A stretch of 64,000 nt of DNA from Rhizobium subbaraonis (GTDB lineage Bacteria; Pseudomonadota; Alphaproteobacteria; Rhizobiales; Rhizobiaceae), in assembly GCF_900220975.1 (NCBI RefSeq), contig NZ_OBQD01000016.1, forward strand, positions 54,410 to 118,409. Reading direction: 5' to 3'. Below are positions 1-64,000 of the stretch, piece by piece. The notes beneath the pieces are model-generated. The model made no database searches and was not told where the DNA came from. It saw only the letters and a list, made by a program, of their open reading frames with translations. The translations under genes were made by a program, and so were the position numbers. How positions within the stretch are numbered: position 1 is the first letter of the stretch; each line of letters starts with the position of its first letter.

Positions 1-19
1 TAGGGTCAGGACTCATTGA

Positions 20-409
20 TCAGAGCCAGAAGATAACGGTTGCAGCGAGAGCGATGGCGGAGAGGAAGACCATTGGGCATCTGTCGTAGCGCGTAGCGAC
101 ACGCCGCCAGTCTTTGAGACGCCCGAACATGATCTCGATCCGGTTGCGCCGTTTGTAGCGGCGTTTGTCGTATTTGATGGTTTTGTTGCGGGACTTCCGC
201 CCCGGAATGCAGGGGGTGATCCCCTTCGCCTGTAAAGCGTCACGATACCAGTCGGCATCATAGCCACGGTCGGCCAGTAGCCATTTGGCCTTGGGAAGTT
301 CATCAAGCAAGGCGGCAGCACCGGTGTAATCGCTGATCTGACCGGCCGTAATGAAGAAGCTGACCGGGCGACCATTCGCATCCGTGACGGCATGAAGCTT
401 GGTGTTCAT
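20..409 (-). CDS. IS5-family transposase, second frame (OrfB)
   Basis: This 129-residue frame carries the DDE half of the transposase: the second Asp in WLLADRGYDADW and the Glu region in RNRIEIMFGRLKDWRRVATRYDR. It is probably made as a fusion with the upstream frame by frameshifting rather than from its own ATG. It seems intact and is identical to the second copy. Confidence 0.85.
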   Translation of the reverse strand: MNTKLHAVTDANGRPVSFFITAGQISDYTGAAALLDELPKAKWLLADRGYDADWYRDALQAKGITPCIPGRKSRNKTIKYDKRRYKRRNRIEIMFGRLKDWRRVATRYDRCPMVFLSAIALAATVIFWL

Positions 410-429
410 GCCGCCTTTCGTGCGTCCAA

Positions 430-780
430 TCAGGCGGCCCGCACCCCCTTTTTTACCCGCAGGCTGGAAGCTGTGCGGTGGGCCTTGAGATAGGTCGCAT
501 CGATCATGATGGTCTTGTGCTCTGCAGCTTCAGGCACAGCCAGGCCCTCCATCATCTGGATAAAGATGCCCTTGTCGCTCCAGCGTTTCCAGCGGTTATA
601 CAAGGTCTTCGCCGGACCATATTCCCTCGGCGCATCACACCACCGGAGGCCGTTGCGATTGACGAAAATGATGCCGCTCAGGACACGCCGATCATCGACA
701 CGCTGGCGGCCATGGCTCTTGGGGAAATAGGGCTGAAGACGGGCCATTTGCTCCTCCGTCAGCCAGAACAAATTACTCAT
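430..780 (-). CDS. IS5-family transposase, first frame (OrfA)
   Basis: This 116-residue protein has the N-terminal IS5-family domain (WLTEEQMARLQPYFP) and a central segment with the first catalytic Asp (IMIDATYLKAHRTA). It ends near a run of A followed by G on the coding strand, where a -1 shift would join it to the second frame. That is the usual way this IS group makes full-length transposase. The product would cut and move copies of its own element. Confidence 0.85.
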   Translation of the reverse strand: MSNLFWLTEEQMARLQPYFPKSHGRQRVDDRRVLSGIIFVNRNGLRWCDAPREYGPAKTLYNRWKRWSDKGIFIQMMEGLAVPEAAEHKTIMIDATYLKAHRTASSLRVKKGVRAA

Positions 781-874
781 CAGTCGGGCTCCTATCCGCC
801 CGTCTGAATCATAGCCGTCAATTCAAATCAATGGGTCCTGACCCTAGGGCCTTCCAGAACAGCAGAGCTCTGCT

Positions 875-1159
875 GTGTTGGCCACCGAAAGCCAAGAGGT
901 CAGATACTATATGTTTCCCCGAGTCCAGGTGATCCTTGCTCAGCACAATGCCGGTGAGATATTTTACAGCAAACGCCTGCTTGGAGACTGCATGGTTTTG
1001 CCAGAAAATGTCGGCGCCGCGATGAATTGCAATTCATGTCATTTGCCTGGCGGTAAAGTGGACGCGGCTAACGGTTACGTCAACAATTTTTATCCACGCG
1101 TAATGCCCCGTGCGGGGAAGATGGTCGGTCTGGAAATGCCAATCAAGAGGCGCTATTGA
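875..1159 (+). pseudogene. c-type cytochrome fragment (TsdA-like)
   Basis: About 95 residues are readable, with one haem-binding CNSCH motif in the context AAMNCNSCHLPGGKVD followed by NNFYPRVMPRAGK. The spacing and the following residues resemble one haem domain of thiosulfate-dehydrogenase-type dihaem cytochromes. The 5' end abuts the IS5 element, the reading frame stops soon after the haem segment, and no signal peptide remains. I read it as a broken remnant of a gene cut by IS insertion. The family assignment is by motif only. Confidence 0.5.
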
Positions 1160-1223
1160 CGGACGGCGTTTATTAGGCGTATTCTTCATGACGGATTTGT
1201 GAAATCACGGCAGCGTAGCCGTG
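1156..1223 (+). promoter_or_regulatory. Leader 1: promoter and ANTAR-type P1 hairpin
   Basis: A TTGACG -35-like box lies at 1156-1161. Downstream, positions 1206-1223 form a perfect 6-bp stem (CACGGC/GCCGTG) closing the six-base loop AGCGTA. ANTAR-protein targets are known for hexaloops with A at position 1 and G at position 4, and this loop fits. A weak second stem, GGC/GCC at 1236-1247, overlaps the 5' arm of the terminator that follows, as expected for antitermination. Confidence 0.55.
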
Positions 1224-1245
1224 CCAAAATATGATGGCAAGATGG

Positions 1246-1294
1246 CCTCCATGCATCCTTGATCACGAGGGAAGCTGGAGGTTTTTGTGTTTTT
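1246..1294 (+). terminator. Intrinsic terminator in the amiC leader
   Basis: CCTCCA at 1246-1251 pairs with TGGAGG at 1276-1281, with further inner pairing. A T-rich tract (TTTTTGTGTTTTT, 1282-1294) follows. It lies only 83 bp before the amiC start, so it would attenuate amiCR unless it is antiterminated. Confidence 0.65.
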
Positions 1295-1300
1295 GGAGTT

Positions 1301-1384
1301 ATGAAAAGTTCGTTCGTGGTGCAATTAGCAGGCGAAAAGCCGCACTGGGGAATGCTTCAAACCGGGAGCAACTGCATTGATTAA
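1301..1384 (+). CDS. Possible 27-residue leader peptide before amiC
   Basis: An ATG at 1301 follows GGAG (1295-1298) and opens a 27-codon frame ending in TAA at 1382-1384. It overlaps the TTG start of amiC by eight bases, so translation could be coupled. It starts just after the terminator T-tract. It may be a real leader ORF or the remnant of a longer gene; no family is recognised. Confidence 0.3.
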   Translation: MKSSFVVQLAGEKPHWGMLQTGSNCID

Positions 1385-2528
1385 ACCGACCGATACTTCG
1401 GAGCCATGGCGTGTTGGAGTGCTGTTTTCCCGAACGGGTTTCATGTCCGTTATTGAGGAAACGCAGCTCCGGGGAACATTGCTGGCTATAGACCAGATCA
1501 ACGACAGCGGCGGCATAAACGGTCGTCCGCTCGAGCCCGTAATCTACGATCCGGGCTCGGACACGCGTTCTTACGGACAGCTCGCGAAGCGGCTGATGGT
1601 GGTAGACGAGGTCAGCACGATTTTCGGCTGCTACACGTCAGCGAGCCGGAAGTCGGTGCTTCCGGTCGTCGAACGGCTGAACGGGTTGCTGTGGTATCCG
1701 ACGCTTTACGAGGGGTTCGAGTTTTCCCCCAACGTGATCTATACCGGTGCGACCCCCAACCAGAACAGCATGCAACTCTGTAGTCTGCTTATGAAGCTGT
1801 ATGGCGACCGGTTCTTCTTCATCGGTTCCGACTACATCTATCCGCGGGAATCCAACCGTATCATGCGTGAAATGGTGGCGCGGAGCGGAGGAAGCGTTGT
1901 CGGCGAGCGTTACGTGCGCCTCGGGGCGTCGCGGCTGGAGTTCGAGCCGATCATGCAGGAGATCAAGCTCGCAAAACCCGACGTGATCTTCTCGACGGTC
2001 GTGGGAGACGGGACGGTCTTCCTCTATCAGGCGTACTCAGACAAGGGTTTCGATCCCAAGAAAATGCCGATCGCCAGTCTCACGACATGCGAGGCGGAAA
2101 TCGCCGCGATGGGTCACGACGTCGGCGAGGGCCATCTGACCGCCGCTCCGTATTTCCAGGGTATCGGCAACAACCAGAACAGCGAGTTCGTCAAGAGTTA
2201 CCAGAAGCGGTACGGCGACGACGCCCCGACGAACATGTGCCTCGAATCCTCCTATTTCCAGGTGAACGTCTTCGCCAAGACCCTCGAGCGCGCGAACTCC
2301 CTCGAAACCCCCGTTCTAAGGGCGATGGTGATGGGATCGGAGTTCGAAGCGCCTCAGGGGGCCGTGTCGATCAATCCGAACTGGGCGCATGCCGACCTGT
2401 GGTCGCGGGTGGGCCGCGCCAACCGAAACGGCCAGTTCGATATCCTGTTCGAATCGAGGACGACAGTGAAAGCAGACCCCTTCCTCATAGGAAGCGGGCG
2501 TTGCACCGTCGCGGCCGCGGCAGTTTAG
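1377..2528 (+). CDS. amiC: AmiC-like amide-sensing periplasmic-binding-fold protein
   Basis: The 383-residue protein has the type I periplasmic-binding fold of AmiC/UrtA/FmdD proteins. Family-typical stretches are GVLFSRTGFMSVIEE, FGCYTSASRKSVLPV, WYPTLYEGFEFSPNV, FIGSDYIYPRESNRIM and FSTVVGDGT. There is no signal peptide, which fits a cytoplasmic regulator like Pseudomonas AmiC rather than an ABC-transporter binding protein. In that family it holds the ANTAR protein inactive until a small amide or urea-like ligand binds. The TTG start at 1377 is chosen because GGGAG lies at 1364-1368. The adjacent downstream gene is the AmiR-like partner, 13 bp away. The ligand is not known here. Confidence 0.85.
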   Translation: MIKPTDTSEPWRVGVLFSRTGFMSVIEETQLRGTLLAIDQINDSGGINGRPLEPVIYDPGSDTRSYGQLAKRLMVVDEVSTIFGCYTSASRKSVLPVVERLNGLLWYPTLYEGFEFSPNVIYTGATPNQNSMQLCSLLMKLYGDRFFFIGSDYIYPRESNRIMREMVARSGGSVVGERYVRLGASRLEFEPIMQEIKLAKPDVIFSTVVGDGTVFLYQAYSDKGFDPKKMPIASLTTCEAEIAAMGHDVGEGHLTAAPYFQGIGNNQNSEFVKSYQKRYGDDAPTNMCLESSYFQVNVFAKTLERANSLETPVLRAMVMGSEFEAPQGAVSINPNWAHADLWSRVGRANRNGQFDILFESRTTVKADPFLIGSGRCTVAAAAV

Positions 2529-2541
2529 TGGGAGGGGTTGA

Positions 2542-3198
2542 ATGTCGAGAATAGAAGTACTTCAAGAGCGACGTCTCGCGTCTCCGCCTCAGGGAGCGGT
2601 TCGAAACGAGCAGTCGGCACCCAACAACCAGTACAAGGCCGTGCAGAACCTGAACGTCGCCCTTATCGTCGAGCTGGACAGCGAGGGAGAGCGGCTCATG
2701 CGCGAGCTGCAGCGCCTGCGCTGCACGGTTCGTCATATCTGGCCCGTGCCCGTCCAACTGCCCGAGAACTACGACGTCGTCTACTGCACCCTGATGGAAG
2801 ACCTTCCACGCCGCATTCCATGGCTTCCGGGCGAACCGTCGACAACGTTGATCCTGGTCGATCGCGGCCAGGACACGCTCAATCTCAAGCTTATCAACAA
2901 CTGCGCCGCCCACGGCATGATCCACTACCCGCCGACCGCACGTTCGACGATCGGAGCGTTGGCGATGGCCAGGGAGCACTTCCTCTACGAACAACGTCTG
3001 CGGGGACGGATCGAGAAGCTCGACGAAAACCTGAGGACAATGCGCGTGGTCGAGAAAGCGAAGTCGATCGTGATGCGCACAAAGAGTCTCGGCGAGGACG
3101 ACGCCTACAATTTCCTGCGTAGTCAGGCGATGGAACGGAGAGTGACGATCGGCGTAATCGCCAAGGCCGTCGTGGAGTCGTTCGATCTCCTGAACTGA
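2542..3198 (+). CDS. amiR: AmiR-like ANTAR-domain transcription antiterminator
   Basis: This 218-residue protein has an N-terminal pseudo-receiver region (about 30-140), a coiled-coil linker (about 145-170) and a C-terminal ANTAR RNA-binding domain (about 168-215, with VEKAKSIVMRTKSLGEDDAYNF). ANTAR proteins bind paired RNA hairpins and let polymerase pass leader terminators. The start follows GGGAGGGG. It is co-transcribed with the AmiC-like gene, the standard sensor/antiterminator arrangement of amidase and nitrile hydratase operons. Its likely targets are the three hairpin-terminator leaders at 1156-1294, 3215-3337 and 6561-6684. Confidence 0.87.
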   Translation: MSRIEVLQERRLASPPQGAVRNEQSAPNNQYKAVQNLNVALIVELDSEGERLMRELQRLRCTVRHIWPVPVQLPENYDVVYCTLMEDLPRRIPWLPGEPSTTLILVDRGQDTLNLKLINNCAAHGMIHYPPTARSTIGALAMAREHFLYEQRLRGRIEKLDENLRTMRVVEKAKSIVMRTKSLGEDDAYNFLRSQAMERRVTIGVIAKAVVESFDLLN

Positions 3199-3214
3199 GG
3201 TCGGTACGACGTCG

Positions 3215-3263
3215 TTGACAACAACGCTTTCGAGCGTAAGCTTCTGCTCAGCAACGTAGCTGA
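3215..3263 (+). promoter_or_regulatory. Leader 2: promoter and ANTAR-type P1 hairpin
   Basis: TTGACA (3215-3220), a 16-bp spacer and TAAGCT (3237-3242) make a good sigma-70-type promoter. Its start point falls at the base of a perfect hairpin TCAGC/GCTGA (3248-3263) with loop AACGTA (A1, G4). A minor stem ACGCT/AGCGT (3224-3237) lies within the promoter. The same plan occurs at 6561-6610. Confidence 0.6.
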
Positions 3264-3282
3264 CTGAAATTTCGGCAATAAG

Positions 3283-3337
3283 CGCCTCACTGCATCCGTC
3301 CTTCGGGGACGCATTGCGTGAGGCGTTTTTCGTTTTT
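3283..3337 (+). terminator. Intrinsic terminator in leader 2
   Basis: CGCCTCAC (3283-3290) pairs with GTGAGGCG (3318-3325). An inner stem-loop is capped by TTCG, and the T-tract TTTTTCGTTTTT lies at 3326-3337. It sits 17 bp before the next start codon, so it is an attenuator, not an end-of-operon signal. Confidence 0.75.
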
Positions 3338-3354
3338 AATGCGAGGAGATCGCG

Positions 3355-3972
3355 ATGCCTTTGAACAGTCGGAATTCGGTTTTCACGATCGCCACGTCTC
3401 TGGCGATATGTGCGCTTTCCTCAGTGTCGATCTCATCGAACGCGCACGCGCATTCGATGAGATTTTCGGACGGAGCAGGGACGCCGAGAGGGGTCGAGAT
3501 CGCCTCTATCGCGCATTCGGACATGGAACTGCTTTCCAAGTTCCGCCCTGACATCATTTCGCTGGCGGAACGGCAGGTGAAGACGGACGAGCGGATGCGA
3601 CGGCTCATGAACTTCTCGAAAATCCAGTACACCTACTGCCTGTGGGGTATGATCCCGGGGGCGCTGACGGACGAGGAGAGCGACTTCAACGCGTGTTCAC
3701 ACGCCTACCTAGCGTCGGCTTTGGCACTCCTCGATCATATGGAGAGCATGCCCTTGGCCAGCGCCGAGGCGGTAGCGATAAGGCAGGCGATCGACGTCGA
3801 GCGGGCGGCCTCGCCGTCGTTCGTGCTGTGCAAGAGCAGCGCCGATCTCTTCTACACGGATCGGGTACTCGTACCCCGGCAAACCTTTGCGACCGCAGGA
3901 GGGGCTTTCGGTCTCCTCCTGTTGGTCGGCGCACTGCCACTGTTCCGGGTCCGCCGCCGGGTTTCGCGTTGA
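3355..3972 (+). CDS. Exported or membrane-anchored protein of unknown function
   Basis: The 205-residue protein has an N-terminal signal sequence (hydrophobic stretch about 8-28, probably cut after SNAHA). The soluble region has three Cys residues in its middle and C-terminal half. A C-terminal transmembrane segment (about 180-198) is followed by RVRRRVSR, like a sorting or anchoring tail. I do not recognise a family. It is the first gene after leader 2 (GAGGAG ribosome site) and lies 8 bp before the CobW-containing gene, so it should be induced with the cobalt genes. A periplasmic role in metal handling is possible but unproven. Confidence 0.7.
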
Positions 3973-3980
3973 GAGTGACG

Positions 3981-6038
3981 ATGGCCCATATTCAAACCAC
4001 CTCGGACGTCGCAATCATCAAGTCGGGCTTTCCGTTATTGGCGAGGATGGTTGTCGATCCGAATTTCGAACTCAGTCTGGGCGCTTTCGGCGCGGTCGGC
4101 CAGTTTCCCCGCGAGGCGCGCATTTTTGTCGATGTTACAGACGACCGCGTCAGCGCGGCGACGGAGAGCTCCAGCATATCGCTACGGCGGCACGATCACC
4201 TGCGCCTCGTGGCGTTCGAAACACTGAGTTCCGACCCCGAGGGCTGGAACTGCGGCATCGCCATATGCCTGCCGGAAGAACAAGCGCGGATGTCCGCGCC
4301 GGGGCGTCCCGCGGAGGACTGTCTGGACCGTCACGCGATCTTTGCCGCCCATCGAACTCGGACCGTCCTCGACATCGTTGCAGGAAGTCCCTACGCGGAT
4401 ATCCGCCTGAGGGCGGACAAGGGTGCTCTGCCGGATTTGCGTGATCGTTCGCACGGCTCCGTACTCGATGCCGACCTCGTCGAGATCGAAGATTGCATCT
4501 GGATTTTCGAAACGGCCGTCGGGCGGATTGAGACCGGGGATCGTCGACGTCGCCACTTCCTTTCGCAGCTCTTCGGCACCACGGATACGCACTCCCGAAC
4601 CCTCCCTATTCCAGAGGGCCTGGTACCGGTCGGCTATGCCTTTCCTCCCAATCCTCGGCAGGCCGAACCGGGAGCGTGGGGAGCAGCTCATTTCTCGTTT
4701 CAAGTTATCCTAGACGAACATGGCGTTCCGGAACTCGTAAAACTCAAGAGACGCGTGGAGCGAGCGCTCGAAGACGGCAAGTCGAACGAAGTATTCGGGT
4801 CTCTTCTCGAACATTCCGGCCCACCGACCCGGATGGAAATCGAATGCGTCCGGATCGCGCTGCGGCAGCGGCGCTGGCTCAGGGGCGGACGACCGGCGCA
4901 CGGATGGGAAGACGAGTTCGACGCCCCGTTGGCCAAGACACGCGGCGGCACGACGGCTGGCGAGATGGTTAACCAGCCGACGACAATGAAAGACGAAATT
5001 GATCGAGACGCAGCGACTGCCATAGCCGGCGTCGCCAAAGCCAGAGAGGTTCACATGTCAACCGCAACTCAAACCAACGACCGCATCCCGGCAACCGTTA
5101 TTACGGGTTTCCTCGGGTCCGGGAAAACAACCCTCGTGAACAGGATTCTTCACGAGAACCACGGTAAGAAGATCGCCGTCATCGTGAACGAGTTCGGCGA
5201 GATCAGCATCGACGGCCAGCTGGTCATCAGGGACGAGCAGGCGGAACTCGTCGAGTTCAACAACGGTTGTCTCTGCTGCACAGTCAGGGGGGATTTGATC
5301 GAGACGCTCGAAAGGCTTCAGGAACGCGCGGGCGAACTCGAGGGTATCCTGATCGAGACGACCGGGCTTGCCGATCCCGCTCCAGTCGCTTCCACTTTCT
5401 TCGTCGCCGACGACGTGAAAAGCCGCATTCGCCTCGACGCGTTCGTGACGATGGTCGATGCGGTCAATCTGGAGACAAATCTCAAACAAAGCCCCGAGGC
5501 CGTCGAACAGGTGGCGTTCAGCGACGTCGTGCTGGTGAACAAGATCGACGTCGCCACGCCGGAACAGGTGAAAAGCGCGGAAGCGACGGTACGCAGGATC
5601 AACCCGCTCGCACGTATCCATTTCACGGCGAACGCCGAGATCGATCTGGGACACGTAATCAACGTAGGCGCGTTCGACCTCGTGCAGAAGCTCGATGTCG
5701 ATCCGGGCTTCCTCGACGACCACGAGCACGAACACGATCCGGCGGTCGGGTCCTTCATCCTCGAGGAAACGCGGCCCATCGATCTCAATCGCTTCTCCCT
5801 CTGGCTGAACGAAGTCGCCCAGACGCGTGGACAGGACCTCTACCGGACAAAGGGCATCTTCCACGCCAGGGGGTTCAAGGAGCGGGTCGTCTTTCAGAGT
5901 GTCCGGATGCTGACGACAATGCGCATGGATCGCCCGTGGACCGACGACGAGCCACGCGTGTCGCAATTCGTTGTAATCGGGAAAAACCTCGATCGCGAGG
6001 CATTCGCCGACGGCTTCGCGCGCTGTGTGGCGGGATAG
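3981..6038 (+). CDS. Unknown domain joined in frame to CobW-type GTPase
   Basis: One uninterrupted frame of 685 residues. Residues 1-358 are a domain I do not recognise, with no obvious signal or membrane segment. Residues 359-685 are a complete CobW/P47K metallochaperone: GTPase P-loop [10 protein letters not shown], the metal-binding motif GCLCC, NKID base-recognition motif and a His-rich stretch HEHEHD. No stop codon separates the parts, although the CobW half is full length by itself and has its own ribosome site and ATG at 5055. The product could be a true fusion, or two proteins from nested starts after loss of a stop codon. Family members deliver metal to enzymes such as cobalt nitrile hydratase. 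Confidence 0.75.
5055..6038 (+). CDS. CobW-family metallochaperone GTPase (internal start)
   Basis: From the ATG at 5055, preceded by GAGAGG at 5044-5049, the product would be 327 residues, the usual CobW length. It has the P-loop near residues 12-20, GCLCC near 73-77 and a His/Asp-rich loop near 217-224 that could bind metal. CobW/P47K proteins use GTP to insert or traffic Zn or Co. The neighbouring CbtBA cobalt transporter favours cobalt. This entry is the alternative to the long fused frame; either or both may be made. Confidence 0.65.
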
Positions 6039-6047
6039 GGCGCGGCG

Positions 6048-6425
6048 ATGACCCTCGTATCGGGATCGAATGCCAGCAGCGTGGACACCGGCGAACCAGT
6101 CTACCAGGTTCATGTCTTCTGTTGCACGAACGAGCGGCCAGCTACTCATTGGAGGGGATCGTGCGGAGCCAAACGGGGACGACAGCTGTGCGATTACATG
6201 TGTCGCCTCGCGATGACCTTGGGGATGAGGCGGATCCGGATAAACCACGCCGGATGCATGAACGTCTGCGAACATGGTCCGGTGATGGTGATTTATCCCG
6301 AAGGGGTCTGGTATCGCTTCGAAACCGAAGACGATGTCTCGGAAATCCTCCGGTCACACGTCGGTGGAGGGCGCCATGTAGAAAGGCTCAGGCTTCAGAT
6401 CGATCCAAATACAATTCACGGTTAA
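6048..6425 (+). CDS. Thioredoxin-like [2Fe-2S] ferredoxin
   Basis: This 125-residue protein carries the Cys pattern of thioredoxin-fold [2Fe-2S] ferredoxins: VFCCTNERP, then SCG, then HAGCMNVCEHGPVMVIYPEGVWY. It starts 9 bp after the CobW stop, so it belongs to the same operon. Ferredoxins of this type are common beside cobalamin and cobalt genes. Here it may supply electrons for metal handling or for the missing enzyme. Confidence 0.8.
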   Translation: MTLVSGSNASSVDTGEPVYQVHVFCCTNERPATHWRGSCGAKRGRQLCDYMCRLAMTLGMRRIRINHAGCMNVCEHGPVMVIYPEGVWYRFETEDDVSEILRSHVGGGRHVERLRLQIDPNTIHG

Positions 6426-6560
6426 TATGGTTGCTGTAGGCGGTTCATATCACGCGGTGCAGAACTGCGTCTAAACTTTATGCAATAAGTCTAGTATTTG
6501 TGCGCAGTGATGACAAATTCGGCTATGTAAAATATTCGCAAAACATGCCGAAATAGTCGC

Positions 6561-6610
6561 TTGACAAACCACAATAGCGATGTAGGCTCCCACTTCAGCA
6601 ATATAGCTGA
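6561..6610 (+). promoter_or_regulatory. Leader 3: promoter and ANTAR-type P1 hairpin
   Basis: TTGACA (6561-6566), a 16-bp spacer and TAGGCT (6583-6588) precede a perfect TCAGC/GCTGA hairpin (6595-6610). Its six-base loop is AATATA, with A at position 1 but not G at position 4. Promoter spacing, stem sequence and the downstream terminator match leader 2, so the two are homologous regulatory cassettes. Confidence 0.6.
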
Positions 6611-6629
6611 CAACATTTCTGGCAATAAG

Positions 6630-6684
6630 CGCCTCACTGCATTCGTCCCTCGGAGACGACCTGCGTGGGGCGTTTTTCGTTTTT
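6630..6684 (+). terminator. Intrinsic terminator in the cbtB leader
   Basis: CGCCTCAC (6630-6637) pairs with GTGGGGCG (6665-6672), keeping the stem through a U-G pair where leader 2 has U-A. The T-tract TTTTTCGTTTTT (6673-6684) follows. The retained pairing supports a real RNA structure. It lies 23 bp before cbtB. Confidence 0.75.
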
Positions 6685-6707
6685 GGTCTCGAAAAAAGGA
6701 GAATGAG

Positions 6708-6926
6708 ATGTCTGCCATTACCAATCCGAACGTATACAACTCCCCCGCCGACGACGCGATCCCGCTCGGACAGGTCCTGCCTTGGGCAGTCTTCGGAGGG
6801 ATGATGATGCTTCTCTCGATCTACTTCGTCGGCGTCGAGGAAGGTGCGATGTCGCTCGTTTCGAGCAACTACGTCCACGAGTACGTCCACGACGCTCGTC
6901 ACCTCCTCGGCTTCCCCTGCCACTGA
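6708..6926 (+). CDS. cbtB: Cobalt transporter subunit CbtB
   Basis: The protein has 72 residues with one transmembrane helix (about 24-45) and a C-terminal His-rich tail HEYVHDARHLLGFPCH, the hallmark of CbtB. The ATG at 6708 follows AAAGGAGA. It pairs with the CbtA permease 21 bp downstream for cobalt uptake across the inner membrane. CbtB is usually controlled by a B12 riboswitch, but none is seen here; leader 3 takes that place. Confidence 0.88.
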   Translation: MSAITNPNVYNSPADDAIPLGQVLPWAVFGGMMMLLSIYFVGVEEGAMSLVSSNYVHEYVHDARHLLGFPCH

Positions 6927-6947
6927 TCTGACAAAGGAGATACGGCG

Positions 6948-7682
6948 ATGGTCGGAAAACTGCTCGTAAGAGGAATGTTGGCTGGTGTCATCGCCGCCAT
7001 CTTTGCCTTTGCCTTTTTCAAGTCCTACGGCGAACCGTGGGTCGATCACGCGATCGCGATCGAGGAGCAACATAGTACGGCGGCCGGGATGGCCGCCGAA
7101 CCCGAACTCGTCAGCCGTTCCGTCCAGGCGGGACTGGGCCTTCTTACCGGTGTCCTCGTCTACGGCGTGGCGATCGGCGGACTGTTTGCCATTGCCTATG
7201 CCTTCGCGAACAAACGTCTCGGCGTGCTGAGCCCGCGCAGCACCGCTATGCTGATCGCCATTGTCGGACTGGTGGCTCTGATCGTCGTGCCTGCTCTGAA
7301 ATATCCGGCTAACCCGCCAGCAGTCGGAAGCGGCGACACTATCGGCGCGCGGACGCAGCTATACTTCCTGATGGTCGCGGCTTCCGTCTTGTCGGCGACG
7401 CTATCCATCATGGCTGCCACGAAGCTGTGGCCTAAGATCGGCGGGTGGTACGCGTCGCTTGCAGCCGTATGCATCTATGCCGGCATCGTAGCGGTCATGA
7501 TGCAGATCCTTCCTGCGGTGAACGAGGTTCCCGAAGACTTTCCCGCTGAAACCCTCTACAATTTCAGGACCGCGTCGATCGCTGGTCATGTGATATTCTG
7601 GACGCTGCTCGGCGTTGCATTCGACATCCTGCGGCTATTGTCCGAAGCGCTGTGGCCAAGGCGAGGAATCAACGCGGCCTGA
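6948..7682 (+). CDS. cbtA: Cobalt transporter permease CbtA
   Basis: This 244-residue integral membrane protein has about five or six hydrophobic segments and a conserved N-terminal region with HxxAI-EEQH (VDHAIAIEEQHSTAAG), consistent with the CbtA family. The ribosome site is AAAGGAGA. With CbtB it forms a cobalt uptake system. Its position after the ANTAR-type leader and before the tubulin-like genes suggests that cobalt uptake is induced with them. Confidence 0.85.
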   Translation: MVGKLLVRGMLAGVIAAIFAFAFFKSYGEPWVDHAIAIEEQHSTAAGMAAEPELVSRSVQAGLGLLTGVLVYGVAIGGLFAIAYAFANKRLGVLSPRSTAMLIAIVGLVALIVVPALKYPANPPAVGSGDTIGARTQLYFLMVAASVLSATLSIMAATKLWPKIGGWYASLAAVCIYAGIVAVMMQILPAVNEVPEDFPAETLYNFRTASIAGHVIFWTLLGVAFDILRLLSEALWPRRGINAA

Positions 7683-7741
7683 CCGTCCGTGAGTACGTCG
7701 ACCGTTTCCATTCATGCGTCAAATGTTGAGAGGTAATGAGA

Positions 7742-9265
7742 ATGTCCACGAACGTAGGCCTCGACATCGACCGCGGTCGGCCGCTTCCTGCTATCGGCAC
7801 CACCGAAGCAAAGCTTCAACAAAGAAAACTGGACGCCCTACGTCGCGGCGTCCACCGGATCCAGGACCACTCCGAAATGCCATTCGGCATCCATCTCGTC
7901 GGCATCGGCGGCGCGGGCTGCCGGGTGATCGAGGAATTCCTGAACACGGCTCCGGAAAACCTACTCGACAAGCCCGGTTCGAGGTTCACCGCCCTCGCGA
8001 TCGATGTCGGCGACGATGACCTCCTCAAGGTGCGTACTTCTGCGACCAGGTTCCCAGAGGAGCGCACCCAGGTTGAAACGGTTGCGCTCGACATGGCGTC
8101 GTCGGAGGAGCTGCAGGAGGTCGTCGGGAAATACGCGGATTTCCTCAAGCTCGAATACCCCATGTACCATCCGAACCCCGGTTCAACCTCGTGGTTGCCT
8201 TCGGGGAAGTCGATACGGGCCGAAGACGGGTCGATGACCCGGGCAGGTTCGAAGGCGCTATACGGCCAGGCGTATTACGATGCCGACAGGCCGATGCAGA
8301 AGGCCTTGAAACGGTTCGTCGCCAGCGTCGAAAAGACAGGCGGCAACTCGATCGTGTGTATCGTTTTCGGTCTGGCCGGGGGGACCGGAAGCGGGATCGC
8401 GATGGATCTGGCCCGCCATCTCTCCTCGGTCCAGTTCGGTCGCCGGGTTCTCGTGACAGGCCTCGGGATCGCGCCGCATCCCGACGAGGTGACCCCCGAC
8501 AAACTGACGCGGCTGCATGCCGTCTTCTCCGAGCTGGACGTGCTCTGTGACGAGACGAAGAACGCGGGAATCACGCTCTCGTGCGGCGACCTGTTCAAGA
8601 ACCCGTTCACCGCGGGTTTCATGATCATTCCCCAGCCTGCGAACGTCAGCGTGTCGGAAGCCCGGGAAGAGGTGAGCAAGCGGCTCGCGAAGCTTCTGTT
8701 CGAACGCCGCGGAGCGAACGTCTGGGAGGCGCTGAGGCTCCTTAACTGGGTCGCCGCGCCCTCCACACAGCATTCGGCCGCGAGAACGCCCTGGGGTTCA
8801 AGGTGGATACACATGATCGGTTCCGCGCCGGATGGTAACGGCTCGTCGAACAGGGACCTGCGGAAAGACCTCGGGTTGCTGGAGGACTATCAGCCGGAAT
8901 TCCTCGAATTGAGGGCGTCGGGCACGATCGACGAAAGCGAACGCAAAGCCTGGACGGAAGCGCTCGATGCAGCTTTCAGCCCGGAGGCACCTACGTGCGC
9001 CACGGACGGCGGCTCGCCGGGCATCGTTCAATACCTGTTGCCGCGTCTGGCACTCAAGGACCTGTCGGTTTTCGAAGCCGCGCGGAATGCCTACGACGAA
9101 GCCGACCTGCTCCATCGCCAGTCGGAACACGCGCTGTTGCTCGACCAGGGAATTCTTCTTTGCGAGCCGTCGACCGCGATCGAGGGAATGGCGGGCGCAA
9201 GTCTCGGCGGCGGAAGCCAGTGGATCGCGGTACCCCGCGATCAGCTGCGCGGTCGGTACGAGTGA
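7742..9265 (+). CDS. Tubulin/FtsZ-like GTPase family protein 1
   Basis: This 507-residue protein has the two nucleotide-binding signatures of the tubulin/FtsZ superfamily: N-terminal HLVGIGGAGCRVIEEFL (about 44-60) and the G-box LAGGTGSG (about 210-218), close to the tubulin form GGGTGSG. It is too divergent and long to be cell-division FtsZ and belongs with the tubulin-like proteins of unknown role. The ATG at 7742 is preferred over 7736 because GAGAGG lies at 7728-7733. It is followed by a small gene, two paralogues and a MoxR-VWA pair. It may build a GTP-dependent scaffold; polymerisation is not shown. Confidence 0.75.
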   Translation: MSTNVGLDIDRGRPLPAIGTTEAKLQQRKLDALRRGVHRIQDHSEMPFGIHLVGIGGAGCRVIEEFLNTAPENLLDKPGSRFTALAIDVGDDDLLKVRTSATRFPEERTQVETVALDMASSEELQEVVGKYADFLKLEYPMYHPNPGSTSWLPSGKSIRAEDGSMTRAGSKALYGQAYYDADRPMQKALKRFVASVEKTGGNSIVCIVFGLAGGTGSGIAMDLARHLSSVQFGRRVLVTGLGIAPHPDEVTPDKLTRLHAVFSELDVLCDETKNAGITLSCGDLFKNPFTAGFMIIPQPANVSVSEAREEVSKRLAKLLFERRGANVWEALRLLNWVAAPSTQHSAARTPWGSRWIHMIGSAPDGNGSSNRDLRKDLGLLEDYQPEFLELRASGTIDESERKAWTEALDAAFSPEAPTCATDGGSPGIVQYLLPRLALKDLSVFEAARNAYDEADLLHRQSEHALLLDQGILLCEPSTAIEGMAGASLGGGSQWIAVPRDQLRGRYE

Positions 9266-9276
9266 CGGAGGACGAG

Positions 9277-9603
9277 ATGGCACTCGATTGGAAAACGGTA
9301 AAGGCAAAGTACGGAAACGGATACCAGGTCCCAACGATCCGTGGCGGCAAGTTCGTGAACATCACCCGTGTCGACGACGTGGCGATCTACATCGAGAGCC
9401 CGATCTGGAGCGCGACACTGCAACGAAAGAACCTCGAAGCGGGGGTGGCGTTGATCGAGGAGGGCGTCATCTCCCGTGATCCCGGGCTCTTCGTCGAAGA
9501 CTACATGATCTACGTGGCGCACGAGCGAGCGAGTTCGGTCGCCCATATTCTCCGAGACCTCGGAATTCTCGATCAGACGGAGACGTTCAGTATCCGTTGT
9601 TGA
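9277..9603 (+). CDS. Small protein of unknown function in the tubulin-like operon
   Basis: This 108-residue soluble protein starts after CGGAGG, 11 bp from the tubulin-like gene before it. I recognise no family. It has one Cys at the very C-terminus, no signal peptide and mixed alpha/beta character. Its place between two tubulin-like paralogues suggests it is a partner or adaptor of that set. Confidence 0.6.
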   Translation: MALDWKTVKAKYGNGYQVPTIRGGKFVNITRVDDVAIYIESPIWSATLQRKNLEAGVALIEEGVISRDPGLFVEDYMIYVAHERASSVAHILRDLGILDQTETFSIRC

Positions 9604-9706
9604 TGGTGGCGAACCGCAACCCAACATGCGCGGATGAAAGAGGCACGCCACCTGGCTCCGATAACCGCGTCGGCATAACCAATCACATCCAGAGGAGATA
9701 CATAAC

Positions 9707-11401
9707 ATGGCATCGTCATCAATGTACCACAGCGCGACGGGGACCCAGTCGCCCCATTGCATCCACGCGATCGGGATCGGCCGCACCGGGGCCGCCTACA
9801 TCGAAGCGCTGCTCCGGACGGGCGAAGTCGAAGACCTTCTGGCTTCCGACTCCCGCGCCACCTGCGCCGTGATGATCGTCGATATCGGCGAGCAGGACAT
9901 GAACGTCGCGATCGACTACGCCAACTCGTTCAAGCAGCGCCTGCAGTCCCGCGGCGTTTCGGCCGACAAGTTCAATTTCCAGGCGATCGCGCTGCCCGTC
10001 CCGGACAAGCAGGAGTTTTTCGAAGGTCTTAACCGGACCCGCGAGTTCCTCAAGCTGGAATATCCTCGCTATTACTGGAACCCGAACTTCGAATCCTACG
10101 TCTCGCACAAGTACGTTCTGCCCGAAGCCGGAAACCACTTCCCGCGCCTGGTCGCGAAGGGCATCTACGCCAACGCCTACTACGCTGGCGAGCGTCCGAT
10201 GGACGTCGCCCTGCGCAGCTTCGTGGACACGGTCGAGCAGGCGCAGCTACCTTCGATGGTCCTCGTTCCGTTCAGCATCGCGGGCGGCACCGGCAGCGGC
10301 ATCGTGGTCGATCTGGCGCGCCATCTGTCGAACCTCAAGTTCGGTCGCCGCATTCCGGTCATCGGCGTCGGACAGCTCTCTCACGTCGGTGACGGCGAAG
10401 AAGTCCACAACGGGGCGGGCCAGTACACAGCGCTCAACGAAATCGACTGCATGCTCGACGACGACAAGAACGCCGGCGTTACCGCCGTATGGGGCGAGCC
10501 TTACCGCAACCCCTTCACGGGCGGCTTCTTCGTCGTCAATCCGGAACACAGCTGGCATCGTCTGACCGCCTACACGACGACAGGCGAGAAGGAAGTCCGC
10601 CAAAGCTTCCGCCAAATGGTCACCAACCGCTTCGTCGCGGACAGCTTCATGCGGTTCGCCGTCATGGACTACGGCCGCGTCCTGTTCCGCGCCCTTCGCC
10701 CGGCGGGTTTCACGGGTGCTCCCCACGAAACCCTGTCCTCGAAGTCGCGCAACTGGACCCTGTTCGATGTCGCGAAGCTGACCCATCCCGGCGTTCAGGT
10801 GCTCCCGGGCGAGGCGGCCTCGAAGTGGCAGGCGACGATCGCCCAGTGGATCGACTTCATTCCGCAGTACAGCGGTCTGCGGGACGGGTTCAAGACGGAC
10901 TATGCCGAGGTCCACATCCACGCATCCCGCGACATGGGCTTCGACAACATCGAAAAGGGTATCAAGGAACTGGTGTCCAAGAACTACCTTCTCGAAGGCG
11001 ACTCGACCTACCAGACTTATAACCACGAGTTCTTCGATGTCCTGACCTCGTACGCCAACGTCATCATGCCCGGCGTCGCGAAGACCGATCTGCATGCATT
11101 CTGGGAAAGCCAGAAGGCGTACGACAAGCTCGACTGGGAAACCAAGCTGCACGAGCATGCCTGGCTCGTGGATATCGGACCGATGCTCTCGGAGCCCGCG
11201 ATCCGCTTCGAGGGCATGGCCGGGGAATGCATCTGGGGCTGCGCATGCTGGGTCGTCGTTCCCTACGACCAGCTCCGCGGCGACAAGCTGCCCCCGCCGA
11301 ACCGCAAGGTCATCCGCGAGGAAGCCATCGCCATGATGACCAAGACCGTCGTCAAGACGCCGGGCGGCGAAGCCAAGAAGCTCGCGAAGGCTCACGCCTG
11401 A
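9707..11401 (+). CDS. Tubulin/FtsZ-like GTPase family protein 2
   Basis: This 564-residue paralogue has the N-terminal glycine loop CIHAIGIGRTGAAYIEALL (about 17-35) and an intact G-box SIAGGTGSGIVVDLARHL (about 188-205). It also has a long C-terminal half with aromatic-rich stretches (FIPQYSGLRDGFKTD). The start follows AGAGGAG. It is more similar to the third, truncated paralogue than to the first. Codon use is strongly biased to C/G-ending codons, suggesting high expression. It would bind GTP and possibly assemble; its cellular role is unknown. Confidence 0.75.
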   Translation: MASSSMYHSATGTQSPHCIHAIGIGRTGAAYIEALLRTGEVEDLLASDSRATCAVMIVDIGEQDMNVAIDYANSFKQRLQSRGVSADKFNFQAIALPVPDKQEFFEGLNRTREFLKLEYPRYYWNPNFESYVSHKYVLPEAGNHFPRLVAKGIYANAYYAGERPMDVALRSFVDTVEQAQLPSMVLVPFSIAGGTGSGIVVDLARHLSNLKFGRRIPVIGVGQLSHVGDGEEVHNGAGQYTALNEIDCMLDDDKNAGVTAVWGEPYRNPFTGGFFVVNPEHSWHRLTAYTTTGEKEVRQSFRQMVTNRFVADSFMRFAVMDYGRVLFRALRPAGFTGAPHETLSSKSRNWTLFDVAKLTHPGVQVLPGEAASKWQATIAQWIDFIPQYSGLRDGFKTDYAEVHIHASRDMGFDNIEKGIKELVSKNYLLEGDSTYQTYNHEFFDVLTSYANVIMPGVAKTDLHAFWESQKAYDKLDWETKLHEHAWLVDIGPMLSEPAIRFEGMAGECIWGCACWVVVPYDQLRGDKLPPPNRKVIREEAIAMMTKTVVKTPGGEAKKLAKAHA

Positions 11402-11471
11402 TCCGACTTCACCTACACCGAAGCCCGGAGCCGCGCCCGAGCGCGGCTCCGAACCAGAAGGGCGAGGGCAG

Positions 11472-12287
11472 ATGCACGAAAAACTCCAGTCGTTGATTAT
11501 CGAAGACGAACCGTACTACCGCAGCAGCGGGAACGAGGTCGCCCTGTTCAGCGCCGCGATGAAGCGCAAGCTCCCTATGATCCTCAAGGGCCCGACAGGT
11601 TGTGGCAAAACCCGGTTCGTCGAGCACATGGCCTGGCGTCTCAAGCTGCCGCTTATCACGATGGCCTGCAACGAGGACATGACGGCTTCCGATCTCGTTG
11701 GACGCTGGCTCCTCGATGCCGAAGGTACGCAATGGCATGACGGCCCTCTGACCACGGCCGTGCGTTATGGCGGCCTATGTTATCTGGACGAGGTCGTCGA
11801 AGCTCGCCAGGATACGACCGTCGTCATTCATCCACTGACGGACGATCGCCGTATCCTCCCTCTCGACAAACGAGGAGAGGTCGTGAAAGCCCACCCGGAC
11901 TTCCGCTTGGTTGTTTCTTACAATCCGGGGTACCAGAGCGCGGCGAAGGATATGAAGCAATCGACCCGGCAGCGCTTCGGAGCGATCGACTTCGATTTCC
12001 TGCCGCAGGCGGTCGAAGTCGAAGTGGTAGCGCACGAGAGCGGCGTCACTCCGGAGATAGCCACGAGACTGGTCTCCGTTGCGACCCAGTCGCGGGCCCT
12101 AAGGGGCAGGGGACTGGACGAAGGTATCAGTACCCGGATGCTCGTCCACTCCGGCTCTTTGATCAGTGAGGGCATCTCTCCTCACGACGCCTGCGCGCTG
12201 GCGATGACCGCGCCGCTAACGGACGATCCGGATCTTCAGGCGGCGATGAGCGGCTTCGTGGAGGCTCAGTTCGGTCCACGCCCATGA
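11472..12287 (+). CDS. MoxR/CbbQ-type AAA+ ATPase
   Basis: This 271-residue AAA+ ATPase has Walker A GPTGCGKT (40-47), a Walker B region GLCYLDEV (near 99-106), sensor residues near VVSYNPGYQ and a C-terminal four-helix lid. It resembles CbbQ/NirQ/NorQ, which act with a VWA partner to remodel enzymes or assist metal insertion (Rubisco activase, nitric oxide reductase, Mo-Cu CO dehydrogenase, cobaltochelatase CobS). The next gene, overlapping by ATGA, is the VWA partner. The tubulin-like context is unusual. Confidence 0.85.
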   Translation: MHEKLQSLIIEDEPYYRSSGNEVALFSAAMKRKLPMILKGPTGCGKTRFVEHMAWRLKLPLITMACNEDMTASDLVGRWLLDAEGTQWHDGPLTTAVRYGGLCYLDEVVEARQDTTVVIHPLTDDRRILPLDKRGEVVKAHPDFRLVVSYNPGYQSAAKDMKQSTRQRFGAIDFDFLPQAVEVEVVAHESGVTPEIATRLVSVATQSRALRGRGLDEGISTRMLVHSGSLISEGISPHDACALAMTAPLTDDPDLQAAMSGFVEAQFGPRP

Positions 12288-14290
12288 ACGCCCACTTCGA
12301 AGCAATTCAGGGTCCGGTGTCGGCGAGAAAGCTCGGGATGCTTCGCGACATCGATGACTGTGCATATGACGCGCTGATCCGCGCGATGCCGCTGATATCC
12401 GATTATCTCAAAAACGAGATCGATCTGGCAGACCTGGCTGGGCTGTTGTTGCAGATCGCTAGCGAGAAGCCGGAGGCGGCCCGAGCGTTCGCTGATCGCA
12501 TCGGCAACGACCCCTCGTTGGCCGGAGACTACCCCGGCCTGCGCCGATGGGCGGTCCACGGGCTGCAAAAGCATCGGAACGATATTGAATGCATGCTCCA
12601 TCATTTCGAATGGGGCAGCCCGCAGGCGTACTCCGATGAGCAGGCTTTGCACGATACCGAGGAATTATTGCGGGAACGCGGTGCCCTGCTCCATTATCTC
12701 GCCGGGTTCGGGTTCGCCGAATTCTCTATCGATCTCCATGAGCCGGATACCGACGGACGCCAAACTCGTGCGGTAACGATCGATGACGGCGTCATTCGCT
12801 ACCCACGTCGCTTCCACGGCGACACGACTGACCGCGCCCTTCTGCGCCGCGCCAACATCGCGCACGTCGCCGCTCACCTGCGCTATTCTCCGTTGAGACG
12901 TCCCGCTGGCAATCGTCGACCCAGTCTGGTGGCTATGACTGCGCTCATCGAAGACGCCCGCGTCGAACGCCTGATGGTCCGGGACTATCCCGGATTGAAG
13001 GCGCTCTGGGGGGGCTTTCACACCGCGACCCGCGAGGTATCCGGTTTCGATTTTGCAGGCTTGTCGGCTCGCCTGGCGCGGGCGTTGCACGACGACACCT
13101 ACATCGACACGAACCCATGGGTCGGCAAGGGACGCGAGCTTTTCGAAGAAGCCGCCTCGAAAGGACTTGACGATGTCAATGCTTTCGACCGCCTGGCGCG
13201 CACGCTTGCGATCAACCTCGGCAAGATGCGCCTTGAGCCTTCAGCCGACCGTCAACCGGAACCGATATACCGCGACGACAACGCGATCCTCTGGGGACCG
13301 GATACCGCACTTCCGGAAGACGCCGAGCGTCATTCGGAAATCGAGATCGTCGACGCCCTCCAGGACGGGGAGAAGGCGGAACGGGATGTCGAGGGGATCG
13401 ACGTCCGCCATAGGTACCGTTACCCCGAATGGGATCATCGACTTTCGGAACTACGCGAGGGGTGGGCCACGGTCGTGGAGGAGGAGTTGCCGCGTAGGAA
13501 GACTTGGCCTTCGCTTCAACGGCTTACACAACCGAAAATCATTCTCTCCGCGTCCGCACGGGTTCCGGACAGGGCGATCAGGCTGACACGCTTGACCGAG
13601 GGGGACGAAATCGACCTCAATGTCGTCGTTGAGAACGTGGTTCAACAACGGGCTCGACTATCCCCGGACGGTCGCATCTTCTGTCGCCATGGTCGTCGTC
13701 GCAGGTCCACGTCAGTCGTTCTGTTGATGGATTTTTCGATATCCACGGAGCGCTTCGTGCCCGGCAGCTTTACCAAGGTCATCGACGTCGAAAAACAGGC
13801 TGCACTCGTCATCGCCGAGGCGATGGAGGCCCAACACGACCGCATAGCCATTCACGGTTTTTCCTCGAACGGCCGTCACGAGGTTAACTACCGGAGGATC
13901 AAGGATTTCGACGAGCCGTTCGGGGAGGAGGCTCGTTCCAGGCTGGCCGCATCTGCAAGCCGCCACAGTACCCGGATGGGCGCGGCGATCAGACATGCGA
14001 CGGCGCTTCTGGAAGCCGAGGCCGCAGACCACAAGGTCGTCCTTCTCCTAACCGATGGCGAGCCTTCCGATATCGACGTGGCGGAAGACGACTATCTGGT
14101 CGAAGACGCCCGCGAGGCGGTCGTCAGCGCCCTGTCTAAGCGGGTCAGAACGTTCTGCGTCACACTCGACCGCCGCGCCGATCACTACGCTCGTCGTATC
14201 TTCGGACAGCGGAACTTCCTCATCGCCGAACGCGCCTCGACATTCGCGAACCACACCAACAGGACGCTGACACGGCTCCTTGCCCTGTGA
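12284..14290 (+). CDS. VWA-domain protein, NorD/CbbO/CobT-like
   Basis: This 668-residue protein has an N-terminal helical region and a C-terminal von Willebrand factor A domain (about 475-665). The MIDAS metal site is visible as DFSIS (near 481-485), the Thr loop around STRMGAA and LLTDGEPSD. This architecture is that of NorD, CbbO and CobT, which bind MoxR-type ATPases and the client enzyme. It overlaps the MoxR gene by four bases, so the two are translationally coupled. An acidic middle segment is seen, as in CobT. The client is not identifiable here. Confidence 0.82.
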   Translation: MNAHFEAIQGPVSARKLGMLRDIDDCAYDALIRAMPLISDYLKNEIDLADLAGLLLQIASEKPEAARAFADRIGNDPSLAGDYPGLRRWAVHGLQKHRNDIECMLHHFEWGSPQAYSDEQALHDTEELLRERGALLHYLAGFGFAEFSIDLHEPDTDGRQTRAVTIDDGVIRYPRRFHGDTTDRALLRRANIAHVAAHLRYSPLRRPAGNRRPSLVAMTALIEDARVERLMVRDYPGLKALWGGFHTATREVSGFDFAGLSARLARALHDDTYIDTNPWVGKGRELFEEAASKGLDDVNAFDRLARTLAINLGKMRLEPSADRQPEPIYRDDNAILWGPDTALPEDAERHSEIEIVDALQDGEKAERDVEGIDVRHRYRYPEWDHRLSELREGWATVVEEELPRRKTWPSLQRLTQPKIILSASARVPDRAIRLTRLTEGDEIDLNVVVENVVQQRARLSPDGRIFCRHGRRRRSTSVVLLMDFSISTERFVPGSFTKVIDVEKQAALVIAEAMEAQHDRIAIHGFSSNGRHEVNYRRIKDFDEPFGEEARSRLAASASRHSTRMGAAIRHATALLEAEAADHKVVLLLTDGEPSDIDVAEDDYLVEDAREAVVSALSKRVRTFCVTLDRRADHYARRIFGQRNFLIAERASTFANHTNRTLTRLLAL

Positions 14291-14337
14291 GCGACAACTT
14301 GTGAACCCTTACATCAACGAGAAACCGGAGGAACAAA

Positions 14338-15485
14338 TGACAGAGAGCAAACCCACCGCCGCACCGGAACCACACTGTGTCCACGTGATCGGCATAGGTC
14401 GGACAGGAGCGGTGTACGTCGAAGCCTTGCTTCGGACCGGGGAGATCGAGGACAACCTCATGCACGAAGGAACGACGTTCGCTTCCCTGATAGTCGATGT
14501 CGGTGACGATCACATGCAGGTCGCTAACGATTATGCAAGGTCGTTCAAGCCGCGAATGGCGTCGCGTGGCATACCTACCGACCGTTACCTTCACGAGAAC
14601 GTCGTACTTTCGACACCGGAAGCAGGCGCTGTCGGAAAGCAGCTTGCAGCCGGCCTTCAACTGTTCGCAAGTAAGGTGAAAGAAGCCAAGCATCCTTCGA
14701 CCGTGTTCATCGCCTGCAGCCTTGCCGGGAAAACCGGAAGCGGGATGGTGGTGAATATCGCTCGTGAACTGAAGAAACTTGGCCTTGGGGACAATGTTCG
14801 GGTCGCTGGCGTCGGCCAGCTCAGCCACAGCGGTGACGGAGAATACAGCGACAGCATTGATCAAACGAAAGCGCTGGACGAGATCGACGCAACATGCGGC
14901 GCGGCGGAGAACAACCCGTTTACGGGCGGGTTCTATGTCGTTCCGACCGAGCACAGCTGGCAGCGCCTTACCGCCTACACCACGACAGGTGTGAAAGAGG
15001 TACGCCGGTCGTTCAAGCAGATGGTAACCAACCGGTTCGTAGCGGATTCGTTCATGCGATGGGCTGTGTCCGACAACGCTTCGCACCTCATCCGCATGAT
15101 CAAGCGGTGCGGCGGCAAGCTCAACATGTTCGGCATCGCGAAGTTCAGCCATCCTGGCGTCCAGGTACTTCCTGGACAGGCACGGTCGATCTGGGATGCC
15201 GTGCTGCAGCAGTGGATTTCGTTCGTGCCCCAGTACTCGGGTTTGAAGGAAGGTTTCAAGACCGACAGTGTCGAAGTCCATATTTACGCGGCGCGAGATA
15301 TGCGCATCGACGTGATGGAAGCCGAACTCAAGGATGTCCTGGTTTCGAATTACCTCAAACAGGGCAGCTCGGACTACCAAGCCTACAAGAACGAGTTCTT
15401 CGATGAACTGACCTCTTACGGAAACATTATCTTACCGAGTATCGGGAAGAAAGATCTCATGGCGTACGACCGCTCAAGCGGATGA
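14338..15485 (+). pseudogene. Tubulin/FtsZ-like protein 3, C-terminally truncated
   Basis: From the ATG at 14338 (ribosome site GGAGG) 382 residues can be read. The N-terminal loop HVIGIGRTGAVYVEALL is intact, but the G-box reads SLAGKTGSGM, with Lys replacing a glycine that contacts nucleotide. About 80 residues between the two motifs are missing compared with protein 2. Homology to protein 2 stops near 15470, about 75 residues short of its end. The following 120 bp to the IS5 element match neither paralogue. It may be a non-hydrolysing partner subunit or a decaying copy; the deletion at the IS border favours decay of at least the C-terminus. Confidence 0.65.
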
Positions 15486-15624
15486 TCGGCAAGCGAGTTG
15501 TTAGCGGACCTGATCTGAGGGTAAGGGCGCTCGAATCGGACGGCGGGTTCTCCCCGGGGGGGCCGCCTGACCCAGTGGGAGTGATCGTAAACGAGGTGCT
15601 CGATCTAGGGTCAGGACTCATTGA

Positions 15625-16014
15625 TCAGAGCCAGAAGATAACGGTTGCAGCGAGAGCGATGGCGGAGAGGAAGACCATTGGGCATCTGTCGTAGCGCGTA
15701 GCGACACGCCGCCAGTCTTTGAGACGCCCGAACATGATCTCGATCCGGTTGCGCCGTTTGTAGCGGCGTTTGTCGTATTTGATGGTTTTGTTGCGGGACT
15801 TCCGCCCCGGAATGCAGGGGGTGATCCCCTTCGCCTGTAAAGCGTCACGATACCAGTCGGCATCATAGCCACGGTCGGCCAGTAGCCATTTGGCCTTGGG
15901 AAGTTCATCAAGCAAGGCGGCAGCACCGGTGTAATCGCTGATCTGACCGGCCGTAATGAAGAAGCTGACCGGGCGACCATTCGCATCCGTGACGGCATGA
16001 AGCTTGGTGTTCAT
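15625..16014 (-). CDS. IS5-family transposase, second frame (OrfB), copy 2
   Basis: Identical to the 129-residue product of copy 1, with the DDE second Asp in LLADRGYDADW and the terminal catalytic region RNRIEIMFGRLKDW. It is probably expressed as a frameshift fusion with the first frame. Confidence 0.85.
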   Translation of the reverse strand: MNTKLHAVTDANGRPVSFFITAGQISDYTGAAALLDELPKAKWLLADRGYDADWYRDALQAKGITPCIPGRKSRNKTIKYDKRRYKRRNRIEIMFGRLKDWRRVATRYDRCPMVFLSAIALAATVIFWL

Positions 16015-16034
16015 GCCGCCTTTCGTGCGTCCAA

Positions 16035-16385
16035 TCAGGCGGCCCGCACCCCCTTTTTTACCCGCAGGCTGGAAGCTGTGCGGTGGGCCTTGAGATAGGT
16101 CGCATCGATCATGATGGTCTTGTGCTCTGCAGCTTCAGGCACAGCCAGGCCCTCCATCATCTGGATAAAGATGCCCTTGTCGCTCCAGCGTTTCCAGCGG
16201 TTATACAAGGTCTTCGCCGGACCATATTCCCTCGGCGCATCACACCACCGGAGGCCGTTGCGATTGACGAAAATGATGCCGCTCAGGACACGCCGATCAT
16301 CGACACGCTGGCGGCCATGGCTCTTGGGGAAATAGGGCTGAAGACGGGCCATTTGCTCCTCCGTCAGCCAGAACAAATTACTCAT
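16035..16385 (-). CDS. IS5-family transposase, first frame (OrfA), copy 2
   Basis: Identical to the 116-residue product of copy 1, with the first catalytic Asp in IMIDATYLKAH and the same A-rich frameshift region before its end. An intact pair of copies could mobilise the 14.8 kb between them. Confidence 0.85.
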   Translation of the reverse strand: MSNLFWLTEEQMARLQPYFPKSHGRQRVDDRRVLSGIIFVNRNGLRWCDAPREYGPAKTLYNRWKRWSDKGIFIQMMEGLAVPEAAEHKTIMIDATYLKAHRTASSLRVKKGVRAA

Positions 16386-16451
16386 CAGTCGGGCTCCTAT
16401 CCGCCCGTCTGAATCATAGCCGTCAATTCAAATCAATGGGTCCTGACCCTA

Positions 16452-17186
16452 GCGGCTTGCCCCATTGCAGCAGATAGGTCTTCGTCGCATGCAGATAGTC
16501 GAACGTGTTCTCCGATCGGGCGAAGCGCAGATGCAGGAGCTTGCCGGTGGCGTCATCGATATAGACGAGCAGGGCGCATTTGGGGCCGCAGTTCTCGAAC
16601 CACCAATGATGCGACCCGTCGATCTACCAGTTCACCAAAGCAGTCGCGCCGGCCGCGTGGCTGGAAAACCCGCTTCTTGCGTTCCCGACGTGAGACCCAG
16701 ATGCCGGCCTCGGTCATCCATTGCCGAAGCGTCTCCTTGGCGACCGAGATCCGGTGCAGTTCGATCAGTTTCTCGCGCGCCAGCGTCGGGCCGAAATCCA
16801 GATAGCGTTCGCGGATCAGATCCAGCGCCGCATTGCGAAACTCTTCGCTATGGCGCCGGTTGCTTGGCCGTGATCGCTTCTTGGAAACAAGGCCGACCGG
16901 ACCATCCCGGTCATAGGCTTGCAGCAGCCGATGCACCTGACTGCGACTGAGGTCGAGCTGCTCGGCAGCCTGGACGACAGTCAGGCGTTCGTCACGGATC
17001 TTCTGGATAAGTTCGAGGCGATGCAATTCTTTCTGCGACATGGTGATTAAACAGGGCATGACGACTCCGACCGCTCATGGTCTCGACCAGGCTGAAGATC
17101 GTCATCCTTGCTCCCAATGTTGGTTTTGACCAGTGCGCAAAGAGGCGAGACTGTCGCATCTCTAACTGGCCCAACTGTCGCATTAA
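16452..17186 (-). pseudogene. ISNCY-family transposase, truncated and frameshifted
   Basis: The N-terminal part of the transposase reads cleanly from 17041 leftward: helix-turn-helix (VVQAAEQLDLSRSQVHRLLQAYDRDGP), then TLAREKLIELHRISVAKETLRQWMTEAGIWVSRRERKKR. A frame change near 16625 breaks the ORF. The catalytic region continues in another frame (residues like HHWWFENCGPKCALLVYID) until IS5 copy 2 cuts it at 16451. The outer end of the element, with TGCGACAG-type repeats, lies around 17143-17186. It is a dead remnant. Confidence 0.75.
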
Positions 17187-17279
17187 ATTACAATCAAAAA
17201 TTGCATAAGATATATTATGGAACACTCCTTTTGATTCGGCTGGTGGCGCGCAGAACCGCCACCATCTCGTTTTTAGGGT

Positions 17280-18944
17280 TCACATATTGGCGTAGACCGG
17301 CCCTTCGCCGCCTTGTGGCGGCACCCAGTTGATGTTCTGGTTGGGGTCCTTGATGTCGCAGGTCTTACAGTGCACGCAGTTCTGCGCGTTGATGACGAAG
17401 ACGTCCTGACCGTCCTTCTCCACCCACTCGTAAACCCCGGCCGGACAGTAACGTGTCGACGGGCCGGCATAGACATCATGCTCGGAGCGCTTCTGCAGAT
17501 CCATGTCCCTGACATGAAGATGCACCGGCTGGTCTTCCTCATGGTTGGTGCCCGACAGGAACACCGATGACAGGCGGTCGAAGGTCAGAACACCATCCGG
17601 GCGCGGATAATCGATCTTCTTGTGTTTTGCCGCAGGCTCAAGGCTCTCAGCATCCGTCTTGCCGTGTTTCAGCGTGATGGGTGATGTGCCGAATATCTGG
17701 TTGATCCACATATCCAGAGCACCAAGCCCGACGCCGATTGCCGTGCCGAACCGCGACCACAGCGGCTTGACGTTGCGAACGCGCTTCAGATCCTTGCCGA
17801 TATCGCTGGCGCGCCATTCGTTTTCGATCTCGATCACCTCGTCATTGGCGCGGCCGCTGGCAATCGCCTCGGCGATCTTGTCTGCCGCCAGCATGCCGGA
17901 CAGAACCGCATTGTGGCTGCCCTTGATGCGCGGCACATTGACCAGACCGGCCGAACAGCCGATCAGCGCACCGCCCGGGAAGGTCAGTTTCGGCACGGAC
18001 TGATACCCGCCTTCGGTGATGGCGCGGGCGCCATAGGACAAGCGCTTGCCGCCTTCGAAGGTTGGCGCAATCGCCGGATGCGTCTTGTAGCGCTGGAATT
18101 CCTCGAACGGAAACAGATAGGGGTTCTTGTAGTCCAGGTGCACCACGAAACCGACGGCCACCAGATTGTCCTCCAGATGATAGAGGAACGAGCCGCCACC
18201 GGTCTTCATGCCCAGCGGCCAGCCGAAGGAGTGCTGCACCAGACCCGGCTTGTGGTTCTCCGGCTTCACCTGCCAGAGTTCCTTCAGGCCAATGCCGAAC
18301 TTCTGGACATCCGAGTCTTTCGACAGGTTGAACTTGGCAATCAGCTGCTTGGCCAGCGACCCGCGCACGCCTTCACCGATCAGCACGTACTTACCAAGCA
18401 GTTCCATGCCGCGTGTATAGTTCGGGCCGGGCTCGCCGTTTTTCTCGATGCCCATGTCGCCGGTGGCGACACCGATGACGGCACCCTCATCATTATAAAG
18501 CACTTCACTGGCGGCAAAGCCCGGATAGATCTCGACGCCAAGTGCTTCTGCGTGGCCCGCCAGCCAGCGGCAGACATTGCCGAGCGAGACGATATAATTG
18601 CCGTGATTGTTCATCAAGGGCGGCATGGCGAAGTTCGGCAGGCGGATCGAGCCGGCAGGGCCTAAAAACAGGAACTGGTCGTCCTTGACTTCAGTCTTGA
18701 AGGGATGGCCTTCTTCCTCACGCCAGCCGGGCAGCAGGCGATCGATACCGACAGGATCGACCACCGCACCCGACAGGATATGCGCGCCGACCTCGCCGCC
18801 CTTTTCCAGAACGACAACTGAAAGCTCAGGATTGATCTGCTTCAGCCGGATCGCCGCTGACAAACCCGCAGGACCGGCACCCACAATCACAACGTCGAAT
18901 TCCATCGACTCGCGTTCAGGAAAGCGGACAGCTTGATCTGTCAT
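17280..18944 (-). CDS. etfD: Electron transfer flavoprotein-ubiquinone oxidoreductase
   Basis: This full-length 554-residue ETF-QO has the N-terminal FAD dinucleotide fold [17 protein letters not shown] (about 19-35), a central ubiquinone/membrane region and a C-terminal 4Fe-4S domain (CPAGVYEW ... [13 protein letters not shown]). It passes electrons from reduced ETF, collected from acyl-CoA and related dehydrogenases, into the quinone pool at the inner membrane. It overlaps etfA by ATGA and is the last gene of the etfB-etfA-etfD operon. A G/C-rich hairpin (17242-17263) lies just beyond its stop. Confidence 0.93.
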
Positions 18945-19879
18945 GAGGCTGTGACCGCCTGTTCTAGCTTGGGCAAAATGTCAAACAAGTCCCCGACCAG
19001 GCCGTAGTCAGCAACCTGGAAGATCGGTGCTTCTTCGTCCTTGTTGATGGCCACGATGACCTTACTGTCCTTCATGCCGGCCAGGTGCTGGATGGCACCG
19101 GAAATGCCAGCGGCAATATAAAGCTGCGGTGCAACCACCTTGCCGGTCTGGCCAACCTGCCAGTCGTTTGGTGCGTAACCGGCGTCAACAGCCGCACGCG
19201 ATGCACCAACGGCAGCGCCCAGCTTGTCAGCAACCGGCAGAAGAACTTCCTTGAACTTTTCCGACGAACCGAGTGCACGGCCACCGGAAATGATGATCTT
19301 GGCAGATGTCAGTTCAGGACGGTCAGACGATGCCAGCGCATCCGATACGAAGGACGAAACGCCCGGGTTGGCAGCAGCAGCAACCGCTTCAACGGCAGCA
19401 GAACCACCGGCAGCAGCCGCAGCGAACGAGGCCGTACGCACGGTGACGACCTTCTTGGCGTCAGTTGCCTGTACGGTCTGGATGGCGTTGCCGGCATAGA
19501 TCGGACGCTTGAAGGTGTCAGCGGACACCACTTCGGTGATTTCCGAAACCTGTGCAACGTCGAGCAGGGCTGCAACGCGTGGCGCAACATTCTTGGCCGA
19601 TGCCGTCGCAGGTGCGATGATGACATCGTAGGAACCGCTCAGCGATACGATCAATGCAGCAAGCGGTTCTGCCAGCTGGTTTGCGTAGGATGCGTCATCA
19701 GCAAGAAGTACCTTGGCAACGCCGGAAAGCTTTGCTGCTTCATCGGCTGCAGCCTTGGCACCGGAACCAGCCACCAGCACATGCACGTCTCCGCCGATCT
19801 TGGCAGCTGCGGTCAGCGTCTTTGCTGTCTGGTCGGAAAGGGTTGCGTTGTCGTGTTCTGCCAGAAGAAGAATGGCCAT
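18941..19879 (-). CDS. etfA: Electron transfer flavoprotein alpha subunit
   Basis: This 312-residue EtfA has the C-terminal FAD-binding signature [28 protein letters not shown]. With EtfB it forms the soluble heterodimer that accepts electrons from dehydrogenases and feeds ETF-QO. It lies 24 bp after etfB and overlaps etfD by four bases. Length and motifs are normal. Confidence 0.95.
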
Positions 19880-19903
19880 AATAAAATCTCCCTTATCCGT
19901 CTC

Positions 19904-20650
19904 TTACAATACGCCGTCGGCCTTGAGTTTCGATACCAGCTCTGCGACCGAGCCAACCTTGACGCCAGCCTTGCGGCCAGCCGGTTCTTCGGTCTTCAAA
20001 ACCTTGAGGCGCGGTGCAATATCAACACCGAGATCAGCCGGGGTCTTCTTGTCCAGCGGCTTCTTCTTGGCCTTCATGATGTTTGGCAGCGACGCGTAAC
20101 GTGGCTCGTTCAAACGAAGGTCGGTGGTGACGATGGCAGGCAGTTTCAGGGAAACGGTCTGCAGACCGCCATCGACTTCGCGGGTGACCGCAACGGAACC
20201 GTCCGCGATCTCGACCTTGGAGGCAAAGGTGCCCTGACCCCAGCCGAGCAATGCTGCCAGCATCTGGCCGGTCTGGTTGCTGTCGTCATCGATTGCCTGC
20301 TTGCCGAGGATCACCAGATCCGGCGTTTCAGCGTCAACCACGCCCTTCAACAGCTTGGCAACCGCCAGCGGCTCAACCGTTTCATCGGTTTCAATCAAGA
20401 TAGCGCGGTCAGCACCCATGGCGAGCGCCGTACGCAACGTTTCTTCCGCCTTGGCCGGACCAATCGACACAACGACCACTTCTTCGGCCTTGCCAGCTTC
20501 CTTCAGGCGAAGAGCCTCTTCGACGGAGATTTCGTCAAACGGGTTCATCGACATTTTAACGTTGGCAAGTTCAACGCCCGTGCCATCGGATTTCACGCGA
20601 ATTTTCACGTTGTAGTCGACAACTCGTTTAACTGCGACCAATACTTTCAT
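19904..20650 (-). CDS. etfB: Electron transfer flavoprotein beta subunit
   Basis: This 248-residue EtfB starts [19 protein letters not shown] and carries the family signature [22 protein letters not shown], with the AMP-binding region near [10 protein letters not shown]. It is the first gene of the etf operon, preceded by an AGGAG ribosome site. The region upstream belongs to a truncated aldehyde dehydrogenase gene, so its original promoter context may have been altered by IS insertion. Confidence 0.95.
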
Positions 20651-20662
20651 AGTGGGTTCTCC

Positions 20663-20785
20663 TCAGGCCAGCGTGTAGGCGGTCTTCACCGTTGTGTAGA
20701 ACTCGGCGGCGTGACGGCCTTGCTCGCGGGGACCAAAAGACGATCCCTTGCGACCGCCGAACGGAACATGGAAGTCTACGCCAGC
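20663..20785 (-). pseudogene. Aldehyde dehydrogenase, C-terminal remnant
   Basis: About 40 residues remain, with the C-terminal pattern HVPFGGRKGSSFGPREQG and EFYTTVKTAYTLA. This is typical of ketoglutarate-semialdehyde-type aldehyde dehydrogenases. The rest of the gene is missing because the IS21-family element begins at 20786. The stop codon is 13 bp before etfB, so the dehydrogenase and etf genes may once have formed one operon. Confidence 0.7.
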
Positions 20786-20921
20786 TGTTGTCAACGGCGG
20801 AGTAAAAACCGGCCATGGGGCGGAGCAAAAGTCGGCCACTATGGCGCCGGCCTGAGACGGCCGGGAGGGCGTAGCCCGAGCGGGGGTCTTAGGCCGGCGC
20901 GGCGATTTTTTGAGGGGAGTT

Positions 20922-21680
20922 TTAGCAGGCCTTTCGGGCGCGACTTTGAGCGAGACGATAGCTTTCGCCGTTCATCTCGAGGATGTTGACGTGGTGGGTG
21001 ATGCGATCGAGCAGTGCGCCGGTGAGACGTTCGGACCCCAGTGTTTCCGTCCATTCGTCGAAAGGCAGATTGCTGGTGATCAGGGTGGCACCACGCTCGT
21101 AGCGTTGCGAGATCAGCTCGAACAGCAATTCCGCCCCGGTCTTTGATAGTGGCACAAATCCCAGCTCATCGATGATCAGCAGCTTGTAGGCGGCCATCTG
21201 CTTCTGGAACCGGAGCAGACGCCGCTCGTCACGCGCCTCCATCATCTCGCTGACCAGGGCCGCCGCCGTGGTGAAGCCGACGGACAGGCCCTTCTGGCAG
21301 GCGGCCAGGCCGAGACCGAGTGCGACATGCGTCTTTCCCGTGCCGCTCGGGCCCAGCGCAATGACGTTCTCGCGGCGCTCGATCCATTCGCAACGGGAAA
21401 GCTCTAGCACCTGCATCTTGTTCAGCTTGGGGATGGCTGTGAAGTCGAAGCTGTCGAGGCTTTTGACGACCGGGAACTTGGCCGCCTTGATCCGACGTTC
21501 GACCTTGCGGCGGTCCCGCTCGATCATCTCCCGTTCAGCAAGCCGGAACAGGTAGCCGACATGATCGACGCCTTCGGTGGCGCATAGCCGGGCCAGCTTC
21601 TGGTGCTCGCGCTGGAAGGTCGGCAGCTTGAGGGTTTTGAGATAGTGGCCAAGCAGGATCTCTGGCGCGTCGCTGCTCAT
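20922..21680 (-). CDS. istB: IS21-family helper ATPase IstB
   Basis: This 252-residue DnaA/DnaC-like AAA+ ATPase has Walker A GPSGTGKTHVA and Walker B LLIIDELGFVPLS. IstB forms a complex on target DNA and activates the IstA transposase. Its start overlaps the istA stop by four bases. It is full length and appears intact. Confidence 0.93.
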   Translation of the reverse strand: MSSDAPEILLGHYLKTLKLPTFQREHQKLARLCATEGVDHVGYLFRLAEREMIERDRRKVERRIKAAKFPVVKSLDSFDFTAIPKLNKMQVLELSRCEWIERRENVIALGPSGTGKTHVALGLGLAACQKGLSVGFTTAAALVSEMMEARDERRLLRFQKQMAAYKLLIIDELGFVPLSKTGAELLFELISQRYERGATLITSNLPFDEWTETLGSERLTGALLDRITHHVNILEMNGESYRLAQSRARKAC

Positions 21681-23173
21681 GCCGCTTCTCCCGCATCAGA
21701 TGACAGGAGGCGCATATACGCCTTTGCTGACGTCTTCTCGACAGTCGCCGTCGGCAGGTAGGGATAGATCGCCAGATCCAACCGCGGCGGCCGGCGCTCG
21801 ACCCGGCACAGGATCAGATGCTTGACCGCATCGAAGCCGATCGCGCCGAGCTGTATCGCCTGCTTCACCGCTGCATGTAGATCGGCAAGGTCGAAGCTTT
21901 CCAGCAGGCGCAGAACCTGCACGTATTCTCGCCGCCCATGTTTGGCCATGCGGCCTTCCATCAGCCGGCGCAGCGTCGCGAACTCGTCTGGCAGATCCCA
22001 GCCCTGCAATGGAGCCGCCTGATCCAGAGAATTGATCTTCCGCTCGATCAGCGGCAGGTAATGGACGGGATCGAAGACGACGTCTTCCCGTTCCCAGCAT
22101 CGCGGATGACGCGCGATGATCTCGCCGCGGCAGCCGATCACCACCTGATCGACATAGCCCCGGACCCAGACGTCCTGATGGCCGTAGGCGACCGGTACGG
22201 AATAGTCGTTCGTCTTGTAGCGCACCAGCGACTGGGCTGTCACAACAGCGCTGGCCTGGTCGCAGGCATCAAACGGCGACGCCGGCAAGGGACGCATGGC
22301 CGCAAGATCGCGCTGCAGCCGTTCGCCAATCGTCTCGCTCTCGCCCCGCAGCTTGTCGCGCTGGCGTTTGCGGCACTGCTCTTCCAGAAAAGCATTGAAC
22401 GCATCCCATGTCGCAAACCGCGGGATCGGCACCATGAAGTTGCGTCGGGCATATCCGACAAGACCCTCGACATTCCCCTTGTCGTTGCCCTTTCCCGGCC
22501 GCCCATAGCGATCCCGGATCAGGTAGTGGGACAGGAAGCCGCTGAACAGCGCTGCCCGCTTGCGTGTGCCGTCGGGCAGGATCTTTGCGACAAGGCAACG
22601 GTCGTTGTCATAGACGATCGACTGCGGCACGGCCCCGAAGAACGCAAAGGCGTGGACATGACCATCCACCCAGGCTTCGGCCACTGCCGCCGGATAGGCA
22701 CGCACATAACATCCGTCGCTATGAGGAAGATCCAGCACAAAGAAGCGAGCTTTCTGCTCGACGCCGCCGATCACCACCGTCGCCTCGCCGAAATCGGCCT
22801 GCGCATGGCCCGGTGGATGCGACAGCGGCACAAACACCTCCTGGCGGCGTTGATCCCGCTCGCGCATATAATCCTTGATGATCGTGTAGCCGCCGGTGAA
22901 GCCGCACTCGTCACGAAGCCGGTCGAACACCCGTTTGGCAGTATGCCGCTGCTTGCGCGGCATCACCATGTCAGCTTCCAGCCACTGCTCGATCGTCGAA
23001 ACGAATGCATCCAGCTTCGGACGCCGGATCGGCGAACGTCGCTGATAGCCGGGCGGTGTCGAATACGACAGCATCTTGGCCACGCTGTCGCGCGATACGT
23101 TGAAATGCTTTGCTGCCTGACGCTGCGTCATCCCTTCGGAAACAGCCAGGCGAACCCTCAAATAAAGTTCCAC
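21677..23173 (-). CDS. istA: IS21-family transposase IstA
   Basis: This 498-residue transposase has an N-terminal helix-turn-helix (GMTQRQAAKHFNVSRDSVAKML), the DDE integrase core (first Asp in HAQADFGEATVV, second in VYDNDRCLV, Glu region KGNVEGLVGYARRNF) and a C-terminal beta domain. With IstB it carries out cut-and-insert transposition. All expected regions are present. Confidence 0.93.
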   Translation of the reverse strand: MELYLRVRLAVSEGMTQRQAAKHFNVSRDSVAKMLSYSTPPGYQRRSPIRRPKLDAFVSTIEQWLEADMVMPRKQRHTAKRVFDRLRDECGFTGGYTIIKDYMRERDQRRQEVFVPLSHPPGHAQADFGEATVVIGGVEQKARFFVLDLPHSDGCYVRAYPAAVAEAWVDGHVHAFAFFGAVPQSIVYDNDRCLVAKILPDGTRKRAALFSGFLSHYLIRDRYGRPGKGNDKGNVEGLVGYARRNFMVPIPRFATWDAFNAFLEEQCRKRQRDKLRGESETIGERLQRDLAAMRPLPASPFDACDQASAVVTAQSLVRYKTNDYSVPVAYGHQDVWVRGYVDQVVIGCRGEIIARHPRCWEREDVVFDPVHYLPLIERKINSLDQAAPLQGWDLPDEFATLRRLMEGRMAKHGRREYVQVLRLLESFDLADLHAAVKQAIQLGAIGFDAVKHLILCRVERRPPRLDLAIYPYLPTATVEKTSAKAYMRLLSSDAGEAA

Positions 23174-23298
23174 GGTGTAGATCCCCTGTCCCTCCTGCGA
23201 TCATTGCAGAAAGGAAATAGGTGGCCGGATTTTACTCCGCCCGCGGACGGACTATTCCGCCGCTACCGTGGCCGACTTTTCCACCGCCGCTCTCATCA

Positions 23299-23412
23299 GC
23301 CTCTCAGCGCATTCTTGGTGGGATATCCCAGCTGGCGAATGGTCGCGTTAAGCCGCTTGCCAAGCCGGATATAGAGCTCAACCGCTCGAAGTCTGTCTGC
23401 GTAGGAATACAT
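23299..23412 (-). pseudogene. IS3-family OrfA stub
   Basis: Reading leftward from the ATG at 23412, about 38 residues (MYSYADRLRAVELYIRLGKR ... TIRQLGYPTKNAL) match the start of an IS3-family OrfA. The frame is cut by the IS21 end at 23298. A GGAGG site precedes the ATG, and the IS3 end lies just beyond it, near 23430-23450. Confidence 0.65.
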
Positions 23413-23871
23413 GAACTACCTCCTTGGTGGTCCAAGTTTTCGTCCGCACCCCCTTATGCGCCTAACCGGCTCACTTCTGCGCGGAAACCAACAATCCGGC
23501 TTCTGGGCGAAGCCGGCTTACGCGGCTTTCATGCCATCCTTGCGAAGCCGACATGGACGAAGGAGAGCGGATCTGGCTACCTGCTCAACAGGCTGCAACT
23601 CAGGGAAAGAGCAGCGCTGATAGGGGTGGAGCTGGCCATTCCCGTCGTGCAGGCCATGTTCACTGGCCGACAGGGATTTTCCCCGGAGCACACAACCTTC
23701 TCCGGAAAGGGCAAACTCAAATATCGTCCGCTAGCAGCGAACCGGTTCCGGAAAATCGGCATGATGTCCGAATTGCACGGCACCCTCGCAGCAAACCTTG
23801 CACGCGACTTGCCGGAGACACCCTGCCCCAGGTGACCGACCAATGGCTCAGAAGCCTCCGTGCGGAGCAGA
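23413..23871. other. Intergenic region, no gene recognised
   Basis: About 460 bp between the IS3 stub and the EcoRII-like gene. The first 40 bp look like an IS3 terminal sequence. A plus-strand open frame crosses the rest but shows no family motif and no ribosome site at a plausible start. I see nothing else supportable. Confidence 0.5.
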
Positions 23872-25089
23872 TCAGGCGTCCTGCCGGGACCTGACAACTT
23901 CAATAAAGCCGTCCATGTCCATCAGCCATGCCTGCTGCGTCAGCCGATAGGTGCCATGCAGCCGGCGGGGCACAACGAGTTGAAGCTGTTTCGCCTGCAT
24001 CTCGTCCGTCTGGTTCTCCGAGATACCCGGTTCCAGTGTCAGCAGATGCTTCTCCGGAATACGAACGGCTTCGGACAAAACCTGCCGCCAGCGATCCTTC
24101 AGCGTGGATTTTGCTCCAAGCATCGTGAGCCTTGCGTCCGGAAATAGCGGATCGCGATATTCTGCCTGTCCGGGAAACAGGAAATCCGGCTTGTTGCGGT
24201 TCTCCGTCTCTGCACCGCGGACATAACGAATGCGCTGCGCATCGAACACGGCTTCAAGGTGATTTTCCAGCGCCTGCCCGGCTCGCGCCTTTCGCCGGTT
24301 TTGCACGCTCAGGGAGAATGAGAGAAAGCCGTCTACGTCGGCTCCGCCAGGTGCACGGAACCCGTCGCCGATCCGGGCGGCGACGATGCGCCTTTCGAGC
24401 CGCTTGAACAGCTGCTCCTCACGATCCATCCATGCGATCAGAGCGAGGTCCGGATCATCGGCGGCTGACACTTCTGGCATCGAGGCCCGGGCGAGTTCCG
24501 AGAAGATGCGCGTTTTCGGAAACTCCAGACCGAACGGCTCGATCAACGCATCAAGGCGATCGGCTTCAGGCTCTTCGGGCTCGATGCCCAGCTCGTCGAG
24601 TATGTAGCGCGCCGCGAAGTCCAGCTCGGCACTATGCGCCCCATCAATCTCCTGAAACGTAAAGGCGAATTCCGGCTGCTCCTCAAGCGCGAACAACCAG
24701 ACGAGCTGGTTCTGGATCGTAGCGGAAGGTGTGACGACGACAAGGATCGAGCCGTCTCTCTGCAATGCGAGGAACAGCATATCGCTTGGCTGCATGAGTT
24801 CAGTAACTGCATTGCCTGAATAGTAAAGGTGATACTCTGGCGCCCGCGGCTTTCCTTTCCGCACATTTGACCAGCTCATAAATCCTTCCTCGGAAAGGGC
24901 CTCCTGCTCGCCGGATATCCATATGAACCGTGTCGGAATACCCCTGCGGTCATTGTCGCCTAGCAAGCGTCGCAGCGGCCTTGTCCCCTGAAACTCGTGC
25001 TGGTTCGATTTCGGGGTAATGGTCTCCACAAGCGTCAGCCGTTTGGCGACGACCCCGATGAACAGATCCGATAACAGCCCACGGCGCAT
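23872..25089 (-). CDS. EcoRII-like type II restriction endonuclease
   Basis: This 405-residue protein has an N-terminal effector-like region and a C-terminal EcoRII-type catalytic domain (about 255-395). Visible catalytic features are KPDFLFP and LGAKSTLKDRWRQVL, the Asp and Lys/Arg positions of the EcoRII nuclease core. EcoRII cuts CCWGG-type sites. It follows vsr by one base, and the C5 methyltransferase is upstream, so the three form an R-M operon. The site in this case is an inference from the EcoRII/Dcm/Vsr combination. Confidence 0.83.
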   Translation of the reverse strand: MRRGLLSDLFIGVVAKRLTLVETITPKSNQHEFQGTRPLRRLLGDNDRRGIPTRFIWISGEQEALSEEGFMSWSNVRKGKPRAPEYHLYYSGNAVTELMQPSDMLFLALQRDGSILVVVTPSATIQNQLVWLFALEEQPEFAFTFQEIDGAHSAELDFAARYILDELGIEPEEPEADRLDALIEPFGLEFPKTRIFSELARASMPEVSAADDPDLALIAWMDREEQLFKRLERRIVAARIGDGFRAPGGADVDGFLSFSLSVQNRRKARAGQALENHLEAVFDAQRIRYVRGAETENRNKPDFLFPGQAEYRDPLFPDARLTMLGAKSTLKDRWRQVLSEAVRIPEKHLLTLEPGISENQTDEMQAKQLQLVVPRRLHGTYRLTQQAWLMDMDGFIEVVRSRQDA

Positions 25090-25090
25090 C

Positions 25091-25543
25091 CTACCCTCCC
25101 CTGATTTCGAGCCGCGGCCGGTCAGATCTTAGCCATTCAGCACAAGCGGTAATGACCTCCTCGAGCGGCAGCCGTGTTTTGCCCTTCAGCGCGCACTCCC
25201 ACACAACGGCCTGCCTCCAGCCGGCTTCCGCCAGCGCCGCTTCAGCGCGCTCATCGACGGTACGATTGCGGGCTATCTTTGCCTGCCAGAATTCCGGTCG
25301 GGTCGAAGGCCATTTGAAGAGGTGGCAGTCGTGCCCATGCCAGAAGCAGCCATGTGCGAAAATAACCGCCTTGAAACGGGGGAGCACGATATCCGGCTTT
25401 CCCGGCAGCGAGCGATCATGCAGCCGGAAACGAAAACCCAGAGCATGGAGTCCTTTGCGTAGCAGAAGCTCCGGTTTCGTGTTGGCGCCACGAATTCGCG
25501 ACATCATCCGGCTGCGTACCTCAGCCGTGACGATATCAGCCAT
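25091..25543 (-). CDS. vsr: Very short patch repair endonuclease Vsr
   Basis: This 150-residue Vsr has family motifs RSRMMSRIRGANTKPELLLRKGLHALGFRFRLHD, LPGKPDIVLPRFKAVIFAHGCFWHGHDC and the metal/zinc-site residues CHLFKWP. It nicks T:G mismatches created by deamination of methylated cytosine, protecting sites modified by the adjacent methyltransferase. Its start overlaps the methyltransferase end by 8 bp. It is full length. Confidence 0.93.
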   Translation of the reverse strand: MADIVTAEVRSRMMSRIRGANTKPELLLRKGLHALGFRFRLHDRSLPGKPDIVLPRFKAVIFAHGCFWHGHDCHLFKWPSTRPEFWQAKIARNRTVDERAEAALAEAGWRQAVVWECALKGKTRLPLEEVITACAEWLRSDRPRLEIRGG

Positions 25544-26792
25544 GAGCGCGTACCCGCTCGCGATCAGGCCGGGTCACAGTGACCGGCGCGGCCATCGACC
25601 GGCCTGCCCCTCTCAGGAGAGAGGACTCGATCCAGGGTTTCATGGCGTCGGCGAGAAACTCGACAACCGGCACGACGACCGCATTGCCGAACTGGCGATA
25701 CGCCTGCGTGTCGGAGACTGGTATCTTCCAGCGGCGATCTCCACGGTCGAAGCCCATCAGACGGGCGCATTCGAGAGGCGTCAGGCGACGCGGTCGCTTT
25801 CCTGGCTGCGCAACGAGGATCTCCGAGCCATCCTTGTAATAGCGGGCCGACAATGTCCGCGTCACGTCATCGGGACCGAAAAGGCTGTATCCGAAGCCGT
25901 TGCCCTTGGACGTGTGCTTTTCCTTGTAAGCCTGCAGGTACTCCCAGAGGCGCGGAGTAAGGGTGTATTTCGGATCGACCTCGTCATGGGGCTGAAGAAT
26001 GCTGCCAAGCTTCGGGCCGCGATCCGGGAGCTTGAGTGACTTCAGGTCGAAGCCGGTCGGCTCGCGGAAGCCGACGATGAAGATGCGTTCACGCCGCTGC
26101 GGCACCCAATGCTCCGAACTGATCACACGCGTCTGGACATGATAGCCTAGCTCGTTCTGCAGGACGTTCATGATCGTGGCGAAGGTTCGACCCTTGTCAT
26201 GGCTCTCGAGGTTCTTGACGTTTTCAAGCACGAAGGCCGCAGGCCGATGGTGCGCGATGATCTGGGCGGTGTCGAAGAACAGCGTGCCTTGCGTATCACA
26301 CAGGAAGCCGTGCGGCCGGCCAAGAGCATTCTTCTTCGAGACGCCGGCGATCGAGAACGGCTGGCAGGGGAAACCCGCCAGCAGAAGGTCGTGTTCAGGA
26401 ATGAGATCGGGGTTCTCCGAATACGCCCGGATATCGCCGGCAAGGCGATGGTTGTCCCGGAAGTTGAGACCATAGGTCTTCTGGGCGTTCTCGTCCCATT
26501 CCGAAGTGAAGACGCAGTGACCTCCGATGCCCTGAAAACCGATCCGCAGCCCGCCAATTCCGGCAAACAGATCGATGAAACGGAAGGAGATCGGGCTCGT
26601 GGCCGCGCTTTTTTTGTCAGCCGCTTCCTTAAGCACGCGCATGGCAAGGTCGGATGGGCGGCTGCTACCGTTCACATAACGTGCGATCGTACGATCCGAC
26701 ACTGCCAAGACTGAACCAGCTTCACCGGGGGTGAGACCGGCCCGCTGACACAACTGATTGAATTCGTTTTCTTCCGGTTGTGTCTGATGCAC
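25536..26792 (-). CDS. dcm: DNA (cytosine-5) methyltransferase with N-terminal HTH
   Basis: This 418-residue enzyme has a helix-turn-helix domain at about 10-60 (LTPGEAGSVLAVSDRTIARYVNGSS) followed by all main C5-MTase motifs: FIDLFAGIGGLRIGF (I), GFPCQPFSIAG with the catalytic Cys (IV), FVLENVKNL (VI), QRRERIFIVGF (VIII) and QFGNAVVVPVV (X). It modifies the target site of the linked endonuclease. The N-terminal HTH suggests it represses its own gene, as with M.EcoRII and M.SsoII; palindromes at 26818 and 26866 are candidate operators. Confidence 0.93.
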   Translation of the reverse strand: MHQTQPEENEFNQLCQRAGLTPGEAGSVLAVSDRTIARYVNGSSRPSDLAMRVLKEAADKKSAATSPISFRFIDLFAGIGGLRIGFQGIGGHCVFTSEWDENAQKTYGLNFRDNHRLAGDIRAYSENPDLIPEHDLLLAGFPCQPFSIAGVSKKNALGRPHGFLCDTQGTLFFDTAQIIAHHRPAAFVLENVKNLESHDKGRTFATIMNVLQNELGYHVQTRVISSEHWVPQRRERIFIVGFREPTGFDLKSLKLPDRGPKLGSILQPHDEVDPKYTLTPRLWEYLQAYKEKHTSKGNGFGYSLFGPDDVTRTLSARYYKDGSEILVAQPGKRPRRLTPLECARLMGFDRGDRRWKIPVSDTQAYRQFGNAVVVPVVEFLADAMKPWIESSLLRGAGRSMAAPVTVTRPDRERVRAHG

Positions 26793-26817
26793 GAATCACC
26801 TGCCATCGCTGGGTCAT

Positions 26818-26838
26818 TTTTTGCCAGGCTGGCAAAAA
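26818..26838. promoter_or_regulatory. Perfect palindrome upstream of dcm (operator candidate)
   Basis: TTTTTGCCAG, one central G, then CTGGCAAAAA make a 21-bp inverted repeat with no mismatch. It ends 26 bp before the methyltransferase start, in the divergent region between the R-M operon and the helicase operon. It is a likely binding site for the N-terminal HTH of the methyltransferase. Confidence 0.6.
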
Positions 26839-26865
26839 TGCTCCCGGATAGCAAGCCATGTTCAT

Positions 26866-26883
26866 AAAATGTTCCGACATTTT
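26866..26883. promoter_or_regulatory. Second inverted repeat in the divergent promoter region
   Basis: AAAATGT and ACATTTT flank four bases (TCCG). It is AT-rich and lies between the two divergent operons, about 140 bp before the UvrD-like gene. It could be a second operator or overlap a promoter. Confidence 0.4.
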
Positions 26884-27021
26884 CCAAGGCTCTCAGCAGA
26901 CAAGTGCATAGCACAAGGGATTATACGTTTATATTGCAAGAGATAGCCGACTTGCTACTATGCGACCATAACACGAAAATTTCGACTGGCTTCGGGAGCG
27001 CCGGGAGGAAACGGGGGGCGC

Positions 27022-29034
27022 ATGCAGTCGGTATTTTCCGGCGATATCGAAGTCAGCATAGTTCGGGCGGGTCGGGAAATAGCCCGCGTTGTCAGGCCGT
27101 TGCGCGAAACCGCCGCAGGTCCGGTCATTCGCTTCAAACGCCAGTTCTGGCCAGTGGCTGATGGCATCGTATATCTCGACAATGGGCCAATCCCGGAAGA
27201 CGGCGATAACTCGCCGGCAAACGAGAACCTTGTGCGCCATGACGAAGAAGACGATGTCCTCCAGGATGCGGTCATCTCGGCGGGCGGTTCAGCACGGCTA
27301 CTGGTGAACGCAGGCCCGGGAACGGGCAAGACCTTTGTCGCCTGCTCCCGCGTGGCAGCGCTCATAGGGGAGGGCGTTCCGGCAAGCCGGATCTGGCTTG
27401 TCAGTTTCACACGCACTGCGATTCAGGAAATCAGAAACCGGCTCGAGAGCTACCTCGATGATCCGGCGGACGCGACCGCCGTGAAGATCGCGACGCTCGA
27501 TTCCCATGCCTGGGCAATTCAGTCGGGCTTTTCCTCCGAGGCGAGACTCACGGGGTCACACAACGACAACATACGCACAACGCTGGAGCGTGTTCTCGAG
27601 GACGAGGATGTCCAGGAATATCTCGGACGCATCAGACACCTGGTCATCGACGAGGCACAGGATATTATAGGCGACCGGGCCCGGCTCCTTCTTGCAATGG
27701 TTGACGGTATTGATGAGGGTTGCGGCGTCACCGTCTTTTGCGATCGGGCCCAGGCAATCTACGGCTTCACCGAGGACAGTCATGGCGATGACGACGGCGA
27801 GATTTTCGTGGAGGAGCTGGAGCGCCGTTCGTTCGAGCCACGCGAACTTCGGCGGGTACATCGCACATCCGATCCTGCCCTCCTGAAGATATTTACCGAC
27901 GTGCGGCAGCGGGTCCTCGACGAGCGTCTGCCCGCAAGCAGGAAAGGCGAACTGGTCAGAGGCGAGATCCGTCGACTTGCGGCAAATCAGCTCGGCCAGT
28001 CATGGGACCTCGACCTGACCGGGGTGCCTGCAAACTCGCTTGTCCTGGTAAGGCAACGCTGCGATGCTCTCACCATCTCGGGAAAAAACAGCGAGATACC
28101 GCATCGGCTTCGTATGTCGGGGCTTCCGTCACGCATCCTTCCGTGGCTGGCGCAGATTTTCTGGGACTACGCCGGGCGCCGGGTATCTGATGATGACTTC
28201 ACCGAGCTCTGGCAAACAAGGATCGATGAATCGGCTGCGCCGCTCACAGCGGAACGGGCATGGCAGCTGATGGTCGAGGGTGCCGGTGTGACTGGACACC
28301 TGGTAGATCTCCATCGGCTGAGAGAACTGCTTGGCAGATCCAGCCCCCCTGTCATTTTCACCTCACCGGAGTACGGCGATGGAGGGCCCGTCGTCGGCAC
28401 GATCCACGCCAGCAAGGGCCGGGAGGGGGATAATGTATTTCTCTTTCTTCCACCTCTTGAGGATGATGCCGATGACGAAGAGGAGATCAGGGTCTTGTAT
28501 GTCGGAGCGACGCGTGCGAAACACCGCCTCTCCGTCGGCGACGCGCCTGGCCGGCAATCCGGCAACATCGACGGAAGGGTCTGGAAACGGCTTCCGAAAG
28601 ACAAACTACTGATCGAAATCGGGCGATCCGGAGATCTCGACGCCGAAGGTCTCGTGGGCGTGGCCGCGTTCTCCGAAGAGGAGGCGCGGAAAGCACAATT
28701 GGTCATCGCCCTCAATCCCTCGATGCAGGATCTTTATGCCGCTGCAAAAGGCGATCTCGGATGGAACATGGAGCTCGTCACTCCGGAGCAGCAGCGTATT
28801 GCAGTTCTGGCCGACAGGGTAAGAACGGATTTCCGCGAAATCGCCAAAGCAACTAACCGATGGCCTCAGCCAGGCTACCTCGCCAAAATCCGCTCTATAG
28901 GGCTGCGCACCCTTGTCGTTCGGCCCGGTGACCCCGTTCTTGAACGCCTCCACGAACCATGGCGATCGAGCGGTTTCATGCTTGCACCGATGCTGGTCGG
29001 GTTCGGATGGTCGAAACTGAAAGGACGCTCATGA
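27022..29034 (+). CDS. UvrD/Rep-like superfamily 1 helicase
   Basis: This 670-residue SF1 helicase has an N-terminal extension of about 90 residues, Walker A NAGPGTGKT (near 94-102), motif Ia VSFTRTAIQEI, Walker B HLVIDEAQDI, motif IV-V GTIHASKGREGDNVFLFLP and motif VI VLYVGATRAKHRL. The C-terminal 100 residues have no family I recognise. It is the first of four overlapping defence genes and shares ATGA with the DrmA-like gene. It might replace the extra module found beside drmA/drmB in other DISARM loci. Confidence 0.85.
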   Translation: MQSVFSGDIEVSIVRAGREIARVVRPLRETAAGPVIRFKRQFWPVADGIVYLDNGPIPEDGDNSPANENLVRHDEEDDVLQDAVISAGGSARLLVNAGPGTGKTFVACSRVAALIGEGVPASRIWLVSFTRTAIQEIRNRLESYLDDPADATAVKIATLDSHAWAIQSGFSSEARLTGSHNDNIRTTLERVLEDEDVQEYLGRIRHLVIDEAQDIIGDRARLLLAMVDGIDEGCGVTVFCDRAQAIYGFTEDSHGDDDGEIFVEELERRSFEPRELRRVHRTSDPALLKIFTDVRQRVLDERLPASRKGELVRGEIRRLAANQLGQSWDLDLTGVPANSLVLVRQRCDALTISGKNSEIPHRLRMSGLPSRILPWLAQIFWDYAGRRVSDDDFTELWQTRIDESAAPLTAERAWQLMVEGAGVTGHLVDLHRLRELLGRSSPPVIFTSPEYGDGGPVVGTIHASKGREGDNVFLFLPPLEDDADDEEEIRVLYVGATRAKHRLSVGDAPGRQSGNIDGRVWKRLPKDKLLIEIGRSGDLDAEGLVGVAAFSEEEARKAQLVIALNPSMQDLYAAAKGDLGWNMELVTPEQQRIAVLADRVRTDFREIAKATNRWPQPGYLAKIRSIGLRTLVVRPGDPVLERLHEPWRSSGFMLAPMLVGFGWSKLKGRS

Positions 29035-32000
29035 CAGTCGAAATGCCTCGGGACGCGCTCATCCGGCGCATGCGCGAGGATCTCATGGGTCCCCGCGAGG
29101 TCGATGAAACGCTGGCTGCGCGACCGTCGGACGTTTATCTGACGGGAATACTCTGGCCCAGAAACACTGCCATCTCTCCTGACGAAGACGAACGACTGTC
29201 CGTCGCTGTCGGTGGTGGTGACGACGACGGCGATGACACGCCCGAGCAGGTGCAGGCCCGGTCGGTCGGCATGCGACGTCCATCGACAGCAGGAATTTCT
29301 TTTGCCGTGACAGCGACCCTTGACCAGAGACCGACGGTCGATGTGCAACTCGAATTCGGAACCTATTCGCCTTCGGAAAGCGGCGGCAGGAATCACTGGA
29401 GCCGGCGCCAGAACTCGATAGGTCCGATCGAGGTCGCACTGGACGAGCCGGCCGCGGATATTTCCCTGGACCAATACGGCTTCCCGGAATTGCGTCTGAA
29501 CTCCCGCACCGTACCTTTCGAGCGTGGCCTGCTATCCACGCTCACCCTCGTGAATGATGCGATGCCTGCTGAGCAGGGACGGGCAGCTTTGGAGCAGGCG
29601 ACGATATTTCAAGTTTCCGTCGATATCCGGGCCGGCAGTGGATGCCGGCTCATCTCTCGCCCCAGCCGCCGCAGTCCGGTCGACGAGGAAGACTGGTCCT
29701 CAGCGCTTCTCTATCGCCATGCCCGGGAATACGCCGCCGGTCACACCTGCTCGGCCGACTGGGTCGAAACAGCAGATGGTGATGGGGCCACGCTGGTCCG
29801 CACTGAATGGATCCCGGAAACCGTAGTCGCCGCGGTGACACCAGATGGACATGCCGTCTTCGCGGACCTGAACGATGGCGTTTGTCAGCCGCTTTCAGCA
29901 AACTGGCTGGCGGCTTGCGATCACTCCGCCCTGCCAGCAGCACTCCGCCGTCTTTGTGATGCATACGAGCGCTGGATCCTCATCCAGCAGGACGAAACGG
30001 GACACCTGCGAGGCAAACTGGCCGACGCTGCGACAAGACATCTGGCGGAGGCGGAGCACATCCTTGATCGCATGCGCGGCGGCGTAAGACTCCTCGAAAC
30101 AGATCCTGCCTGCGCCCGCGCCTTCAGGCTGGCCAACCTTGCTATGACGACACAGCGTCAATGGGCCGGTCTCGGCGAACTGATCTGGCGCCCGTTCCAG
30201 CTCGGCTTCCTTCTCCTGACGATCGAAAGCGCCGCCCTGTCGGAACATCCCGATCGCGACACCATGGACCTCCTGTGGTTTCCGACCGGTGGCGGCAAGA
30301 CCGAGGCCTATCTCGGCCTCATCGCGTTTATCGCATTCCATCGCCGCCTGAGCAGGCCCAATGCCGATAACGGTGCAGGTGTTTCGGTGATCATGCGCTA
30401 TACCCTGCGTCTGCTCACGACCCAGCAATTCATTCGCGCCGCGGCGATGATCTGCGCCTGCGAGGTCATCCGACGTGGAAAGTTTGGTCCCGAGAATGTG
30501 ACGGGTCTTGGCGATGAGCCGTTTTCGATTGGCCTGTGGGTCGGGGAAAATTCAACACCGAACACGCGCCAGAGCGCGTTCAACAGCAGAACGGATGATT
30601 CAAGGTCCAGTCCCGAACAGTTGCTCGAGTGCCCCTGCTGCAGGAAAGCGCTGAACTATCACCAGCCATTGCCTGCCGATCCGGTGCAGATTTTCTGCCG
30701 CACTGCTGACTGCACGCTCGCCGGCAGCACGCCGCTTCCGGTGTGGACGGTCGACGAGGACGTCTACGCTGCGCGACCGACCTTGCTCGTGGGAACGATC
30801 GACAAGTTCGCTCAGATTGTTCGCAATTCCCGCACCGCAGTCCTGTTTGCGGTGGGATCGAAAGCCCAGCCACAACTGATCCTGCAGGACGAACTGCATC
30901 TGATTTCGGGGCCACTCGGAACACTGGCTGGTCTCTACGAATCGGCTCTCGACCTCATTCTCTCCGCCGACGGCACCCGGCCAAAAATCATCGGATCCAC
31001 AGCCACCATTCGCCGCGCACCCGAACAGGTGCGCGCCCTGTTCGACCGGAAGACATGTCAGTTCCCTCCTCCGGGGCTGTCGGCCGACGATTCCGGTTTT
31101 ACAGTCGTCGACCCCTCCTTACCGGGGCGACGGTATGTCGGTATCACTACGGCAGGCCGGTCGGCCAAGTTCACACTTCAGGCAGCCGCGGCATCCCTGC
31201 TGCAGAGTGCATTCGCTGGCTTGCCACCCGAACACCAGGATCATTACTGGACGCTCGTCGCCTATTTCAATTCGCTGCGCGAACTCGGCGGTGCCCTCGT
31301 TCTCATGCAGGACGACGTTCACGACAGCATCCGACTGTTCGCAGATGCGCGCCACGAGGAAAGGCGGACATTGCAGTTCGTCGAGGAACTGACATCACGC
31401 CGGACCCAGAAGGAAATCACCGGCATGCTCAGCCAACTCGAACGAAAGGCCGGCCATCCGGAAGCTGTCGACGTTCTGCTCGCGACCAACATGGTCAGCG
31501 TAGGCGTGGACATTTCCCGACTCGGCCTGATGCTCGTCAACGGTCAGCCAAAGACGATGGCGGAGTACATCCAGGCGACGAGCCGCGTCGGACGCGGATC
31601 GGTATCTGGACTGGTCATCCCGGTTCTCAACAACGCCAAACCCCGCGACCGTTCTCATTACGAGACGTTCCGGACATGGCACTCGACACTCTATCGCGAG
31701 GTCGAGGCTACCAGCGTCACACCGTTTGCGTCGAGGGCGCGCGACCGCGCCCTGCATGCAGTTCTCGTTGCCATTATCCGGCATCTGGCCGCCGGCATGC
31801 TGGATTCGCCGGTGCTGAATGATTCAGCGCTCGACGCTGCAGAAGAGCTGATCTTGAAGGTCGGCAAGCGGGCGAAGGATGTCGATCCCCTGGAAACCGA
31901 CGTCGAGACCGAACTGAGAGAGCGCCTGAACAGATGGCGCCGCAGGGCACCGCAGGTCTACTGGAATGAGTATAAGAAAGACACGCTGCTGCAGTCGGCC

Positions 32001-32141
32001 GAAGCCGCGGCTGCCAAGCGGGCAGCCGGAAGGGTCGTCGGTCAGGCCTGGCCCACTCCCAATTCAATGAGAGGGGTAGAACCCTCGACGAACTACAGGC
32101 TTGCCGAAGGGCTGCGGAGGAAAACAGATGGCACGGTATGA
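29031..32141 (+). CDS. drmA: DrmA-like superfamily 2 helicase (DISARM core)
   Basis: This 1036-residue protein has helicase Walker A PTGGGKTEAYLGL (near 421-433), a DEAH-like box LILQDELHLISGPLG, motif III IGSTATIRR and C-terminal motifs TNMVSVGVDISRLGLM and QATSRVGRG. A Cys cluster (CPCCRKAL ... CRTADC) lies between. This is the architecture of DrmA, one of the two core DISARM proteins, which load on invading DNA. The start at 29031 overlaps the UvrD-like stop, and the end overlaps the DrmB-like gene by 14 bp. Confidence 0.85.
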   Translation: MTVEMPRDALIRRMREDLMGPREVDETLAARPSDVYLTGILWPRNTAISPDEDERLSVAVGGGDDDGDDTPEQVQARSVGMRRPSTAGISFAVTATLDQRPTVDVQLEFGTYSPSESGGRNHWSRRQNSIGPIEVALDEPAADISLDQYGFPELRLNSRTVPFERGLLSTLTLVNDAMPAEQGRAALEQATIFQVSVDIRAGSGCRLISRPSRRSPVDEEDWSSALLYRHAREYAAGHTCSADWVETADGDGATLVRTEWIPETVVAAVTPDGHAVFADLNDGVCQPLSANWLAACDHSALPAALRRLCDAYERWILIQQDETGHLRGKLADAATRHLAEAEHILDRMRGGVRLLETDPACARAFRLANLAMTTQRQWAGLGELIWRPFQLGFLLLTIESAALSEHPDRDTMDLLWFPTGGGKTEAYLGLIAFIAFHRRLSRPNADNGAGVSVIMRYTLRLLTTQQFIRAAAMICACEVIRRGKFGPENVTGLGDEPFSIGLWVGENSTPNTRQSAFNSRTDDSRSSPEQLLECPCCRKALNYHQPLPADPVQIFCRTADCTLAGSTPLPVWTVDEDVYAARPTLLVGTIDKFAQIVRNSRTAVLFAVGSKAQPQLILQDELHLISGPLGTLAGLYESALDLILSADGTRPKIIGSTATIRRAPEQVRALFDRKTCQFPPPGLSADDSGFTVVDPSLPGRRYVGITTAGRSAKFTLQAAAASLLQSAFAGLPPEHQDHYWTLVAYFNSLRELGGALVLMQDDVHDSIRLFADARHEERRTLQFVEELTSRRTQKEITGMLSQLERKAGHPEAVDVLLATNMVSVGVDISRLGLMLVNGQPKTMAEYIQATSRVGRGSVSGLVIPVLNNAKPRDRSHYETFRTWHSTLYREVEATSVTPFASRARDRALHAVLVAIIRHLAAGMLDSPVLNDSALDAAEELILKVGKRAKDVDPLETDVETELRERLNRWRRRAPQVYWNEYKKDTLLQSAEAAAAKRAAGRVVGQAWPTPNSMRGVEPSTNYRLAEGLRRKTDGTV

Positions 32142-33954
32142 CCTTGGGGAACTCCGCAGAAGCGCGGCCGTGGCGACGTTCGGTCCGGGCGCGATCGTCG
32201 ACTTTCGTGCCGGCGAAGCCACCATCTCCGCCGTCGCAGCCGGGCTCGAGCAATGGGACGAGAGTTTTCCGCCGGCCGGCATGCTCAATGAGCAGGCGAT
32301 CCGCGAAGAGCGCCTACAGAAGAAACTCGGGGTCAAGGGTTTCAGACTTCCTCCGGTGCGTGACCCTGCCCGCGAGAAGGATGCCGAACGAGCCTTGCCG
32401 GCCGTGCGGTTTCCGCAATGGCTCCAGTGCCCGAAATGCGACCGGATTGCAAAGGTGGAGGAATGGGGCGAGGAGGCCGGCCGCGCCGGCGTCCATTGCC
32501 AGAAATGCACCAGTGAGGCGCCCGGCCGGCGAAAGGTCTACGTCGTGCCGGTCCGTTTCGTTCTTGCGTGCGAATCCGGCCATCTCGATGAGTTTCCGTG
32601 GCACTGGTGGGTCGGCCACAAGGAAGGCTGCAGGAACAAGCGCTTTCTCAAATTGGAATCACGACAGGCCGGTCTTGCGGGCCTCATCCTCAGTTGCGCC
32701 GAGTGCGGCTCGACGAAGTCCATGGATGGTATATTCTCGAAAGAAACCTGGAAGAAATTCTCGACCTGTTCCGGCCGGCGTCCCTGGCTCGCCGGCGGCC
32801 ACCAGGACTGCTCCCACCATCCGCGTGCCACACAGCGCGGCGCGTCGAACCTCTACTTTCCCGTCATTGAATCCGCCCTCAGCATCCCGCCATGGTCGGA
32901 CCGCTTGCAGGAAGCGCTTGGAGTGTACTGGGAGCCGATCGTCAACGTAGCCGAAGGACGCGCCACCTTCATAGCAAGCCTGGCGACGACGGTCCTGGCG
33001 CCGGTGCTGAGCGAACTCAACATGTCCCCCGAAGAGCTCGCCGCAGAGGTGGCGCGGCGCGTGAAGCAGGAGGAAGTTATCGACGTCGATAATCTGCGCG
33101 GTGAGGAATACCGCCAGTTCACGGGCAGCGCCTATGTTCAGGGGCTCGATCGGGAGTTCGAGATCCGCCCCCAGAAGGTTCCGGACGGCTTGCGTCCTTG
33201 GTTCTCGCGCCTCGTCAAGGTGAGCCGGTTGCGGGAGGTCAGGGCGATGACCGGCTTCACACGCATCCATCCACTCGGTGAAGGTGCGACGGAAAAGGCG
33301 AAGATCTCGCTCTCGAACCTGGGCTGGTTGCCTGCTATCGAGGTGCGTGGTGAGGGCATCTTCCTTGAGTTCGACGATAAGGCGATCGGCGAGTGGGAAA
33401 AGCGACCTGAAGTGGAATCCCGCGCGGCGCGCATCGATCAGCACCTCAGAGACGAATGGCAGGAACGTCACGGGGCGGGATCTGAACCGCCACGCGTCAT
33501 CACTCCCCGCTTCCTGCTCGTTCATACCTTTGCGCACGCGCTGATGAGGCAGCTCACGCTGGACTGCGGTTATTCGTCCACTGCCTTGCGCGAGCGATTG
33601 TACGTGTCCGACGGAGACACCGGAATGCGCGGGCTACTCATCTATACGGCGACGACGGATGACGACGGCACGCTCGGCGGGCTGCAAAGACAGGGCGATC
33701 CCGACCGCATCGAAGGCACGATCATATCAGCTGTGCAATCGCAGGCATGGTGCTCGTCCGATCCCCTGTGCATCGAGGACATGCTGACGCCGGAAGACGG
33801 CCTTTCGCTGGCGGCGTGCCACTCCTGCGTGCTCGCGCCGGAAACATCCTGCGAGGAGTTCAACCGGTTCCTGGACCGGGCGACCCTCGTCGGACTTCCG
33901 TCCGCTGCATCGGTGGGCTATTTCGGCACAATGATCACGGATGCGCGCGTATGA
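32128..33954 (+). CDS. drmB: DrmB-like DUF1998 protein (DISARM core)
   Basis: This 608-residue protein begins MARYDLGELRRSAAVATFGPGAIVDF. It has two Cys zinc-knuckle pairs (CPKCDRI, CQKCTSE), a CSECG-like region and the DUF1998 signature toward the end (LLVHTFAHALMRQLTLDCGY, then ACHSCVLAPETSCEEFNRFLDR). DrmB partners the DrmA helicase in DISARM defence. GGAGG precedes the ATG at 32128. The stop overlaps the next start by ATGA. Confidence 0.87.
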   Translation: MARYDLGELRRSAAVATFGPGAIVDFRAGEATISAVAAGLEQWDESFPPAGMLNEQAIREERLQKKLGVKGFRLPPVRDPAREKDAERALPAVRFPQWLQCPKCDRIAKVEEWGEEAGRAGVHCQKCTSEAPGRRKVYVVPVRFVLACESGHLDEFPWHWWVGHKEGCRNKRFLKLESRQAGLAGLILSCAECGSTKSMDGIFSKETWKKFSTCSGRRPWLAGGHQDCSHHPRATQRGASNLYFPVIESALSIPPWSDRLQEALGVYWEPIVNVAEGRATFIASLATTVLAPVLSELNMSPEELAAEVARRVKQEEVIDVDNLRGEEYRQFTGSAYVQGLDREFEIRPQKVPDGLRPWFSRLVKVSRLREVRAMTGFTRIHPLGEGATEKAKISLSNLGWLPAIEVRGEGIFLEFDDKAIGEWEKRPEVESRAARIDQHLRDEWQERHGAGSEPPRVITPRFLLVHTFAHALMRQLTLDCGYSSTALRERLYVSDGDTGMRGLLIYTATTDDDGTLGGLQRQGDPDRIEGTIISAVQSQAWCSSDPLCIEDMLTPEDGLSLAACHSCVLAPETSCEEFNRFLDRATLVGLPSAASVGYFGTMITDARV

Positions 33955-35585
33955 CTGGCGCGCGTATGTGGCCGTCACCCCTGCCACGCCAGATCAGGCA
34001 GGATCCTCTGCGTTCCTCCGAGGTGCGGGTATACGATCTGCTTGCAGAACAGCTTGGCCCGCAATGGACGGTCTATTACAGTCGCCCGTATCTCAAGATG
34101 ACATCGACGGGCGCGGAACTGGACGGGGAAGCGGATTTCGTGGTGGTTCACCCCGTGCGGGGCATGCTGACTCTGGAGGTCAAGGGTGGCGAAATATCGA
34201 GAGATCCTGCCACTGAGCAGTGGTTCAGCCGCGACCGCCACAATGTCCTCCACAAGATCACGAATCCGGTGAAACAGGCTGTTTCAGCGCAGCATACCCT
34301 GCTCGACAAGGTCCGCGAGCTCGCCAGTTGGCCAAAGGGAGCGTTCATACGCGCCCGGCACGGGGTCGTATTCCCCAACGCCGCCAGCCCTCCTCAAAAT
34401 CTCGGCCCTGACATGCCGCGCGAGATCTTCTGCTGCAGACACGAGTTTCCGAAACTCGGCGAATGGGTTCGAAGCCGACTTGCGGGCGGCAACGAGGGAC
34501 CGATGGGCGAGGCCGGCATGAAGGCCTTCGAGGAGTTGCTCTCGCTCCCCTTTACGCTGCGTGTTCCCCTTGCCAGCTACCTTGGCGAGGATGAGCAAGC
34601 GATCGAGACGCTGACGCCCCAACAATTCTATGTGCTCGATGCAGTGTCGCATCTGACGCGCGTGGCGGCGGGCGGTGGCGCCGGGACGGGAAAGACGATC
34701 GTAGCCTGCGAGGACGCATTCCGGCTGGCCACAGCCGGTCAAAAAACAGCCCTCCTGTGTCTCGGCGACAAGCTTGCCTCGCATTTGCGTCAGCGTATGA
34801 AGTCGTCCGGAGTCCTTGTCATGACGTTTCCCGAACTCTGCCACCACTATGCGTTTGTCGCGGGATTGCGCGGCGACCTGGGCCTGAGCGAGGCACTGGA
34901 AATCGGACCGGATCTCCTTGCGAAAGCCGTTCAAACGGAACCCTCTCTGAGGCTGGATGCCATCGTGGTCGACGAGGCGCAGGATTTCCGGACGCAGTGG
35001 TGGATCGCGCTGGAAGACATACTCGTCGATTCGAAAACATCGACGCTGCACGCGTTCTACGACACAAACCAGAGCGTCTACGGCGATCTCACGGGCGAAC
35101 TCGCATCGTTCAACATCGTCCCGATCAGGCTCTCGCGCAATCTACGGAACACCCAGGCGATCCACGCCGCAGCGACACGATTCTATCGCGGCAGCGCCAT
35201 CACCGCCGATGGGCCGGAAGGTTTTCCCGTCCATTGGGTCGCCTGCACTCCACGCTCGAGAGAGCAGCAGGTTATCGACGTCCTTCGCGGTCTTACGGTC
35301 GATGGCGAAGTTGCTGCTGCCAACATTACCGTCCTTGTCGCAAGCGAGGAACTTGTCGGGCACCTGCAAAAGCGTTTGGCTACTTTCGACGGACTGACCG
35401 TCTCACATATCCGCGATTTCAAAGGTTTGGAGTGCCAGGCGGCGCTGCTCATCGCCACTCGGGAAATCGCTGACGAACGAGAGCTGGCTTACGTCGCGTT
35501 GTCACGGGCCCGTGCTCACCTGACCATTTTGGGCGAGTCGGACATATTGAACTGGCTGAAGGAACATTCACCAAATCCGATCTAG
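33951..35585 (+). CDS. NERD-domain nuclease fused to SF1 helicase
   Basis: This 544-residue protein has an N-terminal NERD nuclease-like domain (about 20-130: LDGEADFVVVHPVRGMLTLEVKGG, with Asp and ExK residues). The SF1 helicase part has Walker A GGGAGTGKT (near 242-250), Walker B IVVDEAQDFR, and the later motifs IRDFKGLECQAALL and YVALSRARAHLTI. It is the last gene of the DISARM-like operon, where the PLD nuclease DrmC would often be. Nuclease plus helicase suggests it degrades DNA bound by the DrmAB pair. Confidence 0.83.
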   Translation: MTGARMWPSPLPRQIRQDPLRSSEVRVYDLLAEQLGPQWTVYYSRPYLKMTSTGAELDGEADFVVVHPVRGMLTLEVKGGEISRDPATEQWFSRDRHNVLHKITNPVKQAVSAQHTLLDKVRELASWPKGAFIRARHGVVFPNAASPPQNLGPDMPREIFCCRHEFPKLGEWVRSRLAGGNEGPMGEAGMKAFEELLSLPFTLRVPLASYLGEDEQAIETLTPQQFYVLDAVSHLTRVAAGGGAGTGKTIVACEDAFRLATAGQKTALLCLGDKLASHLRQRMKSSGVLVMTFPELCHHYAFVAGLRGDLGLSEALEIGPDLLAKAVQTEPSLRLDAIVVDEAQDFRTQWWIALEDILVDSKTSTLHAFYDTNQSVYGDLTGELASFNIVPIRLSRNLRNTQAIHAAATRFYRGSAITADGPEGFPVHWVACTPRSREQQVIDVLRGLTVDGEVAAANITVLVASEELVGHLQKRLATFDGLTVSHIRDFKGLECQAALLIATREIADERELAYVALSRARAHLTILGESDILNWLKEHSPNPI

Positions 35586-35645
35586 CCGATCGGGGCAGGG
35601 GCGCCGGTCACGGAAGCCACCGTCCTCAAGAGAAGGGACTGCCGC

Positions 35646-36224
35646 ATGATGAAGATGAGCGTACAGCCCGAAACCGTTAATGTTGAGATCAGAAGGACAG
35701 TCAACCTGTCTCTTCTGCCGCTTTTGGATGAAGAGCGCGCCGGATCGGAAGACGGAATTGCGCTAAATCTCGCCTACTTCGATGTCCGGGGATGGGACGT
35801 GGAAGACGTCGAACTCGTGCAGAAGGAAGAACTCGAACTTCTCACCAAGCTGGCAGATGCCGGCTGGAGGACAGATGCTGCCGAGGAAATTCTGGAAGGG
35901 CACTTTTCCGACTACAGCGAGCTTTCCGGCTTCGATGCAGGAATGGGCACGGCGGTGTATGCTCTCTCGGCGGCCGGTGCGATACCGATTTCCTCGTGCA
36001 ACGGCGGAACCATCGGGCAGGGATTCCACGCCGAAAGAGTGCCATCAATCCTGTTTGCTGCAGGGGAAAATTTCGAGCCTGCACTGATCATGAAAGCGGC
36101 GGAAGAGGCCGATCTGGGCCTTATCCCCAACGGCGAATTCGTAGAAATTTTTGCTGACCAGGTGCTCAAGTTCCATGATTTCTCACGAAGACTCACGGCT
36201 GCCCTGAGAGAGAAAACATCCTGA
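35646..36224 (+). CDS. Acidic protein of unknown function at the end of the defence operon
   Basis: This 192-residue acidic protein (many Asp and Glu) has no signal peptide and no catalytic motif I recognise. It starts 60 bp after the NERD-helicase on the same strand and may be the operon's last gene. It is cytosolic by composition. A regulatory or accessory defence role is a guess from position alone. Confidence 0.6.
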   Translation: MMKMSVQPETVNVEIRRTVNLSLLPLLDEERAGSEDGIALNLAYFDVRGWDVEDVELVQKEELELLTKLADAGWRTDAAEEILEGHFSDYSELSGFDAGMGTAVYALSAAGAIPISSCNGGTIGQGFHAERVPSILFAAGENFEPALIMKAAEEADLGLIPNGEFVEIFADQVLKFHDFSRRLTAALREKTS

Positions 36225-36349
36225 CCTGACGCTCAGCACTTGTGGCGATCTCGCCCTGTCGTAGTTCAAAAAAAGCGAGCTATCGCTCGAGGCGGACCCG
36301 CAGACGACGGGCGCGTTCCTTGAATGCCGCTTCGCCGCCCTCCAGAATA

Positions 36350-36799
36350 TCACAGACGTGCTTTCGCATGTCTGCGTCCTCCAGCCCCCCCGGATTGATA
36401 TGTTATCGAGGGCAGTTCGCCCGGACTATGCGGCCCTGCGGAAGCGACAATGATCTCATCCGCATCGACGTGATCGGGATCCTCGGGATTCACGAGGAGA
36501 TGGCAATTGACCCAATTGCCTTTGACCGTTCCGAATGCGAGGCGCAGTTCGACGTTCGGGAAGATGAGGTCGACACCAAGTAGGCGGCCGTCGCGATATT
36601 TCGCCGCGCGGATCTCCTGGTAGGTGTCGAGTAGATAATGGTCTGTGACGCCCAGGGCGCGGATTTGGGGCGACGCCGCCTCGATCTTCGATAGATATTC
36701 CTCCCTGGTGTCCGTCCCCTTGAACTGATCGTTGAGGACTGTACCGGGCGCATGAATATGCGGTTCCCATCGAAGCCATCGAGATCCGGAATTTGCCAT
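36350..36799 (-). pseudogene. TrlF-like PHP/ATPase protein, N-terminal fragment
   Basis: The first 110 or so residues (SRWLRWEPHIHAPGTVLNDQ, then EEYLSKIEA and RALGVTDHYLLDTYQEIR) match the PHP-domain start of TrlF-type AAA-like ATPases, which are much longer. The similarity stops near 36400 and the frame ends soon after, so most of the protein is gone. Full-length relatives are found in defence islands, which fits this place. Confidence 0.55.
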
Positions 36800-36850
36800 G
36801 TCCCCACTTGTTGCCGCCCCCGTGGCGAACGAAATTCATGTTTCTGTTGT

Positions 36851-37351
36851 TCAAAGATGGGCTTTAGCCCAAATCAGGGCCCCCAATGCCGCGGCCTTGG
36901 CGGCATGTTGCGAGGCATAGCACTTCTTGCCAACCTGACGCCTATCAGTGCCACGGCGAGAGACCGCGACCGCATAACCGTCGTCTTTTGGGAAAACCGT
37001 TAGATTGAAGCCTTCCGTATTCAAGTAGGGATTGCCGAGTCGAGAAACCCGCCATTCCCTAGCGGCCCAGCCCTTGCGGCGCCGCGCCGCGCGGCGCATG
37101 GCGCTCTCGCGCTCCTTCGGTCCGACGTAGTCTTCTTCCATGTGCTCGGCGCATACACAGCCTACGGCCAATGTGTCGGGATAAGCGGGATGTTCCATAT
37201 AGTGGACGTAGCGAATATCGACGCTCTCGCACATTTCGCATTCCTGCGAAGGCTCCTCAAGATCGTCCACCCCGACGCATTGCCATCCCTTTTGCGGCAC
37301 ACCCGGCCGCGACCACTTTCCGCGATTTGTGTGTCCATTCCCGTCAGTCAT
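36851..37351 (-). CDS. Cys-rich protein of unknown function
   Basis: This 166-residue basic protein has a putative metal site in its N-terminal half (ECEMCESVD, then GCVCAEHMEEDY). The rest is Arg/Lys-rich (RRAARRRKGWAAREWRVSRLGNPYLN). The ATG at 37349-37351 follows GGGAA. It lies 23 bp after the gene at 37374-37973 and is probably co-transcribed. It is a rhizobial-type hypothetical; no function is proposed. Confidence 0.6.
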   Translation of the reverse strand: MTDGNGHTNRGKWSRPGVPQKGWQCVGVDDLEEPSQECEMCESVDIRYVHYMEHPAYPDTLAVGCVCAEHMEEDYVGPKERESAMRRAARRRKGWAAREWRVSRLGNPYLNTEGFNLTVFPKDDGYAVAVSRRGTDRRQVGKKCYASQHAAKAAALGALIWAKAHL

Positions 37352-37373
37352 CGCGTTCCCATGGGCGCGCCCA

Positions 37374-37973
37374 CTACGGCCGCAGGTTGGTCGCAACCGG
37401 TACGTCGCCGGCATTGACCTGGAGGAGAATGGCAAGCGCATCCTTCGCCGGCACGAACGACTGGCCATAATCGAACGCGTGCCAGTCGATTTCCGTCCGG
37501 GCTCCAAGCTGATCTTGATGAATCTTGTCGCGAGTGGCTTTGACACCCCGCACTTTGATGTCGAGATCGAGCGCTCCGTGTGGGTCAGCCACCGCCACCA
37601 GTGCGCCAATCCAATTGTTGGGGGCGATGCGTGCCGCGGCCGCGCCGTCGTCGTTCTGGTTGCGAAGCCAAAAGGCCGAGCCTATTCCCTCACAGACGGA
37701 GAATACCCCGACACAGAACTCGAACGTCATTATCTGACAATAAGGTTCGAACAGCACAGACCGCCCGGAAATCCGCGTCGCATGCGGCACAATCAGGGCG
37801 GCCTTCATCTCCAGCCCTACGAGGATGTGTTTGAGGTTGGACCTCAGCCGGCCTCTAACATCGGCATGAAGAGCTGCAGGGATGACACCATTGAGCCACG
37901 GTTCCCATTCGGTGGACGTCGAAAGGTTTACGTAGCCTGGTGGGTCCTCGGGATATTCTGCGAGATAGAACAC
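37374..37973 (-). CDS. Protein of unknown function
   Basis: This 199-residue soluble protein has no signal peptide or motif that I can place. It is followed 23 bp later by the Cys-rich protein on the same strand. Composition looks like a real coding region. Its association with the defence island is positional only. Confidence 0.5.
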   Translation of the reverse strand: MFYLAEYPEDPPGYVNLSTSTEWEPWLNGVIPAALHADVRGRLRSNLKHILVGLEMKAALIVPHATRISGRSVLFEPYCQIMTFEFCVGVFSVCEGIGSAFWLRNQNDDGAAAARIAPNNWIGALVAVADPHGALDLDIKVRGVKATRDKIHQDQLGARTEIDWHAFDYGQSFVPAKDALAILLQVNAGDVPVATNLRP

Positions 37974-38087
37974 GCTCCTCTCCTAAGTAACGCTGCTGAA
38001 GCAAAAGATACATGAATGCGGCCGAACAGCTAGAGCCAGCAGACGGGTAACGGCAAATAGCGTTGTCCCTCAACCCTTTGTTTAATT

Positions 38088-38789
38088 TCAATCTACGAGG
38101 TCATCTTCGTCCAAATCAGTGCTCGGAACCTCAGGTACTTCAACCACCATTTCCCTCCAGCTGAGCAATCCCGCATCCTCCAGTGCCTCGATGTCCGGCA
38201 GGTCCCGCAGCGTCTCCAGCTCGAAGACGGAAAGGAAGTGCTTGGTCGTCACATACGTATAGGGCGCGCCGGGCGTCGGGCTGCGTGGCCCCGATGAAAT
38301 GAAGCCGGCACCCCGAAGCGCGGCGATCACGTCCCGACTCACCTCCTTGCCAAAAATCTTCGACAACTCGCCACGTGTGACCGGCTGGAAATATCCCACC
38401 GCCATCAGCACCATCGCCTCGAATTCGGAGAGCGCCGCAGCCCCTCCGCGCGTCGGCGCGGTCGAGGCGCGAATGGTGTCGGCAAACCGCACCCGGGTGC
38501 GGTGCTGCCAGCCGCCGGCGACCGACACCAGTTCGTAGGGCCGGTCGCGCAGTTCTTCTTGGAGATCATCGATCAGCAGGTCGATGCTGCAGTCTTTTCC
38601 GACCACCCGCGCCAGCGTCTCGCGCGTCACCGGTTCGGCGGAGGCAAAGATCACCGCCTCGACCCGCAGCATCCATTCGCGCCAGCGCAGCTCCGGCGGC
38701 AGGTCCTCCAGTTCCCGGTCATACAACACATCGTATTGCGGATCCTTGTCCTGCCGACGCCTGGCTTTCGCGGTGGTCGTTCCGGCCAT
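38088..38789 (-). CDS. scpB: ScpB-like protein
   Basis: This 233-residue protein has the tandem winged-helix layout of ScpB, the kleisin-associated subunit of SMC condensin: LRVEAVIFASAEPVTRETLARVVG near residues 44-67 and FEAMVLMAVGYFQPVTRGELSKIFGKEVSRDVIAAL in the second half. There is no scpA or smc nearby, so it is likely a plasmid or mobile-element variant with a separate role. It is 2 bp from the DUF1403 gene and lies in the same operon. Confidence 0.8.
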   Translation of the reverse strand: MAGTTTAKARRRQDKDPQYDVLYDRELEDLPPELRWREWMLRVEAVIFASAEPVTRETLARVVGKDCSIDLLIDDLQEELRDRPYELVSVAGGWQHRTRVRFADTIRASTAPTRGGAAALSEFEAMVLMAVGYFQPVTRGELSKIFGKEVSRDVIAALRGAGFISSGPRSPTPGAPYTYVTTKHFLSVFELETLRDLPDIEALEDAGLLSWREMVVEVPEVPSTDLDEDDLVD

Positions 38790-38791
38790 CG

Positions 38792-39745
38792 TCACAGCCC
38801 GTAAATCCGGAACGAAGGTCGACCGGAGAGCTCGCGCACGGCGCCAAATCCTTCCAGCCGTTCGAACAGCCGCGTCGCAGCCCAGCGGGACAGATGGCTG
38901 CCGGGCGCCGACGCCGGCACCGCGTCCTCCTCGAGCAGTCTTTGAATAACGGAGCCGGCGCCCTTGGTCCGCACCTTCGGCGCCACGGACAGAAGGACCT
39001 CGGCCCGTCGCGCGATCTCGCTGGCCAAGCGCAGGGCGCTGCCTGCTCCTTCGACCAGAGCGAGGCAGACAGCGCGCGGGAAAGCGGTCTCGCCGGGACG
39101 GACGCGCCCCCTGCCCCCGAGCGTGCGGAAGGCCGGGCCGTAGCGCTCGGCCATCAGCAGCGGCACGGGGTGGTTCCATTTCAGCGTCGCGGCGATCAGC
39201 GCATCGGCGAGCGCCCACGCCAGCGGCTCGGCATCCGGACGCCCGGCGTGGATTGCGCTCACCAGCTCCGCCGCGGCAAAGGGCGCCGCGCAGCCGGACT
39301 GGAGGACCGTGTCGGCGTGATCGACGGCCGCCGCCAGCTGGTCGTCCCAGCCAATGCCGAAGAGTTCCGCCAGCTCGGCGACGGTCTTCGAGGAAAAGCC
39401 AGGTTTTCGGGTCGCGATCCTTTTGTAGGCCGAAAACACCTTTCCGGCAGGACCGGGATCGTCGCCCGCTGCGGTCAGAAGCAGGGCGTCGCGCAGCGCC
39501 TTTTCGTCCTCGTTGCGGCCCATCAGCCGCACGGCCGCCGCGGCGCATTTCAGGGCCTGCCGGCTGCGCCAGCAGACGGCCCAGACGGGTTCGGCGCGCA
39601 CCAGATCATCCAGTGATTTCAGGGCGATACCGGCGGCAAAGGCGGCGTCGGTGTCCGTCAGCTTGCGGCCGCGCGGAAGTGCCCAAGCCGGCAAATTGGC
39701 CGGTGGCAGCGCGGTCCGAGCAGGGGTGATGGCGAGCGAATCCAT
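38792..39745 (-). CDS. DUF1403 family protein
   Basis: This 317-residue Ala-rich helical protein begins [31 protein letters not shown] and has the DUF1403 pattern around [33 protein letters not shown]. The function is unknown. DUF1403 and ScpB genes are a recurring pair on rhizobial plasmids next to recombinases. Here the pair is read away from a perfect inverted repeat at 39822. Confidence 0.8.
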
Positions 39746-39821
39746 GGATGTGAAGCTACATCGTGCGTGCGTTTTTTGCCACTATAATCGCAACAAACCG
39801 CACGCTCTGTCGCCAACAAAG

Positions 39822-39852
39822 AATGTCCGATAATCTTGCATTATCGGACATT
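39822..39852. repeat. Perfect inverted repeat, 13-bp arms (recombination-site-like)
   Basis: AATGTCCGATAAT and ATTATCGGACATT flank a five-base spacer CTTGC. The arm length resembles a tyrosine-recombinase core site. It lies 77 bp upstream of the DUF1403 start and near the end of the Tni module, which itself has a tyrosine recombinase gene at its other end. It may instead be an operator for the DUF1403/scpB operon. Confidence 0.6.
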
Positions 39853-40035
39853 GTTGACGCGCGTCTTAAGTTTTGGTAGATAATGACGAAAAGGTAGATT
39901 GTCAGCTGACCGGAATTGATGAGATTCCGCTGTGGTTTCCTGGAGGCGGCATTTTCTGCAGACGCCCTCTCCTTCAATAGGCCGTTGATCTTGTTCCCTT
40001 CTTCGATGCACTGGCCGGAAGGGTTTGCCACGTAG

Positions 40036-40069
40036 TCTCACGATTTCCGTCTCAGGTGTGGTAGTCTCA
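40036..40069. repeat. TCTCA repeats, left end of the Tni module
   Basis: TCTCA occurs at 40036, 40050 and 40065. The copies at 40036 and 40065 share a longer context, AGTCTCA followed by a TTCCGT six bases later. The same motif recurs at 43707, 43739 and 43759 on the other side of tniQ-tniB-tniA. They look like transposase-binding repeats. Besides these and the inverted repeat at 39822, the 505 bp before tniQ hold nothing I can name. Confidence 0.5.
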
Positions 40070-40251
40070 GCAATTCCGTGCCGGGGCAGATCAAAACAGC
40101 CAAACAGAGCGGCCCCTCTTCCTTTTTGGCGCCCTCTCGCCACGCCTCGACGGTGGGAAAATGCGGCCGGCTCGCTTTCGGCCATAAATGACTCAGGGCG
40201 CGTTTCGGCATTTTTCCATCTCTGTGGTCATCCTCACCCTTAAAAGTCGCT

Positions 40252-41199
40252 CTACGGCCAACTGTGGGGGTCGAAAAATTTCGCCCTCTTATCTTTTGAA
40301 CGGTCCGGCCGTTCCTTGCGTTGGCCAATGGCCAGGGAACCGACAGTCGCGCAGTTCCGCTTTATCTTCTTTCGACAATGCTCATCGGCGGCCTTGTCGA
40401 TGCGGGCGATCATATCCGCCGGATCGTTCAGCAAGCGGGCGACACCGATGGCAAGCGCATACCGTTCCGCAAATGGTGCAGACGAGAGCTGAGCGATGTC
40501 CGGAGGCAGTTGCTGATCATAGATCGGCACTGCGACAACGAATTCCGGCACCACGATTGTCAGCGCAGGGCGTCGGAAGCGTTTCGATTGGAGGGAGGGC
40601 TCGTGCTGTTGCGGCAACGACAATCTGGCCAATTCCCACGGAGCCGGAGGCGCCGCTTTGCGGATCGGCGATAGCAGCAGCGACAAAGCCGGCTCAACTG
40701 GCACTCCGTCGGCACCCTTTCCCATTCCCCATCGATTGAGTATTGCCCCTCCCCTGCGCGCTGCCCAATAATCGCCGAGGGCACTGACCCCGCGGGTGTC
40801 GCGGCTGAACAGGGGTTGACGATGTCGCTCGCACCAGAAGGAAAATGCAAATGACCAGGCTTTGAGCCGTGGCGGTCGTTGCATGCCCTGCGAGCACGCG
40901 GGGCAAATCTCCCCTGCTTTCCACCTGAGGAGATTGCGATAGCGCGATGGCAAACCATGGAAGGTCATCGCGAATAGTCGTTCTACCGAGCTGCTTGTTG
41001 CTGCGGCGATGCACTCCACATCACTAAGCGCGGGTTCCCTCTCCAGCTCCAGCGCAGGTCGTGCCCAGCCGACATGCGCTTGCAGCTCATCCAACGAAAC
41101 AAGATAGACGTCGGCGACCCGCTCCAGCCAGGAGCTCAACCGCTCCTCCGGCAAGGGCGGTGGTACGATCGGAAGCGGCGTTCTCCCCTCCCCTCTCAT
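40252..41199 (-). CDS. tniQ: TniQ-family protein
   Basis: This 315-residue protein has the TniQ start (PLPEERLSSWLERVADVY) and a zinc-finger Cys/His set ICPACSQGM and FWCERHRQPL. TniQ/TnsD proteins help choose the target site for Tn402/Tn7-like transposition. It is the third gene of the tniA-tniB-tniQ operon, 3 bp beyond tniB. Confidence 0.83.
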   Translation of the reverse strand: MRGEGRTPLPIVPPPLPEERLSSWLERVADVYLVSLDELQAHVGWARPALELEREPALSDVECIAAATSSSVERLFAMTFHGLPSRYRNLLRWKAGEICPACSQGMQRPPRLKAWSFAFSFWCERHRQPLFSRDTRGVSALGDYWAARRGGAILNRWGMGKGADGVPVEPALSLLLSPIRKAAPPAPWELARLSLPQQHEPSLQSKRFRRPALTIVVPEFVVAVPIYDQQLPPDIAQLSSAPFAERYALAIGVARLLNDPADMIARIDKAADEHCRKKIKRNCATVGSLAIGQRKERPDRSKDKRAKFFDPHSWP

Positions 41200-41202
41200 G
41201 GC

Positions 41203-42081
41203 TCAGGCCGTAACGAAGGGCGGCGGCACGGCGACGCGGTGATCGAGGATCGCGGCTGGCGTAATCCGCTCGGTTCCGGTGAGGACGGCCTGCACGGCAA
41301 GGTCAATCACCATTCGGAATATCGATGCCGTGACGCCGCTATTGACCTCGGCCAGACGTTTGAGCGCGCTGTCCGTAAGCTCGGACGGTAAGCGCAGTGG
41401 CAACGACCGCAGAAGGCCTCCTACCAATCCATGAAAGTCGGCGTCGTGCCGCCAAGGTGGCAAGCCATAAGGTTCGAAGCGGCTGTTGAGATGGGCGTCT
41501 CCCCGGATCGCATCCCGTGCTTCGTGAGAGCCGAGGCAGATGAGCGGAATGCGCAACTCGTTGCCGAGGAAGCGCAGCAGATTGAGCATGCGGCGCTGCT
41601 CGCGATAGGTGCCGGCAATCAGGTTCTGGACCTCGTCGATAACCAGCATGCGCGGCGCGGTTTCCTGCAGCAGTCGAAGCGCCTGCGTTTCAAGCTGTCC
41701 GATCGTGGATCGTGTCGGCGGCGGGGCGCCGATCACCGAAAGCAGGCGATGATAGAAGCGACCCTCGTCCGGCGAGGCCACCATCTGCACGGCAATGATG
41801 GGCCGATGGTGGATGCCACTGCTTTCATCGAAGCTCGGAGGATGCGCGCGGACGAACTTCTCAATGATCATTGTCTTGCCCATGCCAGACGCCCCGAAGA
41901 TCAGCAGGTTCGGCATGCGGGCACGCTTGGGGAACAAAAGAAGTTCCTCAAGTTTGTCGAGCGCCTGTCGGGCACGCGGATAATCGATCCACCGGTCTAC
42001 CCTCATATGCTCGATGCGCTCTCGATCCGGCATGCCGGCATGGGCCTGTACAGCGGGATCAAGGTGCGAACAGGCCGTCAT
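41203..42081 (-). CDS. tniB: TniB transposition ATPase
   Basis: This 292-residue AAA ATPase has Walker A FGASGMGKTMIIEKF and Walker B MLVIDEVQNLIAG. TniB is the TnsC/MuB-like regulator that links transposase and target. The start at 42081 is chosen because it overlaps the tniA stop (ATGA at 42078-42081). An upstream ATG in the same frame lies inside tniA. Confidence 0.88.
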   Translation of the reverse strand: MTACSHLDPAVQAHAGMPDRERIEHMRVDRWIDYPRARQALDKLEELLLFPKRARMPNLLIFGASGMGKTMIIEKFVRAHPPSFDESSGIHHRPIIAVQMVASPDEGRFYHRLLSVIGAPPPTRSTIGQLETQALRLLQETAPRMLVIDEVQNLIAGTYREQRRMLNLLRFLGNELRIPLICLGSHEARDAIRGDAHLNSRFEPYGLPPWRHDADFHGLVGGLLRSLPLRLPSELTDSALKRLAEVNSGVTASIFRMVIDLAVQAVLTGTERITPAAILDHRVAVPPPFVTA

Positions 42082-43715
42082 TCCCACACCTCCACCGGAA
42101 AATGCGGTAAGGCAATCACCGGTTCGTCCATTGGCACGCTTGGCGAGATTGCGGGCCTTTCCTGCAGATGAGCACGCCGCGCACGCCATCTGCGTGTTTG
42201 GGTGGTTTCCCGGATCGCCTGATCGACAAGTGCACGTTGCGCAGCGATAGTCTGGAAAATCGTCTCTTCATCGATCTCGTGGCGGCCGCGGGCTCGCTGC
42301 ACGCGGATCGCTGCCTTCTGCTCCCACAGCGTGATGGCGGGGCGTCCAGGATTACGCGTTGGCACCATCAGATAGTTGTCGCCCAGCTTGACGAAGACCC
42401 GATGGAGATCCCGCGGGTCATATTTGACCAGAACCTTGTCCTCGCACCGGCCGATCCAAGGTGCAAAGCCGTCAGACCAGTAGCAGATGTTGTTGAGGTG
42501 GATACCGGTTCGCCGCAGCACACGTGCTTCAAACGGCAGGAAGTCGATCAGGAAAGCGAGCGGGTCAAGGACCTGCCGCCGAGGATAGTCGGATATGGCT
42601 TCATTCCAGGCCGCGACTGGCGGTCGGCCAATGCCGCGATGCAGGTCGGAATGGTAGGCGATGATCTCCAACGCCAGCCAGGCCTCAAGCTCCCGCATTG
42701 TCATCACCGCCCGCGCCTCGGGATCGTAATCGCCCCGCTCAAGCACATTGGAGAAATGCGTGCCGGGAAGCAGATGTACCGCGCCCATCATCGTGCCGAT
42801 CAGGCGTTCGATATGTCCGCCAAACCGGGGCGTTCCTGGCGGTCGGTAGGAGACGATGATGTTATGGTCGTCGCAGCCCCGCTTGAACGCGCGCGCATGG
42901 AATTCGGCGCCGTTGTCGACATGAATGCGTTCTGGCAAGCCGCTTGTGGGCCACTCTAGGGCTATCCCGCGATCCTCCAGCCACCGGGCCTTATCGATGA
43001 TCGCGTGCGTCAGGCAAAGTGCCACAGATGTCACCGACGGCGCCTCTAAGGAAAGATAGAACCCCAGCACCATTCGCGTGCAAACATCGATGGCAATGCT
43101 CAGAATTGGCCGGCCAATCGGCTGCCGTTCAATTGGATCGACTACCGTTACGTCGACCTTCGTGTGATCGATCTGGACCACCTGCAACGGACGCTGGGCT
43201 GAAAACTCGCCGGGTAACGCCAGGAACTGCGCATCAGCCCGCGCTTTTCCCTCGCGGCGGCGCGTCATGGCTTCCACATCCAGGGTCGCAAGATAGCCCT
43301 TCAGGCGTCTGATCGACGGTGGCGGCAACTGTTCTGCGCGGCAGTCGGCAACGATGTGCTTTCGTAGCCGAGTTAACGTCGGCCGTTCCGGCATGGCATA
43401 GAATGTCGTAACGTTGCGATCAACAATTGCCTTCAGAGCCGGTTCAAAGGCATCGATGCCCCCGCGCCGCCCCGACTTCCGGTGAATGAGCGCCGCGGCA
43501 CGCTCCTCAGTCCTGAATCGCTTCAGCCAGCGGAACAGGGTCGCACGGCTGACTGCAAGCTCTGCCATCGCATCGGCGACATCCCCGGCCGTGGGACGCT
43601 GCGGTAGACGCCGCAGAACCTCCGCATGCCGCAGCACTTTCTGCCATTCGACTTCGTTGAGCTGATCACGTCGCATAGCCTTCACGCGCCTGGCATATCG
43701 AGGTAATCTCACCAT
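42078..43715 (-). CDS. tniA: TniA DDE transposase (Mu/Tn402 type)
   Basis: This 545-residue transposase has an N-terminal helix-turn-helix region (AELAVSRATLFRWLKRF) and the integrase core with Asp in QIDHTKVDV, Asp in RIHVDNGAEFHA and Glu in GGHIERLIGTM. A C-terminal Mu-type beta-barrel region follows. It is the catalytic subunit of the module. Its start codon lies inside the TCTCA repeat cluster at 43707-43763, so the transposase may bind over its own promoter. Confidence 0.92.
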   Translation of the reverse strand: MVRLPRYARRVKAMRRDQLNEVEWQKVLRHAEVLRRLPQRPTAGDVADAMAELAVSRATLFRWLKRFRTEERAAALIHRKSGRRGGIDAFEPALKAIVDRNVTTFYAMPERPTLTRLRKHIVADCRAEQLPPPSIRRLKGYLATLDVEAMTRRREGKARADAQFLALPGEFSAQRPLQVVQIDHTKVDVTVVDPIERQPIGRPILSIAIDVCTRMVLGFYLSLEAPSVTSVALCLTHAIIDKARWLEDRGIALEWPTSGLPERIHVDNGAEFHARAFKRGCDDHNIIVSYRPPGTPRFGGHIERLIGTMMGAVHLLPGTHFSNVLERGDYDPEARAVMTMRELEAWLALEIIAYHSDLHRGIGRPPVAAWNEAISDYPRRQVLDPLAFLIDFLPFEARVLRRTGIHLNNICYWSDGFAPWIGRCEDKVLVKYDPRDLHRVFVKLGDNYLMVPTRNPGRPAITLWEQKAAIRVQRARGRHEIDEETIFQTIAAQRALVDQAIRETTQTRRWRARRAHLQERPAISPSVPMDEPVIALPHFPVEVWE

Positions 43716-43763
43716 ATCTGAATCGCGTGACAGTTCAGTCTCAACGAAACCGAAACGGTCTCA
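43707..43763. repeat. TCTCA repeats, right end of the Tni module
   Basis: TCTCA recurs at 43707, 43739 and 43759. The first and third copies continue into a shared CTGAATCG. Together with 40036-40069 they bracket the tni operon. They overlap the tniA start and the beginning of the tyrosine recombinase frame. Confidence 0.5.
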
Positions 43764-44941
43764 CGAAATCTGAATCGGCTAATCCCTTGGAAACAAATGA
43801 ACTCCAGTCTCGCGAAAAACGGTCAACTGACACCGAAAATCACGTCGAGGAGAACTCAGCGGCGTCTCTCAGCACGGCGCCGGAGCGTGATGTTTCCACG
43901 CCGGAGGTGTCGGACGGAAGCCCCCTCCCCCCTCTTGTCGGCGAGGACCAGACATCAGCTCACCTCGCCACTCTTGCCGATCGTGCCCGGGGCTACGTGG
44001 AGGCGGCCAGTTCCGCCAATACGCGAAAAGCCTATGCCTCCGACTGGAAGCATTTTGGGGCCTGGTGCCGTCGGTCGGGTCTTACCCCCCTTCCGCCGCA
44101 TCCGCAGACTGTCGGCCTCTACATCACCGCCTGCGCTTCCGGCACGGCCGAGCGCGGCACCAAGCCGAATTCCGTATCGACGATCGAGCGGCGCCTCTCC
44201 TCCCTTTCATGGAACTACGCTCAACGCGGGCTGACGCTTGATCGCAAGGATAGGCATATCGCCACCGTCATGGCCGGCATCCGCAACAGCCACGCCCGCC
44301 CCCCGGTGCAGAAGGAAGCGGTCATGGCGGAAGACATTATCGCAATGATCGAGACGCTCGAGCGCGGCACCCTGCGCGGCATGCGTGACCGCGCCATGCT
44401 GCTGATCGGCTATGCCGGCGGCTTGCGCAGATCTGAAGTCGTTGGCCTCGACCTCAAGGCGGACCAGACGGAAGACGGTCGCGGTTGGATCCAGATCCTT
44501 GACAAGGGCATGCTGATTACCCTGCGCGGTAAAACCGGATGGCGGGAGGTGGAAATCGGCCGAGGTTCCTCCGACGCCACATGCCCCGTCGCTGCTATTG
44601 AGACCTGGATGAAGTTCGCGAAGCTCGCTCATGGCCCCCTTTTTCGCCGCGTGACCGGGCAAGGGAAAGCTGTTGGGTCGGAGCGGCTGAACGACAAGGA
44701 GGTCGCTCGGCTTGTGAAACGGACGGCCATGGCCGCCGGCGTCCGGGGCGATCTGAGCGAGATCGAGCGCGCCTTCAAGTTCTCCGGTCATTCCCTTCGT
44801 GCTGGCTTGGCCTCGTCCGCCGAAGTTGATGAGCGGTACGTCCAGAAACAACTTGGTCATGCATCTGCAGAGATGACCCGGCGATATCAACGCCGACGCG
44901 ATCGGTTCCGTGTGAATCTGACCAAAGCGTCGGGTCTTTAA
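43727..44941 (+). CDS. Tyrosine recombinase/integrase
   Basis: This 404-residue phage-integrase-type recombinase has an N-terminal SAM-like domain (SANTRKAYASDWKHFGAWCRRSG). The catalytic residues are Arg in GYAGGLRRSEV, His-x-x-Arg in SGHSLRAG, His in QLGHASAE and Tyr in MTRRYQRR. The GTG start at 43727 lies within the TCTCA repeats, so a later start such as the TTG near 43785 is possible. It is divergent from tniA and probably resolves or integrates the element, perhaps at the inverted repeat 39822-39852. Confidence 0.88.
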   Translation: MTVQSQRNRNGLTKSESANPLETNELQSREKRSTDTENHVEENSAASLSTAPERDVSTPEVSDGSPLPPLVGEDQTSAHLATLADRARGYVEAASSANTRKAYASDWKHFGAWCRRSGLTPLPPHPQTVGLYITACASGTAERGTKPNSVSTIERRLSSLSWNYAQRGLTLDRKDRHIATVMAGIRNSHARPPVQKEAVMAEDIIAMIETLERGTLRGMRDRAMLLIGYAGGLRRSEVVGLDLKADQTEDGRGWIQILDKGMLITLRGKTGWREVEIGRGSSDATCPVAAIETWMKFAKLAHGPLFRRVTGQGKAVGSERLNDKEVARLVKRTAMAAGVRGDLSEIERAFKFSGHSLRAGLASSAEVDERYVQKQLGHASAEMTRRYQRRRDRFRVNLTKASGL

Positions 44942-45041
44942 GACACCCTCCTCTGTCCTGTTACGGCACCTCAATATCTGGGCGCACGCTGCTCCCGAAC
45001 GGTAACGAGCGGACCTAAATGTAGGGGGGGCGTCGTCCCGG

Positions 45042-45059
45042 TGATCCTGTACAGGATCA
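45042..45059. promoter_or_regulatory. 18-bp palindrome upstream of hipBA
   Basis: TGATCCTGTACAGGATCA is a perfect palindrome 85 bp before hipB. The ATCC...GGAT arms recall HipB operators of the form TATCC-N8-GGATA, with a 6-bp instead of an 8-bp centre. Confidence 0.5.
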
Positions 45060-45124
45060 TCACACCTGCCCTGCTCCCGTAAGGGTGCAGGAGAGCTTGA
45101 AACGATCCTCTAATATTGATATGT

Positions 45125-45136
45125 TCCCGATCGGGA
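45125..45136. promoter_or_regulatory. 12-bp palindrome over the hipB ribosome site
   Basis: TCCCGATCGGGA lies 7 bp before the hipB ATG and overlaps its ribosome-binding region. GCTCCCG half-sites recur upstream near 44990 and 45073. It is probably an autoregulatory site of the antitoxin. Confidence 0.45.
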
Positions 45137-45143
45137 GCAAAGG

Positions 45144-45755
45144 ATGATGACATTGCCAAAGAAACCGCTCGATTCGCTAGTCGACATCCAGAAGTTGGTC
45201 AAACAAACTAGTCCGGCAATTGATCTGGCTCGGACTCTGGCTTCGATCGAAGCGCCTGCGAAAACTTTACGTGATCTCGGCAAGACATTAACTGTAAACT
45301 CTGATCTTATGAAGTCGATCGAGTCTGCCTCTGACATTGCTAGGCGATTGATGCAGCATTCGGATCTGGCGGCCAAGCTGACGGAAGGGTTGCCGAAGAT
45401 TGATCTAAACCTTCCTGATATCTCCACCTCGATAAAGGCGTCCTTGCCCAAGCAATTGCCGGATTTTTCAGCTCTCCCGCCTGCGCCTTCCCCGGTCGCT
45501 ATGCCAAAAGCAAGTCCAGAGACTTTTGTACAAGCGGATTTTCAAATCGACAGCATCGCAGATTTGGGACGCATGGTCCGTCGCCTACGAGAGCGCCGAA
45601 AACAGTCGCAGCAGGAATTCGCAGATCTGGCAGGCGTGGGACGCAGGTTTATCTCTGAACTCGAAAACGGCAAGCCGACGCTGGAATTTGCAAAAGTTCT
45701 CCAGGTCGCTCGAGCGGCCGGCATTTCCTTTATCGCGCGCGACCGGTCACTGTAA
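45144..45755 (+). CDS. hipB: HipB-like antitoxin with long N-terminal extension
   Basis: This 203-residue protein ends in a Cro/C1-type helix-turn-helix (about 135-195: LRERRKQSQQEFADLAGVGRRFISELENGKPTLEF). Ordinary HipB is about 90 residues. The first 130 residues here are helical and Pro-rich and have no known domain. The stop directly abuts the hipA start, the usual toxin-antitoxin pairing. It should bind the palindromes upstream and repress the operon. Confidence 0.82.
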   Translation: MMTLPKKPLDSLVDIQKLVKQTSPAIDLARTLASIEAPAKTLRDLGKTLTVNSDLMKSIESASDIARRLMQHSDLAAKLTEGLPKIDLNLPDISTSIKASLPKQLPDFSALPPAPSPVAMPKASPETFVQADFQIDSIADLGRMVRRLRERRKQSQQEFADLAGVGRRFISELENGKPTLEFAKVLQVARAAGISFIARDRSL

Positions 45756-47108
45756 ATGGAAGTGCTAGCTCTCGATGTCCGCCTTGACACATCCCCCGAC
45801 CCGGTGGGAGTTCTCGTGCGAGATCAACGCGGCGGTCTGGCATTCGCCTATAGCGAATCTTATGTCTCGCAACCTGGTGCCATAACTTTGTCGCTGTCCC
45901 TGCCCTTGACACCAGAGCCGTTCGAGGAGGCCGTGACCCGTCCCTTCTTTGACAACCTGCTCCAAGAGCGGGATGGCGCGCTTTCCGACATTATGGCTCG
46001 CGAGGGCATCGCTCGTGACGATATTGCGAGCTTGCTGTTTCATCTCGGCAAGGATTGCGCAGGTGCCATCTCGGTTCTACCCTCTGGCTCACCTCCGACC
46101 AAGGTGCCCGGCGATTATCAGAAAGACTACCAGCGCATCGACGACGACCGACTGATCGCGATCGTTGACTCGCTCCACAAGCGACGGCGGCTGCCTCCGG
46201 GTACGGATGACCCCTCCCCTCTTGCAGGCATGCAGAGCAAAATCGCTCTTACTCTCCTGCCGGACGGCTCTCTGGCCGAGCCGATACCAGGTACTGGCGC
46301 GCCGACGACGCATATCCTGAAAGTTCCTGACCAGGACCATATCCACGACGGGACTCTCGAACATGAGGTAATGCGACTTTCTCAGGAGGTAGGGTTTTCG
46401 ACCGCTGATGTCTCGCTCCTCCCAATCGCTGGCGTCAACGTCCTTCTGGTCACGCGGTTCGATCGTGCTCGCGACAGAGACGGCCGCATCGTGCGAATTC
46501 ATCAGGAGGATTTCGCGCAGGCCCTTGGCCTGCCGTCGGCGCTCAAATACGAACGCCGAGGAGTTCCCGGCCGGCGTTTCGACGTTGATGCGGTCCGGCG
46601 AATACTCGATGCAACAGTTGATCCCGCCGTAGAAAGAGAACTCTTCATTCAAGCGACACTTTTTGACTTGTTCGTCGGCAATGTGGATGCCCACGCAAAG
46701 AACTTCGCGCTTCTCCATGAGCCAGGTGTGAGGATCCGTACTTCACCCCGTTACGACATTCTCCCTACGCGCCTCGACGATACACTCACAGATGAACTCG
46801 CTTACCGAATTGGTGATGCCACGACCCTGGACGAGATAAGTGGAGAAGACTTTGATCTCTTCCTCCAGACTGTTGGCATTTCGAGCGCCGCGGCGCGCCA
46901 GCGCCTTTCGAAAAGATACGCCACAGAGATTGCCGCCAAGCTTGCCGGACATTTGGACCGACTTGGTAGGGGTGGGCAAAAGCCGCTCGCCGATCTCATT
47001 GCATCCAACATGCGCACACTTCTAGGTGCACTGGATATCGAAGTCCCCGGTCCAGCGAAAGACCGTGACGCGTACATCGGACGAGCCGGTGGATGGCTGT
47101 TGAGTTAA
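45756..47108 (+). CDS. hipA: HipA-like serine/threonine kinase toxin
   Basis: This 450-residue protein is of full HipA length. The Ser-loop region PSPLAGMQSKIALTL resembles the autophosphorylation/P-loop segment. The kinase site GNVDAHAKNFALL and the metal-binding Asp in SPRYDILPT are intact. HipA phosphorylates tRNA synthetases such as GltX and induces dormancy; HipB neutralises it. Its position next to repABC fits a plasmid-stabilising role. Confidence 0.9.
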   Translation: MEVLALDVRLDTSPDPVGVLVRDQRGGLAFAYSESYVSQPGAITLSLSLPLTPEPFEEAVTRPFFDNLLQERDGALSDIMAREGIARDDIASLLFHLGKDCAGAISVLPSGSPPTKVPGDYQKDYQRIDDDRLIAIVDSLHKRRRLPPGTDDPSPLAGMQSKIALTLLPDGSLAEPIPGTGAPTTHILKVPDQDHIHDGTLEHEVMRLSQEVGFSTADVSLLPIAGVNVLLVTRFDRARDRDGRIVRIHQEDFAQALGLPSALKYERRGVPGRRFDVDAVRRILDATVDPAVERELFIQATLFDLFVGNVDAHAKNFALLHEPGVRIRTSPRYDILPTRLDDTLTDELAYRIGDATTLDEISGEDFDLFLQTVGISSAAARQRLSKRYATEIAAKLAGHLDRLGRGGQKPLADLIASNMRTLLGALDIEVPGPAKDRDAYIGRAGGWLLS

Positions 47109-47502
47109 GCGTATCCAGAGAGGTGGGTCGAAAGATCAGGTTCATAGTCGAACCGATAAGCGCCGCGAAAGCTGCCCCCCGTTGCTCAAATCGGGAAAAG
47201 CAACGAGCGATTCTATTCGTCTGGCTCGCGTAATTGATCGCGAGCACGTGAATTTAGACCCCCTAATGGATGTTTTCGACTCTTATTTTCCCTAACCGCG
47301 CGAACGAGGTCCTTCGACAGGAAGTCGCTAGCCCATTGCATTTCCAGTATGTTTTGGGGCCAGGCCCTTGGCTTCCGTTTTTCGGTAAGGGTTTGTTAAC
47401 CTTAAAGAGCTTGCCCAATGGCCAGAATCGAGGCTTATTGCAACAGCGGTTGAAAAAGGGTTTTGCCGCGTTGAACCGCTGTTACTGAATTTTGGGTTAG
47501 GC
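47109..47502. other. Leader region upstream of repA
   Basis: A 394-bp non-coding stretch before the repABC operon, relatively AT-rich toward its end. The repA promoter should lie here. I could not assign one with confidence, and I saw no parS palindrome in it. Confidence 0.4.
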
Positions 47503-48717
47503 ATGAAAACCAAAGCTGACGCGCAGGCATCATCACGAGAAACACTCGTAAGCCTTATAGACCGGCATTCGTCGGCTCTTGCTGTTCAGTTACAAGCGCA
47601 TCATGTGAGCACGTTCCCGCCGACGGCGCAAAAGGGAATACGCCATTTCCAACCGTCAGAAGCTGCGAAACTCGTGGGTGTGAAGGAAGTCTATCTTCGT
47701 CAGGTCTCTAACGACATAGACAATCTAGAGGTAAGCACGACACCTGGCGGTCGACGCTCCTATTCCGTCGTTGATATCGACAAGATCCGCCGGCATCTCG
47801 ACAAGGTCGGCAGAGCAGACCGTAGATATTTGCCTCACCGCCGCGACGACGAAGAACTGCAGGTTATTTCCGTCATGAACTTCAAGGGTGGTTCGGGCAA
47901 AACGACCACGTCCGTTCACCTCGCCCAATACCTGGCGTTAAAGGGCTATCGCGTACTCGCTATCGATCTTGATCCGCAGGCAAGTATGTCAGCCTTGTTC
48001 GGGCATCAGCCCGAAATCGATGTGCACCCGAACGACACGATGTACGGCGCAATACGGTATGACGACGGGCGTCGGCCGGTGAAAGACATCATCCGGAGAA
48101 CCTACATTCCGGGACTGGACCTTGTCCCCGGAAACCTCGAACTGATGGAGTTCGAACATGACACCCCTCGCGCGCTGATGACGCGGCAGCCGGGCGATGT
48201 GATGTTCTTTCAACGTCTCAGCGGTGCAATCGATGATGTTAGTGATAACTACGATGTCGTCATCATCGATTGCCCTCCTCAGTTGGGCTACCTCACGCTC
48301 TCCGCCCTCACCGCGGCGACATCGGTTCTCGTGACGGTCCATCCGCAAATGCTGGATGTCATGTCGATGAATCAGTTTCTCGCAATGGTCGCTGATCTGC
48401 TGCGAGAAGTCGCCGCCGCCGGCGGCAATGTTGATTTTGCCTGGCTGCGTTACCTCATCACTCGGTTTGAGCCGTCCGACGGACCTCAAAATCAGATGGT
48501 CGGCTATCTTCGTTCTATTTTCGGCGCCCATGTGCTGAATTTCCCGATGCTGAAGTCGACCGCCGTGTCAGATGCGGGGCTTACGAATCAAACTCTTTAT
48601 GAAGTCGAACGCGGCCAGTTCACACGCAGCACCTATGACCGAGCCATTGAGTCGATGAACAGCGTCAATGACGAGATTGAAACCCTGATCAAGAGAGCTT
48701 GGGGACGAGCGACATGA
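47503..48717 (+). CDS. repA: Plasmid partitioning ATPase RepA
   Basis: This 404-residue ParA-type ATPase of the RepABC family has an N-terminal helix-turn-helix region (EAAKLVGVKEVYLRQVSND), deviant Walker A FKGGSGKTTTSVHLA (near 127-141) and Walker B VVIIDCPPQLGYLT. It moves plasmid copies with RepB bound at parS and represses the operon. It overlaps repB by ATGA. Confidence 0.95.
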   Translation: MKTKADAQASSRETLVSLIDRHSSALAVQLQAHHVSTFPPTAQKGIRHFQPSEAAKLVGVKEVYLRQVSNDIDNLEVSTTPGGRRSYSVVDIDKIRRHLDKVGRADRRYLPHRRDDEELQVISVMNFKGGSGKTTTSVHLAQYLALKGYRVLAIDLDPQASMSALFGHQPEIDVHPNDTMYGAIRYDDGRRPVKDIIRRTYIPGLDLVPGNLELMEFEHDTPRALMTRQPGDVMFFQRLSGAIDDVSDNYDVVIIDCPPQLGYLTLSALTAATSVLVTVHPQMLDVMSMNQFLAMVADLLREVAAAGGNVDFAWLRYLITRFEPSDGPQNQMVGYLRSIFGAHVLNFPMLKSTAVSDAGLTNQTLYEVERGQFTRSTYDRAIESMNSVNDEIETLIKRAWGRAT

Positions 48718-49679
48718 GCAGAAAGAACCTCCTGAACTTAATCCAGGTCGATGCCGACATGCCCGGAAAGGTTGCCACATCCGACAACAAGCTTGTCGGG
48801 CAAGTCGCCAGCACAATGCGAGAAGAGAAAGCCCGGCAGGCACGCGCCGACGACATCGAGCGGCGGCTTGGTGAGGGTCAGTCTGTCATCGACTTGGACA
48901 CCGCTCTCGTCGAGCCCTCTTTCGTTCGTGACCGGATGCCTGGCGATATCGATGGTCTGCTTTCGTCGATTCGCGAGCAGGGTCAGCAGGTGCCAATCCT
49001 GGCACGTCCCCATCCTGAGAAACCGGGACATTATCAGGTCGCCTTCGGTCATCGTCGTCTGCGCGCGCTCCAACAACTCGGCTTGCAGGTAAAGGCGGTT
49101 ATCCGTGCCTTGACGGACGAGGAACTGGTGATCGCCCAAGGGCAAGAAAACAACGAACGCGAGGACCTCACCTACATAGAGAAGGCACGGTTCGCTCAGC
49201 GACTGAAGGAGCGTTTTGCCCGCGAAGTGATCACATCGGCGATGTCTGTCGACAAGGCCGAGTTGTCGCGAATGCTTTCCGTAGTTGAAGCTATTCCCGC
49301 CGATCTGATCGATGCTATCGGACCTGCCCCCGGCGTTGGACGGCGAAGCTGGCAAGAGTTGGCGGATTTGATCCATAAGGACGAAAACAAGAATCGTCTG
49401 GAACTGGCGCGATCGGACGAGTTGCAGAGCATGACTTCGCAGGATCGCTTTAAGGCGCTTCTTAGCGCCTTAAAGCCCCGCCGTGTTGTTCGTGGTTTGC
49501 CTGAAGTTCTCTCGACGTCGTCCGGTCAGCGACTGGGCCACGTCAAACAGAGCAAGTCAAAAATCGAAATTACACTCGACAGGAAGGAAGCGGGGGAGTT
49601 CGCGGCCTTCCTGCTCAATGACGCGGTTGCTCTTTTCGAAGAACGCCGTGCGAAGTCCACTGGAAAAGAGGAAGCATAA
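48714..49679 (+). CDS. repB: Plasmid partitioning protein RepB
   Basis: This 321-residue ParB-type protein has the CTP-binding region around ILARPHPEKPGHYQVAFGHRRLRAL and the helix-turn-helix DNA-binding part after QENNEREDLTYIEKARFAQRL. It binds parS sites; candidates are at 54216 and 54422. The start at 48714 overlaps the repA stop. Confidence 0.95.
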   Translation: MSRKNLLNLIQVDADMPGKVATSDNKLVGQVASTMREEKARQARADDIERRLGEGQSVIDLDTALVEPSFVRDRMPGDIDGLLSSIREQGQQVPILARPHPEKPGHYQVAFGHRRLRALQQLGLQVKAVIRALTDEELVIAQGQENNEREDLTYIEKARFAQRLKERFAREVITSAMSVDKAELSRMLSVVEAIPADLIDAIGPAPGVGRRSWQELADLIHKDENKNRLELARSDELQSMTSQDRFKALLSALKPRRVVRGLPEVLSTSSGQRLGHVKQSKSKIEITLDRKEAGEFAAFLLNDAVALFEERRAKSTGKEEA

Positions 49680-49683
49680 CCGC

Positions 49684-49738
49684 AAAAGAAAAGAGCCCCC
49701 AAAACGTCGCCGTCTCGGAAGCCCCTATCTGTCTAAGC
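49684..49738 (-). ncRNA. repABC counter-transcribed RNA (incompatibility RNA)
   Basis: On the minus strand, TTGACG (49773-49768), a 17-bp spacer and GATTCT (49750-49745) form a promoter with a start near 49738. The transcript runs into a 15-bp hairpin built partly of G-U pairs (arms within about 49692-49725, loop GCGA). A U-rich run (49684-49692) follows. An RNA of about 55 nt antisense to the repB-repC gap is standard in repABC plasmids and limits repC expression. Confidence 0.75.
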
Positions 49739-49831
49739 ATCAGTAGAATCGCATTTCCGGGATTCATCGTCAAGAGTCTAGGCGCCGTTTCGGCGAACGA
49801 ATTTCTTTTGCCTGTTAGAAGGTGAAGAACG

Positions 49832-51043
49832 ATGCGTACGGAAAGTGTGACGACGCCTTTTGGGCGGCGGCCGGCAACGCTTGCCCTTGTCAGGCGGCAA
49901 CAGGCGGCCGGCGAAATACCGACAAGCAAATCTGCTGACAAGTGGAGGGTCTTCCGCGATGCGTCTGCAGCGATGGAACTGCTGGGGCTGCAGTCGAATA
50001 GCCTGTCTGTCCTCGACGCGCTGTTGAGCTTCTTCCCCGAAAAAGAACTGCGAGGGGATGCGCAGTTGGTGGTTTTCCCGTCGAACATGCAACTGTCACT
50101 GCGAGCGCACAGCATGCCTGGATCGACCTTACGGCGCCATTTGGGTGCGCTGGTTGATGCCGGTCTGATCATCCGCAAGGATAGCGCCAACGGCAAACGC
50201 TTTGCGCGCAAGGGTGCTGACGGGGATGTTGAAAGCGCGTTTGGCTTCGATCTCTCTCCTTTGCTCGCCCGTGCGGAAGAACTCGCGCTTCTGGCGCAGC
50301 AGGTGATCGCGACGCGTGCAGAGTTCAGGAAAGCCAAAGAGAAGCTCACAATTTGCCGACGAGACACCCGCAAGCTCCTAACGGCTGCCATCGAGGAGGG
50401 CGCTGATGGTGATTGGCAGGCGATCGAGGAGGTCTACGTCGGACTGATCGGCAACCTCCCGAGGACGCCAACACTCGTTGAGGTGAGGAAAGTACTTGAA
50501 AGCATGGAAATGCTGAAGGAAGAAATCCTCAATCGCTTGGAAACAAACGGAAAAGCAGAAAATAATAGCACCAATGATGCTCAAAATGAGCGCCACATAC
50601 AGAATTCAAACTCCAACTCCACTACTGTATTTGAACCTCGCTCTGAAAAAGAGCAGGGCGAAAAGTTGAGCAAGCCAGCAAAGCCGAGCGAGCCGCTAAA
50701 GGTCTTCCCCCTCTCCGTTGTGCTGAGGGCTTGCCCGCAAATCTCCGATTATGGCCCGGGCGGAGCCATCGGGAACTGGCGCGATCTCATGTCTGCGGCC
50801 GTGGTGATCCGCTCGATGCTCGGCGTGAGCCCCTCGGCCTATCAGGAGGCCTGTGAAATCATGGGACCCGAAAATGCAGCGGTGGCAATGGCCTGCATCT
50901 TCGAACGGTCGAATGTGATCAATTCTGCCGGCGGCTATCTGCGCGACCTTACACGACGCACCGAGCAGTCGGAATTCTCGCTCGGTCCGATGATCATGGC
51001 GCTTTTGAAGTCGAACGCTGGCGGGCAACTGAAAGCCGGATAA
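49832..51043 (+). CDS. repC: Replication initiator RepC
   Basis: This 403-residue RepC has the family start (TTPFGRRPATLALVRRQ) and the winged-helix region (AHSMPGSTLRRHLGALVDAGLIIRKDSANGKRFARK). RepC initiates replication at oriV, which lies inside its own gene in this family. The 152-bp gap from repB carries the antisense RNA. Confidence 0.95.
   Translation: MRTESVTTPFGRRPATLALVRRQQAAGEIPTSKSADKWRVFRDASAAMELLGLQSNSLSVLDALLSFFPEKELRGDAQLVVFPSNMQLSLRAHSMPGSTLRRHLGALVDAGLIIRKDSANGKRFARKGADGDVESAFGFDLSPLLARAEELALLAQQVIATRAEFRKAKEKLTICRRDTRKLLTAAIEEGADGDWQAIEEVYVGLIGNLPRTPTLVEVRKVLESMEMLKEEILNRLETNGKAENNSTNDAQNERHIQNSNSNSTTVFEPRSEKEQGEKLSKPAKPSEPLKVFPLSVVLRACPQISDYGPGGAIGNWRDLMSAAVVIRSMLGVSPSAYQEACEIMGPENAAVAMACIFERSNVINSAGGYLRDLTRRTEQSEFSLGPMIMALLKSNAGGQLKAG
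50555..50655. other. AT-rich segment inside repC (probable oriV)
   Basis: The stretch encoding the Asn/Ser-rich linker (NGKAENNSTNDAQNERHIQNSNSNS) is much richer in A and T than the rest of repC. In repABC replicons the origin maps to such an AT-rich block in the middle to 3' part of repC. Confidence 0.5.
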
Positions 51044-51070
51044 GGCGACGCGTCTTCCCTGAGGCTTGTT

Positions 51071-51830
51071 TTAGCTGTGGAGCCTCAACAGGTTATCCGC
51101 GGTTAGGCCGAGACGGCTGATTGGGGTTTTGGACTTTAGGCTGCTGTGAGGGCGATGCCAATTGTAGCGGTGGGGCCAGATTGGCAGTTCTGCAGCGCGG
51201 CGCTCCGAGGTTGGATAGGCGACAGCGTAGGCCCATTCGCGCAGCGCCGTCTGGATGAAGCGCTCCGCCTTTCCAATGGTCCTGGGCGTGTAGGGCTTTG
51301 TTCTGACATGCCTGAGGCCGAGCTTGCGGCAAGCCTTTCCAAACGCTTTCGATCGGTAGCATGAGCCGTTGTCGGTCATAACGCGGGTGACGGTGACGCC
51401 GAGGCTGGCATAGTAGGCGATTGCGGCGCCGAGGAAGGCGACGTGGGCCAGCCGGCGCCACGCGACTTGCCCTTTTATGGATCGCCCGTGCTGCGGTGTC
51501 CGACGCGGTCGGCGCGATATCCTTCAGGCGCGACAGCCCGGCACTCCTGAGCACCCGGCTGACGGTGGCCGGCGAGACGCCGACCTCGAGCGCGATGTGC
51601 TGGCCGGTCCAGCGCTGACGGCCCAAAGCAACCACACGCGCGGCAACCACCGGATCGGTCATGCCTGCGCGCCCATGGGCCTTGAAGCGCTCGACCCAGC
51701 GCGCCACGATCTTCGCCGATACACCAAAGAGCCGTGCTGCCTGGACTTGGGAAAGACGACCCGCAATCACCGACAACGCCATCTCCTCTCGACGCAAAGG
51801 CGTCAGACGGGCATTCTTATGGATGTTCAT
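51071..51830 (-). pseudogene. IS481-family transposase, internal deletion
   Basis: The N-terminal helix-turn-helix part (LTPLRREEMALSVIAGRLSQ ... GLSRLKDIAP) and the C-terminal catalytic part (MTDNGSCYRSKAFGKACR ... WHRPHSSLKSKTPISRLGL) are in different frames. About 60 codons between them, including the first catalytic Asp, are missing. The gene is dead. It lies directly after repC. Confidence 0.85.
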
Positions 51831-51835
51831 TCAGA

Positions 51836-52294
51836 CCCTCCGATGGATACTGAAGCTTGGTAACTCCAGTCTCCCCGGTCCAGTCCGAATGGACAACCTC
51901 CTGAGAGCTTACACTTAGCAAACATCCAATCTGTGAGTGGCACTCAGTTTGCTCATAATTTGGGGGTCCATCCCGGCTAAGACCGTCTTCCGACGTACAC
52001 TATCGACGTGACCCAGGATCCTGTTTGCGCTGGGGTCTGATTAAAAATCTGAGAGATCCTGTTTCACCAAGATCTCAAGGCGGTCATCGCCTCTTTTGGT
52101 AGCGCTCTGCGATTGAATGCCGACATCGATTCTCGCGTCGCATCAACGGCGCAATTGCCAGGGAAATCACCAACGCCTGTGTTGGTGATTTCCCTGTTCG
52201 ACACTGTCGTTAAAATTCGACGGGAGGGGTTTAGGAGGGGTTTTGATTTCTGCCTTATGTGCGTGACGTGGTTTAAAGGAAGAGGATCAAAATC
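51836..52294. other. Intergenic region between the IS481 remnant and the coiA-like gene
   Basis: About 460 bp that include the probable IS481 end and the long hairpin at 52159-52196. I see no gene in it. Confidence 0.5.
52159..52196. repeat. Perfect 16-bp-stem hairpin
   Basis: CAGGGAAATCACCAAC and its exact complement flank the six-base loop GCCTGT. There is no T-run after it on the plus strand, so it is not a classic terminator. It lies 98 bp before the coiA-like gene and could be a regulatory or plasmid-maintenance site. Confidence 0.55.
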
Positions 52295-54082
52295 ATGCCA
52301 GGCCCAACGCTCGCATTTGGCAAGCATTCGAGTGGCGAGTTTTTGCATATCTCCCGGGCTGCGAATGGCAACAATTGCCACTGTACCTGCCCCGAATGTG
52401 ACTTGCCCCTTATTGCTCGCACGAATCACATGACACCGCATTTTGCGCACCGGACAGCAGTGGGAAGCGGCACCAAAGGATGCGGAACAACCGGCCAGAT
52501 GACTGCCTTGCACACGTTCGCCAGGGACTTGTTTCTCCGTGGCGGCCGCGTCCAGCTTCCAGCCATATCGCAGGACGGACACCGGGTGGTCGGTCCCATG
52601 GAGGTCGAATTGACGGATGTCAGAACCGAGCAGCGATTTGATGGATACCAGCCTGACGTCATCTTCTCCGCCTCGGGCAAACCTCTTCTTATGGAGATTG
52701 CCGTTACGCATACGGTTCCAGCTGCGAAGGCAGGTTTGATCCGGCGTCAGAGAATCGAGGCTTTCGAGATCGACCTTGAGCTGGATTGCGTCCCTGGCAA
52801 TTTTTCCGCTGAAGCCGTTGAAAATCACGTCCGGCTCCAAGCCCCTCGACATTGGATCTACAACGAAAGGCTCGAAAATCGACTTCACTCTCTCTACCAC
52901 CTTGATGCTGTGCGGGCGCGCGGCCAGCTGACATTGGAGAAATCCAAGGCGCTGGCTGAGCTCTACGATCGGTTGGCCAAAGTCCGGAAAGTGCCTGCCC
53001 CTTCCCTTGCCGCGAAAAAAGCATCCGTCTGGCAGTGGCTGATCGACACACACCCATCATTCGAGGGATATTTTCGAACGTCAGCAGATGATTGGCGCGC
53101 CTTCGTTCTTCTGGAATGTCTGAATGGTCTCGGCCTTCCGTTGAGCCGCATTGTCACGAGGCTCAAAGGTGCCGAACATCTTCACGCCGAACTGGCTGGT
53201 GTTGACTGTTCATCGTCAGAATCGGCTGAAGCGGGGCTTCCGGCGTTCGGGGTGGAGGCGTGCGTGTTCACCTTCTTGTCTATCCTTGAAAAGCGCGGAG
53301 CTGTCGTGTGTCTACCCGGCGGAATTTGGCGCCTGCTCGTGGAACTTCCCAGCCAGCAAGCGCTCCCGTTCGGACCCGTCCCTGCCCGCCCGACCAGAAG
53401 CGAATACGTAGCGAAGCGCCGCGAGAAGTTGGAAGCAAGTCTTCAGCGGATCGCGGCAAAGCTTTGTCCGGCAGACAGGGACGAGTTTGAAAGCGGCATG
53501 GAGGCGTGGTGGACGCGCGCCCTGGAGGGTCGCTCAACTCCCCTCGATATTATCGCCACCGGAAATTACCGGTGGGAGCGGTTGAACCAGCAACTTGCCA
53601 CTATTGAGGAGGCGCTCAATTCGGACACGCCCGATCTTTCCGAATCACTCGGTCTTCCGATGAGCGAAGCAATGGCAGCTCACGCGGCGCGGGCCGAGAT
53701 CGTCGAAAGGGGGAAGGGCCTCCTTCGAGGTGAAAAGCTTCGTGCGAGAGCTTTACAGAAATTTGACACGGAGATCGCGGCGATATGGCTTGGGACGAGA
53801 GCATCCAGAAAAGGGCTTTCGCCGCTCGAGTTTGCGATGGCATCGGACAGCGGCCTGCGGATTTCTCTTGAGGAGCTGGAGCAGCGGCTTGTGAACAAGA
53901 ATCGTATCCCTGTGATCCAGGAAGAGCTTCGAATTTGGGTGGAGAAGAAATTTGGCATTAAGGGGCTCAGGTTCATCCAAAGAGGAAATGACGGTCTTCC
54001 CGACCGACGAACGCCCCTGCAATGTTGTTATGACGAAGTCAGCTTGGCCAAGATGCAGGAGCTGACCACACTTTGGGTCTAG
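52295..54082 (+). CDS. CoiA-like nuclease-family protein
   Basis: This 595-residue protein begins with a zinc-ribbon region (CHCTCPECDLPLIAR, then HMTPHFAHRT) and a restriction-endonuclease-like core (YQPDVIFSASGKPLLMEIAVTHTV, with Asp and Glu). This is the layout of competence protein CoiA. The long C-terminal half is helical and ends in a segment like the MbcA/ParS toxin-binding region (GLSPLEFAMASDSGLRISLEEL). It lies between repC and the parS sites. It may act on incoming DNA or in plasmid transfer or defence; the function is inferred. Confidence 0.65.
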   Translation: MPGPTLAFGKHSSGEFLHISRAANGNNCHCTCPECDLPLIARTNHMTPHFAHRTAVGSGTKGCGTTGQMTALHTFARDLFLRGGRVQLPAISQDGHRVVGPMEVELTDVRTEQRFDGYQPDVIFSASGKPLLMEIAVTHTVPAAKAGLIRRQRIEAFEIDLELDCVPGNFSAEAVENHVRLQAPRHWIYNERLENRLHSLYHLDAVRARGQLTLEKSKALAELYDRLAKVRKVPAPSLAAKKASVWQWLIDTHPSFEGYFRTSADDWRAFVLLECLNGLGLPLSRIVTRLKGAEHLHAELAGVDCSSSESAEAGLPAFGVEACVFTFLSILEKRGAVVCLPGGIWRLLVELPSQQALPFGPVPARPTRSEYVAKRREKLEASLQRIAAKLCPADRDEFESGMEAWWTRALEGRSTPLDIIATGNYRWERLNQQLATIEEALNSDTPDLSESLGLPMSEAMAAHAARAEIVERGKGLLRGEKLRARALQKFDTEIAAIWLGTRASRKGLSPLEFAMASDSGLRISLEELEQRLVNKNRIPVIQEELRIWVEKKFGIKGLRFIQRGNDGLPDRRTPLQCCYDEVSLAKMQELTTLWV

Positions 54083-54215
54083 TTGAGTGGGGGAATTGTC
54101 CTGGAAATGCTGCGCCGTTTCGCGCTGCCCCTCAGTCAGGGCGCATTGAGAGCACGCGCCTGCCCATGAGACCAGGTCGTGGCGGATATCATAAGTTCGG
54201 GGAGGCGGAAGATAT

Positions 54216-54231
54216 GTTGACCGCGGTCATC
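54216..54231. promoter_or_regulatory. parS-like site, one mismatch
   Basis: GTTGACCGCGGTCATC differs at one position from the perfect palindrome at 54422. It matches the repABC parS form GTTNNNNGCNNNNAAC except for that base. A similar CA-CAATAAC tail follows both sites. Confidence 0.65.
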
Positions 54232-54421
54232 AGCAATAACTAATTGATATCAATTGTTTTTTTGTGCCGATGTTTTCGCTCTGTGCCTTCGGTCTCTTTT
54301 TCTTTTGATCGGATAGTTCAAATCAGACCCCTGGTACAGCGGACGCAGTCCGTAGCTACAACGTCATACAAAGCCGATCTGGCGCGAACTCCGATGGCAG
54401 GCTTGCCTGGTAAAGATTGTC

Positions 54422-54437
54422 GTTGACCGCGGTCAAC
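54422..54437. promoter_or_regulatory. parS: parS site, perfect palindrome
   Basis: GTTGACCGCGGTCAAC is a perfect 16-bp palindrome of the repABC parS type. It is 206 bp from the imperfect copy and about 3.4 kb downstream of repC. It is the likely RepB binding site. Confidence 0.8.
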
Positions 54438-55815
54438 AATCATAACTTACGGGTTTGTATAGGTTTTTCGGCGCGGGTCACAATGGAGGACCGATTGCGT
54501 CGGCACAGCTGGCTAGAACCATCGAGCTAGGCGCTTTGATCAACCAGGCCTCGCCAGTTGAACGCCCTCCCCGCTCATACGCCGCCTTGATGCCGCTTTG
54601 TGCCCGCAACGCGCGGCACTTAGAAATTGGAGCTCTTATCAGCGGCCCTGCTCCGGCTCGATCTTCTTGGCCGGCGGTGACTGCGTCTTGTGCGCTGTGT
54701 TGTTACACTAAACCGGACGCCGGCATCTCGAACCTGAAGGGTCCCGCCAGCAGCTTCTCGTCGGGTCTGTTCCAACTTTTGCCGCTGTCGGGGCCCGACG
54801 GCACGCGTGGTAGAAACAATGGTCCCCTGCTCCATGCCAGAAGTTGCTTAAGCGACGCGGAGTTCAAAGGTCACTCAAGTGGCGGCGGTGACATAGTATC
54901 GGGCATTGCCCGATGGGCTGGCAGACCCATGTCAAGGCCATCCGGCATTCGTTGGTATCAGAAGCATCTGATTGGAGAACCTCGGGAGTTCGGTCATACT
55001 CGGAGAGCGCAATTCCAACTGCAGATCCAATGCGCGATGGCCTGCCAGATCGGACGCCTTCGGGTGGGCGTGGAACGCCAGGTGCAATATCTTTCCAGAG
55101 AGGGTTCGGCGTTCCTCATTGACGCGCCAATTCAAGCGGTGCTGAGAGATCGCGTCTTACCATCCAATCTCGCAATCGGTCGATCCGTTACCGCCCGTCT
55201 CGAAATCAATGACACGAACGCACAAAACTCTGATGGCTCAATCCTTGCTGACCGCTCGTCTGTCTTCTGTTCACAAGTCCAGATCGAGGAGCGATTGGTC
55301 CACCTCCCCAGAACGTGCGCCAGTCAGCGATGCGAGAGAAACTTCGAGATGCCGGGAAGGTCTCCTGAATGGGTGGACAGTCGCAAGAAGCGTCGAGTAA
55401 TTCGTCTACCGTCAAGATGGGGAGGGCGACCGTGCGACTGCGAGTTGCCTGCGTGAAGTCCGAATATTTGATATTTACGATGACAGTCTTGCCGCTAATG
55501 TGGTTTGCCTCGCAATGGCTCCAAACCTTTTCCGGCGAGGGCCCTCAGTTCAGCCGACGCAAGACCGAGGTCGTCTATGTCCTCGATGAACGTATTTTCG
55601 GCACCAACAGATTTCCGAATCCTATCGGGGCGAACTTGCCGTTGGTCGATGCCCCGGGCAATGCCGTTTAAGTTCGGCCCCGACTTCCCGAATCAATTCC
55701 TTGGCTCTTCATGCGTTCTCCCGTCGCCGGACGAACACCATTGAACTTCTTGTCAGGGAGGCCCTCGATTAAACCGGGCCCCTGTTTTGGGGCACTGACA
55801 GCCTGGCCATTTGGC
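54438..55815. other. Long region without a convincing gene
   Basis: About 1.4 kb. A 333-codon plus-strand frame (54455-55456) opens just after parS, but it has no ribosome site, a composition unlike real proteins here, and only a short conserved-looking start (GAGHNGGPIASAQLAR). It may contain decayed genes. Confidence 0.5.
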
Positions 55816-56253
55816 TCATTCAAGTCGCTTGAGGAGTTTGTTGTAGGAATTGCCGGCTGATGCATTCAAACCAGTCATCGCGTTGATCTTGGCCCGGATC
55901 TCCAATGCGATGTCGGCAGCACTGTTCATCCCCTTCAAGTTTTCAGTGACATCGAGATAGGTCTCGTCGAGAGAGAGCGGTTCGATCAGAGGCATGTATT
56001 CGGCAAAGATCTTGTGGAATTGCCTGGAGACGGATTTGTAGACATCAAAACGTGGGGGCACAAAAATCAGGTCGGGGCATTTTCGCTTGGGAGTTATCGA
56101 GGCCATCACAGAATGAATACCGAATTTACGTGCTTCGTTGCTGGTCGTGGCAACCACGCCCCGTGCGGCGGAACCGCCAACGGGGAGCGGCCGCCCGCAC
56201 CGCAACGGATGATCGCGCTGCTCAACGGACGCATAGAAGGCTACCATATCCAC
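55816..56253 (-). pseudogene. dinB: DNA polymerase IV (DinB), N-terminal fragment
   Basis: About 145 of roughly 360 residues remain: VDMVAFYASVEQRDHP, VVATTSNEARKFGIHSVM, LSLDETYLDVTE and NASAGNSYNKLLKRLE. In intact DinB the first motif reads DMDAF; here a Val replaces the second Asp. The frame stops after SYNK. Coding similarity extends upstream of 56253 (about 20 residues) without a clear start. It is a dead remnant of a translesion polymerase. Confidence 0.75.
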
Positions 56254-56746
56254 ATAGATGATTTTGCGGATCGGCGAGGCGGTCCTCGTGCGCTTGGGCG
56301 TGCTCTCATGGATGAGCGAAACAAAAAGAGAGCATAGCGGCGGCTGCGAGAATATCCAAGCGTCATGCCGATCTCTGTTTCCGCGGGTGGCGCCGTTGGA
56401 TGCCGAGTGACGAGGTAAGATTAGCTTCGGTCGATCTCATCACCGATCACAGCTCATTTGCCCAATGGAGGGTAGGGGAGGGGGCGCCCCTCTCGTTTCA
56501 CTATGCAGGACATCGTTTGGATTTTGAACCGCACCCAAACATTGGGAGTTTTCCGGTTCAGATCAATCTGGCCGAAAGCGCATCGGGCACCTGACGCGCG
56601 CCGATCCCATCGGGCCGGTCGCGCAGTCTTGAATGGCTAAAAACACGGGAGCGCGCGCCTTCCCAGTAAACGCCCGCCCGCCGTGCGGTCTTGCGATCAC
56701 CTATGGATAGCTGGTACAGCAGCGATAGACATCGAGGCATCATCCT
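56254..56746. other. Intergenic region, no gene recognised
   Basis: About 490 bp between the dinB remnant and the next plus-strand gene. The first 60 bp still hold dinB coding similarity. Short frames here lack ribosome sites and motifs. Confidence 0.4.
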
Positions 56747-57403
56747 GTGAAGAAAATCAACCGCAGCTTCACCGTCGAGTACAAGAACGCACGGCGTAGG
56801 TCGGAGCGCAAACCGGATTCGATATGGGGAGACCTCGATTTGAAGTCAGTGGCTCGGCAGGCAAACGAAGCGGCATTTTCCTCAGCCCGTGAGCATAGTG
56901 ACGCCTCCCGGGTGGACGAGCCTATCGGGCAGGACAGATCGATAGAGCCGATGTTGACACCGGCGCTGCCGCAGCAGAACAATGCATCGGCGATAGAGGA
57001 GATCCATATGCCCGACGAAATAGAAACCGCGACGGAAACCAATACGCAGGAGCCCGTCGTGACGATTGCTGCGCCGGTCAAACAGCGCAAGCCGCGAACA
57101 AAGAAGGCGGACGCAGATCAGTCGCAAAGGGCGGCCGTATCGGGCCGCACCGATGCGACAGAGGGCTGGGGCAAGCGCGGTCGCAAAGCCGGAACGATCG
57201 TGGCTGCAAGAACTCCAAGGAGCAAGCTTATCAAGAGCGAGAGCAATACCTCTGTTGCTTCACCGACCGCCCCGGTGGACGCGATCGACGACATGGCGGA
57301 GCTCCTGCGGCTCGAAGACGAAAACCGCAGCCTGCGCAGGCAGCTTTCCGAAAAGCTGAGGGCCGAAAATGCGGATCTGCGAAAGCGGCTCAATCTCGCT
57401 TGA
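56747..57403 (+). CDS. Rhizobial protein with C-terminal coiled coil (SyrB-like)
   Basis: This 218-residue protein starts MKKINRSFTVEYKNARRRSE and has a disordered Ala/Lys/Thr-rich middle (KQRKPRTKKADADQSQR) and a C-terminal coiled coil (about 185-218: LEDENRSLRRQLSEKLRAEN). The disordered basic region and plasmid context resemble SyrB-type regulators of rhizobia; the match is loose. A gene with a related C-terminus follows 100 bp later. A DNA- or RNA-binding regulatory role is an inference. Confidence 0.55.
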   Translation: MKKINRSFTVEYKNARRRSERKPDSIWGDLDLKSVARQANEAAFSSAREHSDASRVDEPIGQDRSIEPMLTPALPQQNNASAIEEIHMPDEIETATETNTQEPVVTIAAPVKQRKPRTKKADADQSQRAAVSGRTDATEGWGKRGRKAGTIVAARTPRSKLIKSESNTSVASPTAPVDAIDDMAELLRLEDENRSLRRQLSEKLRAENADLRKRLNLA

Positions 57404-57506
57404 CGGGCGAAGGCATCCTCTGCCAGCCGTGACGGTCATCTCGGCGAGGTCACGGCGACCGCCCGGTTCGCGCTCGCTTTGTGTATGCGGGTAGAACACG
57501 AGGTTA

Positions 57507-57992
57507 ATGACAATGGCATCCTTATGGAATTTCGTCGCCCGTTTTACGTCAAGACGGCGCCAAGAGCCGCAACAGCGCCTGCAGGCTCCCGACGATGAGC
57601 AACAGGACGACGCAAGTCTGCTCGGTGCCAATGCGGTCTCTGACGACGGGGCGGCCGTGAGTGATCTGCCGCAAGCTGGGCTGATCGCGGGGGAGGCGGC
57701 GAAAGCGGTCGCCGCAGTCGACCTCGCGGTGGGACCCTGGGCGGCACAGGCTACGGATTTTGCTGCTCCTTCCGTGTCGTTTCACGACGATGTTGTCGCT
57801 GCAGAGCGAAGGCGAGGCAAGAACAAGACCGATGAATCAGTCGCCCGACGCCAGCTTGCGAACGCTGTCACCGTAATCCCTCTGGCGATCACCCTCGATG
57901 ACGAGATAAAGCTCTTGCGTAGCGAGCTTATCGGCAAACTTCGGCTGCAGAACTCTCAACTCAAAACCATGCTGGAGCGTTTCAAATGCTAA
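57507..57992 (+). CDS. Protein with C-terminal coiled coil, related to its upstream neighbour
   Basis: This 161-residue protein has a basic start (WNFVARFTSRRRQEPQQR), an Ala-rich middle and a C-terminal segment DEIKLLRSELIGKLRLQNSQ that parallels the tail of the gene before it. The two may form a complex through these coiled coils. No enzyme motif is seen. An alternative ATG lies at 57513. Confidence 0.5.
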   Translation: MTMASLWNFVARFTSRRRQEPQQRLQAPDDEQQDDASLLGANAVSDDGAAVSDLPQAGLIAGEAAKAVAAVDLAVGPWAAQATDFAAPSVSFHDDVVAAERRRGKNKTDESVARRQLANAVTVIPLAITLDDEIKLLRSELIGKLRLQNSQLKTMLERFKC

Positions 57993-58449
57993 CTCGCGCC
58001 CTGCGGTCATGCGGGGCCAACCGGTGACCGTACGGTCGCGTCACCTCAGATAACGATCCGGGCGCTCGGCGCTTTTCCCATGATTGCGAGGTGAGATCAC
58101 CAAACCAGGTGCGCGGACAATGCTCCCCAGACTGCGTGCTGGGTTGGAGGACACAAGCCCGTTCAACTGCATTGCGCGTACGGTGATGGCGTGCAGGAGG
58201 ATGGGCACCGACGCGACGATCATCCGGTAGATTCAGAAATTGGAGACGGAAGTAAAAAACGGAGTCGGAGGTACCGATATGCGTTCAGCGCCTCAAGAGT
58301 GAAGGTACCGTTGAAATGTCGCAGCGGACAGAATCTAGAATATTGAAAGGGAAAATCGAACAGGTAGCGACGTATGCCAATAGCAAAAGATCGGTGTCTG
58401 TTTGGACGCGTTCATTCATGCTTTTTCACATCATTTGGGGCCAATGCTT
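57993..58449. other. Intergenic region, no gene recognised
   Basis: About 460 bp with no frame that has both a ribosome site and a recognisable motif. Confidence 0.4.
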
Positions 58450-58731
58450 TCAACAACTTCGTAACTTTGGATAAATGCACTTCCCGTCGTTCAGCAGGGC
58501 AAGAATACTTTTCTGGCTGATAGGAACCGTTAGCACCTTTTCCACTATCATGACCGGCCACTCGATTTCCGGATCGGCTGTTATATCGTCACGCATCTCT
58601 AGCACGGCGCACTGAGCCTCCTCACGACTATCGAAGAAAATATCTGGTATGCCTGTTGGCTTCCAACGCTCCTCGGCTGGAGTACCCGCATTTGAGTACG
58701 TGTAGAAAGTAAAGACAGTGTCCTGTGCCAA
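58450..58731 (-). CDS. Small protein of unknown function
   Basis: This 93-residue cytosolic protein begins MAQDTVFTFYTYSNAGTPAEERW. An AGGAG ribosome site precedes the ATG. It looks like a conserved plasmid hypothetical; I cannot assign a family. The next 325 bp up to the IS630 element hold nothing I recognise. Confidence 0.5.
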   Translation of the reverse strand: MAQDTVFTFYTYSNAGTPAEERWKPTGIPDIFFDSREEAQCAVLEMRDDITADPEIEWPVMIVEKVLTVPISQKSILALLNDGKCIYPKLRSC

Positions 58732-59071
58732 CGGTTTCTCCTAAAGCAACCGCGGCGGTACGCCCCCGCCGTCCGATGCTCATTGACCCCCGGTGATCGG
58801 CGGATTCGAAACCGCATACCACGGCCCCATGGCCTTTAGTCCCGGAGAACCTATTGCATACGCCACAGGTCCCCCGACCGCAAAGGTCAAGGAGTCTGAT
58901 GCCTTACGGGTGGCACCAACCGGGTATGAGGGGTTTCGACGCCCCGAAGCGGCGCGTACCGCTTCGTAGCGGAAGATATGCGATCCCGTTGAATTTGTCC
59001 TGATATTTTTCCGCTCGTGCGCGCTCATCGCGACACTCTTTGAGCATCAGGTACACTAGAGCGCATCCATT

Positions 59072-59545
59072 TTACTCGGGGTCATATCCGCATGATTTGA
59101 AGTAGTTTGCGCATTCTTGCTGCTCGAACAGTGTGACGATCTGGCCGACCGTATTCCATAAGCCCTCGACCGTTCGCTCTGCTTTTGCGCGCAAGTCAGC
59201 TTTGAGCTTGGCGAACGCCTTCTCGATGGGGTTGAAGTCCGGGCTGTAGGGAGGAAGGTAGAGCAACCTGCATCCAGCACCTTCGATTGCGTGACGCACG
59301 CCCTGCGCCTTGTGTGCGGGTAGATTGTCCATGATGACGATGTCGCCCGGTGCCAAGGTTGGAATGAGAACTTGCTGGACATAGGCCTGGAATGCGACCC
59401 CGTTCATCGCACCGTCGAGGACCATGGGTGCGGTCATGCCGGATAGTCTGAGTGCACCGGTAAACGTCGTTGTCTTCCAATGGCCGTGCGGGACCGGTGA
59501 GCGGCATCGATCTCCGCAAGGGGCTCGCCCGCGAATCCGTGACAT
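59072..59545 (-). CDS. IS630-family transposase, catalytic frame
   Basis: This frame has the DDE core: DIVIMDNLPAHKAQGVRHAI with the second Asp, and YLPPYSPDFNPIEKAFAKLK with the Glu. The frame stays open upstream of its first ATG to the A-run near 59678. The first Asp (expected in an ETGLS-like motif) is therefore encoded upstream of 59545 and would be included in a frameshift product. Confidence 0.78.
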   Translation of the reverse strand: MSRIRGRAPCGDRCRSPVPHGHWKTTTFTGALRLSGMTAPMVLDGAMNGVAFQAYVQQVLIPTLAPGDIVIMDNLPAHKAQGVRHAIEGAGCRLLYLPPYSPDFNPIEKAFAKLKADLRAKAERTVEGLWNTVGQIVTLFEQQECANYFKSCGYDPE

Positions 59546-59631
59546 CTTCGTGCTCAGGCCTGTTTCATCGATGAAGACGAGCCGCGCCGGATCGAGATCG
59601 AGTTGGCCGTCGAACCAGTCCTGGCGACGCT

Positions 59632-60015
59632 TCAGGAGATCGAGACTCTCCTGCTCCAGTGCATGTGCGGTCTTTTTTTGAATGTCCAGCCGCGCTTTCG
59701 CAGCCAGACGTCAAGCGCGCTGCGACCGATGGAAACGGCTCTCTCCTCCTGCAATCGCAGGACCATCTCGTTGAGCGTGATATCCTTTGCCTCTTCGATC
59801 ATGCCGATGATGAAGTCCTCGTGAGCATCGAGGCGTGAGCCAACGCGTCGGCCCTGCTTCACAGGTGTCAACCGACCCGCCCGTGCGCTGGCGATCCAAG
59901 CGATGGCTGTCGAAATGCCAATCCCAAATCGGGCCGCCGCTGATCGCGCCGACATGCCATCCCGTGACGCAGCCAGAACGCGGCTACGCAAATCATCGCT
60001 GAAAGCTCGGGTCAT
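59632..60015 (-). CDS. IS630-family transposase, N-terminal frame
   Basis: This 127-residue frame from MTRAFSDDLRSRVLAASRDG holds the paired helix-turn-helix domains (ARFGIGISTAIAWIASARAG and LNEMVLRLQEERAVSIGRSALDVWLRKRGW). It stops just after FKK, at a run of seven A on the coding strand. There a shift would continue into the catalytic frame, so frameshifting may be programmed. Confidence 0.8.
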   Translation of the reverse strand: MTRAFSDDLRSRVLAASRDGMSARSAAARFGIGISTAIAWIASARAGRLTPVKQGRRVGSRLDAHEDFIIGMIEEAKDITLNEMVLRLQEERAVSIGRSALDVWLRKRGWTFKKRPHMHWSRRVSIS

Positions 60016-60112
60016 ATTGCCTCCGACCAAATCACCAGTCGCAGCGATGGAATCAGAATTCGGCGACCAAGGGAATCCTCAACGCGATTCCGCGTTCAAT
60101 GGACGTGCTCTA

Positions 60113-60629
60113 GCACCGAAGCGTGAGGGGAGGGGAGGCGACTAAGGACATGTAGCTGAGCCATGGGCTGTATTCACCTCAGCTTAGACGATCGGGCCAC
60201 GAAAACTACACCATGCGGGATCAATCACCGCGCCCAGAACCAGGCAGTCCATTGTAGAGACCCTCGCCAAACTGCGTTGGATCGAGAACCAGGACTGACT
60301 TGGACTACAGATATTTTGGGCGGCTTTGACCGAGCTCCGGGCGCCTTGATCTTTCAACCCCTTTCCGCTGCGCGATCAAGCTTGCTCGTAGACGAATGAG
60401 GCCGGCTTAAGAGCCGGCCTGCCCCTTTGGGTGCCGCTTGCGAGCCGGCGGCGGCAAGGGAAGCTTCGCCGCGGCGGACAGGCGGCGCTTGTGGCTCACG
60501 ATTTCCCAGCAACTGCCTCCGCGCCCTTGCCTCCGCATGCTCTTCGCGGTCGCTAGATGGGGTCCCGCGAAATGTACGGGAAGGTATTTCGAGTGGAAAA
60601 GAGGGCGGCTGGAAAAGGCCGGAAAAAGA
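60113..60629. other. Intergenic region with a hairpin, no gene recognised
   Basis: About 517 bp. It contains the perfect hairpin AGGCCGGCT/AGCCGGCCT with loop TAAG at 60399-60420. A G/C-rich stretch follows with AAGGGAAGCTTCGCC near 60457-60471. The same 15-bp word returns just before the end of the primase-like gene, near 61580. No gene is seen. Confidence 0.45.
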
Positions 60630-61604
60630 ATGGAAAAGAAAGAAATCGAGGAACTGCGCAACCGTGTGCCATGCTCTGCCGTGCTGGAAAAGGCGGGCTT
60701 TTCCATTGATCTGAAGGAAAGCACCAGACGAGCGGTAAAATATCGCCGTGGCAGCGAAATCATCATCACGATTCACGACGGCCATGGTTGGTTCGACCCG
60801 CTTTCCGAAGCCAAGGGTGATGTATTCTCGCTCGTCGCCCATCTGGATGGTGGAGGGTTCAAGGCAGCACGCGATCGCGTTGCCGAGCTGATCGGCTATG
60901 TCCCGCAAGAAGCCGCCAGACGCACGCTTAGTCGCGCCCGAGGACCAAACCTTGCAATTGCCGAACGATGGGACCGCCAACGCAGACCGTGGCCGGGCTC
61001 GCAGACATGGGACTATCTCGCGAGGAACAGATTGCTGCCTCCCCATACACTCACAGCTGCCATATCGCAGAACCTTCTTCGGGAAGGCCCCTTTGGCAGT
61101 ATGTGGGCGGCCCACACGAATGATGTTGGCGTCATTGCCGGTTGGGAGGAGCGCGGCCCGCAATGGAGAGGATTTTCGACCGGCGGGACCAAAATCCTGT
61201 TTCGCCTCGGCGGGTCTGCGGCTTCCAGGCTCTGTGTCACTGAAGCGGCGATCGATGCCATGAGCCTTGCTGCCTTCGAGGGTCTGCGTGATGGTACCCT
61301 CTATCTCAGTACCGGCGGGGGGTGGTCTCCGGCAACAGATGCGGCGCTGCGCGTACTTACCGGTTCTTCCGGCGTCCAGTTGGTCGCGGCAACTGACAAT
61401 GACACGCAGGGCGACACGTTCGCCGATCGGCTTCGAACCCTTGCCGAAGAAGCGGGCTGCGGCTGGCAGCGATTGCGGCCTCCTGCAGACGACTGGAACG
61501 AGGCTCTGCAAGAGGGGGAGGCGGAACGAAGAAAAAGAAGGGGGGAAAGGGAAGGCGTGCGGCATACGCGCCGGCCACATCAAGGGAAGCTTCGCCCGGC
61601 CTGA
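60630..61604 (+). CDS. DUF3991/TOPRIM plasmid protein
   Basis: This 324-residue protein has an N-terminal zinc-less primase-like region (LRNRVPCSAVLEKAGFSIDLKEST, then AKGDVFSLVAHLDGGGFKAARDRV). The C-terminal TOPRIM fold has CVTEAAIDAMSLAAFEG (Glu) and VAATDNDTQGDTFADRL (DxDxxG). It belongs to the plasmid DUF3991 family thought to act in DNA processing or priming. The ATG at 60630 is chosen because the family similarity begins there. The last 30 residues are Arg-rich and may be read-through of repeat sequence. Confidence 0.82.
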   Translation: MEKKEIEELRNRVPCSAVLEKAGFSIDLKESTRRAVKYRRGSEIIITIHDGHGWFDPLSEAKGDVFSLVAHLDGGGFKAARDRVAELIGYVPQEAARRTLSRARGPNLAIAERWDRQRRPWPGSQTWDYLARNRLLPPHTLTAAISQNLLREGPFGSMWAAHTNDVGVIAGWEERGPQWRGFSTGGTKILFRLGGSAASRLCVTEAAIDAMSLAAFEGLRDGTLYLSTGGGWSPATDAALRVLTGSSGVQLVAATDNDTQGDTFADRLRTLAEEAGCGWQRLRPPADDWNEALQEGEAERRKRRGEREGVRHTRRPHQGKLRPA

Positions 61605-61732
61605 AGCCGGCCCTTGACCCTGCCGATCGCGATGCCGGCGGCTGGGGAGGGGTGGTGAAGGACTGAAGAGGATGGTGAGGTCGAGAGGACAGCGCCGCGC
61701 ATCGGTCCGGAACAACTCACAGGGAGCCGAAA

Positions 61733-62338
61733 ATGAATACCTCACCCGCAATCCGCAAGGTCTATCAGGGGGTCGCCGACCGCCACCAGATGTTCCGCAT
61801 GTTCGACCGCCACGCCCAGCGACCTGATCGTTGGAATGGCGATGCAACATCGCTCTACAGCGGAGAATGGTTCGAGATCCGCGAGAACGAACACGATTAC
61901 ATGTTCGAGATCCTGCCACCCCTGTGGATCTGCGGGTCGATGTTCGCCATGCGCGAGTTTCTGACCGGATCGATCACCAGTGTCTTCTTCGCGCTGCGCA
62001 TAGACGGAGCCATCCGCCACTTCCACGGCTATTGCGATCTCTCTGATACCTCTTCAGTCGAGAACATGCGGCTTGCCATCACCGAGCGCGAAACCCGGCC
62101 GGTGCGTGCCATGACCCGGGATGAGCGCCTGAACCATATCTGGAGTAGCACGGCCGATGATTATCGCGGCTATGCCGGCGACCGTTGGCCATATGCCTTA
62201 CGCGGCAAGAAAACGATCATCCTCTATGGTGGCGCGGCAGGCACCACGCTCAAGCTGCTGGAAGACCTGACCGACGACGAGATCGCCGCGAAACTGCCCG
62301 TGCATCTGCGCCACCTTCCCGTTTTCATCGCAGCGTGA
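61733..62338 (+). CDS. DUF1419 domain protein
   Basis: This 201-residue protein belongs to the rhizobial plasmid DUF1419 family: GEWFEIRENEHDYMFEILPPLW, HFHGYCDLSD and LERIW-like LNHIWSSTADDYRGYAGDRWP. AGGGAG precedes the ATG. The function is unknown. The next two genes share parts of it. Confidence 0.75.
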   Translation: MNTSPAIRKVYQGVADRHQMFRMFDRHAQRPDRWNGDATSLYSGEWFEIRENEHDYMFEILPPLWICGSMFAMREFLTGSITSVFFALRIDGAIRHFHGYCDLSDTSSVENMRLAITERETRPVRAMTRDERLNHIWSSTADDYRGYAGDRWPYALRGKKTIILYGGAAGTTLKLLEDLTDDEIAAKLPVHLRHLPVFIAA

Positions 62339-62349
62339 GGGGGCGTGAC

Positions 62350-63378
62350 ATGGCAGACTACCGCACCGAGACTGTCGTGACGCCGGACATCCCGGCAAGC
62401 GACATGACACCGCTCGAGCGTCTGATGCTCTCTCTTGTTTTCGATGAAGAGGCGTGGAGCGACGGGACCTTCTTCAGCACCTGGAACAGTCCTAACGAAC
62501 TGATCTCGCCACGCGAAGACGAACTGCGCGTGGCGCTTGAAGGCTCTCCTGGATCGGAAAGCCGGTTCAACGAGTATATCGCCAACCTGCTTGCGGCATT
62601 CGATGCCAAAGACGAGGCCGAGCGTGGCTTCTATATCGAGATCGACCTGACCACCAGCCAGGGTGGTTGGCCCGAGATCCTGCAGGATATTGTGCGGCGC
62701 TCCAATACCATCGAGGAAATCGTGGTCTGGGCGGCGTTTACCTGCTCGAAGATGTGCGCAGACGGCTTTGGCGGCAGTGTCATGCGCATTACCGGCACGG
62801 CAATCCAGTATTCCTCGACGACGGACCGGATCCACACGGGGACGGCGTCTGCAACTGAAGTTCGAGCGCTGCTGTCGAGGCACGATACAGCACCCATGTC
62901 CCTGCGACGATTCACCGGTATCCTGCACGCTGGTGAGTGGTTCGAGCTGCAGGAGCCCGCGGCGCGCGCGATGGCCGGTTTGTTTCTCGCCAGTCTACGG
63001 CCCGGAGGTCTGACTGTTCTCCCCGGACGCCGTCCCGAACAGATCCGGTCCGTCCTCTTCAGCCTCGTGACCGGTGATGGCGAACGCTGGTTCCACGGTT
63101 TCGTCAGCGTCACCGATCCCGCCGTGACGCCTGAAACCATGCGGGCGGCGATTGTTGCGCGCGAATCCGGCAAACCTGTCCTCGACATCCGCCAGGAAAA
63201 GCTCGAACGCATCTGGAATGCTGCGGGTGCAGACCGCGGCTATGCCGACGAGATCTGGCCGCCCGGCAATGAAGGCTTCAGGACCATCGTTATTCGCAGG
63301 CCCGGCTTCCGGCCTGTTCTCAAATTGCTCGCGCATCTTTGTGCCGAGGAGGTGCAGCAGCTGTTGCCCGAGGACTGA
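62350..63378 (+). CDS. Two-part protein with C-terminal DUF1419-like domain
   Basis: In this 342-residue protein, residues 1-170 form a domain repeated in the next gene (ETVVTPDIPASDMTPLERLMLSLVFDEE). Residues about 180-342 resemble the preceding DUF1419 protein (HAGEWFELQEPAARAMAGLFLASL ... LERIWNAAGADRGYADEIWPPG). The ATG at 62350 lies 11 bp after the DUF1419 gene, so the two are co-transcribed. The function is unknown. Confidence 0.72.
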   Translation: MADYRTETVVTPDIPASDMTPLERLMLSLVFDEEAWSDGTFFSTWNSPNELISPREDELRVALEGSPGSESRFNEYIANLLAAFDAKDEAERGFYIEIDLTTSQGGWPEILQDIVRRSNTIEEIVVWAAFTCSKMCADGFGGSVMRITGTAIQYSSTTDRIHTGTASATEVRALLSRHDTAPMSLRRFTGILHAGEWFELQEPAARAMAGLFLASLRPGGLTVLPGRRPEQIRSVLFSLVTGDGERWFHGFVSVTDPAVTPETMRAAIVARESGKPVLDIRQEKLERIWNAAGADRGYADEIWPPGNEGFRTIVIRRPGFRPVLKLLAHLCAEEVQQLLPED

Positions 63379-63473
63379 CTGACACCAGCAACGCGGCGGT
63401 CAACAAACTTCATTTCGATCAGCTGGCCCGGAGCATCGCTTCGGGCCTGTCCGTTTCCAAAAAGGAGAGTTCC

Positions 63474-64000
63474 ATGGGCGACCTAGAAACCACCATTGTC
63501 ATCGACCCGGCGATCCCACTTACCGATATCACCGAACTTGAACGGCTGGTTCTCTCCAGCGTGTTCGATGCAGGTGAGGTGGACAACGCGCTGTTGCTCT
63601 ATACCGACAGTGGCGCTGCCCTGACGTTCAGCCTGGCCGCGGGCGATCTATCGGTGGCCTATGAAACGTCTCGCCGCTCACCGAAGAGCGAGCTGAACCG
63701 GATCGTTGCCGAATGCTGGCGCGACCAGATCGATGGTCGGGACCGGATCGAAATCGATCTGCGACCAAGCTCCTGGGAGTTCATTCTACAGGACATTGTC
63801 GCACGCTCCGAAACGCTTTCGGAAGTCCGCGTACTCGAATGGTCCCGCATCCATCGCAGAGACCCGACAGTTTCGCTGCCTGCATCATGCTGATCACCGC
63901 AACGGAATGCGCAGGCCGTTCCAGCGGTGATCTCTTCGAGGAACTGCGCGCAGCAAACGAGATACAAAGGCCGGCCGAGGGCCTGAGATACCTGCCCGGC
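63474..64000 (+). pseudogene. Paralogue of the preceding gene's N-terminal domain, frameshifted and incomplete
   Basis: From the ATG at 63474 (AAAGGAG) about 140 residues run in parallel to the preceding protein (TTIVIDPAIPLTDITELERL ... WEFILQDIVARSETLSEVRV). They end at a stop at 63891-63893. The similarity resumes in another frame (FAACIMLITATECAGRSSGDLFEELR) and continues to the window edge, so a frameshift lies near 63840-63860. It could be a sequencing error or a real lesion. Confidence 0.6.

Follow-up and report, generated by a model that had tools for sequence, protein, structure and literature searches.

The acetonitrile hydratase (ANHase) of Rhodococcus jostii RHA1 is encoded by genes ordered alpha-AnhE-beta (PMC3511329; PMC3680314; PMC7193024), and one cobalt has been reported in the functional enzyme (PMC3766881). 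How ANHase matures is disputed in print: one paper classes AnhE as a metallochaperone rather than a swapping chaperone (PMC3511329), whereas ANHase has been placed among swapping enzymes elsewhere (PMC7329996). Searching the PDB by sequence, we found no entry for ANHase and just two weak matches for AnhE, and the open-licence literature, represented for some matches by the title and the start of the abstract, yielded nothing linking nitrile hydratase with a tubulin or FtsZ fold. To our knowledge, that fold is known solely from cytoskeletal and related GTPases, and classical nitrile hydratases have a different one.

The window analyzed here, a stretch of 64,000 nucleotides from Rhizobium subbaraonis, contains a plasmid-type operon that combines three tubulin-like genes with genes for cobalt handling and amide-dependent control (Table 1). 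A preliminary description of this DNA had named AmiC/AmiR, CobW, ferredoxin, CbtBA, MoxR, VWA, and the three tubulin-like genes, all of which lie on the plus strand and were confirmed through Pfam or homology, but its gene list had missed AnhE, DUF6925, and orf205. DUF6925, of which we found no mention in the open-licence literature, shares a single open frame with CobW in the window, and the counterpart of the ferredoxin-like gene on a near-identical plasmid is named a (2Fe-2S) ferredoxin domain protein. Open reading frames were called from the first possible start codon, and some N-termini are therefore too long.

Table 1. Features of the operon and its flanks, in window coordinates
Feature	Position	Strand	Basis or remark
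IS with IS4/5-type transposase	1..847	-	Identical direct copy of 15606-16452
AmiC-type amide sensor	1377..2528	+	Peripla_BP_5 / PF13433, E 2.9e-138
AmiR-type ANTAR antiterminator	2542..3198	+	AmiR_N + ANTAR; PF03861, PF21332
Leader 1, proposed AmiR target	3196..3345	+	CAGC-N6-GCTG small hairpin, strong terminator
orf205	3355..3972	+	No Pfam hit; 0/47 genome loci
DUF6925 protein	about 3981..5054	+	PF21973, E 5.1e-69
CobW-type GTPase metal chaperone	about 5055..6038	+	PF02492, PF07683; E 2e-51
Ferredoxin-like protein	6048..6425	+	No Pfam hit; name from CP129670 counterpart
Leader 2	6545..6695	+	83% like leader 1 across 90 bases
CbtB, cobalt transporter part	6708..6926	+	PF09489
CbtA, cobalt transporter part	6948..7682	+	PF09490, E 3.3e-68
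AnhA, predicted tubulin-fold subunit (tubulin-like gene 1)	7736..9265	+	RHA1 match, fold; no Cys motif
AnhE-type metallochaperone (putative), 108 aa	9277..9603	+	32% to RHA1 11.09 kDa protein
AnhB, predicted tubulin-fold subunit (tubulin-like gene 2)	9707..11401	+	RHA1 match, fold, Cys motif
CbbQ/MoxR-type AAA+ ATPase	11472..12287	+	PF07728 (AAA_5), PF08406 (CbbQ_C)
VWA protein	12284..14290	+	PF00092; DxSxS metal-site motif
AnhC, shorter AnhB paralog (tubulin-like gene 3)	14337..15485	+	No Cys motif
Second IS copy	15606..16452	-	Identical to 1..847

Tubulin-like gene 1, the 108-residue gene, and tubulin-like gene 2 are collinear with a set on RHA1 plasmid pRHL2 that runs amidase, 514-aa tubulin-like protein, 99-aa protein, and 568-aa protein. 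AnhA, AnhE, and AnhB share 37%, 32%, and 52% identity, respectively, with their RHA1 counterparts (the set WP_011600030, WP_011600031, and WP_011600032), and in a quick unrooted tree the window A and B proteins cluster with the respective RHA1 proteins. ANHase of RHA1 is presumably located on pRHL2, the entire plasmid holds no classical nitrile hydratase alpha subunit, and the product of the 99-aa gene, at 11.09 kDa, compares with the 11.1-kDa size of AnhE; gene order, neighbors, and size would tie ANHase to these exact pRHL2 genes. In the window, positions 7736 to 11401 show the same alpha-AnhE-beta arrangement (order from PMC3511329 and PMC7193024). Because the pRHL2 ortholog set has the published ANHase order, we infer that AnhA and AnhB are the enzyme, which the preliminary description had considered missing from the window, and the two tubulin-like proteins are most likely not a scaffold but a pair of subunits that together make up a cobalt enzyme converting small nitriles to amides. 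The earlier proposal was right in seeing an amide-controlled cobalt operon behind an enzyme of the nitrile hydratase type, helped by CobW, by cobalt uptake, and perhaps by MoxR-VWA. We put at roughly 0.87 the probability that the operon serves to produce a cobalt nitrile hydratase of the ANHase type and to supply it with its metal, with AnhA-AnhB as the enzyme and maturation and AmiC/AmiR control as proposed below.

Both loci share the gene order, three orthologous proteins, and an adjoining aliphatic amidase and metal transporter, and they differ in that the transporter is annotated as a nickel transporter in RHA1 and is CbtBA here, that a C-terminal Cys motif lies in AnhA there and in AnhB here, and that the window additionally has AnhC, CobW, CbbQ-VWA, and AmiC/AmiR. 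The amidase (99% identity) is found in the same genome, on the contig record that also holds the window and about 4 kb to its left, with part of the intervening sequence not resolved, and would complete the pathway by yielding acid and ammonia. A search for the classical alpha subunit (NHase_alpha, PF02979) found none in this genome, but it did give a hit for 24 of the 27 others to which it was applied (genomes or records belonging to 27 of the 53 loci L008 to L060).

The motif, E-C-x-x-G-C-A-C-W, stands near the C terminus of the window AnhB (Cys 508, 512, and 514). Classical nitrile hydratase and thiocyanate hydrolase have in common with it a Cys cluster that ends in C-x-C and, as proposed, the class of reaction; they differ in the CxLCSC metal motif, which occurred in none of 110 AnhA, AnhB, and AnhC proteins, and in PF02979, which is absent from this genome. 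Of the 49 loci with both subunits, 12 carry E-C-x-x-G-C-A-C in AnhA only, 13 in AnhB only, and 24 in both. The cobalt is likely bound by this cluster, a solution distinct from the C-x-L-C-S-C claw of the classical enzyme. Both the tree and the counts of the motif cover proteins of at least 380 aa (50 A, 52 B, and 8 C), with near-copies (the window and L009, L008 and L013, L010 and L054) counted individually and shorter pieces (A of L031, L035, and L042; B of L059) left out. The L031 piece carries the motif, and the L059 piece stops ahead of its position. The tree requires five motif changes, which we read as one in A, two in B, and two in C; the pattern in A and B, resting on three changes in a quick unrooted tree, suggests that both subunits once had the motif and that lineages lost one or the other, the changes being read as losses. 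One motif per RHA1 AnhA-AnhB pair agrees with the one cobalt reported (PMC3766881), provided that the unit is one pair.

The best-surviving alternative, which we nevertheless regard as unlikely, accepts AnhA and AnhB as ANHase subunits and reads the Cys cluster as a copper, zinc, or structural site, with the cobalt held elsewhere, for example, by invariant His and Cys residues. Co, Cu, and Zn have all been reported in the RHA1 enzyme (PMC7193024; PMC3766881), and AnhB H17, H206, C248, H340, and H360 are invariant in 47 of 47 proteins, as are AnhA H228, H346, and H465 in 45 of 45, making these residues stricter per subunit than the motif. Set against this is the presence of the motif in at least one subunit at every two-subunit locus (49/49), together with the likeness, by eye, of its C-A-C core to the classical C-S-C claw.

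To place the operon among its relatives, we compared 47 loci fetched via AnhB with two short peptide patterns, a scan that was not exhaustive and in which AnhB is present at every locus by construction, and scored gene presence by identity cutoffs chosen for this analysis. AnhA and AnhE genes adjoin AnhB in all 47. CobW or a cobalt transporter occurs within the locus DNA examined in 37 and neither in 10, three of which (L040, L043, and L060) span more than 20 kb; an AmiC-like or other substrate-binding gene is present in 26. An amidase is found in 31 loci, 29 of them at ≥70% identity, and the amidase of L043 and L060 is just a 44 to 46% relative. Exactly one such amidase was present in 22 of 26 genomes searched (from 26 of the 53 loci L008 to L060), lying within the fetched locus in 19 of the 22. 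In most of these loci the tubulin-like genes are thus accompanied by cobalt or amide genes, contrary to the condition under which the preliminary description would have taken their link for an accident. Two of the components it named are not constant: AmiR is present at 4 of 47 loci, and the MoxR-VWA pair, at 8 of 47, looks optional. It is quite improbable that the trio is some other amide-linked cobalt enzyme, for example, for another nitrogen compound; that RHA1 ANHase is the one characterized relative found in the open-licence literature and that 16 of the 47 loci have no amidase nearby would fit such a reading, but ANHase agrees with the order of the genes, the plasmid, the amidase, and the size of the chaperone.

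When AlphaFold models of the two subunits (pTM 0.89 and 0.90) were compared with the PDB by Foldseek, entries for tubulin, FtsZ, and CetZ headed the results (best E values, 2.1e-10 and 5.2e-11), although the matches shown are loose (rmsd of 6.6 to 11.4, identity of 9 to 15%, and TM-score by query length of 0.32 to 0.47). Only tubulin-like gene 1 rises above a Pfam cutoff (Tubulin_2); the other two fall below, and a tubulin-type fold is supported for AnhB by the fold search and for AnhC by its 54% identity to AnhB. Shared with the tubulin/FtsZ/CetZ superfamily are the predicted fold, the glycine loop, and the GGTGSG signature, which the window AnhA and AnhB both carry and which reads GKTGSG in AnhC. 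Setting the Anh proteins apart are the C-terminal Cys motif, the nitrile hydratase-type operon, and a general lack of the T7 loop NxDxxD/E, a pattern that a search of whole proteins found in 6 of the 50 A proteins, 1 of the 52 B proteins, and none of the 8 C proteins. The earlier idea of a GTP-driven scaffold or sorting device serving a separate cobalt enzyme encoded elsewhere is highly improbable: AnhB does retain the signature (GGTGSG in 43/47 and GTGSG in 47/47), but two of the three tubulin-like genes correspond to the ANHase subunits in both orthology and order, the genome lacks the classical alpha subunit, the signature is decaying in AnhA (exact in 24/45), and the window loops after the central helix (RPAGFTGAPHE and LNWVAAP) appear to lack the FtsZ NxDxxD/E motif.

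Beyond the assignment of the operon to ANHase, and with less assurance, we think it fairly probable that ANHase is a tubulin-superfamily metalloenzyme in which a duplicated FtsZ-like GTPase gave rise to the AnhA-AnhB heterodimer, with its own Cys-x-x-Gly-Cys-Ala-Cys cobalt claw independent of classical nitrile hydratase. Three losses would have removed the claw from AnhA or from AnhB, with at least one kept in each lineage seen, and double-motif lineages, exemplified by an Actinomycetospora locus, should bind two cobalt per pair. If so, a protein fold known for cell skeletons became a metal enzyme, the tubulin/FtsZ fold serving as metalloenzyme scaffold, and cobalt nitrile hydratase would have been made at least twice in nature on unrelated folds. 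Such a result would also assign a function to proteins labeled tubulin-like or hypothetical in public records, provide exact candidate residues for the cobalt site of ANHase, and reveal a nitrile-hydrating enzyme family with uncharacterized members in several phyla (as given in record titles) for biocatalysis and clean-up.

By analogy with RHA1, the modeled tubulin-fold AnhA and AnhB, a pair likely born by duplication, would form the enzyme that hydrates small nitriles to amides. CbtBA would bring cobalt in, and CobW and AnhE would carry it; the uptake type varies by locus between CbtBA, NiCoT, and CbiMQO. The CbbQ-VWA pair, which may remodel the apoenzyme for metal insertion, resembles AAA+-VWA pairs of the NorQ-NorD and CbbQ-CbbO type in combining PF08406 with a VWA protein bearing DxSxS, and differs in adjoining an ANHase-type enzyme, as it does in only eight loci. 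The AmiC/AmiR-type set is complete, comprising a Peripla_BP_5 sensor, an AmiR_N-ANTAR partner, and terminator-bearing leaders, neither of which matched an Rfam family. As judged from these families and leader anatomy, AmiC would sense the amide and free AmiR, which would then allow read-through of the terminators in the two leaders.

A close relative of the operon lies on plasmid CP129670 of Agrobacterium tumefaciens MWF001, with 93% DNA identity over 14.5 kb and equal gene order. It differs in that an amidase and a second CbbQ-VWA lie downstream and that DUF6925 and CobW, fused in one frame in the window, are separate genes; its tubulin-like genes carry no function annotation. Among 151 genomes (its own and 150 relatives) searched for AnhB, the R. 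subbaraonis genome was the sole match, and the operon was therefore probably acquired. Viral contigs gave no match, and 15 plasmid records did, 6 of which we examined in detail. A locus on a Shinella plasmid (L012) holds CbbQ-VWA, AnhC, and an amidase but only a 111-aa AnhB-like piece, with AnhA not in the stretch examined. We rejected the notion that AnhC was cut short by the IS, as two plasmid relatives stop at identical residues, and dropped that of a clean composite transposon, as the sequence does not resolve what flanks the left IS copy on its outer side. The target of the IS is probably CTAG.

The plus strand carries, from about 1377 to 15485, genes for AmiC, AmiR, orf205, DUF6925, CobW, a ferredoxin-like protein, CbtB and CbtA, followed by tubulin-like 1 (AnhA), a 108-aa gene (AnhE), tubulin-like 2 (AnhB), CbbQ (MoxR type), a VWA protein and tubulin-like 3 (AnhC). 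The preliminary description had named all of these except the 108-aa gene, DUF6925 and orf205. A plasmid search with tubulin-like 2 matched 15 records (12 Rhodococcus, 2 Shinella and 1 Agrobacterium), including pRHL2 of R. jostii RHA1, where an aliphatic amidase, a 514-aa tubulin-like protein, a 99-aa protein, a 568-aa protein, a helix-turn-helix protein and an annotated nickel transporter lie in that order. The orthologous proteins share 37% (AnhA), 32% (AnhE) and 52% (AnhB) identity with those of the window. According to passages in three papers, RHA1 has an acetonitrile hydratase (ANHase) that is a cobalt nitrile hydratase (NHase), its genes ordered alpha, AnhE, beta (PMC3511329; PMC3680314; PMC7193024). 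Two of them describe AnhE as a metallochaperone rather than a swapping chaperone (PMC3511329; PMC3680314), contrary to a passage classing ANHase with subunit-swapping enzymes (PMC7329996). No classical NHase alpha was found in the whole of pRHL2. The middle protein of its set is 11.09 kDa, against a mass of AnhE that we take to be 11.1 kDa, and the ANHase genes are presumably located on this plasmid. From the pRHL2 gene set, the published gene order, the size of the middle protein and the lack of a classical alpha on pRHL2, we conclude at the level of sequence that the tubulin-like pair represents ANHase, an enzyme kind already known from RHA1, and the window proteins would share its enzymatic activity. 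Classical NHase alpha was not found in the source genome and was present in 24 of the 27 others (genomes or records) that were searched. In open-licence papers we found no tubulin fold in print for a nitrile hydratase. Plasmid pNit of R. rhodochrous BAA-870 (locus L011, 10121-13701) holds a complete anhA-anhE-anhB cluster, annotated as tubulin-like or hypothetical, in addition to a classical nitrile hydratase; the table in the genome paper of this strain gives one nitrile hydratase.

The classical CxLCSC motif, said in a passage of PMC7329996 to occur in all known NHases, is found in 0 of 110 AnhA, AnhB and AnhC proteins, and in its place is a C-terminal E-C-x-x-G-C-A-C-W. Among 49 loci having both subunits at a length of at least 380 aa, this motif occurs in both subunits in 24, in AnhB only in 13 (the clade of the window), in AnhA only in 12 (Rhodococcus and allies, and two Firmicutes) and in neither in 0. 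In a quick unrooted tree of the 110 proteins a single branch separates AnhA from the rest, and the motif requires five changes (if read as losses, once in A and twice each in B and AnhC). Present in at least one subunit of all 49 loci and apparently lost from single sides, the motif is distributed as expected for the catalytic site of a duplicated pair, and we infer that it is a putative cobalt site. The one cobalt per RHA1 enzyme fits the one motif of RHA1, if the unit is one pair. Further His and Cys residues are likewise invariant in the AnhA and AnhB alignments.

AlphaFold models built on 47 aligned AnhB and 45 aligned AnhA sequences reached mean pLDDT values of 87.0 and 87.9 and pTM of 0.89 and 0.90, respectively. 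For each, the 50 listed PDB fold matches were tubulin, FtsZ, CetZ or TubZ entries, or complexes with tubulin certain or possible by title, the best being CetZ (E 2.1e-10 for AnhB and 5.2e-11 for AnhA), with loose superpositions (rmsd 6.6 to 11.4, identity 9 to 15%, TM-score by target length 0.44 to 0.64). In sequence profile searches, too, the top entries were CetZ or FtsZ (E 0.00058 and 0.021). The nucleotide signature is kept in AnhB (GTGSG in 47/47) but less well in AnhA (GGTGSG in just 24/45), and a pattern search found the FtsZ-type NxDxxD/E loop in only 6/50 A, 1/52 B and 0/8 C, so GTP binding is possible in AnhB, and GTP hydrolysis and polymerisation look unlikely.

Related loci were collected by a genome-contig scan with AnhB, which is therefore present in all 47 by construction, and by record title they span Proteobacteria, Cyanobacteria, Actinobacteria and Firmicutes, with two MAGs titled Deltaproteobacteria. 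AnhA and AnhE lie beside AnhB in 47/47, contig ends cutting some AnhA genes. Across the DNA examined per locus, amidase occurs in 31/47 (29 at 70% identity or above), CobW in 24, a cobalt transporter in 26 and either of these putative helpers in 37; an AmiC-like or other substrate-binding protein occurs in 26, MarR in 13 and AmiR in 4, and DUF6925 and orf205 each in 0/47. The trio is constant while the transporter kind varies (CbtBA, NiCoT, CbiMQO). Exactly one amidase of this type was found in 22 of 26 genomes searched and none in 4, and in 19 of the 22 it lies inside the fetched locus; by chance alone, a 20 kb stretch of a genome of about 5 Mb would include it about 0.4% of the time. The Shinella plasmid locus L012 is a counter-example: CbbQ-VWA, AnhC and amidase are there, but within the stretch examined AnhA is missing and the sole AnhB-like piece has 111 aa. 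Many Pseudonocardiales-type loci (most of L036-L045, L050 and L060) have a second AnhE-like gene 3' of AnhB. A close operon relative (L014, AnhB 88%) belongs to a Mesorhizobium MAG whose isolate name starts with SCN18, perhaps denoting a thiocyanate reactor.

CbbQ-VWA is confined to a subset of loci (8/47). AnhC, an AnhB paralog that is shorter and lacks the Cys motif, is represented in the tree by 8 loci in two separate groups. It occurs in 5 of the 47 genome loci, four of them with CbbQ-VWA (hypergeometric p 0.0018, kinship ignored), and the contig of the fifth (L048) stops a short way 3' of AnhC. We suggest that AnhC and CbbQ-VWA may jointly load or repair the enzyme in lineages having both.

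Positions 1151-15607 share 93% DNA identity with a plasmid (CP129670) of strain MWF001 of Agrobacterium tumefaciens, which was isolated from metal working fluid. The tubulin-like 2 gene was probably acquired, because the source genome is its sole carrier among 151 genomes (itself and 150 relatives searched). Downstream in MWF001 lies a module of aliphatic amidase and a second CbbQ-VWA; its counterpart in the source genome, with an amidase 99% identical, is on the same contig record immediately left of the window, on the opposite strand, the linkage spanning a stretch not resolved in the sequence analysed. At locus L065 (15054-17988) a FecB/BtuF-type substrate-binding protein, permease and ATPase set, maybe for uptake of cobalt or a cobalt chelate, adjoins the amidase module, with a similar arrangement in MWF001 and, in part, in Shinella. 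DUF6925 and CobW form a single open frame in the window, through either fusion or frameshift; in the MWF001 plasmid they are two genes divided by a stop.

Coordinates of features in the window
Feature	Position	z-score	Remark
IS copy	1-847		847 bases, identical to the other copy
Leader 1	3196-3345	-2.37	
DUF6925 and CobW frame	3981-6038		
Leader 2	6545-6695	-3.38	
AnhA	7736-9265		tubulin-like 1
AnhE	9277-9603		108 aa
AnhB	9707-11401		tubulin-like 2
AnhC	14337-15485		tubulin-like 3
IS copy	15606-16452		847 bases, identical to the other copy

Two leaders, 83% alike over 90 bases, gave no match in Rfam. Each combines a small CAGC-N6-GCTG hairpin with a strong terminator, and both are kept in MWF001, the second terminator with paired changes as judged by eye. 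They look like candidate AmiR antitermination sites.
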